From assembly GCA_021397835.1 (NCBI GenBank), contig JAJFZO010000191.1:5001-69000 (forward strand): DNA of 64,000 nt, in the 5' to 3' direction. How positions within the stretch are numbered: position 1 is the first letter of the stretch; each line of letters opens with the position of its first letter. The DNA comes from Moringa oleifera (Eukaryota > Streptophyta > Magnoliopsida > Brassicales > Moringaceae). Below the pieces are notes generated by a model. It ran no database searches. It was not told the DNA's origin and saw nothing but the letters and a program-made list of their open reading frames with translations. A program made the position numbers and the translations under genes. Shown here in pieces: positions 1-64,000 of this stretch.

Positions 1-1609
1 TAAATTAAAATAACAATAAAAAAATATTGATAATTGTTCTTAAAATTTAATGTAAATCTAAAGTAATAATAAGGTCAATATTCTAAAAACTTATTTTTAA
101 AAAATTAATCTATAATTATCTCAAAAATAATAACTCTTTATTTTTACGTTGTTCTTCTATAAGGTGAAAATAAGATGAATTATCCAAAATGTTGATTTAA
201 TAAAATCTAACTTTTTTCATTTCAAAATGATAAAAATACAGCAAAGGTATTAATAAAGTGCATTGGCATTAAAAAAATTATTTTTGATGATAGCCAAAAA
301 ATGGTGATCTCATTGGATAAATTAAAATAGTAATGACAATAAAATAGGAAGAAGATAATTAATTTTAAAATTTGATGTAAATCGAAAGTAATAATATGGT
401 CAACTTTTTCCAAAAAATAGTTAATAAAATTTAATCTTTCATTATCTCATAAAATTCAAATGTAAAACAACAATAATATCAAAATAAGATGATAAGGTCA
501 ATTCAATTAAACTATGTAAAAAAAATTATATTAATAAAAGATCATAATAAAGTCCATCATTATGTCAAGAAAATTGAAAAAGTAAGTAATAATAAGGTCA
601 ACATAGTGTGATAAGCTTAATTGAATCAAATTATGAATAAAATAATACTTTATTATTACATTATACTTCTATAAGGTGATAATAGGTATTGATTTAATGA
701 AATCTTAATATTTTTAGTTATAAATGAATCAGGTAGAGCAAAGTTATTAAAAAACCCATGAATGTTCAAAAAAAATCTTGTTAATGTTGGCAAATGAAAA
801 GCAATCTTTTTGTGTAAATTAAAATACATAATGATAATAAAGTAGTTAAAGTAATCATTTTTTAAATTTAGTGTAAATCAAAGGCAATACTAAGGTCAAT
901 TTTTCAAAAAAAAAAAGTTAATAAAATTTAATCTTTCATTATCTCATGAAATTGCAAACTGAAGGTAATAATCATGTTAATAAAATGTAAGAAAGTTAAT
1001 TGAATTAAACTGTACAAAAAACCAATAACTCTTTCTTATTACATGATACTTCTATAACTTAATAATAAGAGCAATCATCCAAAAATTCTGATAGAATGAA
1101 ATCTAAGTTTTTTTAATTTTAGATGATCGAAGTAAAGCGTAACTAAGCCCATTGGCATTCAAAAGAAATTATTTAATGATAACTAAAGAAATGTGATTTT
1201 GTTGTGTAAATCAAAATAATAATGATAATAAAGCAGGTATAATGTTATCTTTTTTAAAATTTGATGTAAATTGAAGATAAAGATAACATCAATTTTCATA
1301 GAAATAGTTAACAAATTTTAATTTTTTTAATATCTCATAAATTACAAACAAAAAGAAATAATGATGTTAATAGAATATGATGATATCATTTCAATTAAAT
1401 TATATAAAAGTTAATAATTTTTTATTATTATCTTATACTTCTATAAGGTAGCAAGGTCAATTATCCAAAAATATTGATTTAATGACATCAAAAACTTTTA
1501 AATTTCAAATGATTAAAGTACAGCAAAGGCATTAATAAAGCCCATGGGTGTTCAAAAAATACCATTTTTAATGATAGGCAAAGAAAGGTGATTTTCTTGT
1601 ATAAATCAA

Positions 1610-1610
<1 letters not shown>

Positions 1611-1683
<73 letters not shown>
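1611..1683. repeat. (ATT)n microsatellite
   Basis: About 24 uninterrupted TTA/ATT units end in a short run of (AAC). It sits in the satellite monomer at the point where other copies carry a few AAT triplets, so it is a local expansion of a simple part of the satellite unit. A smaller (AAT)n expansion lies at the equivalent place near 7735-7770. Confidence 0.95.
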
Positions 1684-1684
<1 letters not shown>

Positions 1685-4600
1685 ACAACAACAACAATAA
1701 CAAAGTAGGTGGAGGTAATCATTGTTAAAATTTGATGTAAATCAAAGGTAATAATAAGGTCAATCATTATCTCAAGAAAATGCAAATATTAGATAATAAT
1801 AAGGTCAACATAATGTGATAAGGTCAATCGAACTAAATTATTAAAAAATAACAGTTTATTATTACATTATGCTTCTATAAGGAAATGATAGGACAATTAT
1901 CCAAAAATATTAATTTAATAAAATCTAAAGTTTTTTAATTGTAAATAAATGAAGCAAAGTAAAGGTAAAGCCATTGGCGTTCAAATAATTTTTTTAATGA
2001 TAGCTAACGAAAGGAGATCTCTCCTTGTGTAAATTAAAATAATAAGATCAATTTTCTAAAATTTTCAAAAAAATAGTTAATAAAATTTAACTTTTTGTTA
2101 TCTTATAAAATTATAAATACATGGTGATAACGTAATAAGGTCAATTGAATTAAATTATACAAAAAAAAATCACTGTTTCTTATTATATTATACTTCAATT
2201 ATTCAAAAATGCTAACTTAATCAAATCTAAGTTTTTTTTTAATTTCAAATTATTGAAGTAAAGAATAATAAAGCCCATTAGGATTCAAAAAAATTTATTT
2301 AATGATAGCTAATAAAAGGTGATATCCATGTATAAATTAAAATAGTAATAGTAATAAAGTAGTAGAAGGTAATCGTTGTTAAAATTTGATGTAAATCGAA
2401 GGTAATAGTAAGGTCAATTTTTAAAAAAAAATTTAATAAAATTTAACCGTGAATATATCATAAAATTGCAAACTAAATGTAGTAATAATGTCAATATAAT
2501 ATGATATTCAATTAAATTGTGTAAAAAATTAATAATCTTTTATAATTACATTGTACTTTAGGTAATAATAGGATCAATTATCCAAAAATATGACTTAATG
2601 AAATTTAAGTTTTTTTTTTTAATTTCAAATAACTGAAGCAGAGTAAAAGTAGTAATGAAGCTCATGAGCATTCAAAAGTTTAATGATTGCTAATGAAAGG
2701 TAATCTCCTTATGTCAATTAAAATATTAATGATAATGAATAAGTATAAGGTAATCATTTTTAAAATTTAATGTAAATAAATATAATAATAAGATTAGTTT
2801 TTCAAAAAAAATTGATTGACAAAATTTATCTAAAAAAAAAAAACACAACAAAAGGTAATAACAAAGTCAACATAATGTGATAAGGTCAATTTAATTAAAT
2901 TATCAAAAAAAAATGATAACTCTTTAGTATTACATTATACTTCTATAAGGTAATATTAGGATCAATTATTAAAAAATATTGACTTACTAAAGTCTAAACT
3001 TTATGAAATTGAAATGACTAAAGCCTATGAACATTCAAAAAAATCTATTTATTGATAGCTAAAAAAAGACGATTTTTTTGTCTTAATTAAAATAATTATT
3101 ATTATAATAAAGTAGATAAAAGGTAATTATTTTAAAATTTTGATGTAAATCAAAAGTAATAATGGGATAAATTTTTTAACAAAAATTGATAAAATTTAAT
3201 TTGTCATTATCTCAAAAAACAAATACAAACATAAGTTAATAATAAGATTAATATAATGTGATAAGGTCAATTAAATAAATACTCACAAAGACAAAAACTC
3301 TTTATTATAACATTATACTTTTGTGAGGTAATAATACGGTCAATTTTTCAAATATTTTGACTTAATGAAATCTAAGTATTTTACATTTTAGTCATTTTAA
3401 TGAATTAAAAAATCTTTTTCATAATAGTTAAAAGATAATAATAAGGATAATATAATGTGATAAGGTCAATTAAATTAAATTATGAAAAAAAAATAACTCT
3501 TTATTATTACATTATACTTCTGTAAGGTGAAAAAATGTAAATTATCAAAAAAAATTTGACTTAACGAAATCTAAGTTGTTTACATTTTAAATGATTGAAG
3601 TAGAGCAAATGTACTAATAAAGCCCATAGGCATTCAAACAAACCTTTTTAATAATAACTAAAAAAAGGTAATTACCTTGTGTATATTAAAATAATAATAA
3701 AAATAATAATGATAGTCATTTTTAAAATTTGAATAGAAGATAATGATAAGGTTAATTTTTCAAAAAAATAGTTAATAAAACTTAATCTTTAATTTTCTCG
3801 TAAAATTGCAGGTAGATGTCAATATAATATGATAAAGTCAACTTAATTAAATTATCTAAAAAAATGACTCTTTATTGTTACATTATACATTTATAAAGAA
3901 ATAATATGGTTGATTATCCAAAAATATTGACTTAATAAAATCAAAAAAAAATTAATTTCAAATGACTGAAGTACAGTAAAGGTAGCAATAAAGCACATGA
4001 CTAATCAAAAAAATGTATTTAATAATAGCTCAAGAAACATGATCTCCTTGTGTAAACTAAAATAATAATGAAAATAAAGTAAAAAATAGATAATAATTTT
4101 TAAATTTGATGTAAATAAAAGGTAATAATAAGTTAATTAAATTAAATAAGATATTTCATTATCTCAAAAAATAAAAATAAACAAAATGTAACTATGAGAT
4201 CAACAACATATGATATAGTCAACTGAATTAAATTATGAAAATACATTAACTCTTTGTTATTACATATACTTCCATAAGGTTAATTATCCAAAAATGTTAA
4301 CTTAGTCAAATCTAACCTTCTTTTTTTTTTTTCATTTTGAATGGCAAAAATAGAGTAAAGGTAGTAATAAAGTACATGGGCATTTGGAAAAAAAAAATTG
4401 ATGATAGCTAAAGAAAGGTGTTTTTCTTGTGTAAATAACAATAATAATAATAAAGAAGTAGGTAAAAAGTAACCATTATTAAAATTTGATATAAATAATG
4501 CGAACAGAAGGTAATAATATGATCAATATAATGTGATAAGGTCAATGAAATTAAATATAAAAAATAATTCTTTATTGTTACATTGTACTTCTATATGGTA

Positions 4601-7600
4601 ATAAAAATATTGACTTAATGAAATATAAATTTTTTTAAGTTCAAATGACTACAGTTAAGCAAAGGTAGTAATAAAGCCCATGGTCATTAAAAAAAATCTA
4701 TTTGATGATACCTAATGAAAGGTGATTTTCTTGCCTAAATTAAAATAATAATAGTAATTATAATAAAGTTGATAGAAGGTAATCATTTTAAAATTTTGAT
4801 GTAAGTCAAAGATAATAATAAGGATAATTTTCAAAAAAAATAGTTAATAAAAATTTAATCTTTCATTATCTCAAAAAAAAATGCAAACAGAAGGTAATAA
4901 TAAGGTTAGTATAATGTGATAAGATCAATTTGAATTAAAATTTCAAAAAACAATAACTATTTTTTATTACCTTATACTTTTATAAGGCGATAACGAATGG
5001 ATTGTCAAAAAAATTCTGACTTAATCAAATCTAAGTTGTTTACATTTCAAATGACTAAAGTAGACTAAACATATTAATAAAACCCATGGGTATTTAAAAA
5101 AATCTTTTTAATAATAGCTAAAGAAAGGTGATCTCCTTCTGTGAATTAAAATAATAATAGTAATTATTTTTAAAATTTGATGTAAATCGAAGGTAATAAT
5201 AAGTTTAATTTTTCAAAAAGTAATTAATAAAAGTTAATCTTTCATTATTTCATAAAATTACAAACATAAAGTAATAATAATGTCAATATAATATGATAAG
5301 GTCAATTAAATTATACAAAAAATAATAACTCTCTATTATTACATTATACTGCTATTAGTTAATAAATCTGAGTTTTTTAAAAAAAAAATTTCAAATGGTT
5401 ACAATAGAGAAAAGGTTAAAGCCCATGGGTATTCAAAAAAATCTATTTGGTAGTAGCTAAAGAAAGGTGATCTTCATAATAATCATAATAATAATAATAA
5501 TAATAATATAGGTATATGGTATTCTTTATTAAAATTTGTGATTAATCGAAGGTCATGATAAGATCAATTTTTCAAAAAATAGTTAATAAAATTCAATCTT
5601 TTTATTGTCTTATAAAACTTCAAGTAGAAGGTAATCATAACGTTAATATAATGTAATGAGATCAATTGAATTAAATTATCAAAAAATAATAACTCTTTAT
5701 TGTTACATTATACTTTTGTAAGGTAATAATAAGGTCAATTATCCAAAAATAATAATTTAAAAAAAACTTAGCTTATTACATTTTAAATAAATAAAGTAAA
5801 GTAAAGCTATTAACAAAGGTCATGGATGTTCAAACAAATCTTTTTAATGATGGCTAAAAAAATGTGATCTCTTTTGAGGTACATCGAAGTTAACAATAAG
5901 GTTAATTTTTTCAAAATGAAAAGTTAATAAAATTCAATCCTTCGTAATCTTATAAAATAACAAAGAGAAAGTAATAATAATGTAAATATAACGTCATAAA
6001 GTCAATTAAATTAAATTATATAAAAATTGATAACTCTTTATTATTACATTTATTTTTATAATATAATAATATGGTCAATCATTCAAAAATTTGACTTAAT
6101 TAAATATAATTTTTCTTAATTTCAAATGACCAAAGTAGAGCATAGGTAGTAATAAAGCTCATGGGTATTGAAAAAATTTTATTTAATGATAGCTAAAGAA
6201 AAGTGATCTCCTTATGTAAATTAAAACAACAACGAAAATAATAATGGTAATCATTCTTAAAATTTGATGTAAATCTAAGTTAATAATGAGGTCAATATTC
6301 GAAAGAATAGTTTTTTAAAATTTAATATTTCGTTATCTAAAAAAAACACAAAGAAAAGCTAATGATATGGTCCATAGATTTGATAAGGTCAATTGAGTTA
6401 AATTATCAAAAAACAGTAACTCTTTCTTATTACATTGTTCTTCTATAAGGTCAAAATAAGGTGAATTATCTAAAAATGTTGACTTAGTGAAATCAACTTT
6501 TTGATTTCAAACAACAAAAATAGAGAAAAATGTATGAATAAAGCCAATGGGCATTCAAAAAGATTATATTTAATGTAGCCAAAGAAAGATGATCTCCTTG
6601 TATAAATTAAAATAATAATGATATAAAGCAAGTAGAAGATAATCATTTTTAATTTTTAAAAGAAATAGTTAATAAAATTTAATTTTTCATTATCTCAAAA
6701 AATTGCAACAAAAAATAATAATAATGTCAATATAATATCATAAGGTCAATTTAATTAAATTATATAAAAATAACAATATATTATTATTATATCATACTTC
6801 TATAAGGTAATAATAGGATCGATTATCCGAAATATTGATTTAATGAAATCTAAACGTTTTTAATTTCAAATGAATCATGGAGAGCAAAGGTATTAATATA
6901 ACGCACGGGCATTCAAAAAAATCTTTTTAATGATAGTTCAAAAAAGGTGACCTTTTGTGTAAATAAAAAAAATAATGATAATAAAATAGTTAAAGATAAT
7001 CATTTTTAAAATTTGATGTAAATAAAAGGTAACAATAAGTTCAATTTTTCAAAAAAATTGTTAATAAATTTAATCTTTCATTGTTACGTAAAATTACAAA
7101 TAAAAGGTAACAATAATATCAATATATATAATGAGATAAGGTCAATTGAAGCAAATTATACAAAAAAACAACAAATATTTCTTATTATATTTTACTTCTA
7201 TAAGTTAATAATAAGGTCAATTATTCAAAAATACTAACTTAATAAAATCCTACGTTTTTTAAATTTCAAATGACTGAAGTAGGGCGTAATAAAGCCCATT
7301 AGCATTCAAAAAATTCTATTTAATGATAGCTAAAGAAAGGTGATTTCCTTGTATAAGTTAAAACAGTAATGATAACAAAGTTGATAAAAGTTAATAATTT
7401 TTAAATTTTGATGTAAATCATAAGTAATAATAAGGTCAATTTTTCAAAGAACTAGTTAATAAAGTTTAATCTATCCTTGTCTCATAGAATTGCAAATAAA
7501 AGATAATAGTAATGCCTATATAATATGATAAGGTTAATTCAATTAAATTATACAATTATTGTTACATTACACTTTTATAAGGAAATAACAAAGTCAGTTA

Positions 7601-7731
7601 TCCAAAAATATTGACTTAATCAAATTTAAGTTTTATTTAATTTTAAATAACTGAAATAGAGCAAAAGTATTAATAAATTCAAAAAATATATCATTTTTAA
7701 TGATAGGCAAAGAAAAGTGATTTTTTGTGTA

Positions 7732-7768
<37 letters not shown>

Positions 7769-8660
7769 GTAATAGTAATAGTAATGTCAATTGAATGATA
7801 GCCAAAGAAAGGTGACTTTCTTGTGTAAATTTTAATTTGATATGATCATCTTTTGAAAAAATAAGTTACAAAAAATTAATTTTTCATTATCTCATAAAAT
7901 TGTAAGCAAAAGTTGAAAATAATGTCAATATAATATGATAAAGTTAATTGAATTAAATTATACAAATAACAATAACTCTTTCTTATTACATTGTATTTCT
8001 ATAAGGTAATAAAGTATTCAATTATCCAAAAATATTAAATTAATAAAATTTAAGTTTTCTTAATTTCAAATGACTGAAATAGAGCGTAATAAAGCCCATT
8101 GGCATTCAAAAAAGACTATTTAATGATAGCTAAAGAAAGGTGATCTCCTTGTGTAAATAAAAATAGTAATGATAACAAAGTAGATAGAAGGTAATCATTT
8201 TAAAAACTTGATGTGAATTATAGGTAATAATAAGCTTAATTTTTTAAATAAATAGTTAATAAAATTTAATTTTTTATTATCTCATAAAATTACAAATATA
8301 AATTAATAATAATGTCAATATAATATCATAATGTCAATTCAATTAAATTATATAAAAAATGATAGATCTTTGTTATTACATTGTACTTCTATAAGGTGAT
8401 AATAAGGTTAATTATTTGAAAAAATTGACTTAATGAAATCTAAGTTTTTTTTATATTTAAATAAATGATGTAGAGTAAAGATATTAATAAAACCCATGGG
8501 CATTCTAAAAAATATATTTAATAAAAACTAATGAAAAGTGATCTCCTTTTATAAATTAAAATAATACTGATAATAAAGTAAATATAAGATAATCATTTTC
8601 AAAATTTTATGTAAATAAAGTCATAATGAGGTTAGCATTTCAAAAAAATAGTTAATATAA

Positions 8661-8764
8661 TTTATCTCCAAAAAACACAAACAACAAGTAACAATAAGAT
8701 CAACATAATAAATTTATCTCCAAAAAACACAAACAACAAGTAACAATAAGATCAACATGATAAC
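8661..8764. repeat. 52-bp direct tandem duplication at the satellite edge
   Basis: A segment beginning tttatctccaaaaaacac is repeated exactly at a 52-bp offset (8661 and 8713). The identity is much higher than between satellite monomers, so this is a recent local duplication in the last, eroded part of the array. Confidence 0.85.
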
Positions 8765-8880
8765 AACTCTTTAGTGTTACATTATACTTCTAAAGTTAAT
8801 AATAGAGTTAATTATCTTAAAATATTGACGTAGTGAAATGAAATTTTTTTTTCAAATAACTAAAAGAGACAATTTTTTTT

Positions 8881-10884
8881 TAGAAAAATTGATCGTATTA
8901 TTGCCTTTGATTTATATTAAATTTTTTTAAAAATGATTATCCTGCTACTTATTATTATTATTATACAACTTTCTTTATCTACTGAGGTTAGTTCAAATGC
9001 AACTTTGATTGTGTCTTTGAAACTAGATTTGGAATAGGAGAAGATAAGGTTTTTGAAGGCTGAAACCCTTGTTCAAGAGGTTCAAAATCAAGAGATGATA
9101 ATAGAATAGTATAAGGTGTCAAAACACTTCCTAGATGAGTGTATTCAGTACTCTATAAGGGTATTGGGTAAGTCCCATAAGGACATAAAAGCATTTTAAC
9201 TTGAGAAATATCCCATTTGGACATTTCCCTCATTGAATGGTGCGAGGATGATGCTTTTTTAGGAGAAGTAGGTAGGACTATTAAGATTTTTATTTCCTTA
9301 AATTCTACTTCTCCTACAAAATTTACAGATTCCATTTAGTAAGAATCTCGTTAGGTAGATTTCCTATACTATAAGTTTCTCTTGATTATTTTAAGTTTTT
9401 TTGTTGTTCTAAGTTATATATACATATATATATATGCATATGTATGTATGTATATATGTTTTACAGTTTTAACTGTTACCCTGTCAGTTGTGGTGATGAG
9501 AACTTTGTTGATTTGAAGGATTGATTTTGGTTTTATTTTCTTAGTTGTTTGAATAATTAGAGCTAATCACATAGGTTTTGTAATCTAAACACTTTAGTTT
9601 TGGTTATTCTAGTTTGATCATATTTTGAAACAATGTATGTCATTCTTTTGGTTTGATGAATGATGAAGAGATAATCTATAAGATATTTTCTAAACTTTGA
9701 ATAAATCATTTGAAATATTACTATCTGATAAGTAGCTCATTATAGGGCACTTTACCTTCTGCCTTATTTATGTGCTTCTAACTTACTGCTCGTTTGGCAT
9801 TTGATTTCATGCCTTTTTATGCTTGGGAATGGCCTGGCGTTGAGCTGCAAAGCCTAGAAGCCTTAGAGATCCTTTCTTGGTCCTTTTTGTCCATATTAGA
9901 AATCTTAACGCTTTAGGTTTCACAAGTACTTAGTTATATAGATGGACCATAGGTTTTATAAGAACATGTTTGTCCTTGAAGGGCTGCAGGTCCCAAAGTA
10001 CTTGCCTATGAATTTTCCTATAATCTTTTCCTTAAGTTCTTGATAGATTTTGAATTTCAGTGGCTACGCCTAGGTACCTATTTAGCTTATAAAGATAACA
10101 AATGGGCTAAGAAGGCTGAGCGTTGGAATCATCTACGAAGTTTCTTTGGCTTTAAAAACAGATCTTATGAAGAGCCATGACTTTCTTAATTGAATTCCTA
10201 TAGATGGTGCTAATTAATGTTACCAAAATCTAGTTCCTTAGGCTCGATAATAAAGATGTCATGACTCTGCTTGGGCTAGCAAATCTTGGAAGGATCTTGA
10301 TGGATCTTTATTGATTCTTGGCGAATTTTTGGATGGTTTTTAGGCTAATCAAACTTGCAAATGGGATTGAAAAGACATCAAGTAACTTTAAAAGACCACT
10401 CTTATGCTTATACCAAGTGTTATGCTAAAGCTCGTAAACACTTTGGGCTCTCCATATTGGACTAGTTTTGTTGTCTTATATAAGTATAATTGAGCCAATC
10501 TTGATTTCAATATTATCCACATCACTCACGTATTTTAAAAAATTGGTGAGATGTATTTAACACCTATGTCACTTCTTGAAGTTAGTTTAGTATTTACCTC
10601 CATTGAAGGTACCTACATAATCTACCTAGATTTTTATTATGATATTTGTTATTTTGCATCATAAATATCTAATAATATCTTTAGTATATTATATTGTTGT
10701 TACTCAATTCAATGTATTTTTAATTAATTTTGACAAAAAAACAAATATTAAGTTATTTTTTATATTTTAAAATTGAAATTTCTTAGGTACAAAATTACAA
10801 AATATGTGAAGGTAGAGGGCAGTGACAGGTCAGTCCATCAGCATAGCCTCCTCAGCAAAGCATTAGAATCAGATAGTGGGACTG
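8881..10884. other. Gene-poor stretch with a possible coding relic
   Basis: No gene can be supported here. Around 9000-9200 (+) there is a short run of codon-like sequence interrupted by stops, which reads like an eroded coding fragment, perhaps transposon gag; I cannot assign it. A TA/TG microsatellite lies at 9415-9460. The end of the stretch should contain the promoter and 5' UTR of the following tRNA-binding gene, but I see no decisive TATA element. Confidence 0.5.
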
Positions 10885-13763
10885 ATGGCAACAATAGCGG
10901 CAACAGCCCCAATGGCGGCGGCTGCGACAGCAGCGGGTTTCAAAGCCCTTTGCCGCATAATTGGTTACACACACTCGAATCCAATATGGAAGAGGAAGAT
11001 ACCATCCATGACATCTATCTCATTTTCTTCAGCTCCTCCAATCATAGCTCTTCCAACTGGCAATCACCAACCTTCTCCTTGGGGTGCTTCATTTTGCGCA
11101 GCTCCTAATGGCAGCGCCAACGTTACGGTGGAACCATCATCATCGAACTCCTCCAATCATAACGATAATGACAATAATAACGCGGATGATAATGGTGGTG
11201 AGGTCAATATAAAGGATGCAGGCAACATGCTCGACATAAGAGTGGGACGCATAATCAAAGCTTGGCGGCATGAGGATGCAGATTCCCTTTACGTGGAAGA
11301 AGTTGATGTGGGTGAGCCTCAGCCCAGGATCATCTGCAGCGGTCTCGTCAACTACATCCCTCTCCATCTTCTTCAGGTCTAATTTCTTCCTTTCATTCTT
11401 TTCCTTTCCGTGTTCTTTTTCTTGCTAAACTAGAACCACTATTGTCTTGATATAGGATGCACAGGTAGTGGTCCTTGCTAATTTAAAGCCGAGGAACATG
11501 CGCGGAGTCAAGTCTTGTGGAATGCTTTTGGCCGCTTCGGACGCATCGCATCAGAATGTTGAGCTTCTTCTCCCTCCTCAGGGTTCACTCCCTGGAGACC
11601 GAATCTGGTTTGGGACACAAGATGATCAACAAAAGCTACCTGTCCCAGCCACACCAAACCAGGTACCCCAACTCTTAACCTTCTTAAAAAACAACATATA
11701 AATTTAATGAAAAATGGCTTGTCAAGGTCAGTCCTACGTTTTCCTCTGTTTTTTTCCCCAACATAGAACTTGTTAGATCTCAAATTAGTCTTGTGTTCAG
11801 TGCTGATCCGTACCTATCCTTGTGTTCTAGGCTTGTACTTCGTAGAACTGGCTATGCTTTTACTTTATTATACTTACACATGTCCTTGTGAATATTGTTG
11901 GGAGACATGTAAGCAAGGCAACATGTGATCTCGGTATTTGATATTTTTTGAATCAGAGATTCACTCATGAATTTTTGAGGAAGAATGTAAAAGGAGGTTA
12001 TGCTGCCTACCTGTCTTGTTTTCCATTATATTGCATGTGAACTCTAGGATTTCAGGGGGAGGACTGGGATTTGAGTCTTTAATTTAAGCATTTGGTGAAT
12101 GAATTTGAAATAGCATCTCCTCCTTATTCAATATATTAGTCTTGGATTAACAAGGCATGTTCAATATGTGTGAATTAACTAATAAACCATAAAGACATCT
12201 GCCCTTCGAACCTATTTCAGGCTGTCGGGACTTAAGGTTGAAATCCAAAGTTTTCTCTTACAAACACAAGATAAACGGTCAGTGCATTAATACTTATTGA
12301 ATGATCACTAAGAGATCCTTAATTGTAAGTTTGGAAATGAAAGGGTGATTGATGAATGCTGTTGTTGTACTTATCTTGTCCATGCATCCATAATATTCAT
12401 GTTCTCTGAAATACAGTTTAAGATAGACACCAGAATGTGAATTACACCCGTAGTATTTTAGTATAACAGCTGCAGAGCTTAATGTCTTCTTTAGTTTTTT
12501 ATGCTTTCTAGTTCGTCAACCACGATAGTTGATCTACTTCATCATGCTACTGGATCTGAGTGTGTTCATTTTCTTGGGATGATGGGAGTTGGAAACTGAG
12601 CTTCAGGAGACCACAAAAACAAACTTGTGGATGAAAGTTGGAAAAAGGAGAACCATGATGGAAAGAATTTGGATGTTTAGGTTTAAACTCGTATCTTCTC
12701 TACTCAAGTAGCATTAATCTGATTTCCTTTTGTCTTCCTGAAGTAGCATTAATCAGAAAATTAGTAATAAAAAACCTTATCTTCAGTGAGATATTTAGCA
12801 ACCTGAGTTTTTTTTTTTTTTTTTCTTTGAAGGATCTGAACTAATGTAATCTTAGGTTTACCATTGCCTCTCTCTGGACCATTCACTCAGTTCAAGTCAG
12901 AATGTAGCATTGTGTTTCCTATCAGTATGTTGCACTTCAACTATTAAGATAATCTACTTTCTGTTTATGCTTTATTAGTGTTAAGTTGACATGAATTCAT
13001 TTATCATTCAACCTTTTCCCATATTTCCATTACTTCATACCATAGAGCATAACTGGTCTTGTAAACAAATTGCAAAGTCTTCCTTTCAACTAGGTCAGTA
13101 TTCTACTGTCCTACATTATTCCAGTTGCCTTAATTTCATCCAGCATTTTCTTATTGCACAAGTAATTTCCTCTACACTAAAGGCAATTTTTTTTTTTGCT
13201 TTTGCTTTCTTATAGGATATGTGACAAATGAACTAGTTACATATACCCATGAAATAAAACATTTGTGAGAGCTTACGATGGCGTGAGTTGATTAACCAGT
13301 ACATGGACTTTTCTTCTTTTAGTCAGTTAAATGAATCATATTGTATTCATTGTTTGACCTCTGTGCATTTAGATTACGCTGGTTTTATGTTAATTTTACG
13401 TGGTGCTGGAGGCCCTCCATGTGAAATAGCCAAGAAATATGTCTACTAAATATCTTTCCAATAGGGTATAGAGGGGAGAAAGTTCAGTTTCCATGTCAAC
13501 TTTTCAAGTGAGAATACTGAAAAGCTTCTCCCTTAAGTTTGTTTGGACTGATTCACTCCACCTCTTCTGGTAACAAAATGAACTCCATTTCATTATTAGC
13601 CCCTTAACATTTTTTGCAGATCCAAAAGAAAAAGATTTGGGAATTGGTACAACCTCATCTTAAGACAGATGCTGCTTGCATCGCCATGCTTGGGGAGCAT
13701 TTGATGTGGACTCCTGCAGGCACGGTAACCAGCAGATCTCTTCAGAATGCAAAAGTGTCATGA
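10885..13763 (+). CDS. Organelle-targeted tRNA-binding (EMAPII/Arc1-like OB-fold) protein
   Basis: There are three coding exons: 10885-11376, 11456-11662 and 13620-13763, all joined in phase 0. Together they encode 280 aa. The C-terminal half is a tRNA-binding domain of the EMAPII, Arc1p and MetRS C-terminal type. It starts with [20 protein letters not shown], contains a SGLVNYIPL stretch, then [17 protein letters not shown] and a final GTVTSRSL tail. Proteins of this family bind structured RNA non-specifically and act as cofactors for aminoacyl-tRNA synthetases. Residues 1-50 are rich in Ala, Ser and Thr with scattered Arg/Lys and no acidic residues, typical of a plastid or mitochondrial transit peptide. 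An Asn/Asp/Ser-rich linker follows. The first in-frame ATG is at 10885; an upstream in-frame GTG at 10876 is not a plausible plant start. Intron 2 is 2.0 kb. The size fits the single-domain plant homologues of about 270-280 aa. Confidence 0.85.
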
Positions 13764-14582
13764 TCAAAAAGGGATCTTCTTGTTGCTTTCTCTGAGGGCT
13801 CCTTTATACCTATCTACTTTTACAATTGCTTCCTAATGTGGTTTTAACTAACTGGAGGAAAGATTATGTAATATTTTGCACAAATTTATGCCAATTTGTA
13901 AGGTGAGTGTTGTCATTTTTTTTCTGTCATTGTCATACTAGGGTAATCTACTGATGGAATGACAATTTAAGTTCTGGTGGCGTTTCTTCCATCTAGTTGG
14001 TGCATTGGAAAATAAGTAATCAAGGGAACCACTATGCTGTGCATTTTTGTACACCTAGGAGAGAAAGTCAGAGAGAAAAATAAATCTGGCATTTGATGTA
14101 AAACTATTTTTCATAATTTTCCCGTTGCCTCAGTTCAACTGGCACCTTTACTGTTTCTTCTTTACTTTGTCCTTCTTGGATAGAGGTACTGCACTTGGTG
14201 ACATTGAAGTAATACCGTACTCCATAAGCATGTCTGCAATTCTCCTGCCAAAATCCTGCTGCTTTGCTATTTGATGAGCATGGAAGAGATATTGAAATTG
14301 AATAAACAACCGATGTGCGCTATAATAAACTTTTGAACAGCTACTATTATGTGTTAATTTAATAAAATCAATAATTGTGATTTTCTTATCATGTTGATAT
14401 AATTCATTATAAAAATACCCTTATTTTAAAAAAATTTAACACCAACTAACATCAGCTAACCTCCTATCCTGTTTAGATGCTGAAAACAATGTACTTATAA
14501 ACTAAGAATATCCTATTTCGGTGCTGGAAATAATGTGCTTATACATACAAATAGGGAAGACAATCCAAAGTTTTGGGGAAGG
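13764..14582. other. Intergenic, convergent gene ends
   Basis: This lies between the stop of the tRNA-binding gene (+) and the duplicated 3' end of the MTHFR gene (-). It should hold the 3' UTRs of both. No coding pattern, RNA gene or transposon end was recognised. Confidence 0.5.
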
Positions 14583-15067
14583 TAAATATCAGGTGCACTG
14601 GTTTAACACCGATCAAGTTGATTACCATCCAAATGTGATTTCAAGTAGGAGGCACCAAAATCTCAAATGAGATGTTATTTCAAATCGATAAGATTATAGT
14701 TCAATACAAAGCCAATGCCAATAGAAGTACAATTTCAGAAAAATACTACTGTGTATGGCTACGGTGCAAGTTGAATGTAACGCCAGAGATCTGCAAAAAC
14801 AGCAAATATATTACCGGGGATGCAGTCCTTATCAACCACACTCACCAGATAGTAGCTGATAAATATCAGGTGCACAGGTTTAACACTAACAAAGTTGATT
14901 ACCATCCAAATGTGATTTCAAGTGCGAGGTACCAAAATCTCAAATGAGATGTTATTCCAAATCAATAAGATTATAGTTCAATACAAGCCAATGCCAGTAG
15001 AAGTACAATTTCAGAAAAATACCACTTTGTATGGCTTCAGTGCAAGTTGAGTGTAGAGCTGCTCATA
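14583..15067 (-). repeat. Tandem partial copies of the MTHFR terminal exon and 3' flank
   Basis: Downstream of the true MTHFR stop (15068) a unit of about 280 bp recurs. Landmarks agttgattaccatccaaatg at 14618 and 14896, and ctcaaatgagatgttatt at 14663 and 14940, are 277-278 bp apart. The segment agatctgcaaaaacagcaaa at 14786 matches the end of the real last exon at 15065. The relic exon (about 14786-14862, minus) still reads SYYLVS.VDKD.IPGNIFAVF in frame. It has lost the TGA stop (now TGG) and the 5' part of the exon with its acceptor. The duplication therefore arose from the gene's own 3' end and now lies in or beyond its 3' UTR. Confidence 0.85.
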
Positions 15068-18000
15068 TCAGAGATCTGCAAAAACAGCAAATATATTGCC
15101 ATGGATGTAGTCGTTATCAACCAAACTCACCAGATAGTAGCTGCTTTGCACCTGCATACATAATTGGAATGCCACTGTATTATAAATATGGAACTTAATC
15201 TTCATTCAAGGAGATAGAGGAAGAGCATGTGTAAAGTATTTTTTAGAAAAATACAAGATCAAACAATAGTGTGAGAGCGAGAGTGAACCTCTTCAAGCAA
15301 ATTTCTGGACTGATCACCCTCTCCATACAAGGAAGCCCATCCTCTGGACCAAATTTCAAATGCTTCATCCTTCCAGACCATGAAGCTCGCAGGATCAACA
15401 ACTGTTGGCTGGATAATCTCCTTTGCTGGGAAGACTCCCCAGGTTACCGCATTAACATCAGTTTTATTAATGTTAGATATCCAACATCCTTCTTTGTTCA
15501 CAGCCATATAAGTTATATATGGAAAAGCCTTGCATTTGTCAACAAGTGTATTCAACTTATCCTTCGAGCAGAAGAACTCTAAATAAGCCTTCTGATAAAC
15601 ATAGCCCCCCCGACCACCCCAACCTGCAAACCACATGTAGTCATACGATGAACAATGATGCCAAAGGAACTAAAAGATAATTTTTCAAGAATTACAGTGC
15701 ACCAAAAACTACAAACTTAGTCATATCCCAGCTTGAAATTCTCATAATCAGTCATCAATCAATGCTATGAAACTTGTAAAAGACAAGGACATATTAAATT
15801 ATCAATCTTCAAAGATTGAAAGGAAATGATATAACTAGGTCCACTTAACAAAAATACTAAAGAATTTCAATTATTAGGTAAATCATCAGGAAAGGGACTT
15901 CTCAAATTTTCAATAAGAATATCATACATAAATAACAAACTACAAAAAGCAAGTACGCAAAACATTGACTTACCAACAGATGAGGAGTCAGATTTTTGCC
16001 CATTTACAGATGGCTGGCTATTTATAGTAAGGAAACCTTTCAAGTTGATTTCCCCAAGATTTTCATCTATGATCCTTGTCTCTGGCTGAAGGCCATCTAA
16101 TTCAGACCAGGGACTGCTTCTCAACTTCCCAAGGCAGAAATTCTTAAATTTCTGGTAAGTGACAATTTCAGGAGAACCATATTAGCACCTCTAACTATAT
16201 ATAATAAACTAAAATCGAACAAATACTAATGCTACTAATACTAGTAAAATGTGGAAACAATACCTCATGCACATCTTCAATGTTTTTCAATGGGACAGCC
16301 CATTCTTCATGAAGTTTTTTGTCACGTGCTCGTGGACGCATGAACTGTAGAAAAAATTATGTCTTGAATCAGAATTAACCAGTGCCAAATGATACCATTA
16401 AACAAATAACAGTCTATTCAAACCAAAACCATGGTTCTGAAAATCAGACCATCTACAGAAGGATACTTCAGCAAGACAAACGAAGACATCACAATAATTT
16501 TTCACAGAAATATTAGCATAAATGTGTTTCACATACGTTTACTTGTTGTCTCTCCATTGAAAATATAGAAAATAAATACAAGAAGTTCAGTTTCAAAAAA
16601 AAAAGTCCTTATTAAGATCGGAATGACAGACAAAAGCTGGCAATGGAAATATGAAAAGTTTTAAAAAAGACAGGTAAATATGTAAGCTGGATAGCACACT
16701 TTGATTAGATCACTTGCTAAGACTTATCAGGGCTTTCTGCAGATGCTATGATTTAGTTGTTACACAGAACAAGAACTAGTGAAGCATTAAGGAATCTTCC
16801 AAGAAATCAACAGCCCCTTGGACAGTTCCAGTGAAAGAAACTATATCAGACAAGCATACTCAACTTTTTCTGCAACAGTCCCGATATAACTACTTTTTAC
16901 CAGCTGCAAGTTCAAGTTATTTATTTACCATGTGACTATTCTTGGCTGCAGATGCAGATATTCCTGACACAAATAGTATAGGAAATCAACATTTAATTAA
17001 TAACTTTGCAATAGACTTTATATTCACTGGTTTATGAAGGAAAAGAACTGAAGCAATGGAACAACATTTTAATGAATGTTGATTTCTTAGGGTTTCCAGT
17101 TCAATAACCATATCTACTTGCTCTGATCATTTTTCACCATCTCGGACCTGAATCTATATTTTAAAATCAAAACAGTTGAAATTGCTGCATTGTATCATGC
17201 ACTTATCAGATCAATGATTAGCATATTAATACTGGACATGAAAACGACAATAACACCTAAAAGATTTATTGGCCCATTTTAGCATAATGACATATCACTA
17301 AGAATGATGTTCAATTCATCAAAGTGATAAGACCAAAACCAGCACTTTACTCTAGGTTGATTTACAAAAACATCCTTGTAAATGGGGGTGAACTACACAT
17401 TGATCCCTTTCAGATTGCACACCTATATCCTAGTCATTTGAAAACTTACTGGTCAACTAAAAACATAAGAACTACGCCCTTGAATTACTCGTCACTCGGT
17501 ATTTCTTGTTATAGGTACTTTTTTTTCGACATATTATATGATAACGTGTTATTTTTTTAACAATCCATCAACATATGCCAAAAATAGAGATGTAAGTCTA
17601 TAATATCACATAAAACAACATATTTTTAGTTTTGCCCCTATTTATAAACATAAGTTGGTATCCTTCATTATAGTAGACCAGATTGCAAAAATCTTTGAAA
17701 ATACGAAGCACATAAAGTTCAAGTACCTGATAGTCAGTGAGCATGCCATATGATGGATTACACGAATCACCCCATCTCCCATGTGGATACTGATCCCAGC
17801 CAATAGTTCTTGATATGTAGCTCTTTGGTCGATTGGCCCTGGGAGGATTAGCTAGAAAGATGAGATGTCTCAAGAAATACTTACTATAGAAATACAAAAT
17901 GCAACCAATTATTACTAATGTTCACCCAAAGTTTGATTAACGCATACCAAAATATTGGACGAACATCTTCTTTAACACGGAAAACATTTGTAGGCCGCCT

Positions 18001-20737
18001 CCAAGGCAAAGACCGGAAAATTCTGGACTCCTCAATTAAACCAAGATTCTACAAACATAACTCTATCATTAGTAGGGCCTAGATTAAGTGAGAGGTATAA
18101 CCAAGTAAACAAAATTAAACCAAGCAAACAAATTTAGGTACACCTCAAGGTAAATAATGAACAAGACATGAGAACCAACCATCAATATTGCTAATGCTGA
18201 TTTCTCCATGTTCAGCGTATAAAGATGTAAGGTCTTAATCCCATGACCTAAAATCTTCCGACACATTTCTGTTCCAAGGTGAATCCCGTAGGATTTGACA
18301 GCTTCTTCATTGTCCTTGATAGGCTCCAAGGCGGCAGTGATCTCAGCTGGTATCTACAATATGTTGTTAAATAGAAAGATCATAATGCATTGAATTTACT
18401 GCAATGCATCCCAAAAACATTTCAATATATAAGAGGCACTACGGTCAAACATTTTCCTGAACAACTTCTTTGAATAACAACCTCAAAAGACCACCCTGAA
18501 TCATCAAAAACTAGAAAACACGAAAGCTTGAACTTTGTTTGAGGACACAGAGGCATCCATTAATGAGACGACGAAAAGAAAAGGGCTCCTAGCTCCTGAA
18601 GAAAACTCGTACTTTAGGAAATCATAAGATATATTGGCAGAAAAGCATTACCCCGATCACAATTTGGTTTGCCACTTGGAACTATGGAACACAGAGTTGA
18701 AGTAAGGAATATACACCTGGTTCTTTATATTGCACAAGATGCACAGGGGCATCTCAACATTGTTTCCAACTAGCATGGGATAATTTATAGATACATTTAA
18801 TCTAAATTATGGGCTTGAATATTCTTTTCTTACTGATTTTTGAGAACACCCTTACAGTTCTCATTAATTAAGAGCCCTGACATCCAGATTCATATTTCTA
18901 TCCAAAGGTTAGAAAATTATTATTCAAAAAATCTTTAGCATAATACCAATAAATCAGAAACTCCTTTCAATGGCCTGAGGAGGACAGCAGGTAATAGTAA
19001 GCTTAATTACCGTGCCTCTAAGATGCCATACATCACAATTCAGACAGGATTATATAAGAGGTCAACGTGAATGATACTGCATACCTTTGTTTTGCAAAAA
19101 CCAGTCATGCGTAAGAAGCCCTTGTAGTTATTAATGGGCATAATCCCAGGAACAATGGGACAAGTAATGCCGATTTGACGACAATCATTCACAAATTTGA
19201 GGAAGATGTCAGTGTCATAGAACAGTTGAGTGACGATCAGATCAGCTCCAGCATCAACCTATGTGGTAGCATGCCATCAGCTCAAGTGGGTACACAACAA
19301 TGAAGCAAGAACAGCAAATTCAGCAATTAGAAATAAGCAGAAGAAGAAAAATTCTAAAAGCCCTGATCAAAAAAGAAACAAACCTAAAAGTCAGAGTTTA
19401 CAATACTCTCAAAATCCTCAGTGCAACTGAGTCTTAGAAGAAAAAAAAATAATAGTTAAAATTGCATGAAAATACCTGTCTGTTGCACATTAAGAAAAAA
19501 GACGGAAGGAGACAGGAACAAGAGGTACATAAAGGAGGATAAATTGGATGACACAGACCACATTAATCACTTAGCTAAAGGATTATATCAAATAACCTAC
19601 CATCCTAGGCCACACCCCAAATAGAAAAAGCAAGAGGAAGAAAAATATAAAAAGAGGGTTTCGTGGCAAAAGTTTAAAAAAAAAAAAAAAGACTGGCAAT
19701 ACCTTTTGCTTCAAATAAGCAAGATCATTCTGATAAGCTTCAGGCGAGGCCAGGCCATCACTCCCAATGACGTCCGGGTGTGCTTCTGAGCAGTGAGGTA
19801 AATTATTAAAAGAAAAAAAAAGTTAGAACAAGAAATGATAGGGAAAAAAAGAGTAATCACAAGTAATGGTAAGAAAAAAATGAGTAGAAAATGGAGAAAT
19901 CTATAAAGAGAAAGAATGTTAATCAGTAACAAAAAAAAAAAAAGAATTCCAAACAACAAAGAGAAAAGAGAAAGGAAATAAGAACCTGGATATCCAGCAA
20001 CAGTTATGCCAAAGTAGTCACCATAATTCCCTCTGATATGTTTCACCTGAAAACCACTCCCATTATCAGCACATCTGATACAGATCTAAGCATGAATATA
20101 GATCTAAGAATGGATACATGCATGACATTCAATCAATGCACATAGAGCTCAGTCAAGAATAATAGATCTAAACCTTAATCAGCACAAATTGTGCTGAGAA
20201 GGGAAATCAGACACCCATGTTTGATGCTTAATCAGCTAGATTGAATGTAAATGATGATAGAAATCGATACGTTATCTAATTCAGGAAGAAAGAAAACGGG
20301 AGAGCATATGCGTGCATAGAGTTAGGATTACGAACCAAGTCGAGGGCGCAAGCGAAGCCGCCTTGGACCTGGACGAACTTGTCCTGGCCGTGAGGAGGAT
20401 CCCCCCTGAGAGCGAGGACGTTCTGGATGCCATTGGATTTAATGGCATGGAGAGCGTGGTCGATCTTTTCCACAGGCATGTTGGTGCAGGTGAGGTGCAT
20501 CATGGTCTCCACGCATATCATGTTCTGCATCTTGTTGGCAATTTCCAAAGTTAGATCCGCAGTGGAACCACCGGCACCCCATGTTATGTCGCAGAATGCA
20601 GGGTTGTGGGCAACCATTCGGTCCATTCTCTCGAAGAGGTTGTCCACACCATCCTCAGTTTTGGGCGGAAAGAACTCGAACGAGAATACTACTTTCCCCT
20701 CCTCCGTCAAAGATCTTATCCTGTCTATGACCTTCAT
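15068..20737 (-). CDS. MTHFR: Methylenetetrahydrofolate reductase
   Basis: There are eleven exons on the minus strand: 20737-20336, 20046-19986, 19785-19703, 19258-19085, 18353-18180, 18048-17948, 17838-17727, 16344-16264, 16151-15974, 15623-15289 and 15151-15068. All splice in frame to 594 codons plus stop, the normal size of plant MTHFR. The enzyme reduces 5,10-methylene-THF to 5-methyl-THF for methionine synthesis in the cytosol, using FAD; plant forms are known to use NADH and to lack AdoMet inhibition. Residues 1-300 are the catalytic TIM barrel, with [10 protein letters not shown] near the N terminus, [25 protein letters not shown] and the second-exon GYPEAHPD stretch (split between exons 2 and 3). 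The C-terminal domain begins after the [13 protein letters not shown] region and ends [15 protein letters not shown]. The 11th exon encodes only 27 residues and is the part duplicated downstream. There are no stops or frameshifts, so the gene appears intact. ATG at 20737 gives the family-typical MKVIDRI start. Confidence 0.97.
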
Positions 20738-20779
20738 TTTGCCTCCTCAACTACTCACCCACTCAGATCTGTCTTAGAT

Positions 20780-20910
20780 CTATAAGAGTGATTCTCTATA
20801 TCCGACTGAGAGAGAGAGAAGAGAGAGAAAGAGAGAGGCCTAGAGATGGATGAGAGCAGATGCTAAAGCGATCGAGTTGTTTCTCCTTTGTTCTGGCATA
20901 TATATATAAG
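20780..20910 (-). promoter_or_regulatory. MTHFR core promoter and 5' UTR: TATA run plus CT-rich tract
   Basis: On the minus strand an alternating TATATATATA run (20899-20908) lies about 160 bp upstream of the MTHFR ATG. It is followed by a long pyrimidine (CTCTCT) tract at about 20805-20840. A TATA box followed by a Y-patch in the 5' UTR is a common plant promoter layout. The transcription start is inferred at about 20865-20875. Confidence 0.55.
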
Positions 20911-23900
20911 CCAACCAAGAAGTTGGTAGTAGAGATTCACCACACCAACTACCACGATTCCTGGAGCTGAGAACTCCAAATTCCATATTTGCTCTCTCAT
21001 TTACTCGCCTGCTTTTGCTTTTCTTTTTCTTTTTCTTTTGTTTTTTTAGATGTATTAGCCTACTTCTTGGCTAATAAAACAGATTAACTCAGTGCAAAGA
21101 TCAGTTATCTTTTCTGGGTCCCTGAAGAAGTTCTAAACATCTCAATCCCCTACTTCAAGACTTGAAAGATGGTCGGTCAGATTAGTCTTTTCATATTTCT
21201 TACCTGATTCATAGAATTTGGTGCCATAAAGGCATAATTTGGGGCTATAATACTATGATAAGATCCCACTATGAAGGACAATTAAAAAAATTGATCTGTT
21301 TGTCTGAAGGCTTCCTTTTGGTCTTTGTATTATATTTATTTAATAATCACTTAATTTTTCTTGGTTACTCAGAAGTCCAGTAGATGCCTCAATAAAGAGC
21401 AAACTAATACTGAGCATTGAGGTTGATAATAGCATGATAGTTTAGAGAACCAAAATTAAGAAATGAGTGGTACAAATCCTGCGTTTAAATAAAACCATAT
21501 TTAAATGGAGAAATAATTTTTGACCACATCTTGGTATCTTTTCCGTAATCCTTTCTGAAGTGAATTATACAATTCATTGCAACGAGGGCATAACAATGGA
21601 ATTCCCTGTACCATTATTCCCTTCTGCTGCAAATCAAATAGGATTACATGATACGATGATATACAAGTTATTTTTCATATTTTATTTTTTAAAAAATTAA
21701 AAATTTTATAAAATTTTAATATTTATCACATATTATTAATTAAAATTTAATTTATTATTTTAATTCATATTAAATTTTAACTCAAATAATTATAAAATAT
21801 TAAACATATTTTTATTATTAAAATATATCAAACATAACTCAAAAAATTTCTTTACTTTTATTTTAAATTCATCTTTTCAAATTTAAATAATTTGTATACA
21901 AAATTTATTTTTATAATTTTTTTAAATTTTAATAATATGAATTTTAAAAAATTATATTTCTAATATTTTGAAATTTCAAAAAAATAATTTAAATATTCTT
22001 AATTTTTAAATTTTTTAATAAAATTTAATTTAATAAATTTAAGGTAGACTTATGTATTTATACAAGAATTATATATTATTTTTACAATATAAAAAATTTA
22101 TGAAATCTTTCTTTAAAAACAAAAGGAACAAATAATGACTTGTAAAGAAACACATCAAAATTTCTTGATGCGACAAACATCCAGAAAGGCTTTTCACCTA
22201 ACCCTGGCTCTGGTAGCCATTCCATTGCAATCTTTCCGCACTGCTGTGCTGTCAGGCCACCCGGCACCACACGGCAGCGGAGAGAGACGTGAACCCATTT
22301 TCATTGGGTTGGTGGCTGGGGCCTACCACACTTACTCCATTCCACTCGCCAATTCCTCGGCGCCTGTGATATGATGCTTATATTTCCAACAAGAAAAAGA
22401 TACTATATACATCTAAATTTACCCAACTGAGGAACATTAGTCAAATCTTCTCACCAAATTTCAATCTAGAACCTTATCAAGACCAGGACAAATAAACGAC
22501 CACAGATGCTCCATACACAAACTAGAACAACAATTACAAATATGAAATTATTATTCAGAGGATCACAGTTCAGACTTGTTGGCACAATGCAACTCCTGAT
22601 CTAGGATCCAGGAGCACCACAACCAACATGGGCCTCTGTAAGCAAAAGAATCGAACACCTCGACCACTTCTCATTATTACAAGGTGACATTAAAAATGTT
22701 GGTCTCTTTGCCATCATCCTCCCCAACTCTGTCACACAGGCAAATCCTAGTTGCTGCGAACTAGTGCTCAACCAGCTAATAATTTTGCCGAAGGGATAAT
22801 TTCTCTGTCTATCAATGAATACAGTTCATGAATTTCTTACCATGGAGAGAGTATGTTTGAATACAACATTCTTTGATGAACCCCATGCCAGAAACATGAT
22901 CCTTCTTTTATGAAGGCACATAGGTTCATAAATGAGATACAACATTCTAGTCAAACACTTGCAAGAAGGAGGGATTTTAACACCTGAAAACTCAGCACTT
23001 TCAACCATTTGTACCTGCAAGAAGACTTACCAAGTCAAGCCCAGAACAAAAGTATACCTGCCACTCACAACAACTTGACTAAACCTCAACCTGGAATATG
23101 CACCTACTCTCAAGCATGTTACAATTGCTAAAGCTAACTCCCACAGTGGAAACAAATCAGATAAAATGGGAAACATTCATCAAATATTGATAACCACCTT
23201 TCATTACCCAGTTAAAGACAACATGAAACAATTCTTTGCATCACAACTCCCTCATGTGTCAAATATTGCAGTGCTAACACTGCACCAGCATACGAACCTA
23301 CACTGAAGGAAGCCAGCAAACATAACAATACATTGCCTCAAACAAAGGACTAGACATGTTTCTTTTTCTTCTCATAAAAGTCAAGCATTAGAACTAGGAC
23401 TTCCCATATTGTTACCACGAAATTACCTGAAACTTTATAGAAAGAACACTTCATATACACCAGCTCACATTCCAACCTCACAAATAGAGTAACTTTCCTT
23501 TTAACTACTGGAAATTCCTAGTCCCATAACTTGCAAAAAGTTTTCACATGCCATAAGCATATCTGCGACCTCAATCTCCAGACAACTGTCACTTTCCTTT
23601 AATTGACTTTGACATGCAACTTAACACCTGTTTGCAACAATGTCTCTGAAAATAAAGTACTAGACATGTTGGATCCCTCTGTTCTCAATAACTTCATGAA
23701 AATTCATAAAAGACCATACTGTGGATGCGATGCAAGTCAAACCAGTTCAATATTGTAATTCTGTTTCCCTTTTACAATTCCTCAAGTTGCTAAATGACAG
23801 TGTAGGGACTCAAGAGTGTGGTCATGGTTACAAAAGATAAATACACCTGGTGAGAGTGATACAAGGAATAAAGAGACAAGTCCAATCAACCAACACTTTA

Positions 23901-23913
23901 CTGCACAATGTCA
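20911..23913. other. Intergenic region between MTHFR and the SET-domain gene
   Basis: No gene is supported. The stretch 21660-22080 is almost pure A/T with short self-complementary runs (ttaaaatttaa-like) and resembles low-complexity filler or a decayed MITE. 22200-22370 is a GC-richer patch without a convincing ORF. 22400-23913 should contain the long 3' UTR of the SET-domain gene; short ORFs there have no recognisable motif. Confidence 0.45.
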
Positions 23914-26900
23914 TCAGAAAGGTACAAGCTCCCAATCCTCTTTTGACATATCAACAAATTCAATACCGCCATCTTCAAACATGACCTGCACCAATGTGCA
24001 TAAATTGATAAACAATCAAGATGCCTACTTAGTATAAAGTAACCAAAGTAACAGCTTTCTTACTGAGTGCTTTCTTGAATACTTATCAAAGTGTTTAATA
24101 AGCCCAAAACACCTGGAACATTAGAGTGATTGAGGAAATAAGACCCAGTAAATAACTGTGACGAGAAATAACAAAACTTAATGTTAATAAAAAGACCAAA
24201 AAGAAAAAAAGCAAACAGAAGAGCAGAGGATAACAGTAGCCAATCAAATTTACGTATTAGTTGTGGATCCCAGAGAGATTAAAAGAGAGAGGGGGAGAGA
24301 GAGAAAACATAATCTTGGACCACGAGAAATAACAAATAAAAATCGTAAAACCTATGAATATTCTATCAAAAGTGAAGCTCTCCCATCCAAATCTAAAGTA
24401 AAACTCTAATCCAAAAAATCAAACAAGCAAAAAGAGCGTAATTCTAAATTAAAAAGGAAAAATATTTTAAAAGTACCTCTCATTCATGGGACGAGATATT
24501 CTAATCACTTCACCAATGCAGTTCCGAGGGCAGATTTGCTGCTGGCTATGAGCATGACGTGAGCTTCCTAAAGGGAAAGTGCTGATCACAAACTTCTGAA
24601 TCCATCACAGACAAAAAAGCAACATAATAAACCATTTGATTACCTATACAGAAACCATCATTCTGATAAGCCTAACCAAATAACAACAGAGAAATAAGTC
24701 TAAGTTTTGCAAAAATCATCGAATATGAACATTATACTCTTGAAGAAATGTGCAGTTCAGCTAGTGGTTAAAATAAAAAAACCTCAACCTATGAAGAATA
24801 TGAACAATTCAATAGCAACTGCAACAACTAGACAGAGTAAGACAGGAAGCAAGCAGATGCTACCCTATATCATTACTGTACAATATAAGAAGTGAATATC
24901 ATATTTGAGGGCTTGAGTACATCAATAACTGTATGATACAGAGCACTAAGGATACATCTGATATTGTTTACTAGTAGGCCCTGTTTTGAAAATCACAGGA
25001 CCAATATAGCACGCAGGGGACACCATGAAAAATTATGAAGGTAAAGACAAGGACGATAATAATCAAAATCATACCTTATATTTTCTATCAGCAATACTTC
25101 ATTGGAACAAGACCACTTTAAGGTGATGAACCCAACAAGTAACCATATACTATAGAAAAGGAGAATAAGGGCCACGTAGGCCCTCCAAACATAACTATAG
25201 TCAACAGTTTGTAGTGCCATTACTTTTTTTAACATCAAAACACACTTCAAAAAAACAAACAAGCAAGATTGTGTTAATGTATAAACAAAAAATGAATAGA
25301 AAAGCTGTGATAAGAGCGATCAATTCATACATCTTTTCCAGATATAATTGCTTTCAACTTGGGAGAAGTCACTGCCACTTGGCATGCTACTAACTTTAGT
25401 GCAGCATCTGAAGACATCTTAGGCTTGCTAGGTTTAACCCCCAACTTTCGCCTGCAGCCTACAGCACCACAATGGCAATCTTGATCGGCACCAAATTGAA
25501 CAAACCTGCTAAATTTGTTAGATTGGACATATAACATAAAATTCTGCAAGAAAACAAACCTAATGCATTTCATCCAAATTAATATGCAAAAATTGTCGGA
25601 TTTGACATTTTAAAAAAATAGTAATAATACACAGACAACTCTATTGAATTATGAATGCAATAAATCAAGAATATCCAATTTGATATTATGGAGCTTCTGA
25701 AACTGTCAAATAAGAAAGTCATGAGTCTTCATACTGGTAGTCGTAAGTGAGGTGCTCGCCCTTTTTTATGTCACGAGTTGCAAATATGCCAATTCGTGTT
25801 TCACCGTCAATTATCCTTCAAAAAAATAAATTGAAAGAGAAAATGTAATACTGGCATGCAAACTGGTAAAGTAAAAAATCAGAAGCAAAGGTAAGTAAGA
25901 ACCATTTCTGCATCTCGGTATTGGGACTGCAACTATGATTTATATATCTTGATTTGTTTCCTTTGTATGTGGCATCAATTACCATATCTCGATTAATTTC
26001 ACACAAATAAAAGTTAGTCTCTCCACGATGTTTCATGTTCCAAAGCCTTTCCTCACAAGTTTTGTCATCAATAACTGCTTCGACAGAAGGTTAACCAATC
26101 ATTAATACGTTGCAAAAACAGTGCAACATGGAACAAGAAGAGAAAATTTAATGGAGACAAAAAACAAATAATCTCACCTTCACCAACATATTCTATAACA
26201 AATTCTCCCCGCTTAATATCTTCATCCGCCACAATCCCAGATCCACATTTTTCGGTCTACAAGCAACACCTTATTTAATTTCACAGTTTGAGTGCAAGTA
26301 CAACTAAGCTATAATACAAAGCCAAAGATATCTAACAAAGTGCAAAGCATTAGAATGTTTGAATAAGAACAGAAAAATATATTACAAGATAAATGCACAA
26401 CTTAGGAAGGAAGGAACACTTTAGCACGAGCAGATCACACATTACCGTACTCCACAATCAAAGAGAATGTGAAAAGGGAGAAAGGTGAGGGAAATAGGGA
26501 GAGAGCGCAGAAGAAAGCAGAGAGAAAACTAGCCTTTCCATATAGGTAAACTTTTCCAACTATGAACAATGACTTTGAGAAATGCTTTCAAATCACATGT
26601 TGGGCTATCACGTGAGGAAGTATCTCTTAATATTTCCTCCTTGCTTACTCACAAGAAATTGTCTAGTTTCCTCTAACATATCTTTTTGCTGTTCCATAAC
26701 ACAATTCTTATTCTTTCCAAAATCTTTCTTTTTCTTGACATGATTACACCAATAAAGAGAATAAAAGTGTTTCAATCGCTTGCATATATCATATGCATCT
26801 TTCCTTTTTTCTTTTTTTTTTTTAATCAGATCATACGCATCTTTAACCATGATAAAGAACCTCCAAGAAAAGTCATTTACTTATACCTTCACCAGTTTCA

Positions 26901-28763
26901 TCTTTTTAACGGGTCGATGTTGGAATGGCTTGTTGAGGCATGCACTTCCACACTTGCAGCCTGACGAGCAGCTTGATAGTAGCATCCTGTATAAAAGGAG
27001 CGTTGAAAGTCTTGCATATAAAATAATTTTGGGCATAAATATAGCATTACATAAATCAGAGTATGATAAAATGTATATGGGTTTTTAGCAATCATATACA
27101 CATGAAATCAATCAGATACTCACTTGGATGGTAAAACAGTTCAAAGAATAACAAAAATCATGAGGAACACACACAAATAGTTATGAGCTGCACATGTGTC
27201 GTTGTCGTGTAGCAGTTCCATATTGCTGAGAACTCATGACCAAAAATCTTACCCATCTCAGCTATCATAGTTGTAACCCTGTGGCAGTCTCCACTCAAAC
27301 CACAGAAGCACACCTCAACCACCAGATCATTATCATTCAAATATTTTGCAGCATTGATTTAGATAGTTTCACTACAGTAAGTTGGACAAAAAATTTCATC
27401 CATTGATTTGACTCATCTAAGGGAACTTTCAGGACATTAACCAAAGCAGAGCAGGCTTCCATACTTATAAGAGACACCTGCAGACTCTGCAATAGTATTG
27501 TGCCATCATATGGTACCAAGCATCTGAAAGCTACCAATAATTTGAGTCAGTCAGACTTTATATTGACAACAATTACAATAATCTTTTCTTCATCAATTAA
27601 CATGTCAAAAGGGAATAGATGAACATGATCTCCTGGTCTGTGAGAGACTAGAAACAAGAAGAGGGAACAACAATATGTAATGGCATCTCACAATTATATG
27701 AACTCTAAACTTGAGAATATAGACTAGGTAGGTGATAGAACATAGCAAATCCAGTAAGGAACAACAAAGAAAGAATTCAAATATGACATGCTTTTCATTG
27801 GCCAATTTAAAATGTAACATTGTGAAAAGCCTATGCAACTTACCCACAATGGCAGTCTCTACCACACACAGTAGAAGAGCCAGGTGAAGGGGTGCATGAG
27901 CAGAATATGCCATCATCCTCAAGGCGCCTTTTGATCTTCTTAGTGAGATATATGTCTTAAATTTGTCAATAAAGAACAAATGCAACCTCATGGACAGAGA
28001 CAGAGACAGAGAGACTGTAAGACATATGGGGCAATTCGAGTCACCAGTTTTCCAAAGAGTGCAAACTCAATGATCAATATCATTTTTAATCAGCAACATG
28101 GAGGGAAAAAGTTAAGAAGCAACAAAATGTCTAATCACTGTGGAATTAGTACAGAAAACCTAAATAGACTTCATATAATGATATTCAAGCATCAAAGGCT
28201 TAGAAAAATAATCATTGAGTTCATTATAAAAGGATACTGCGCTTTATGAAGGTGTATGGAGTAGGCTTCCATTTCGTGAACCAATCTGGCAGTTCAAAGT
28301 CAACTGGATTTCCAATCTGCTTCAACAACTTGTTGAATGCATGCCCAATGCGACTACATTCAGAATTCTGTAATACAAGAAAATGCCGCCAACAAAATTG
28401 TAAACAATCATATTTCAAGCAGATTGGTCAACCTAACAGGCTCCCTTAGCATGCTCGCAAGCTTATTCAGGATCACATAATTGAGCCCAACAGTAATTTA
28501 CGTTTTATTGAAAACTATTTTAACATATTGGCCTTTGAACACTAGGTATTACAAAATAAGCTCTTATGGCCAACTGTGAAACAGAAAATTTTTCTAGAAG
28601 ATAAACTACTCGAAAAGTTCCCTGGTTGCCAATACAAAATCAGATTGATTGCTTAGAAACAACTTCAGGCACTTTATAATTTGAACTGATAATGAGTGTG
28701 TATTCACTTATAGTGATTTATGAGGCTGAGCAAGTTAAAAAGAACCTTCTTTGTAGCAGGCAT
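23914..28763 (-). CDS. ASHH3: SET-domain histone-lysine methyltransferase, ASHH3/ASHH4 type
   Basis: Eleven coding exons on the minus strand: 28763-28746, 28367-28238, 27955-27844, 26986-26887, 26256-26178, 26074-25903, 25815-25735, 25505-25331, 24595-24477, 24112-24064 and 23985-23914. They encode 368 aa, close to Arabidopsis ASHH3. The order of domains is AWS, SET, post-SET and a short tail. The Cys-rich AWS pre-SET runs from IFCSCTPSPGSSTVCGRDCHC through CSSGCKCGSACLNKPFQ. The SET domain runs from KCGSGIVADEDIKRGEFVIEYVGE through the YKGNKSRYINHSCSPN catalytic loop (AdoMet and substrate binding) to GEHLTYDYQF. The post-SET is CHCGAVGCRRKLG. The tail is CIGEVIRISRPMNER ... KEDWELVPF. Family members methylate H3K36 (ASH1 group); ASHH3 itself is little studied. 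Exon 1 codes for only MPATKK, and its ATG is chosen because it matches the family start. The paralogue ASHH4 cannot be excluded. Confidence 0.93.
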
Positions 28764-29455
28764 GGTCTTGAACAGTTTAACCGCGAAGCGAACTGAAGAA
28801 CAATCGGCTATAAAATGGAAATGGAAGTCAGCATCTAATCTAAAGAGATAACAAAAAGGTTAACAGATAACAAGACTTCCAAGGTTCATAAAAAAACTTA
28901 CAATTTCCAAATGAAATCTAGTTTCAGTGATGTCATTCCAATAACAGTAGGCCCAGCCTGCAACACGTTTAGGTTAAGTAGTACCATGAGCACCACTTAT
29001 AAAAGACAACACTAATCTATCACAAGCAAAATGCAAGAAGATTAACAGAGTGAAGCACAAAACTCCGTCCCCTGCTCAGTGAAGTGAGCATGCGAATAAT
29101 TCAATTGACAGTTTAGCTCTGCTAATCACTGATCCAGTAGCATTCCCCCATGAGAAGGAAAAACTATCAAGCCGAACAGAAGTAAGGAGACGAAGGGAAG
29201 ATTGCTTAATTCAAGCGCAATAAGTTGCTTCTTGCAACGACAAATTTCAGAAAGAAGAAGAAGAAAAAGCGAACGGTAGGAAAGGAAGAAGAGGAGTGAA
29301 GAAGAGAACGCTTAACCTTGCAGCCCGAGAAGAAAGAAGGACAGATCTCGGAGGGGGTGGTTCCGGTTTTTAATGAGTAACTTCGCTCTCCGTGAAACAA
29401 AATCCACGGAATCTCTGAATCACTTTTTTAAGTCTTTTAACTTGCGAACGCGAAA
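28764..29455 (-). promoter_or_regulatory. 5' UTR of the SET-domain gene with a UTR intron
   Basis: Reading minus, a splice acceptor ttttatag precedes 28807, only 44 nt upstream of the ATG. A plausible donor CAAG/gttaag lies at 29317/29316. This suggests a non-coding first exon (about 29455-29317) and a 0.5-kb UTR intron. The short ORF at 29400-29206 (minus) spans this putative exon and is not considered coding. Confidence 0.45.
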
Positions 29456-31100
29456 GACATAGAGCAGACTTCGGTAATTTGCGCCTAAAACCGTAATTGA
29501 AACCTAATCCGGGGCCATGATTCTGTTCTATCGTTTGTTTAGTCATTAAATCGCGTGCGTAACACGATAATTTAGATTAAGGCTCCAGCCCAAACAAGAA
29601 TTTTTTGGACATAATCTATTTTATGACTGGGCCTTGACATCACATCCAACACACTGGCCAATGTTGGGGTAAATTCTTGTAATTTTTTAAAATTATAAAA
29701 CATAATTATATTTTATCAATTTAAAATTTTATTTTTTCTTTGTAGACATTATATCCAAAAATAATAATAAAAAACTAACTATCTAGTGAAATATATAGAA
29801 AGTAGAATATTTTATTTTCTACGAACTTCAAAATTTGTAAAAATTTGTTATTAATCTAATCGCAACAAGGCATCCAAACTACCTAAGGCTACTACTAAAC
29901 TAACAGGCATTAAGTACATTTCTTAAAATAATATTTTAGAAAAAATCTTGATTTGTAAAATTTATATGATTGATGCTTTTTTACTACGAACAGATCTGAC
30001 CGAAAAGTTAATTGTTGGAAATATATATATATATATATATGATCACTATAACAATTTTAAAAAGGAAAATGTCAATCCGACTGTGTCTTATGAATGTAGC
30101 AGTCTAGGTTTATAAAACATAGTAGCATAAAGTTACTCATTTGGAAAAGATAAATATGAAAAGGTGTTTCATGGGTGACGTTACTGCCAGAGCAATGCAA
30201 TCAATAAAATAAACAAACCAAACACAAATGTTAACAGTATAGTTATGTCGCCTCTGGTTCTTAAAAGGGACACATAATTAACTTTTTGATTTTACCTTTT
30301 CGATTCTCTTACGCCATTGCTATGTTGTCATTACTGTTGTTCATAAAAGACATGCATTTATACTATGATAAAGATGAAGATATTTAAAGTTTTAATTATA
30401 ATAATATTATTATTATTCACTGTAATTGTAAATGATAAGAAAGAATTGTCATTTTTCAGACAAATTACACAAGATTTATTGCTTGCAATTTGCAAAGTAA
30501 CTGAAAATATGCATGTAAATAATGAGTCATTCTTTGTTACTTTAGGTTGAAATCTTAATCAGCTTTTATAAAAACAGAAGAGCACACATATATGTACATA
30601 TATATAGCACATATATAGACTATTCATGTGATCTTTTACTTTCAAAGTCAGTGAGTTACGTTTTCAAAATTTAAGCATAAATGAATTCTAAAATCATATC
30701 TTTTACAAATAATTAAGTAAATATGTGATCTTCATTAAAATATTGTTAAAAATTCTCTAAAAATTTGTGAATCTAACTGGTAGAAAAGTTTAACTTAAAA
30801 ACCGATTTTAAAATCCTCTATGCAGACAGATCTTCCGGCTTCCACAAACACGCCTCACGATTACTTTGTCACCTCACCAAAATAAGAAGAAAGCGGTGTC
30901 TATTTTAATAAAAAAGAATTCTGATCGGAAAAGACTTCTGGTTCAATTTATCTACGAAGGGAATAAAAGGGCAAATACAATAGAAGAGGAACTGGACCCT
31001 GATTTTTTTAACGGGGAGGCTCAAAGCAAGAACTTTGGGTATCCAAGTCCATCCTATTGGCTAAACAATAAAAATAAATCCGGGTTATTTTTTCGTTCTT
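29456..31100. promoter_or_regulatory. Divergent intergenic region between the SET-domain gene and ATG4
   Basis: About 1.6 kb separates the two divergently transcribed genes. The region is AT-rich, with an (AT)n run at 30019-30040 and TATA-like tatatgtacatatatatag at 30586-30605. Plus-strand ORFs at 30365-30550 and 30866-31114 have no recognisable domain. A GC-richer patch near 31110-31215 is the likely ATG4 first exon. No RNA gene was recognised. Confidence 0.45.
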
Positions 31101-31109
31101 GTTCCCGTT

Positions 31110-33413
31110 CCTAAGTCTGGGGAATTGTGTTTCTGTCTTTACTCCTTATCTCATTCTCCAACGGAGCAAAAGCAGAGGCGAAGCCCCATAATCGTTGGAG
31201 CTATCCATCAATCAGGTAACTCCTCTATCTCTCTGTTTTCCCTTTTTCTGTTTGATGGTTATATGTTCTTCTTGATAGGCTTTGTATAATAAGAATTCAA
31301 CTTCTGTGAATGTGGTATCTCTAATTCTTTTTTATAAGGGGTTTTGTGGGCTATAACTGTATATGGATAATGATCCTTTTGCGAGTTTCTGTGGTTAACA
31401 GTATTATGGAAGGCAAAATTGCTGTTAAATGTATGTAACCCAGAAATAGTTATGATGCTTGCAGATCCTAAACCCACCTTTTCTTTTACCCTTAAATTTG
31501 GCTGTTTAATTTATAATTCGTTAATTATTTGCTTTTTTTTTTTTTCCTCTTTTGGCGGTTAGCTGATCATGCAGATGTCTTTTACTTGAACACTGTTTGA
31601 TCTTGCAATTTTTAGTTACCAATGTTTTAATTTAGCTTATTATTGAATACCCTCCCTCCAGTGGTCATCATATGCAGTTTGGTGGCTGTAAATGCTTGAA
31701 ATTTGATGCAAAGAAGGGTTCATTTTGTCTCTGTTCCATTTCTTTCTACAGAAGACACTCTCTCTCCACAAGGTTAGCTTGGACATGTTTTATTTTTATG
31801 GTTTGTTGGTGAATGCATGGGATTGAAGGGATAGCTTTGAGCTACCAATTCAGACAGTCTTAAGGTCAATTGGAGGCAGGGAACCAGGGGTCTGGCATGG
31901 AAAATGCTTAATTGGAAGAAATCTGCTTGGTTACTTCCTCGCTGTTCTCGATTGGATGTAAGTGGATGCCCTTGCCATCACTCTTATGATTTTGTCAAGG
32001 GATGCCACAAATAATGCTACCATCCTGGCATCTACAGAAATCTGTGAAATATGAATTGTCCGTGATGAAGAATGCTGTGAACATGGTGCAATTATATTGC
32101 CAAAGTCAAATTCTAGTATTAACATAAACTTAGACTTTATCAATGTGTATGTGAAAAAAAAGAGGCTTTGTTTGGTTTTTTTTATTTTTGTTTTTTATGA
32201 ATTAGAATTTCCTGATGAGTGGAGGAAGTTCCGCATGTATTTAACTATAACTATTCTTGTGTTTTGAAAGATGATGTGGCTACTATTAAAGGCATGGTTT
32301 GAGGAGAATAATTTATCGAAAAGTTAAACGAGCAAGAAGGGTGAGATCATGGTAATAAAAGGAGGGGTGAGGTGTGGAAAAGGTGCTAGAGATAGAAATG
32401 TAGGATTGGCTTTAGATGGAGCTACAACTTGAACTCTGAATTATTCATGTGGCATATTCCTGGTTCTCATGCCCAAAGTTTTCTAGACTATCATTTCCAT
32501 AGAGTTAAATCAGTTTTTAAGTTGGAGAGGGGATGTGATCTATGATTGTTGAAGTTTCACAACTATGGTAGCAGCTGTTGTATTTAACAGTACTTGCATA
32601 TTGTTAAATTTTATTTTAGGTTGCAAATGATTGCTTGGAGGAACAGTATTTTATGGGGCTGAATGTAAGTGGTTGGAGACAAATTGTTCTTGGTTAAATA
32701 ATATTTGTGTGGAGATTGAAATTTGCTGTTCCACTATCATTTGATTAACGAAGGTTGAGCCTAAGAACTGCATTCAGCCCATCCAATCTTTTCACGATTT
32801 GAGCTATGGCCTAAGGGAAAATTGTTCTGTGTTCTTGCACCTATATGTTGGTTATTTTTATTATTGTCAGTTCCAAATTATTCTAAAGTTACTTGGAACC
32901 TTCTAATGTTGGGAGAAGGATGTGTAGGGATTATGAGAATTCTGTGTACTACGTTAGATTAATGGTATGAATCTTGTCAATTTATATCGAGAAACCACTG
33001 CTCTGTATAGACATGAACATCAAATAGGTGTAAATGAAGCTGATTTAGTACGGTTTTATTGCATTATCCAATGAAACATACATTATGTATGCTGTCTTTG
33101 AACTTCAGTTATGCACTTCCTTTTTATATATCTCTTTACATCAGAAAGACTCGCCTTAAATCATTATAATCTGGTAGCTCTCTTATATATTGTATATCTA
33201 CATTTCCATAATCTTTTATGATGTTTGTCCAATGTTAATAGTTATTGTTTTGTCAAAAAAAAAAAAAATTTCTACTAAAAAAAAAAATTATTTTAGCTCG
33301 ACTCTTATTCACAACGTATTTATGTTCTATGTCCAGATTGCAGATAATTTTTCAATACATGGATTGCTTCTATGAGATGATTGTATTCCTCTAGGCTGCT
33401 TCATGTCTAGGTA
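31110..33413 (+). other. ATG4 5' UTR with a 2.1-kb leader intron
   Basis: A pyrimidine-rich, GC-richer leader at about 31110-31215 ends in a consensus donor (atcag/gtaact). The best acceptor upstream of the ATG4 start is gtccag at 33331-33336, giving a UTR exon that continues into the coding start at 33414. The intervening 2.1 kb has no coding pattern. The exact transcription start is inferred. Confidence 0.5.
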
Positions 33414-36400
33414 ATGAAGGGTTTCCGTGAAAAGGCTTCAAAATGCCCTTCAAAAAGTACAACTGATACCTTAAATAGATCTTCAGCATCTGTGGGTTCA
33501 GAGTCAGGATCTGGTGATATTAAGTTTTCCAAGGGTAACTTATGGTCAAGCTTCTTTGCATCTGCATTCTCAGTCTTTGAAACATATAGTGAGCCATCAG
33601 CTTGTGAAAAGAAGGCAGTTCATGCTAAACAAAATGGGTGGACAGCAGCTGTAAGGAGAGTTGTGGCTGGTGGTGCAATGAAGAGAATTCAAGAGCGTGT
33701 TTTAGGGCCAAGCAGGACTGGCATTTCTAGCACAACTAGTGACATATGGCTTCTCGGTGTGTGCTATAAAATTTCTCAGGATGAATCCTCGGCAGAAGCA
33801 CCTGCTGGTAATGGATTAGCCACATTTAAACAAGATTTTTCATCACGAATATTGATGACATATCGTAAAGGTTTGTATTATTGAAACTCATCCCTTGCAT
33901 ATAAATTTAAACTAGCACATTTGATTAGATTGGAAGAATGATTTTGATCTGTTCCTCTACAGGTTTTGACCCTATTGGAGATTCAAAGTTCACCAGTGAT
34001 GTGAACTGGGGTTGCATGCTTCGCAGCAGCCAGATGCTGATTGCTCAGGTATAAATTTCTCTCTTTGGAAAACATTTTTAGATAAGCAAACAATCTTTTG
34101 ATATGCAAATTGATCGATGGACAGATGATTTTTCTTTTCTTATTAATCTTTGTTTTAATTTAGTTAGTTAATAAGAATTGCCTTCTATTGTACAGGCATT
34201 GGTTGTCCATAGATTGGGGAGATCTTGGAGAAATCATGTTCACAAGGTAGGGTGAATGGTATTTACTGCAGTATTATGTTGATTTTCCATTCAACTGATT
34301 ACTTTCCCTCTTTAGATTCTGATTATGGTTGATCTTGATAGATTGACACAAATAAAGTTTCAGTTGCCAAACAAAAACTTTGTTCATGCTGCTACCATTC
34401 TAATTATGCAGCCTTTCGAACAAGAATACATTGAGATACTGCAACTTTTTGGTGATTCTGAGGCATCAGCTTTCTCCATCCACAATCTTGTTAAAGTTGG
34501 GAAGGCTTATGGCCTTGCTGCTGGGTCATGGGTCGGTCCATATGCCATGTGCCGCTCATGGGAGACACTTGCTCGCTGTAGAAGGGGCGGGACTGACCTT
34601 GAGTACCACTTGCTTCCCATGGCTGTTTATGTTGTTTCTGGCTGTGAAGATGGAGAGCGAGGTGGAGCTCCAGTTCTCTGCATTGAAGATGCCTCTAAAC
34701 ATTGTTTCGAGTTTTCAAAAGGTCAAGCTGACTGGACACCAATTCTTCTACTGGTTCCTCTGGTTCTTGGGCTTGAAAAAGTAAATCCCAGGTTGGTGAT
34801 ATTCTGAGTTTACTTGAATTGATGTGTGAGTATATAGCTCATTTTATTTTAATTTTAATTTTTGTTATATTTTATGGAATATGATCTTTGGTTAAGTCAA
34901 GCCTAAAAAATGAGGTACTTTATTCTTTTTCAAATTAGGGAAAGCTCTTGGTTTTTAACTTAAAAATGACACTTGCTTTTTAGTTTTTATGTAACTCAAT
35001 TATGTATAAGTAGTTGGAAATTATTTTAGTGGATTGTCTTGTATTACAATTAACATGAGCTTCATCAAACTGCCTACACAATTAGAGTGAGGAACTTTTA
35101 TTATCTGGCATTAATATGAGCTCCATCAGATTGTCTATACAATTAGAGAGAGGAAATCCATCAAGTGGAAATTGTTGGTTCTAGAAGGTCAAAGAACGTG
35201 ACCATGATACTGACCTATTAGAAAAGTTCTATGCCTAAAATGTTCATGATAATAAGACCATTGAAAGAATCAATCAAGATTCTTGAGTTATTTTATATTC
35301 CTCCATCAAAAGCTTGTTGAGAAAAGATTGTGTAAATGATTTCTCTTCAATTCCAAGATCTTAAGACTATTGTTTTGCTAGATATGAGTTTTTGAGAAAC
35401 TCTTTTGACTTCATTACACATTACCGCCCCTTTACTGTTCTTTGTAAAAGAGGACCAGAGATTTTGTAGCTTTGACTCCTGGGGATTACAAAGTAAGGAT
35501 GTGTGCTTGAGTTTTTTTCTCTTTTTATTTTCCTGCATCTTATGTTAGGAGATACGTTCATAATTTTGACCTTTAGAATCAATAATTTAAAAGACCTTGA
35601 AATGTATGCTTCATATGACCAAGAGACTTGATGTTAGAAGAATTTGTAGCCTAGTTGATTGGAGCTTTTAGACTTTGTTATTGAGAAGAGCAACTTGGGA
35701 CAATTTTTTTTTTCTTTCTTTACCTTCACTAATTTGTGTTTTCAAAAACAAGGAGACATAATTAATGTTTAGATTATTTCACTCACATGAGGTTGCCTCG
35801 ATGGTCTAGGGCAAATCTAAGATCAATCGTGATGCAGATAAGCATCCACCATGGAAGATTTATCAAAGGTGAAAATGTAGGAATCAATTAGTTACTAGTT
35901 CTTTTGTTTTTAAAATAAGGATTATTGAGATTATCTTTTAGTTTTGAGTGGTAGATAAGAGTTGACTTTGTAACTAACCTAGAATATAGCTAGGTTAGTT
36001 ATATTATTCAATTAGGATTAGGACTCTCTTTTCCTTATTCTCCCATCTCTTTCTTCTTCTCTACTTCTTCTTTGTTTCCCTTCTCCCCTAAACTCTTCTC
36101 TTCTTTTCCTTTTTCTCCTGTCCCGCATCAAGTGGCGTCTTTAGTGCCATCACACTCCCCTCCCCCCCCCCCTCCCCCCCAAAAAAAAGTTTGAATCTTG
36201 CATAATCGTTGCTTTGATTTTTATTTTTATTTATTATGTTCATCGGTAGAATTTTGAATTTAGTAGCTTAAATTTTTAATACTCGTAGCATCTGAAATTC
36301 TCTTTCTCATACCATGACTGTTAAAGAGCTTGAACAAGTTGTTCATAGAGTAGAGGATAGACAAACCTATAATGAGGAGGGAATGACTAAAACCAAAGGA

Positions 36401-39400
36401 AGGGCTAATGACCTTGAAACATGACTTAACCAACTCATTACCAACATCTAATAGTTTGTCAAATCGGTTAAGCTTCTTAGAGATGACTTCTATGCTACAT
36501 ACAAGGATCCTGGAAAGCTTCTAGTAGGTGAGTCAAGTAGTGAGCTAATGAATGTGCATAAACGTTTAGGAAATCTCGGTTGTGGACATGGGTTGTTGCC
36601 TACACCACCTAGACAGTTTTCTAGTACCAGTGATCCACAAATAGATGAACATCATTTTGAGGAAAGGTACTTTGAACCACCCCTCACATTAGACAATTCC
36701 ATAGAACCACAGGTAGATATCGTAATCAATAACGTTAGTACCTTTGGACCAACTTAGGTGTGATCAAGATGACGTAGTTGATATGTCTGGGAGAGTTAAT
36801 GTAAATGCCCCTGAGTTTGATGGTAGACTAGATCTTGAAGCTTTCATAGATTGGTTGTTTTGCATGGAAGATTATTTTAAGTGGTATCAAATGAACGATG
36901 CTCAACACATTCGTTTTACCAAGATGAAGTTAGTTGGATTTGCTAAGAGATACTAACATACAGTTCAACGTAATATTGAACGTCTAGGCCATCACCATAT
37001 TTCCCCATGGCATGAGATGAAGGAAAAGTTGAAAGAAAAATATTTGCCACCTTCATATAGGGATCAATTACTAGACTAACTACGTCATCTTGATCATACC
37101 TAAGTTGGTCCACCATGAAGAATGCTATCTATGTCATGCTAGAGGTCACATTGCCTCTCACTATCCACATCATACTCTAGCCCTACAAAATTTGGATGAG
37201 ACTATTGGTGAGGACAACAATGATCTTATTGCTATAACTCCATTAGAGGAACATGATTGCAAGAAACTTAAGACTTATAAGGATGACTCTTTCCTTAGCC
37301 AACTCTTAATAATGCACTGTATATTGTCTACCCCAATAGAATCTGATACTTGAAAGCGTACTAGTATCTTTAATACTTTTGTCACTCTTAAGAGGAAAGT
37401 TTGTAAGATAGTGATTGACGGAGGTAGTACCATGAATGTCATATCCAAAGCAGCCATTACTAGGTTTAACCTTACACCTGAGCCTCACTCCACCCCTTTA
37501 AGGTTGCCTGGGTGGATAAAACTTCCTTACTTATTAAGGAACGATACTTAGTGCCACTTAAGATTGGGTCATACTTTGAAAACCTTTATTGTGATGTCTT
37601 GCCTATGGATGTGGCACACATCTTACTGGGTCATCCTTGGTTATATGATCATGATATTAAACACTTCAGTTGCAATAACGCTCATATGTTTGCCCATGAT
37701 AGTAAGACCATTTTGCTCCAACCTGCCAAGCGCTTTTCTGGAAGCGGTTCTAAGGCTATCTCTTCTAGCACTAGTCCTAAAAAGAGGTTGCAACTGTTAC
37801 CCCATAAACAATTTGTGCGTGAAGGAATTAAGAGTGGTTTAGTTGTCGCCCTAGTCATTAAAGATAGTTTTCATCTTCCATTAGATACTAGCTTAGACCA
37901 AGATGGTGCTATTCTACCCATCATAGAAGCATTTAAGGACGTCATGCTTGATGAGCTCCCTAATGAGTTACCATCCTTGAGAGATATCCAGCATGCTATA
38001 GACCTAGTACTTGGTTCCCAGTTGCGCAATCTTCCACACTATAGGATGAACCCGACTGAGAGAACTAAGCTTAACAAACAAGTAAAGGATCTCCTAAAAG
38101 AGGGATTTGTTCGCCATAGCTTAAGCCCTTGTGTAGTTCCTGTTTTGTTGACCCCCAAGAAAGATGGATCTTGGAGGATGTGTATGGATAGTAGAGCCAT
38201 TAATAAAAACACTGTCAAATATAGGTTCTCTATCCCAAGGTTAGAAGATATGTTAGATGAATTGGGAGGAGCCTAAGTGTTCTCAAAGTTGGATCTCCGT
38301 AGTGGTTTTCATCAAATTAGGATTTGCCTCGATGATGAGTGGAAAATAGTTTTCAAAACTCAAGATGGATTTTATGAGTGGCTAGTCATGCCTGCCTTTT
38401 GGGATGTCTAATGCTCCTAGCACATTTATGAGAGTGATGACCCATGTTCTTCACTCTTTTATAGGTAAGTTCCTTATAGTTTATTTTGATGACATCTTGG
38501 TTTATTAATCCAAGGAACGACATCTAACACATTTTCGTCAAGTTCTAATGGCTCTTAGAGTAGCAAAATTGTACGCCAACCTTAAGAAGTACTCTTTTAT
38601 GCAATCTCAAGTACTTTTCTTAGGCTATGTTATTCACAAGATATTTTTGTTGATCTTGATAAAGTTAGAGCTATTAAAGATTGGCTTGTATCTAGGACTT
38701 TGACAGAAGTTCTTAGTTTTCATAGCTTAGCTTCTTTCTGTAGCCGGTTCATTAGAGCCTTTAGCACCATTATTGCCCCGATCATTGAATGTATGAAGAA
38801 AGGTGAGTTTCATTGGACCCCTGCCGCACAAAAAGCTCTCCTAGAAATCAAAGACAAGATGATGACCGCTCCACTTTTAAGGCATCTTGATCTATCCAAT
38901 GTTTTTAAGGTTACTTGTGATGCCTTGGGCGTAGGTATAGGTGGAGTTCTGAGTCAAGATGGTCACCCTATTGCATATTTAAGTGAAAAACTCAAATTAG
39001 GCCACGCAAAATTATTCCACTTATGATAAAGGATTTTATGCAATGGTTCAATCCCTTCGTCATTGGAGATATTACTTATTGCCAAAAGAGTTTTTGCTTT
39101 ACTCTGGTCATCAAGCCCTTTGTTATTTGAACTGTCAACGCTAACTAAGCGAAAGACATATCAAGTGGGTTGAATTCTTAAAAGAGTTCACTTTTGTCCT
39201 TAAACATCGAGCGGGGATAGATAATAAAACTGTCGATGCTCTCAGTCGATTATCCGTTATACTCCAATTTATGGAAAATCATGTTGTTGGTTTTGAATGC
39301 CTTAAAAATGAATTCTCCCATTGTCTTGATTTCGGTATTATTTAAGCCTTAGTTGAGAACATTTAGGGTTTTTTATCCAAGATGGTTATCTTTTTAGGGT

Positions 39401-42400
39401 TACTAGATTATGTATACCATGTACTTCTCTTAGGGATTTGCATGTTGGAGGGTTAGCCAGTCATTTTGGTAGAGATAAAACTGTCGCTCTAGTGGAAGAT
39501 AGGTTTTATTGGCCTTCTTTGAAGCGAGATGTAGATCAAATAGTATCTCAACGTCGCACCTCTCAATTAGGTAAAGCTAAAAGGCAGAACACTACATTAA
39601 ATACTCCTCTTCCTGTCCCACATGCTACTTGGCGTGACCTTAGCATGGATTTTGTCTTAGTATTACCCCGAACTGTTAGAGGCCATGACTCCATCCTTGT
39701 AGTAGTTGATTGTTTCTCCAAAGTGGCCAGTTTTATCCCATGCTTTAGGACTTAGAAGCTTCGCATGATGCTAAGCTATTTTTTAATGAAATTGTCACGC
39801 TACATGGCTTACGCTCTACTATAATGTTTGATCGGATGTTAAGTTCATTAGTTACTTTTGGAAGATGCTTTGGAAATTATTTGGAACCACTGTAAAATAC
39901 TCTTCTGCCTTTCACCCACAGACTAATGGTCAACAGAGGTGGTTAACCATAGTTTGGGAGACATCTTTAGGTGTTTAGTTGATGAGAAACCTAGTAGTTG
40001 GGATACCACTTTACCTACTATTGAGTTTGCCTATAGTAATTATGTCAATTGATCTACTGGCAAAAAACCTTTTTGAAATTGTTTATGGCTTGTCCCCAAA
40101 ACAACTCGTTGACCTTGTCAGGTTGCCTACTGACTACTGATATTCTGACTCAGCCATAGCTTTTGCAGACCATGTCCATAATTCACTTGTTGAGATTTGA
40201 CGAAAAATTGCTTTAAGTAACGAAAAATTATAAATTTTTTGTCGATGCACATCGTAGGCAAAAAGAATTCAAAATGGGTGATTATATAATGGTCCGTATC
40301 TCTCCTGAGTGTTTTCCTAAAAGCATTATAAAAAAAGCTTTATGCTCGATCCATCGGACCTTTCCTCATTATTTGTCGACTAGGATCCAATGCATATAAA
40401 CTTGATTTGCCTCCAAACTTATATATTAGTCCTATATTCAATGTGTCAGATTTGCTTATTTACTGAGGCACATTTGAGCCTCCAGTTTTCCCTTCTTCCA
40501 CGTTTGCAAGATCATCATCTCATGCTACACTATGTGTCCCAGCAACTACTGCTACACCAACGGACATGATTGTTAATGTTTTGGACGATGAATATGTGTC
40601 TTCCTTTGACGGTGTTATTCATCATTTTCTTGTACACTAGAAGGATCGACCATCTACTGATGATACTTGGATCACAGAGCAGGAATTTCGTCGACTTCAT
40701 CCTGCTCTTTTAGATTCCTATTTACAACATAACTTGCCGGAGCCGAGTTTTCTTCAACTCGGCGAATATGTGTCTTCCTTTGACGGTGTTATTCATCATT
40801 TTCTTGTACACTAGAAGGATCGACCATCTACTGATGATACTTGGATCACAGAGCAGGAATTTCGTCGACTTCATCCTGCTCTTTTAGATTCCTATTTACA
40901 ACATAACTTGCCGGAGCCGAGTTTTCTTCAACTCGGCGAGTATGGTGCAGACAAGCATCAACCATGGAAGACTTTGAAGAAGGCGAAAATATAGTAATTG
41001 TTTAGTTACTAGTTTTTTTATTTAAATTAGGATTATTGTGATTATCTTTTAGTTTTTATTAGTAAATAAGAGTTGACTTTGTAACTTACCTATAATATAA
41101 CTAGGTTAGTTATATTATTCAATTAGGATGAGGACTCTTTTCATTATTCTATTAGGACACATAGTTTATCTAGGATTTATAATTTGATTAGGAATATGCT
41201 GCATTGGCCTATAAATTGGCTACATGAGCTTGAAGTTGTTCAGACTTGAAGGAGAAATAAAGTGTTAGCTTTTAAGCTTTCTCTCTCTCCCTCACATTTC
41301 TCCCCCATTCTCTATTTTGCTATCTCTTTTCCCTATTCTTCCTTTGCCTTTTTCTTCTTCTCATCTTCTTTTTCTCTGTTTCCCTTCTCCCTTTAACTCT
41401 TCCCTTCTTCTCCCCTTTTCTCCTGTCCTTCATCAAATCGTGAACTAGGACGTCTTAGGTTTAGATTCTGCCCTGGAGATTAGGCTTATGTTTAGATTGG
41501 AGTTGCTCTTGTAGGCCGATGCATCATTCCCTAGGTTTACCTTGCAAAAGGTGGGTCCATTGGTTACCCTGTCTTACGTGTTGTTGATTACCCCAAAAAA
41601 AAAAAGAAACCTTTAGATTATGTCGGTGCCCATATAATGATATTTGGTTTGGCAGTAGTATAATTAGAAATCTTTGCATGCAAGTGATGCATAATTTTGA
41701 ACTAGTTGTCCTAAGAAATATTTAATTCTTAGAAAGCCATTTAGTTGTTCAGAATTAAATTGATGACATAGATATGAAATTGAACTTCTATCAATCAATT
41801 CAAAATTGAATGGTGTTATAGTGTCATGTTTGGTTGCAATAACATTATTGATTCCACTGGAATTTCCAAGTTTAGTTGAATGGAGTAATATCATGGGTTC
41901 TTTTTTTTTTTTTTTTGTTGGGGGGGGGGGGGGGGGGGGGGGGGAAGGGATCAGAAATAATGTCACTTTTATGTTAGCTATGAGGCACCAAGGGAGTGCC
42001 CCTCAATGTACAAAATGTTAGCTAGATCCTATCTAGGAGTGAGGACATCTATGAACTCTAAAAGGTCCTCCTCATTTACAACAAATTCTCCCATAATTTG
42101 AGAATATGAATCTATCTATTCCTTAACACATTAAGGGACGCTTTCATCCCTTCAAAAGCCCTCCTATTTCTTTCTTCCCACAAAAGCCAAAAAATAAGAA
42201 GCAAAATCAATGTAGTAGCTTTCTTCTTTGCCCTAGTTGTCCTTATCCCTCTCCAAGCACTCAATTCTGCTCGCACCAATCCCCATGTCACTAAAACTTG
42301 CCCCAACAAAAGCAACACACTCTCCCAAATCTCTCTAGACTATTTACACCAAAGCATTACATGATTCATAGTTTTTACTTGTTCTTTGCGTGAAAAGCAC

Positions 42401-45400
42401 CTATTTGGAAGAGTGAGTTTATGTAAGTTGTTAAGGGTTAAAGGTTTACCTCAAGCTGTCTCCTATGTAAAAAACGCCACTTTCGCGGGTGCTCTAACCC
42501 TCCAAATTAATTGCCAAGGTATCCAATTAATTGTCTCTCTTCCTTGGGCAGCCGCTACTTTCTAGAAAAGATAATTGACTGAAAATTTTTTTTCTTTCTC
42601 TCCCCTCCAAACCGCCCTATCTTCAGTGCTCTATTCTGGTTTAAAGTTGTATGTGCTCTAGAAACTGGCCAACCAGTCCCATCTCCAAATCCTGCATGTT
42701 CCTTCTAAATGCAATCTCCAATGTCGCTTCCCCTCCTTATGGAGATAGGCACTCGTTTATCCATGCTTCCTTATTATAAGCAAGTTGATATACGTTTGGA
42801 AATGCCTCCCTATTGATCCCCTCACCACAAATTATGCCAAAATTTAATGTTGGTACCCATCTCCACTTTGAACCTTACATGTGGTTTCACTTTATCCCAA
42901 CATTTTCTTATAGCTTTCCATACACCGGTTCCATGAATTTCCTCCCCATTACCGTTGCTCATCCTCCTTCCATTTCTCCATATTTAGCTACCACCACGCT
43001 CTTTCAAAGACTTACTTTTTTTCATTGTGAGTCTTCACAACCATTTGCCTAGGAGAGCCTTGTTAAAAAAGCCTAAGGATTTAATCCCAAGACTCCATTC
43101 TTGACCGGTTGCCTCACAATTTCCCATTTAACAAGATGGTATTCAAACTAATCTCTTAAGCTTCCCCATAAAAATCGCCTTTGCAATTGCTCCAATTTCC
43201 ATGCAATCATCATAGGTAAAGGGAATATTATGGGATTAAGATGGAATCTTCTATAAAAGATCAAATTGCTGTAGTGGTGAAGATTAGAAAAAACAATATG
43301 TAAATTATTTATTATTTAAAAACAGGGAATATTTGCTATATTTGAGTTTAGTTATATATTTACAATTTTGTTTTCTAGTTTTTTATTGTTTACCATGAAC
43401 AAAAAAAGAATATGTTACCATATATCATATATATATTATATTTATATTATTATTAATATTAGTATTTAGTGCATCATGGATTGTGTGACATTTTATGTGA
43501 TATATTATACTATATTATGCTATTCAATTTCATGTGTTTTTTTATTTCAATTATTTAATGAAAATCTAATTTCTATACTTTTTAAATTATGTATCATTTA
43601 TGTGTCTGTTTATATGTTTTTGGGTGAGTGAAGTATCTCTGAATAAAATTGCAGGTAAAGCCTTTTAGTTCGAACATGATTAGCACTGATTTTGAGTTAC
43701 TTGGAATTGGTAAATTCCAGAGGAGAACTTCAGCGTGCACATGCTTACTTTCAAAGAATTGATGATTTTTCAAAATTGATAACTACAACGTACAAAACCA
43801 GCAAAAAGTTGGAATTATAATTGATCAGGAAGCAAGTTAGAAAAGAATTGGCAACTCCTTCCAATCAAATGGGAAGTAGGACTTTAGCTGCTGTTGATGA
43901 CTCTAGGATGGCCTTGTTAGGCCAAGTTATGGATGGCTGCTTGGCCCTTAGATACTTGAGTCTTCTTCTGGGCAATATTGGTAACTTTACTGTTCTGATA
44001 AAGGAAATAACTTTTTTGTTGAAAGTTTCTGGTTCAAGTTGTCAGTGCAGTTGTCAGAGCAGTCTTCTATTGGCTGACATTTATGAGGTGGTGAAGAACC
44101 ATCTGATAGCTGAGTTGAGCTACATCCTATCCAAAATTCTCATATGAGCTTTATAATTTGTGAAGAAACCCTCAGTTGGCATGCCTCTTAAAATTGACGC
44201 AGGGATCTAAATGTGTCTTGCAGTATTTTAAACTTTAATTTGTCTTGTAAACATGTTCACTGTGGATCTTTGGTAGCTTCTATAACTATATATCTGGTGG
44301 GTTCAATATCATGCATATATATAAACTTTCATGCTTTATGAGATGGCTTTGTAATTTGTAATTAGGGTTTCAGTGTTTCTGTCATGACTCAGCGTATAGA
44401 ATTTCTCAGTTGTGTTTTTTCCCTTATTCTAAGGATACCTTTTAATCTCTTACCAGATACATTCCATCTTTGCGTGAAACATTCACCTTCCCTCAGAGCC
44501 TTGGTATTTTGGGTGGTAAACCTGGTACCTCGACTTACATTGTTGGTGTCCAAGAAGAAAATGTTTTCTACCTTGATCCGCATGTAGTTCAGCCGGTAAA
44601 GCAAATATCTTACTAGTTACTTTAACACTACTCACTCATTTATGTCAAGCTACATGCTATTTACCTTGTTTTGAATTACCTAGTCATATTGAAATAACTG
44701 TGAATCATAAGAACATAATAATCTATGTAAATTCTCTGAAGCATCTGATTGATTTGCTCAGTGTACTTGAGAGAGAGAGAGAAGTTGATAGCAGGACAAG
44801 TAAGACAATAGGATATGCGACACATTACTACTGCTGAAAAAACTCTATTAGTAAATATGCTCTGGATCCTTTTTTTCTATCATTCTAGGCTGGATGTTGG
44901 TCATAGTCTGTTGCACTGCTTCATTTTGCCTATGACAGCACCAGTGCTTACTTTACTCTTCTGATAATTGTTGGTGACCAGGTAGCTAATATCAGCAAGG
45001 ATAATCTATATGCAGATACTACATCATATCATTGCGAGTAACCCTCTTTCCAAGACCTTTTTTTTTTTTGAAAAATAAGAATGTTTTGCAGAAATTTGTG
45101 TGTAATCCTTTTACATCATTGCTTCAGTGCCCTACATTACATTCCCCTGGACGTAATTGATCCATCCTTGGCTATTGGGTTTTATTGCCGAGACAAAGGT
45201 TTGCCAGTTACCCCTAAGCTGCATTTATTATTTCTATTGGTTTTAGTGTTACAACAAAGCTAATGTTGATTATGCTCTCTTTTGGCATGGGCAGATGATT
45301 TTGATGATTTTTGTTCTCGAGCAGCCAAGCTAGCAGAGGAATCAAAAGGTGCTCCATTGTTCACAGTGGCTCAAACTCATAATTTCGCAAAGCCTGTAAG

Positions 45401-45515
45401 CCACAATAATACATTGGGAGATGGCAGTGCAGTTGAAGACAATGAATCCTTGGGTGTTGTGGCCGGGAGTGATGCAGAGGACTGTGCACATGAGGATGAC
45501 TGGCAACTTCTTTGA
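33414..45515 (+). CDS. ATG4: Autophagy cysteine protease ATG4
   Basis: Eight coding exons: 33414-33870, 33963-34048, 34196-34246, 34412-34791, 44457-44595, 44982-45037, 45128-45198 and 45295-45515. All junctions keep frame and the product is 486 aa, typical for plant ATG4 (peptidase family C54). ATG4 cleaves the C terminus of ATG8 to expose the glycine used for lipidation, and removes ATG8 from membranes. The catalytic Cys is in [14 protein letters not shown] (exon 2). The Asp-His pair is in FYLDPH (exon 5), after the [12 protein letters not shown] stretch. The [20 protein letters not shown] region crosses exons 6-7. The C-terminal tail is acidic and ends DEDDWQLL-like (HEDDWQLL), where plant ATG4s carry an ATG8-interacting type motif. 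Coding exon 4 and exon 5 are separated by a 9,665-bp intron filled with transposon remnants. No stops or frameshifts were found in the exons. Confidence 0.95.
35830..36130 (+). repeat. 5' LTR (internally deleted)
   Basis: 301 bp, from TGATGCAG to GCATCA. It aligns with the 3' LTR at both ends but lacks about 190 bp found in the middle of that copy (roughly 41142-41335), the part that in the 3' LTR holds the sequence around cctataaattgg. Two nucleotides after the LTR end a TGGCGTC stretch (36133) may be what remains of the primer-binding site. Confidence 0.9.
36314..40763 (+). pseudogene. Broken gag-pol of the gypsy element
   Basis: Recognisable pieces in order are as follows. Gag-like sequence runs at 36314-37080 ([18 protein letters not shown]), then a knuckle-like [13 protein letters not shown] at 37110-37160. 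Retropepsin [11 protein letters not shown] is near 37412, with ILLGHPWL at 37620. Reverse transcriptase runs at about 37920-38700 ([34 protein letters not shown]). RNase H is at 38850-39260. Integrase is at 39430-40130 ([10 protein letters not shown], then MDFVLVLP and [12 protein letters not shown]). A chromodomain-like tail [16 protein letters not shown] is near 40630. Numerous stops and frameshifts separate these blocks. The enzymes belong to the polyprotein that copies and integrates the element, and none can be functional here. Confidence 0.9.
36746..37111. repeat. 34-bp inverted repeat flanking a gag segment
   Basis: The 34 bases at 36746-36779 (start ggaccaacttaggt) reappear in inverted orientation at 37078-37111 (end acctaagttggtcc) with a single mismatch. 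They enclose 298 bp of gag. The downstream arm replaces the expected gag-to-knuckle connection, so it marks a rearrangement inside the element. Confidence 0.85.
40590..40937 (+). repeat. Exact 174-bp tandem duplication of the chromodomain-like module
   Basis: The segment 40590-40763 is repeated at 40764-40937 with essentially no differences, offset 174 bp (58 codons, frame preserved). It covers the stretch encoding the chromodomain-like tail of the integrase up to the edge of the 3' LTR. Since the rest of the element is heavily mutated, this duplication is much younger than the insertion. Confidence 0.92.
40943..41435 (+). repeat. 3' LTR (full length)
   Basis: 493 bp, from TGGTGCAG to TCATCA, followed directly by the AATCG target-site copy. 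It contains a TATA-like cctataaattgg (about 41210) and downstream CT-rich sequence. This LTR is the better reference for the family. By eye about a fifth of the first 60 positions differ from the 5' LTR. Confidence 0.9.
41903..41944. repeat. Poly(T)-poly(G) homopolymer run
   Basis: A run of about 18 T, interrupted by one base, is followed by about 25 G. Such a long G run is unusual in this AT-rich intron. Its exact length should be treated with caution because sequencing and assembly handle such runs poorly. Confidence 0.7.
42112..43220 (-). mobile_element. LINE reverse-transcriptase C-terminal fragment
   Basis: Read on the minus strand, the stretch gives in interrupted frames the C-terminal part of a plant non-LTR retrotransposon polyprotein. 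From the 5' side: [20 protein letters not shown], then a W.KLR.C-like region ([19 protein letters not shown]), then the zf-RVT region ([14 protein letters not shown], then the [11 protein letters not shown] position, then MNHVMLWC). It ends with [19 protein letters not shown] at 42170-42220. Several stops and frameshifts are present and no poly(A) tail or target duplication was found. It is a 5'-truncated, dead fragment in antisense orientation to ATG4. Confidence 0.8.
43650..44146 (+). pseudogene. Unassigned coding relic in ATG4 intron 4
   Basis: The stretch reads like exonic sequence of a helical protein. It has [20 protein letters not shown] near 43705, then a stop at the LELstop position, then in another frame [20 protein letters not shown] and [20 protein letters not shown] (43836-43970). 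It ends at a stop at 44145. There are no introns inside but at least one frameshift or stop. I do not recognise the family. It may be a retrocopied or transposon-captured gene fragment. It could also be a cryptic exon of ATG4, but it has no match to the ATG4 family and the exons on either side join in frame without it. Confidence 0.5.
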
Positions 45516-46459
45516 TTGGGTAATTAGCCTCAGTTTGGGAGACTAGCGTTTGGGATTGAAGGTTGTAGGCGTCTTTGCACATCGACTCTCAATTAGCACA
45601 ACCGACAATGAGCTCCAGTGACGCATGGTGCTTGTTCATTATCATTGAATCTATTGGCCTTAAAAGATTTGTAGAGTACATTAATTGACAAGATTTTTTT
45701 TTCCGTAATTTATTTTCAAAGTGTTCATAAAGTGAACCATACATTAACATTGTAAGATAAATGCAGATTTGTGGTTCCCATTTGTGGGTGTAAGAACCTT
45801 TATATTGCATTTTCTTGCCACTAAAGAAAAGCAGGTTTGCACCTGTTAGATCCCGCATTTCCTTTTGATGAAAATGTTGTCTATGATTCTCAGAGTTGTG
45901 TTCAAACTAGTTGTTGGCTTCAAGGTCCATTAGACAGATTTGTAAGTTGTGCCTTTTAAGTCATGCCAGTCATGGTGTTCCCATATTGCAACTATAACTT
46001 CAACTTCTCAAGTGGCTCTGAACACAAAAGCAGCAAGAAACAGGCTGCTAGGCTCTCTGCATTCTTTTTTTGTGACATATGCTTTTATCATCTGTTTCTA
46101 TGTCATAAAAGAAAGCTTTAACTCAGCTTTAGATCAGGAAGCACTATGACAAGGCCAAATAATAATAGAAATTCAAAAGATTTAGTTTATACCTATACTC
46201 AGCAATCCTTTACACCCAAAGCAAGCACTGAGCAAGAAACAAAAGCTAGTTTTTATCCTCAAAAAACATGCTAATCAACATGAGGGCTTCTAAACTCAGT
46301 AAAACATATTTGGTCATTAATCCATGGAATAGAGGTAAGCAAGCACCCAAGAGGACAAACTTGGAGAACAGCACAAAAACCACAAGCTCAGGATGCATAA
46401 CACTGCTGCTCAAGATCATTTTTTCTTTTCTTTGCCCTCCGCTCCTCCAACCAAAAAAA

Positions 46460-47420
46460 AAAAAAAAAGAGAGCAATCAACTCAGATGAGTATGTAGAAG
46501 CCGAGAATGGGAAGCCGGAGAGTCCAACAGAAGTTTGAATACAGGTCCACTTCGTATTACCAGTGCCACCATTTCTCTCCATCATGAAGCCTCCTTCTCC
46601 TACACATTGCAGTGATGATGATGAAAATTCTCTGCCACCACATTCATCACAAATGTGCCATGCTTACAGAAGCGATCGCCATCACTAGAACCTTGACTTC
46701 CATATTCAAGACTTGTCACGAAGGTGGATGTTCTAATCTGGTTACTCAGAAGGGGAACTGAATCGGCAACCGGTTCCAACTTCTCCTAATCCTCATATTC
46801 CATAAGATCCCTTTGCTGGTGATGTTGCTGCTGCTGCTGTTGTTATCACTTCCCAAGAACCACCAACATTCGCACTGGTGACGGCTGTTATGGTTTCCAG
46901 CAAAAACCACAGTGGTGGTGCCTGTATTAGGAAACCGCCAAACCTGTTCAATCTTGGACCAGGACCCTGTTACAGAATCGTAGCATTCAGCATCAGAGCG
47001 GAATTGGCCCTAGTTTTCAGTGCCATATCGAGTCACTACACAGAACCTCAGATCCCCGTCCCAGGACAGGCCCTGGCATTCATCTCTTCCTTCTGCCAGA
47101 GCTGGTAAACGTCTTTCAGTCGTCCTTCTCCACTTGGTATACTCTGTATCTTCTAGAAGCCGTGTTGTAATCTGTATCTTGGTTTTGTTTTCTATTGGAT
47201 CGGATGTAAGACATATCTGGATGTGGGGCTCCATACAACATGGCTTTGTCTGAAACAGGTCACTCCATTAGTCCATTTGTTTTCAAGGCCCCTAACTACA
47301 GAAGCAATTGGGACAACTGTGTCTTCCAGAAGCCATTGCAGTAGACTTCTAAGTTTGATTATCAACCAAACTCTGTGTAGTGTGGGGAGAGGAGATGTTC
47401 ACCTATGGACTTGCTCTTGG
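46460..47420 (-). pseudogene. F-box/kelch-repeat (KFB-type) pseudogene
   Basis: The minus strand carries the C-terminal half of a KFB-type F-box/kelch protein. It has LPALAEGRDECQGLSWDGDL at about 47100-47045, then GQFRSDAECYDSVTGSW (about 46995), then WWFLGSDNN and finally GNTKWTCIQTSVGLSGFPFS near 46550-46490. An in-frame TAG at the GTEN/GQF junction (about 47008-47010), further frame breaks near 46780-46660 and loss of the final stop show that it is broken. The N-terminal F-box was not found. Functional relatives are substrate adaptors of SCF ubiquitin ligases, some of which target phenylalanine ammonia-lyase. It lies between ATG4 and the Mutator-like element. Confidence 0.72.
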
Positions 47421-47976
47421 GCCTAAAACCCGTTCCTGCATTCCCACCAATCCCAATTTCGAATTAGGTGAGGAATCCTAAATTAATATGGTCACAGCTT
47501 CTTACTTAGATTTTCTCCTTTCAAAATCATTTTCTGAGACGTTTGTTGGGCAATAGTGCACTGGGAACATGATAGACGGCGATAATCAAGATGATGATGA
47601 TGCCAGTTGGGTCCCACTCCCACAGCTACCACATTCGTGGGAATGGGATGCACGCATTACTGCTTAGCATGTCTCCATGTTCACATGTTTGAATGAATTA
47701 TACAACACTCCTTAACAAGTTATGAATTAACATGTGATACATTAATCATTTACTTGCGTATATGGAGGAGGAAGAAAGGCTGAAAAAAATGTTATTCAAA
47801 TTATATATAAGAAGAAAGTAAAAAAATAAAATAAAATAAATGTGAATTAGCATTGAGTTGATATGTGTTAATATTTTTTTAAAAAATTCATAGTAACTCA
47901 GATTAGCAAAACATATGAATCAGAAAAAAACAAAACATTGATATCTGTGTATCGGAAAAAACCGCGTTGATTGTTA

Positions 47977-47985
47977 TTTATGTTT
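47977..47985. repeat. Target-site duplication, left copy (9 bp)
   Basis: TTTATGTTT directly precedes the left terminus. The identical 9-mer follows the right terminus at 57300-57308. Length 9 is characteristic of Mutator-superfamily insertion. The AT-rich composition makes a chance match less improbable than for a random 9-mer. Confidence 0.7.
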
Positions 47986-48325
47986 GAGGAAAATTCTATT
48001 TTAATCACCCGTATAAGGATATTTACGTAAATAACTAACATTACTAATGTATTTGTTTTTAGCACTTTTTAGACACTTTGAGACAAAATTACCCTTCACA
48101 GCAGATGTACAATTACTTACTTATCCAACTACAGAATATAAAAAGTCAAACATCTCAAACGTCTCTATTTCCCTCTCTCCTAATTCTGGCGCTAAGCTTT
48201 ACCACTTAGCTCGTTCAGCTTCAGCTCTCTTCATTCGGTGTCTGTTGATTTCTTTGCTTTCTTTGTAAACCAACCTTTCCTCAATACTATCCGCAAGCTA
48301 CTGAATCACTAAAAAAACAATAGAG

Positions 48326-49017
48326 GTATGATTTCAAGCAACTATTCTACTCAAATTTCTGTGGGTTTTTTGCTTATTGAATATCCACGGATGAAATCCT
48401 TCCCTCATATTTGATTCAACGATTTCTTAATTTTTTTGAGTTTACTCTATGGGTTTGAAAGCTTCTCCAATAGTTTTTGAATCATTTTCTTTTGATTTTG
48501 TATTGGTTTTGGAATCTGCGATGTTTGGGTATATCGTGGTGTATTATTTTTCATTTTTCTTTTAATACATTGAAACCCAAAAATTTCTCTGGGTATATGT
48601 ATATAGGTATCACATGCTTAAGTCTTCATTTACTGGTTTGTTGGCTCCAATTTCTTGGCTTAGGTGCATCTATATGCAACGGTTCATCGCATTCGTGACC
48701 TCATAATAATAATCGTATCTATTTAACGAAATCGTAACCTATTTTGTTAATGGAACTGTTTTTTATGCAATCGTACTGTGATTGCATAAATCGTACCTTG
48801 TTTGTTGAAATCGTATCGTATTTGTTTTCAATCGTAACTTGTTTGCTTCAATCGTACCTTTTTTGTTTTCAATCGTGACTTGTTTTCTGAAATCATACCT
48901 TATATGTTTGAAATCGTAACTTATTTGATTAAATCGTACCTTGTTTAAAACAATCGTATCATAATTACTGAATGAAAAATCGATTTTTTGACCCTTTTTT
49001 TTTTGGATCAAATGCAG
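48326..49017 (+). other. Leader intron of the Ulp1-like gene
   Basis: A donor (tagag/gtatga) at 48325/48326 and an acceptor (aaatgcag) at 49017 define a 692-bp intron in the 5' UTR. The coding start follows the acceptor directly. The CT-rich leader at about 48160-48325 is the likely first exon. The intron is unusually long for this gene because it holds the first TCGTA(A/C)C array. Confidence 0.6.
48690..48962 (+). repeat. TCGTAMC array 1 (20-bp minisatellite, leader intron of the Ulp1-like gene)
   Basis: The core cgta (or a one-base variant) occurs at 48694, 48714, 48733, 48772, 48792, 48812, 48833, 48853, 48874, 48894, 48914, 48934 and 48954. This is a register of 20-21 bp with one degenerate position near 48753. 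Consensus: AATCGTAMCTTGTTTG plus 4 variable bases. It reads on the plus strand, the sense of the surrounding gene. Confidence 0.9.
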
Positions 49018-49963
49018 ATGGCAAGTAGCCCTGTTTCTCAGAAGCCATATGTGACCCCCAAAGAGTCTTGGAAGACTGGAAAGATACTGAAGCATTGTGA
49101 TAATGATGTCATCCCCACTCTAAGGACAATTTTGGATGACTCTGAGAAGGAGAAATTCAGAGGGACCTGCTTAGGGCATTTCCTACATTTGCACGCCGAT
49201 TTTAACTTCTCAGGGATTATTGTCCATAATCTGCTACTTCGGGAGATTCAGCAGAACCGCGAGGACGAAATGTGGTTCAGACTTGGGCAGAATGAAGTTC
49301 ATTTCAGCAAAGTGGAATTTTGCCTAATCACTGGATTGAAGTTTGGCGAGCTACCGGATACAGAGAATATTGAAGCTACTCCATCTGGTATCCTAGCCAA
49401 ATACTTCGGGGGGAGGGATAAGGTTAGTGGTAGTAGCATCAAGACGAGGTTACTACAAGGAGAGTTTGAGAACGAAGATGATAAACTAAAGCTGGGGTTG
49501 TTGTATTTGCTGAACGGGTTCATCAAAGGCCACGACGAGCGGCAGCAGGTCCCTACATGGCAGTTTCATTTAGTAGACAATTTAGAGGAGTTCAATGGCT
49601 TTCCATGGGGCACCTAGGTCTACTGCAACTCCATATTGCATTTCAAGAAGGCAGTTGCAAATCGAATCAGGGATGCTGATGGGGTGAGCTATAATGCTTA
49701 CGGCTTTGTATGGGCATTACACGTAAGGATTTTGTTTGAAATTTTTTATTTTATTTTTTTAAAGTTTCATTGAATTTTATATTAATCAATTATAACTTCA
49801 TTTTCATTTTTTTTCACAGGTTTTTGCCTTTGAAGTGATTCCTGCTACCAACATGCATGGCATGAGGTTGTCAGGATCCGACTTGCCATTGCCAAGAATT
49901 TACCGATGGAGGTTCCATCGCAGGCCCCATAATGGAGATTGCAAGAAAATCTTCACAAACAGT

Positions 49964-50327
49964 GTAAGTAATTTCGTACCTTCTTTCTCTACTTCGTGCC
50001 TTACTTATAAATTTCGTACCTTCTTTCTCTACTTCGTGCCTTCATTCTAAATTTCGTACCTTCTTTCTCTACTTCGTTCCTTCCTTCTAAATTTCGTACC
50101 TTCTTTATCTACTTCGTGCCTTCCTTCTAAATTTCGTACCTTTTTTCTATACTTCGTGCCTTCATTCTAAATTTCGTACCTTCTTTCCCTACTTTGTGCC
50201 TTCATTCAGCCATTTCATGCCTTACTTTTTCAATTTCGTGCCCTCTTTCTCTAATTTTTATGTTGTGCCTTAACGTTTCATTTTCGTATATTCATTCTTA
50301 ATTTCGTAACTTTATTTGTATTTTCAG
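49964..50327 (+). repeat. TCGTAMC array 2 (40-bp units = two 20-bp halves, intron after DUF1985 exon 2)
   Basis: Units beginning atttcgtacc start at 49971, 50011, 50051, 50091, 50131 and 50171, exactly 40 bp apart. Each contains a second half-unit acttcgtgcc 20 bp later, and degraded units follow to about 50320. The array fills the whole 364-bp intron from donor to acceptor. The core reads in the sense of the gene. Confidence 0.93.
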
Positions 50328-51574
50328 ATGGAGGCTAAGCTTAATTTGAAGCCAACTACTGCCGAGCGTCAAGCCCCATACTATGTTGGGGTTGAAGACA
50401 GTGTTGTGCCTGGCCAACCATTGAATCGAGATGACGAAATGGTAGAGTCTCCCATTCGGATCAGGGCTACAAATTCGTCTTCTTCTTTGCGCAAAACTTT
50501 GAAGGTAAGGGAGAGGATCCCTACTGAAGAAGAACGAATTGTCGACGAGTCAGAGCCGGACCTGAGGGAAAGGGATGTTGAGCGGGAGGCACCTGGCGCT
50601 GAAAGGGTTGAACGGGATCCAGATGTTTACCGTCGTCTCGTTGCTATGGAGTCGAAATTGGAACTTCTCGAGGCGAAGGTAAATCGTATGGACTCAGACA
50701 ATGAAAGACGCCATCAGGAGCAAATGGCGATCCTGAAATCCATCCAATTATCTCTACAAGGATATGGATTTGGTGACCGAGACCCGTCTCCACCTATGTC
50801 AAATCCAATTCCCAATGAGGTAGTTCTCTAATCTATTTCAACTGTATTTTTTGTTTCGTGTATTACTAATGATATTTTTCTTTCTTTAGAACATTATTAA
50901 ATGTATGTATTAAACATGACTTTCTAATTCAGTACATTGTTTATTTTTTTTAGGGTGTTATGGCAGACTCAGCCCAAGAGGGCTTGGCTCCTGCAGGGCA
51001 ATGCCACAAAACAGAAGCCACTGCAGGGCCAATGGAAGAAGTTGTCACTGCATTCCCATGCAGTGACAACTTCGGGGCTCCTACTGTGGTAGATAAAGAA
51101 TTGCCATCTGCAGAGTCACCCAAAAGGATGGCAGCGAGGGACTTGGCCCTTGTCCCAGTTGAGGCCACTGACAATGTGATGCCGGTTGTCAGGACTCGTA
51201 AACGGTCAAGACAACTGTGCAGTCCATATGTTGAGCTTCATACTGGGCATAAGAAAGCCAAGTCCACTCACATGGTCAGTGCGAAGTTGCAAATATCAGA
51301 TAAGATCATCGCTGCATTCAACAACTTCATGAAGGGCCAGTCATAGTAAGTATTGCATAGCATATGTGTTGCATACTAATTTTTTGAATTTAATTTTTTT
51401 GAATTCTTTTCTCACAGTTTCTTTTTATTTCCTTCAGTCGCAACGTAGGCATTGGCCATTCAGTGAGCGTGGACTGGTTCAAAGCCCTAATTGACAATGA
51501 TGAGTGGATCGATGACTCTGTAAGTTTTCAATTTTTTGCACTATATTATTATTCCTTGCTTAAATGTCGTGCTT

Positions 51575-51775
51575 TTATTTCGTAACATGATTCACAGTAT
51601 CGTAACATGTTTTATAGTATCGTAACATGTTTCATATTATCATAACTAAAATTATAATTCGTAATTTTCTTTCGTAACATGTTTCATATTATCGTAACAT
51701 GTTTCATAGTATCGTAACATGTTTCATATTATCGTAACTAAATTTAGAATTCGTACCTTGATTTCGTATATTCAT
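51575..51775 (+). repeat. TCGTAMC array 3 (20-bp minisatellite, intron of the Ulp1-like gene)
   Basis: cgtaacatgtttcatagtat-type units lie at 51581, 51601, 51621, (51641 variant), 51673, 51693, 51713, 51733 and 51752. Spacing is 20 bp apart from one 32-bp step. The array lies in the 293-bp intron 51520-51812, again sense to the gene. Confidence 0.92.
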
Positions 51776-52889
51776 AGTACTGATAATATCACTTTTCTAA
51801 TGTCTCCACCAGCACATTGATGCATATTTGCACATATTGCGGAGAAGGCAGAAGGAGCTACCTGAGCAATATGCATAAGATATCTGCATCTGTGATCCTT
51901 GGCTATATGTAAGTCCCTTGATCATTAAGACTATTTATCTGATTTTTTATTTAATTTATTTGTTGACTTTGTTTTATTGTTCAAATTTACAGACAGCATT
52001 TTATTACATTTACAACGAATATCAAAAGGATCCAGATGCTGATTGTCCTCCGGCACACTCGAACTTTGAAGCGCATAAATGGGAAGAAGATTTCCTAGAC
52101 CGTGTGCGAGGCAAATTTTCAAGGGATTGTCCTGCTTGGAACACTGTAAATAAGGTTAGTTATCTTCATTAGTAATGATTTATATACTTATACTTTTTTT
52201 CCATATTATGAGTACTCAATGATATTTAAACATTATTTAATGTAGCTGATGGTTCCTTACCACGTTGGGGGATTTCACTGGCTTCTAGTCGTCATTGATC
52301 TGAGGAAATTCTCGTTGCGTGTCTATGACTCATTCCGTCAAGAGATACCAACTGAAGCGAGGATTCGGCAGCAAAATCCATTCAGATGGATGCTAACTAG
52401 CTATATGGCGAGTGACGGATATTTCATTCGAAAATCAGATGCCAAAATGCCGGATCTTCCACTTTCATGCACTTTGGAGCCAAAGAACAAGATCCCAACG
52501 AATAAGGTAAGTCTTTTTTCCAGTATGTGTTATTATAAAATTTTTTTCTGGTGAATGTCTTTCCTTATTCTTAATTATTTTTTTTTTGCAGTGGCAATTG
52601 TGGTCCTCACATGCTGTATATTATAGAACATTTACTACTTAGGAAACATTTAAAATACACTGACATGGATATGTCAGTTATTAGAAATCACATGGCAATG
52701 TATATATTTGCCAACTCCACTGTAGATGATAGTCATTGATTCAATTTTTTTATTCTTATTCAATGTATTTATTTTGTATATACATTTGAGAATTGTATAT
52801 AACATTTTTACAATTGTATATGACATTATTTTGTATATATAATCCAAAATTTTACAATTGAAACAGTTTTTTTTTGTCAATAGATGTAT

Positions 52890-53725
52890 GATGTACTAAT
52901 AATGTTATGAATTTTGGTAACGTCTCCATATGATTCTAACTCATCAATCAAGTTATGAACGTTACTCATAATTTACTAATCAATGTACGAATTCATAATG
53001 AAGTTACGAATTTTACTAACGAATACATAATCAAGTTACAAACATTACTCATAATTTACTAATCAAGGTAAGAATTCATAATGAAGTTACGAATTTTAAT
53101 ATCGATTTCATATACAAGTATCTCAGATACATAATCAAGTTACGAACATTACTCATAAATTACTAATCAAGGTACGAATTCCTAATAAAGTTACGAACTC
53201 ACAATAAAGTTACGAACTCATAATAAAGTTACGAATTTTACTAACGAATATATAATCAAGTTACGAACGTTACTCATAATTTACTAATCAAGTTACGAAT
53301 TCCTAATATCTCAGATACATAATCAAGTTACGAACATTACTCATAAATTACTAATCAAGTACGAATTCCTAATAAAGTTACGAACTCACAATAAAGTTAC
53401 GAACTCATAATAAAGTTACGAATTTTACTAACGAATACATAATCAAGTTACGAACGTTACTCATAATTTACTAATCAAGTTACGAATTTCTAATAAAGTT
53501 ACGAACTCATAATAAAGTTACGAACTCATAATAAAGTTACGAATTTTACTAACGAATACATAATCAAGTTACGAACGTTACTCATAATTTACTAATCAAG
53601 TTACGAATTCCTAATGAAGTTACGAATTTTAATATCGATTTCATATACAAGTATCTTAGATACATAATCAAGTTACGAACATTACTCACAATTTACTAAT
53701 CAAGTTACGAATTCAATGGACAAAA
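52890..53725 (-). repeat. TCGTAMC array 4 (about 19-20-bp units and higher-order copies between the two convergent genes)
   Basis: The plus strand shows many gttacgaa blocks, so the core TTCGTAAC reads on the minus strand, the sense of the transposase gene. Simple 19-bp steps occur (53173, 53192, 53211, 53230). A longer unit beginning aatcaagttacgaac is repeated near 53033, 53131, 53253, 53323, 53443, 53562 and 53667. The array occupies nearly all of the 1.1 kb between the Ulp1-like stop (52739) and the transposase stop (53846). Confidence 0.92.
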
Positions 53726-53845
53726 ATAAGGTACACTCATCTGCATGTAACAATTGAAACTATATAAAAACCTAACCTAAAATCCGAATCTGTGATGACG
53801 TAGAAGTTAAAAATCATCAATATCATAAAAAATTACTATGATTTA

Positions 53846-56800
53846 TCATAAGTCAATGGTGCAATTATCTTGTGAATTTGATTTGCGAGGCATTTGACAA
53901 GTTTGTGCGTTATGACCAACTCCACCACAGTTACGGCATTTACGACGAAATTGATCAGGGACATTTGACGACTGACAGTGGCTTACTCCATCAAAATATT
54001 GTGAATTCGAGCATGTTAATCGATTGTGCCCATATTGAAAGCATTTAGAGCATTTTTTTTTACCCGCCATCTCCCCACTAGAGGGTATTCTCTGCTTCTT
54101 TGGACGCCCTACTGAATTACCATTATTCGGTGGTAATATCACAACTCTTTTGATTTCCTCGGGTACATTCCAATCAGACTTGTCACCAACTGGATATACC
54201 GGCTCAGCATATGCAGCTACTAGTTAATCCTGTTTGTAGTAGTTAGAGTAAAGAGTTATGAAATCAATATTACGTTCCCTGCAAAAAGTACACAACATAT
54301 GAAGTTAATGAAAAAAATAACATGAATAATGAAATTAACAAAACCATCAGTATCACCTGGAAGCTGCCAGTGCATGTGCACATGGCAAAAGATCAGCTTG
54401 AAACTCTCTACAAGTACAAGTACGGTCGATAAGGTTCACAACTGCCTCTTTACCCTTGTGCCTAACTAAAAATACGTTCCAATCAACATTGGAAGTCGTC
54501 ATTTGTAATGAAACTTTTTGTCTCTCATTCATCAATGAGTGAACCCACTCTGTGAGTTGTGACCTCCAAGCCTTAGCTTTTTTCAATCGATCATAGAACC
54601 AACGTTGCATCATATCTCGAATGAATTCCAATAAAGCCATAACGGGCAACTCACGAGCAAATCGAAGACATGAATTCAAACTTTCGGCAATGTTAGTGGT
54701 CATGAGTTGATAACGTCTCCGGGGGCAATACACACGTGACCATTTTTTTGGATCTTCCTTCATGATATATTCAAAAGCTTTAGGGTGATTAGCCTGTAAC
54801 TCAGTCATTAATTTATTAAATTCAGATTCTCGATATGCCCTAGCCGCACTATAAAATATCTTAGATACATCTTCTCTCTTAAACTTATTCTTTATGTTTT
54901 GAGCCATATGCCAGGAACATAAACAATGACAAGAATTAGGAAAGACCTTTGCGGTGGCCTTTGCAATACTGGCATGACGATCTGATATAATAACCAAGTC
55001 TTCAACCGAACCAATTGCTTCTTTTAGCTGCCCTAAGAACTATTCCCATGCTTCATAGTTCTCCGAGTCACCATAACCGAATGCTATTGGATATATCTGT
55101 TCATTCCCATCTTTACATGCCGCTAAAAACATTACACCGTGGAACCTCCCTTTTAGGTGAGCAGCATCAATAGCAATGATCGGTCTAATTACCGAATGAA
55201 ATCCCCTCAATGATTGTCCAAGAGCCACAAATAAATACTTAAATCGATTAGTTCCATCCTCGATGCATATGTGAGCCCTAGTTCTCGGATTAACAGTTTG
55301 CAACATGTGGCAGTATGAAGGCAGTTGTTGATATGACTCAATTGGATCACCATAAGTAAGAGACAATGCATACTCTTTAGCCTTCCAAGCTTTACTATAT
55401 AAAATATGTATGCCATATAGTTCTTTCATATCTCCCATGATGTCTTTCGGCTTAATGATTCTAGCATTGGTAGACAACCTCTGAGCTACAATTTCTCCAA
55501 TAACAGTAGAACTTGCTTGTCGATGTCGTCGATGCAACTCTTCAACCGTGCAAGTATGCGTCAAATCACACCTTCTAATTTGGAAGAATTGCCCTTGCGC
55601 AACTCTCACAGCACGAACCTTCCATGCGTAATTTCTTTCTCTACAAGCAATCTCAAATACTGATTTGTTAGACCTAGTGACTCTAAATTCAAAGTTCTCA
55701 GTTAATGCATGCATACCCAAAAATCGCTTCAACTCTTTCTTGTTTGGGAAAAACTGACCTCTACCAAGGGTATGAATCGGAGTCACTGATTCCATAGTAG
55801 GAGTCGGAGCAAGACTATATAATTCAGCACCCAACACATTATATCGTCTAACAACACCATTATTTGAATTATTATGTACTTCTGGGCATGCAACTGGGAT
55901 ATAAGGTGGGACAGTACGTAAGTTCTCATTCACCGCTTCATTATCGAGTTCTACCTCTACAGTGAGTTCACATTGATCTTCACTGGTAGGCTGAGTAGGT
56001 TGAGTTCCCATGATTGGGTATTCACACTCAATATCATAGTCCACCTGTTCATCCAAATTTATCTCATCGGTGTGCTGAGTGTCAACAGGAGTATCACTAT
56101 GGATGAATGGTTCGGGGCCATAAACGTCCAATTGCACAGTAGGATTACTTCCCGTACAAGAGTTAAAAGGATTAACTCCTCCTGAAATTTCACCTTCACA
56201 TAAACCATGCCTATTTCCAACAAAATTTCTCTGCACCAAATCAACAATTATACGTGGAACTATACTGTCATCGTACAACATAAACTCAACATCTTCATCA
56301 TTCCTTAACTTAATTTTGACAGTAATTTTTTCAGATCTTACTATGGTATGCAGTACAATATCAATATTAGAGAAATCAGCCTCCACGCAACATTTAACCA
56401 AATCCAACAACTGTACATATTTCAAATCCCTCCGAATAACATACCCCTTAGTTTTGATGGCTCTGCCAATATACTCAAAACTTCCTCTAGACTCGGACCA
56501 CTCACCATTCCAAGTTATAATGATCCGGATTCTGTAATGAAAAAAAAAACATTTTAAATAACAAAAGACGAATATATGATTTCGCATGTTACGATTTCAT
56601 CAATTAAGTTACGATTTCATCAAATAAGTCACGATTGAAAAACATGTTACGAAAACTTGTTACGATTTTATGAATGTTACGAATCTCATAATGATGTTAT
56701 CAAATAAGTCACGATTGAAAAACTTGTTACGATAAACAAAGTAAGATACGATTTTCAAACATGTATGAAACTAAGATTATGACACGATTCTCAACCAATG

Positions 56801-56911
56801 TTATGAAAATACAAAGGAAGAGATCACGATATAAATAGTTACAACTGAAATCTTCACGGTTTTAAGCTACATTACAGTTTAAACGGTATACCTGTCACCT
56901 TCTTTACCCAT
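53846..56911 (-). pseudogene. MURA-type transposase gene of the Mutator-like element
   Basis: Three coding exons on minus: 56911-56892 (MGKEGD), 56531-54357 and 54278-53846. The product would be about 875 aa. In order: an N-terminal domain (FMLYDDSIVPRIIVDLVQ region), a MuDR-type DNA-binding region (GRGQFFPNKKELKRFLGMHA ... RNYAWKVRAVR), and the MULE transposase core. The core has DDE residues in IIAIDAAHLKGRF, VIISDRHASI and TNIAESLNS. Then come a SWIM zinc finger (CTCREFQADLLPCAH) and two CCHC knuckles (CSKCFQYGHNRLTC and CRNCGGVGHNAQTC). Two nonsense codons break it: TAG at 55042-55040, where relatives have Trp (EAWE-W-FL), and TAA at 54226-54224. Apart from these the frame is open, which suggests recent inactivation. 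The transposase would cut and rejoin the ends of the element in the nucleus. Confidence 0.93.
56580..56850 (-). repeat. TCGTAMC array 5 (about 20-bp units, intron 1 of the transposase gene)
   Basis: tacg/cacg cores on the plus strand lie at 56590, 56610, 56630, 56648, 56661, 56678, 56710, 56728 and 56747, followed by weaker ones. Read on minus the units are AATCGTAACTTAATTGATGA-like, the same consensus as array 1. The array fills most of the 360-bp intron 56891-56532 and is sense to the transposase. Confidence 0.88.
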
Positions 56912-57299
56912 TCGAGCACGGTCTGATTATGAAGAAGAATATATTGTCAAAAACACGAGCTTCTTTCTCTGCGCAAGATAACTAGCCTTCGATTTCTTCT
57001 TGGGATCTTGATTTGATAGATCTTGGATACAAAGATTGGAAGAAATAAAACTCAAAGGAAGGGCGAAGAAAGACAGAGCTCGAAGAGAGAGAGTGGCCGA
57101 AAGAGGGAAAGATTTTTTCGCCAAAAAAGAAATGTGTTCAGACAAATCTCATAAATTTTCGAGTTCATTTAATTTTTAAGGGTATCATTATCTTTTGTAA
57201 GGGTATTTTTGACTTTCCAAGACATTTAAGTGCTAAAAAAACCAAACTTAATAAAACATGTTTTTTTTCCAAATGACTGCCAATTTTGGCAATTTCGTC

Positions 57300-57308
57300 T
57301 TTATGTTT
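57300..57308. repeat. Target-site duplication, right copy (9 bp)
   Basis: TTTATGTTT after the right end of the Mutator-like element, identical to 47977-47985. It lies 238 bp upstream of the MLO start codon, so the insertion is next to or inside the MLO promoter. Confidence 0.7.
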
Positions 57309-57415
57309 TGTGTTGTGTCGTCTCTGCCCCTGCTGCTACATGGCCAGAAGTCACAGCAGTATAGACCCAAAAAAAATTCAATTTCAAGACCGCAAGATAC
57401 ATGAAGTGCCACCAG

Positions 57416-57443
57416 CTCTCTCTCTCTCTCTCTCTCTCTCTCT
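57416..57443. repeat. (CT)n microsatellite in the MLO 5' leader
   Basis: Fourteen uninterrupted CT units lie about 100 bp upstream of the MLO start codon. CT runs near the start of transcription or in the 5' UTR are frequent in plant genes. Confidence 0.9.
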
Positions 57444-57545
57444 ATGTATATATATCCTTATTCGGACAGCCTCGTGCGCGTCTCCATTTCAAACAGGTAG
57501 ACAGAAACCCAAGAGAATACAATTGCTGCAGAAGCAAAGCGGGTT

Positions 57546-60500
57546 ATGGCCGAAGGAGGCACAACATTAGAGTATACGCCAACCTGGGTGGTGGCTGTCG
57601 TATGCGGTCTCATCGTTGTCATATCTCTTGCTGTTGAACGCCTGCTTCACTACACCGGCAAGGCATGTCTCCATCTTCTACTTCTACATCCCTTTTTCAT
57701 CATCATAATGCATACACTTGCTTCTTCACTATATTTTTACTCATACCTGCTTCCATATCTTTTTTCTTCCCTTTACTTCAAATCTCTATCGCAAAAAAAA
57801 AAAAAAAAAAGTACTTCCCCATGTTTGTTTAACTGACGCTCTCTCTTCCGTTCACAGTATTTGAAGAAAAAGAACCAGAAGCCCTTGTTTGAGGCCTTAC
57901 AGAAAATCAAAGAAGGTTTTAGATCGTTTTCCTACATCCCTCTGTGTATGTATTTATATATGTGTGTACCTATTTAACATTGAATACTATGATTTTGGTG
58001 GCGGTTGCAGAGTTGATGCTGCTGGGATTCATATCACTGCTTCTGACAGTGTTCCAAGACAGGATCAATAAGATCTGCATATCCGAGGAATTGGCGAGTA
58101 AATTGCTGCCCTGTGACAAAACTGAAGCAACGAGTAGTGCGACCGCTGCCCATTTTCAGACCCTTGTCTCCTTCATTCCTCGTGCGACCGGCCGTCACCT
58201 CCTCTCCGAGGCCTCAAACTCTGCTGAATACTGTGCCAACAAGGTTAATTGAATATACACCCTCCTTGTTCTGTTTGGCTTTTGGCATTTCTTGTCTCAT
58301 TGATTATCTAATATTAAATTATGTTAGAAGAATAATAATTTGGCCAAGTTGTCTCCTTTAAGTTGACGAGGAGCTGCTCATTGGGCCGACCCCTTTTTTC
58401 TTCTCATTTTTCAAAGGAAGACCCTTATTAACTTTCACTTGTTGGTTCAAGGCAAATCAGGTTGGCTCCACTCAAGATTTAACATAATTAAGGATGGTTC
58501 ATAAAGGCCTAACTAGCACATCAATTCTTGTTGTTCTTTGAGATTATAGAACCCTGCTTCAGGCTCACATACTTGGTATGATGTCAAATTCATCTCTAAC
58601 ATGTGACCGAGTATTTAATGCTGGATTAGGATCCCCTGTCAATTACAAGCAGGGATCTCCAACCTTCAGAGCATCTCTTTATTAGCTGATTAATTAATTG
58701 AAGACATCAGTGCCCAGGTTGTCTTAAACTGGTGGACTGAGACATAAATTGTTAGCTTCTGTAGTCACGGTAAGGCGTTTTGGGCGTTATTCAAGTAATG
58801 GATCCAGAAGCACCAACCAGTACCTTCATCCTAGCAATCCACTTCCAGGCATGCTTTTAAATTTGTATTCAACTATGGACTTTCAAGCATGGAAGTTAGG
58901 ACATGTTTTCTCATGTAATCTCGAGAAAGGCCATTGGATATAGTCAGACCAGTGCACTTTTTTCTCTTTGCTTTGTCTGCATTCACTAAACTTGTTCTGT
59001 TCAACTGAGTTTACTTCTATACATAGTTTAAAATTTCTTTGGTTGGATAGCTTTGTTCTATTAGACATTTTAGCTTAACATAGAACCATGGAGTAGACTT
59101 GACTGTGTCTTGCAATTTAAGAACTTTCTGATGCATAGATTTACATATATGAGATGGTATTACCAAGTTCTGCCTATAGAATTATGTGAACTATGAGTCT
59201 TCAATGTTTTTCAAGGTGGCAAGCACGTTTTAGGCATGCAACTCAAGTTTCCTCTTTCCGTGAGGGCACAGAGGCCAACTTGGAAAGTTGATGACTTTCT
59301 TCATTTATTCATTAATTTTCAGGGGAAGGTCCCATTGTTATCCACTACAGCATTACATCATCTTCATATATTTATCTTCGTGCTAGCTGTTGTGCACGTG
59401 ACTTTCTGTGCTCTAACCATCCTTTTCGGCAGCATTAAAGTGAGTTCTCATGTATTAGAATTCTTCTAATTTTCATTGCATCTACAATTCATTTCTTTCT
59501 TTTTCTATTTTTGTTTTTGACATATTGTCTTTATGTAATAGATACGACAATGGAAAAAATGGGAAGATTCTGTTGCAAAAAATCAAAATGATCAAAAAGA
59601 AGGTAAAGTTTATTAAGTGCTAAGTTTTGTGAACTTACTTTGTTGGTTGCATAAGTTGTTATGAGCATATTTATTTGTTCACAAGTTGTAAAATATTTTC
59701 TAAATGGATCACATAACATCCTTAAATGCTTCATTCTTTTAAAAATATTTTCTTTACTGACCAACTGCTGATCCCCATTGCATTTGTATTTCCTGACACT
59801 AGTACTGCATGTGCAGTTTCACAGAAGAAGTTTACACACGTCCAAGAGCATGATTTTATCAGGAATCGTTTTCTCGGTCTTGGAAAGAGTACTGCAGTGC
59901 TAGGCTGGTTGGTATGTCTTCATATTCTTTACAATTTGATCACTGTTCCCTATTTGTAACAAAAACTTCTAACTTTTGTGATTTTTTATTTTCTTTTCTG
60001 GAAATATAAGCACTTTAATATCTGTTCTGCTATTGGGAGGGTGCAATATCCATGAAATTTCCAATCCGATTCTCGATTTCATATTAATAATTTGGAACTT
60101 TTTTCTTTGGAGGAAAATCAAGTGATTTGTTTTTAACTGGCAAATTTCTATTAGTTCAAGGATGTCTCGGATTGCTAATTGCTTGAACATGCACCTGACA
60201 TATTAAATATGATTTATAAGTTGGCTTTCCATACAGTCAAACAACTTTAAAATAAATGAGACTGTCTCATCTTTTGTTCATAACTCTTCTGCTTGGACTA
60301 TTAGCCTAATTTATGTTTTTCTGACCTATATGCCTCTCAGTTCTTGTAAATTTCTAATTAATAGAAATAGAAAAGTAGGCTACCGGCAGCAGTGACAAAA
60401 ACTTGTGCAGAAGAATCAAGTCCATTCTCATTCTATCTTGATATCAGCCTTAATGTACCAACCAATATTTTACATGCAATGGAGTTGAATAATCAGCAGC

Positions 60501-62535
60501 TGTATCTAACATTTATCACTTTTGCTTTTCAGCATTCATTTTTCAAGCAATTCTATGCATCTGTGACCAAATCAGATTATATCACACTGAGGTTAGGCTT
60601 CATTATGGTAAGTTAAGATTCAGTATAACACCTCAACGTTCTCTTTGGTTACTTCACAGTTACTTTTCTTTAATTGTTAAGAAAATTCTTCCTTAGACCC
60701 ACTGCAGGGGTAACCCGAAATTCAATTTTCATAACTACATGATGCGTACCTTTGAAGCTGATTTTAAGAAAGTCGTAGGGATAAGGTAAGTTCCAATTGT
60801 GAAGCCAACTGCGTAGTTTCATTAGCTTCTTGTATGCTGTGTACATTGTTTTATTGTTGCTACTCCCAGTGAGTTATACATTAAAGTATAAACAAAAACA
60901 TCTGAGTGTTGGCATGGAACACCATGTTGTTATGCTTTAAGATGGTAATCAGCTTGGTCATGGTTCCACTTCTTCATGCAACATATTTCTGATTGTTTCT
61001 TCTGATGGATCTTACTAATTATTGGGCTACATCTATTACAGATGGTATCTTTGGCTATTTGTGGTCGTCTTCTTGTTGCTGAATGTTGCTGGTAGGCTAT
61101 CGTTCTTGACTTTTATATCAGAAAATGCACCCGTTCTGCCCTTCTGTTTCCATATCCCATTCTTTTGTGATTTTCTTAGCTGCTCTCTATAGCCTAATAA
61201 AGCACACTAAATTCTATTTTACACATGGCTTTGCAATAAAAATTTTTGGAAAACTCAAAGTGACCTTACAGGTATGATACAGTTTTGGTTATTCTGGTGC
61301 AGGTTGGCATACATATTTCTGGATAGCTTTCATTCCCTGCATTGTAAGCTCTGCAAACATATACAACTGTTCCTTCACTGTGTGCCCCTCTTAAAATGTG
61401 GATGCTGTTAAATATATACATCTCATGAATAGTCTTCATACAATTCTACAGTGTTTTTTTGCACTATGACATTTCAAACAGCAGAAATGGCAATAACAAG
61501 CAGCATTTTCCAAATTAGTTGCATCGTATAGTGGCAACATAGATAGGATGTATAATCTGTCTTGTCAAACAGCAGAAATGGTTGAAAGTAGATATGTTCA
61601 ATAGCACTTGCTAATTTGAGACCCTAAAGACCTTGTCGGAAAAAAAGATTATATTTAGAATCTGATGGTTTTCTTTTTATAGCTTTTACTTGCTCTGGGT
61701 ACTAAGTTGGAGCATATAATCACACAATTGGCTAATGAAGTTGCTGAGAAACATGTGGCCATCGAGGGAGAGTTGGTGGTTCAACCATCAGATGATCACT
61801 TCTGGTTTCAGAGGCCGCGAATTGTTCTTTTGCTGATCCATATCATTCTTTTCCAAAATTCTTTTGAGCTGGCGTTTTTCTTCTGGATATGGGTAACCAT
61901 TATATATTAACATTGCCAAATGTGAAGTGCTATATTTAGACTATGACTTCCAGTTCATTATAGCTGCATCCATCTCGTTACAGGTGCAATATGGATTTGA
62001 CTCCTGCATGATGGGACAAATTCGGTATATTGTCCCAAGACTCGTCATAGGGTAACAAAGAACTGTTCCCAATATCATGATGGAATATATGCATTAGTGG
62101 GCAATGTCTTATGTGTTCCATTTGCATGTTGATTTTCATTCTCAGGGCGTTCATTCAGTTCCTTTGCAGCTACAGTACCTTGCCATTATATGCAATTGTG
62201 ACCCAGGTGACAAGGACAAATAACTAATATTGTGGCTAACTTCCTTTTGTAATTATTGCTGGAGTGTTTGAAACTGACCTTTTTCTGTGGTTTTTCAAAC
62301 AAAGATGGGAAGCTCATTCAAGAGAGCAATATTTGACGAACATATTCAAGAGGGTCTCGTTGGTTGGGCCAGGCAAGCAAAAAAGAACAATGGTCTGAGA
62401 AAGGCTGCTAACGGCTCCAGCAATGTTGGTCAGAAGATGGATTCTCCTTTGGCAGTTCAGTTAGCGAAGGTGCGTGAGGAGGATTCTTTATTGAAAGATG
62501 GCAAAGCAGGTAGGGATATTGGAGATTATGCTTGA
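57546..62535 (+). CDS. MLO: MLO-family seven-transmembrane protein, MLO1-like
   Basis: Fourteen exons: 57546-57662, 57858-57915, 58011-58243, 59323-59439, 59542-59602, 59817-59911, 60533-60607, 60697-60785, 61042-61091, 61303-61343, 61683-61892, 61984-62051, 62146-62206 and 62305-62535. They splice in frame to 501 aa. The N terminus [20 protein letters not shown] is the family start with TM1. TM2 is [16 protein letters not shown], the extracellular loop ends in a Cys (EYCANKGKVPL), and further segments are [53 protein letters not shown] and [18 protein letters not shown]. The [20 protein letters not shown] loop is typical. The tail [16 protein letters not shown] is the calmodulin-binding helix. 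MLO proteins are plasma-membrane, Ca2+-linked proteins acting in mildew susceptibility, root tropism or pollen-tube reception, depending on clade; this one resembles the MLO1 clade. Intron 1 is GC-AG (AAG/gcatgt). The gene appears intact. Confidence 0.96.
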
Positions 62536-63289
62536 AACCTGACCTCCATGAAGATGAAAGGACAGCCTCATTGGTCCTTTGAAAGCCATTTAGTCGATAC
62601 ACAGCAAATCATAATTTGCGACTGATTAGTGTTTTGAGATTAATACGTAGCTATATGAATGTAACTCAGGGAGTTCGTTCTTTTATTAATACATATATTT
62701 GCTCTATATTCGCCTGTCCTGGATATTATCCAATTGTACATTACTTGGGGTCATCCAAGTTGTGCTTTTGAGAGCACAATATTTTTAGAATGTAATAGAG
62801 ACACTAGCACCAGTGCTTGTAAGAAGTAAATTTGATGCCCATGGATGCAGCTAGCTTTACCATACCTGCAATAGGTTGATGTATACCAACTCTCAATTTT
62901 CACTTTTTTCGCAAGTAATACTCCTTTAGGTTGCTCCCAAGAACGTGTCAGAGAACATCAATGAAAAGACACTCCCAATCAACCCAAAGATGATAATGCC
63001 ACAGTGCTTTTGCTAATTGAAACATATTACTTGAGTAAGGCCAGTGGCACAAATATTTAACCATCCACTTCCTATGTGATTCGGCGAGGCAAAATTAATG
63101 CATGGTAAAATTCAAATTTTGACATATTTTCCTGATTTCCTAAAAAAAGTAACTGCTATAAATATATCCGCTCATCTGATTCAGTCAGCCTTTTCATTCT
63201 GCAGCATCATGCCCATTTGAGACCCCAGAAAGGATTTCAGGGATAGGATCCTTTCAGTATTGTGTTACAAAGTAATTTGCAACAAAATT
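62536..63289. other. MLO 3' flank and intergenic
   Basis: This contains the MLO 3' UTR and the convergent 3' end of the next minus-strand gene. No coding pattern or repeat was recognised. Confidence 0.5.
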
Positions 63290-63478
63290 TTACCAGCTAT
63301 TCAACTGTTTCTGGATTTTTGAATTGAGGGAGCATCTACCACCCTTGTCTTTGTAGGAGTTTCTGGAGGCAAGAATATTCTGCTTCCCCCGGGCTGCTGC
63401 TACAGCACGACGTCTCTGCTTGTTCAATCTTTTAACCAGATCAACATCATTTTCATCCACAATCTGATCATCCCTATC
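63290..63478 (-). CDS. C-terminal exon of a minus-strand gene (possibly RIO2 kinase-like)
   Basis: Reading minus, an acceptor (attacag) at 63479 opens an exon that runs in frame to TAA at 63292-63290. It encodes about 62 residues: an acidic start (DRDDQIVDENDVDL), then basic VKRLNKQRRRAVAAARGKQN, then LASRNSYKDKGGR and a KIQKQLNSW C terminus. The basic, Gly/Lys-rich end with SRNSYKDKGGR resembles my recollection of the tail of plant RIO2-type atypical kinases (40S ribosome maturation), but the kinase domain is outside the window and I could not confirm this. Upstream, a possible donor (TTTAAG/gtttgc) at about 63913 marks the next exon, which runs off the window edge. Confidence 0.5.
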   Translation of the reverse strand, partial: DRDDQIVDENDVDLVKRLNKQRRRAVAAARGKQNILASRNSYKDKGGRCSLNSKIQKQLNSW

Positions 63479-64000
63479 CTGTAATATGACATAAGTATAT
63501 CAAAATTTGCAAGCCAAAGACAAAAATTCAGCCCTAGTGATAGTTTTTATTTTTGATAAACCAACTTTCTATCTCAAAAAGAATAAGAGAATGAGGATGA
63601 GCAAAATAGATGCAAAGACATATTCAGTAAATGGTTCTGTTAATATCACTGAATAGGAGAAAGAAAAGCTGAAAGTACAGATACCACATTACCAAGGCTT
63701 TTTTGCAAAACAGAACAGAAATAAGCAACAGTAGTTCATCTCACGACTATATCAAATGGGTTGGTCAAAAGTATCAAGCTTGAAGTACTGGCTTTCACTG
63801 AGGCTAAACCAATAGGCAGAATGTCTGACACACAGCATTTACAACATTCCACTGAAAACCACACCAAAGAATCACAAACAACAGAAAAGAAACCGTAAGC
63901 TGGTAAGCAAACCTTAAATCAGGTGAATGAGAAAATGTTGTAAGGAGAAAGCAAGGCGATTTTCGCCGTTAGGGTTAAGAGGAAAATATTCGAATTCGAC
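63479..64000 (-). other. Intron and start of an upstream exon or leader at the window edge
   Basis: Between the exon at 63290-63478 and a possible donor near 63913 there is no open frame with coding character. The last 88 bp include, on minus, an aaccctaacggcg stretch similar to plant leader or telo-box type sequences. This raises the possibility that 63913-64000 is a 5' UTR exon rather than an internal one. Confidence 0.35.

Follow-up and report, generated by a model that had tools for sequence, protein, structure and literature searches.

Arabidopsis VANDAL transposons carry motif arrays of one orientation in introns and other noncoding DNA, and these arrays are bound by the DUF1985 protein VANC, with removal of silencing (PMC5735166, in the text available). 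In the papers found, these VANDAL elements are described as having a transposon protein that counteracts silencing in a sequence-specific way, and no VANC-like array system outside Arabidopsis or the Brassicaceae was found in the literature covered, from which most subscription papers and bioRxiv preprints were out of scope. The original prediction for the Moringa oleifera sequence analyzed here (64,000 nucleotides, hereafter the window) had regarded arrays of this kind as not known from any described element; VANDAL21 and VANDAL6, with their VANC proteins, do (PMC5735166, available text).

VANDAL21 (Hiun) with its protein VANC21 resembles the window family in being a MULE-type element with a homologous DUF1985 protein and in having family-specific, same-orientation arrays of a short motif in introns and other noncoding DNA, the size of which varies by copy (PMC5735166). 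According to the available parts of the same source, the VANDAL21 motif is YAGTATTAY, whereas that of the window family is TCGTRHC with a CpG in every core; VANC of Arabidopsis is marked with DUF287, whereas the window gene has ULP1; the VANDAL21 arrays also occupy terminal noncoding DNA and the region upstream of VANA21, but those of the window family are confined to introns and the interval separating the 3' ends; and VANDAL21 has three genes, compared with two seen in the window element. VANDAL6 likewise has a related DUF1985 protein, VANC6, and tandem arrays of its own motif (AGTTGTCC / AGTTGTAC), which differs from that of the window family (AATCGTAC versus AGTTGTAC, two mismatches by eye, a likeness that could be due to chance) (PMC5735166, available text).

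The KI-MULE (Kaonashi) is, like the window family, a high-copy non-TIR MULE and has a ULP protease domain that runs in reverse, which we take to be relative to the transposase, and the available text of this source describes no motif arrays and does not contain the word "tandem" (PMC2528002). By this description, the window element can be likened to the ULP1-MULEs, being non-TIR and having ULP1 on the strand opposite to MURA (PMC2528002, available text). Maize MuDR, like the window element, has a transposase gene (mudrA) and a second gene (PMC6446971, available text). The function of this second gene, mudrB, is unknown, whereas the second gene of the window element encodes DUF1985-ULP1. MuDR also shares the 9-bp target duplication and the convergent genes with the window element, unlike which it has long TIRs, and we know of no comparable arrays in it.

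The window element is a single MULE without long terminal repeats, which codes for DUF1985-ULP1 on the plus strand and MURA on the minus strand, with the two genes convergent at their 3' ends (Table 1). The 9-bp target duplication is exact in this copy and was also seen by eye in several other family copies. No long terminal inverted repeat was found at the true ends compared by eye, and there is weak inverted similarity near them (48056-48106 and 57190-57239). Absent or degenerate TIRs and a 9-bp target duplication are features of VANDAL-type MULEs. The gene models were predicted by eye from GT..AG borders, and both genes are broken in the window copy: exon 1 of the plus gene has one in-frame stop at 49615 and its 3' reading frame is interrupted, and MURA has one in-frame stop near 55040.

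Table 1. Features of the window element (positions within the window; exon and intron borders are predicted).
Feature	Positions	Strand	Remarks
Target-site duplication, left copy	47977..47985	.	9 bp, TTTATGTTT
Whole MULE	47986..57299	.	9,314 bp, ends GAGGAAAATT...CAATTTCGTC
DUF1985-ULP1 gene, 5'-UTR intron	48326..49017	+	Before ATG; holds array 1; GT..AG borders, by eye
Array 1	48690..48962	+	13 TCGT, 6 of them TCGTAMC; ~20-bp step
DUF1985-ULP1 gene, coding exon 1	49018..49722	+	DUF1985 (PF09331, E=2.7e-25); VANC21 homologue (PDB 9lnj/9lnk)
Intron with array 2	49964..50327	+	GT..AG; array of 40-bp higher-order units, TCGTACC / TCGTGCC alternating
DUF1985-ULP1 gene, further exons and introns	50328..51519	+	
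Intron with array 3	51520..51812	+	GT..AG; array with 8 TCGTAMC, 20-bp units
DUF1985-ULP1 gene, 3' exons	51813..52739	+	Peptidase_C48 (ULP1)
Array 4	52890..53735	-	23 TCGTAMC; between convergent 3' ends
MURA gene	53846..56530	-	DBD_Tnp_Mut (E=4.9e-10), MULE (E=3e-9 in one part), SWIM (E=1.3e-7)
MURA gene, 5' intron	56532..56891	-	Holds array 5; GT..AG borders, by eye
Array 5	56580..56850	-	6 TCGTAMC
Target-site duplication, right copy	57300..57308	.	9 bp, TTTATGTTT

The DUF1985 protein of the plus gene is, judged from sequence comparison, homologous to VANC21, an experimentally shown array binder. The DUF1985 exon matched PDB 9lnj (VANC21) with E=1.4e-4 as a single sequence, the sole match at E<=10, and with E=9e-8 as a profile (residues 52-245 of 383), the sole match at E<=1. 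An AlphaFold2 model of this exon was poor (pLDDT 53), had no fold match at E<=0.001, and did not have VANC21 among the matches shown. The ULP1 assignment comes from a Peptidase_C48 match at 52246-52506 (E=3.4e-6), accompanied by a weak second match at 52593-52736 (E=0.0036) that is below the curated cut-off. DUF287 was not found at E<=0.1 in six exon pieces of the plus gene, each scanned separately (all but the last part of exon 1 and three short exons), and the two long exons within 50328..51519 matched no Pfam family at this threshold.

TCGTAMC occurs 50 times in the window, compared with a chance mean of 3.58 (100 shuffles, largest 8), and all 50 copies lie inside the five arrays, 21 on the plus strand (48732-51757) and 29 on the minus strand (53003-56732). 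The prediction that the core is not arrayed elsewhere in the window was correct, as was the assignment of three arrays to introns of the plus gene, one to an intron of the minus gene, and one to the interval between the convergent 3' ends, all of them noncoding in the predicted models. The core is in sense orientation to the flanking gene in all five arrays, again as predicted. Compared with the proposed TCGTA(A/C)C, TCGT[A/G][A/C/T]C (TCGTRHC) fits the core better, as seen in the alternation within array 2. The five arrays and their shared core were borne out, together with a step of about 20 bp in arrays 1, 2, 3, and 5, and Tandem Repeats Finder reported period-20 arrays at 48769-48946, 49971-50253, 51580-51738, and 56588-56636. 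The step did not extend to array 4, in which exact cores are 19, 32, 35, 50, 53, or 83 bp apart and nested periods of 19, 32, 51, 67, 83, 121, 187, and others were reported at 52946-53712. Among successive TCGT[AG][ACT]C distances of up to 90 bp in 20 long family copies, 703 of 1,106 were 19-21 bp, 141 were 32 bp, and 56 were 13 bp, so the suggested placement of every core on one DNA face by two helical turns is not kept.

At least 150 DUF1985 places were scored in the genome, all above the cut-off, from 417 candidates. We read 44 family places, comprising 40 of the 150 listed DUF1985 matches and four places found by their array alone, and sense cores were present at the array positions in all of them, with no case of a wholly different motif. 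One of the 40 DUF1985 places (L040) lacked TCGTAMC and carried a variant core. The strand rule was followed by 927 of 927 TCGTAMC inside the element in the 20 long copies, with one exception in flanking DNA, and by 1,226 of 1,232 copies of the looser TCGTRHC. Antisense TCGTAMC was found once among 195 in 22 short pieces, and 11 antisense TCGTNNC were present in the array zones examined. In the 20 long copies, the outermost 500 bp on the left and 350 bp on the right of the element were free of TCGTAMC. As a cause of the orientation, avoidance of splice sites was rejected, being inconsistent between the AAC and ACC core types by eye.

Genome-wide, 183 of 183 TCGTAMC-type triplet arrays among the matches listed (the best 100 of 585 and the best 100 of 162 places) and 68 of all 69 TCGTGCC triplet arrays lay within the family, and the one remaining place, at C627:4106879, could not be assigned to it. 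Of the 252 listed places examined, the 251 arrays assigned to the family were all on the expected strand, and control searches with reversed patterns yielded no arrays. For the places listed, these counts rule out a general genomic satellite. The element-specific, functional-looking system proposed originally thus survived both checks, with arrays recurring at the same places and on the same strand in related copies.

The number of cores per array differs between copies. From clade to clade and from intron to intron, other spacers are found around an unchanged core. The same core also occurs in a clade with array introns that cannot be aligned to those of the window. The repeat unit tracks the DUF1985 clade in its spacers and hardly in its core, which is much alike across DUF1985 proteins down to 58% identity. 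Core diversity was below spacer diversity in five of six within-clade alignments, conspicuously so in only one of them (8 of 302 shifts were as low), whereas one alignment showed the opposite, indicating weak within-clade constraint on the core.

We consider it probable (roughly 0.6) that the arrays are recognized by the DUF1985 protein that the element itself encodes and take part in sequence-specific anti-silencing like that of Arabidopsis VANC and VANDAL. The plus-gene protein of an intact copy would bind the core TCGT[A/G][A/C/T]C where it is clustered in noncoding DNA of the family's copies, with specificity arising from high core density, and binding would strip silencing marks at the arrays. 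With these marks removed, both element genes could be expressed and the element could move, and expansion and contraction of the arrays by tandem duplication would turn over the spacers and leave the core. The arrays, the strand rule, the family specificity, the recurrence, and the VANC21 homology form the observed basis, to which we add DUF1985 binding, demethylation, and any role of the ULP1 domain by inference. VANC21-like self-reactivation may thus be used by a large transposon family from a different plant lineage. On this best reading, a rosid that apparently does not belong to the Brassicaceae would have an anti-silencing system of the VANC type that targets the element itself, with ULP1 in the gene of the presumed binder and a CpG in every core. 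In a host-gene search, Malvales and Sapindales were among the best named matches (120 of 530 listed), none of which was close. If the reading is true for this family, of which at least 150 DUF1985 copies were scored in the 280-Mb rosid genome, the strategy would be more widespread and DUF287 dispensable. With its many natural copies and a second core motif, the family would also help in studying how DUF1985 reads DNA, and it bears on whether a SUMO protease belongs to the effector and on the reason for the single orientation of the sites.

Several observations count against VANC-like anti-silencing: ULP1 takes the place of DUF287, which was not found in the exon pieces scanned; core and protein show no clear co-variation; constraint on the core within clades is weak; the structure model was poor; transcript-sense orientation is not required by the VANC model; and antisense cores, although rare, are present. 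A tentative and rather doubtful elaboration combines the ULP1 (SUMO protease) domain and the array-binding DUF1985 of one gene with a CpG core as a switch, neither of which is mentioned for Arabidopsis in the text available. In this case, with both domains belonging to the same gene, deSUMOylation could be directed to the chromatin of the element itself, methylation of the CpG in the recognition core could block binding and produce a two-state, self-maintaining switch, and the strict sense orientation would result from binding being coupled to transcription through the arrays.

The sense rule would fit a rival explanation, an action of the arrays in RNA, which we regard as unlikely. Here, UCGURHC words in introns and the 3' region would be read by an RNA-binding or splicing factor, or would keep long introns U-rich, and the cores would have to be sense because they act in pre-mRNA. 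This agrees with the sense orientation to the nearest transcript of the 927 TCGTAMC and the 251 assigned triplet places, with the T-rich sense strands of the five window arrays (42-49%), and with the lack of TCGTAMC near the element ends of the 20 long copies, where promoters are expected. However, five non-array introns of the element are equally or more T-rich (48-57%) with zero TCGTAMC, array 4 between the convergent 3' ends may be untranscribed, and the Arabidopsis relative of the encoded protein binds DNA (PMC5735166, available text). Furthermore, arrays 1 and 5 and arrays 3 and 4 share inverted similarity, so the common orientation may reflect descent from a few seeded arrays.

It is quite unlikely that the arrays are neutral minisatellites without function, produced in introns by slippage during replication and then distributed among family copies by gene conversion. 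The weakness of the within-clade core constraint, the expansion and contraction of the arrays, and the ancestry common to some of them would suit this explanation, but it gives no clear reason for a single strand, and the core persists at up to five places with different spacers and in the clade with non-aligning array introns. CpG observed/expected also speaks against neutrality, being 1.9-3.0 in the window arrays, with 79 of 90 array CpGs inside TCGT. The ratio was 0.65 for the remainder of the element, 0.60 for plus exons, 0.47 for other noncoding DNA of the element (8 CpGs), and 0.38 for positions 10-46 kb of the window. The high array values could, however, equally stem from recent turnover of the arrays.

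The original prediction suggested MURA as the binder, through its Mut-type DNA-binding domain, which we now regard as improbable. DBD_Tnp_Mut and SWIM are kept, the MURA 3' exon has a weak zinc-knuckle match below the cut-off, and the arrays are present across the family. Nevertheless, TCGTAMC is absent near both element ends in the 20 long copies, where a transposase must act, and the homologue of the known array binder, VANC21, is encoded by the other gene. It is highly implausible that the arrays serve the host as tandem repeats feeding small-RNA-directed methylation of the family, which would conserve neither one core nor one strand and is, in any case, compatible with VANC-like anti-silencing.

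One A-to-G core shift was seen: a distant-clade element has TCGTG in 12 of 13 cores of its third array, compared with 0 of 199 TCGTR cores among 17 long copies belonging to the window's clade, and MURA also differs in this element. Identity in the distant clade was 62% for DUF1985 versus 85% for the C-terminal part of MURA. In another clade, the N-terminal part of MURA (78-80%) was about as diverged as DUF1985 (79-82%), and in the distant clade its identity was 71%; faster evolution of DUF1985 therefore holds only relative to the C-terminal part of MURA.

The window contained 50 exact TCGTAMC cores against 3.6 expected, and all 50 were located inside the five arrays of the original prediction, reading plus for 48.7-51.8 kb and minus for 53.0-56.8 kb. 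All five arrays sit within a single mobile element, a Mutator-like element (MULE) flanked on both sides by the 9-bp duplication TTTATGTTT. The element ends were set by where homology stops in comparison with 19 other long copies (copy L015 is incomplete on the right), and no long inverted repeat between these ends was seen by eye. Both genes of the window copy carry stops, and therefore full proteins are not expected from it.

Features of the element and its surroundings (window positions; for arrays, strand is that of the core)
Feature	Position	Strand	Description
AT-rich stretch	1-9000		GC 0.19-0.26 vs about 0.3-0.4 elsewhere
Tandem units	6316-7555		units of 357-395 bp, within the AT-rich stretch
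Host gene piece	20276-20737		methylenetetrahydrofolate reductase (E=4.2e-52)
Host gene piece	34325-34807		Peptidase_C54 (E=3.5e-22)
ORF	37512-38276		by eye resembles a retrotransposon polyprotein piece; no Pfam family at E<=0.001
174-bp unit and G run	40590-40944 and 41920-41944		two copies 99% identical; 25-base G run
Element	47986-57299		MULE
Plus gene		+	DUF1985 in first coding exon; ULP1-type Peptidase_C48 at 3' end
Minus gene		-	MURA transposase (domains: DBD_Tnp_Mut, MULE, SWIM)
Array 1	48690-48962	+	predicted intron
Array 2	49964-50320	+	predicted intron
Array 3	51575-51775	+	predicted intron
Array 4	52890-53735	-	between convergent 3' ends
Array 5	56580-56850	-	predicted intron
Putative MLO-like gene	from 57545		by eye; about 250 bp past the element's right end

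The source genome, 279.5 Mb in 669 contigs, contained at least 150 scored DUF1985 places, all over the cut-off, of 417 candidates. We examined 44 family places, comprising the 20 best-scoring long copies (the window's own included), 20 short pieces picked for diversity from the rest of the 150, and four places located solely through their arrays. The predicted recurrence of the arrays on the same strand was borne out, with sense cores at array positions in 44/44 places; L040 had no exact TCGTAMC and carried TCGTGCC cores. In the 20 long copies, TCGTAMC was found 494 times on plus in the left part, 433 times on minus in the right part, once on plus in the right part, and never on minus in the left part. 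The single exception lay outside the element, and thus all 927 internal cores were sense to the nearest gene. The looser core TCGTRHC kept this rule in 1,226 of 1,232 cases in the long copies, and 22 short pieces had 194 sense and one antisense TCGTAMC. Solitary cores were rare in the long copies (5/928, including the flanking exception), and no internal TCGTAMC was present within 500 bp of the left end or 350 bp of the right end. Array 3 was missing in three long copies of one clade, array 4 in L013, and array 5 in L015.

A genome-wide scan for three consecutive cores at steps of about 20 bp yielded 585 overlapping matches for TCGTAMC, 162 for TCGTACC, and 69 for TCGTGCC, and the backward-read control had none in any of the three scans. 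Among the matches listed, 100 for each of the first two cores, all 183 distinct TCGTAMC/TCGTACC places fell in 45 family elements on the predicted strand; 171 of these places were assigned through DUF1985 hits, eight through retrieved pieces whose position and orientation were entered by hand, and four through MURA hits (DUF1985 position inferred). For TCGTGCC, 68 of 69 triplets were assigned to 51 family elements (56 via DUF1985, 12 via seven MURA anchors, five of which later yielded a DUF1985 hit), all 68 strand-concordant, and one had no family assignment. These results agree with the proposed element specificity.

The original prediction knew of no described precedent, which was wrong, as the VANC/VANDAL system is a known counterpart: in Arabidopsis, VANDAL transposons carry arrays of a motif in one orientation in their introns and other noncoding parts, and the DUF1985 protein VANC binds these and removes silencing (PMC5735166). 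The DUF1985 exon matched the PDB entry named VANC21, an Arabidopsis array-binding protein, as its sole PDB match (E<=10 single sequence, E<=1 profile). The two systems share the homologous key domain and, as far as anatomy tells, a similar mode of working. DUF287 was not found in six exon pieces of the plus gene (E<=0.1). VANC6 is described as acting similarly to VANC21 on a different motif (Hosaka et al., PMC5735166), meeting reports (PMC8756742, PMC12859917) refer to unpublished structural studies of VANC that point to co-evolution with its targets, and a study of how MULEs evolved (PMC6446971) groups VANDAL with other Brassicaceae elements. One protein record from Tanacetum coccineum combines DUF1985 with MULE and SWIM domains, which suggests that DUF1985-MULE elements occur in Asteraceae too.

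The analysis showed the anatomy of the element, the strand rule, specificity, recurrence, and homology to a protein known to bind arrays. On the simplest interpretation, the DUF1985-ULP1 protein would bind the family's arrays and counter the family's silencing. Binding would occur at TCGTRHC, with putative loss of methylation and a possible role for ULP1. CpG observed/expected was 1.9-3.0 in the window's arrays. Outside them it was 0.65 for the remainder of the element, 0.60 for plus exons, 0.47 for the other noncoding parts, and 0.38 for 10-46 kb of the window. Of the 90 array CpGs, 79 lay within TCGT. The high array values may reflect constraint, low methylation, or recent turnover.

The sense rule falls outside what array binding and anti-silencing explain, and may come from an RNA-level function, coupling to transcription, or descent. 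Descent is possible because arrays 1 and 5 resemble each other in inverted orientation, as do arrays 3 and 4. Since the genes converge, 'sense' and 'inward' are indistinguishable.

Array units vary among arrays within one element and among clades, as in array 1 of the window (AATCGTACCTTGTTTGTTTA), L039 (AATCGTACCTAATTTCGGTA), L033 (TTTTAAAAATCGTACCAAG), and L029 (TAATTTCGTATCAACATTTT), the common part being TCGT[A/G][A/C/T]C. Within clades, the core was less diverse than the spacer in five of six alignments (clearly in just one) and more diverse in one. The distant clade (L029 with L051) retained the array layout, with thin arrays 4 and 5, at identities of 62% for DUF1985, 71% for the MURA N-terminal part, and 85% for its C-terminal part; in another clade, DUF1985 (79-82%) and the MURA N-terminal part (78-80%) diverged similarly. 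In the third array, 12 of 13 cores of the distant-clade long copy were TCGTG-type, and 0 of 199 in the window clade's 17 long copies. The two clades are thus a natural pair for probing DUF1985 specificity. L029 with L051 (G000:C556:247758-258257) was the only long distant-clade copy examined, and the clade is large: in the listed set of 150 DUF1985 hits, 60 had at least 76% identity to L029.
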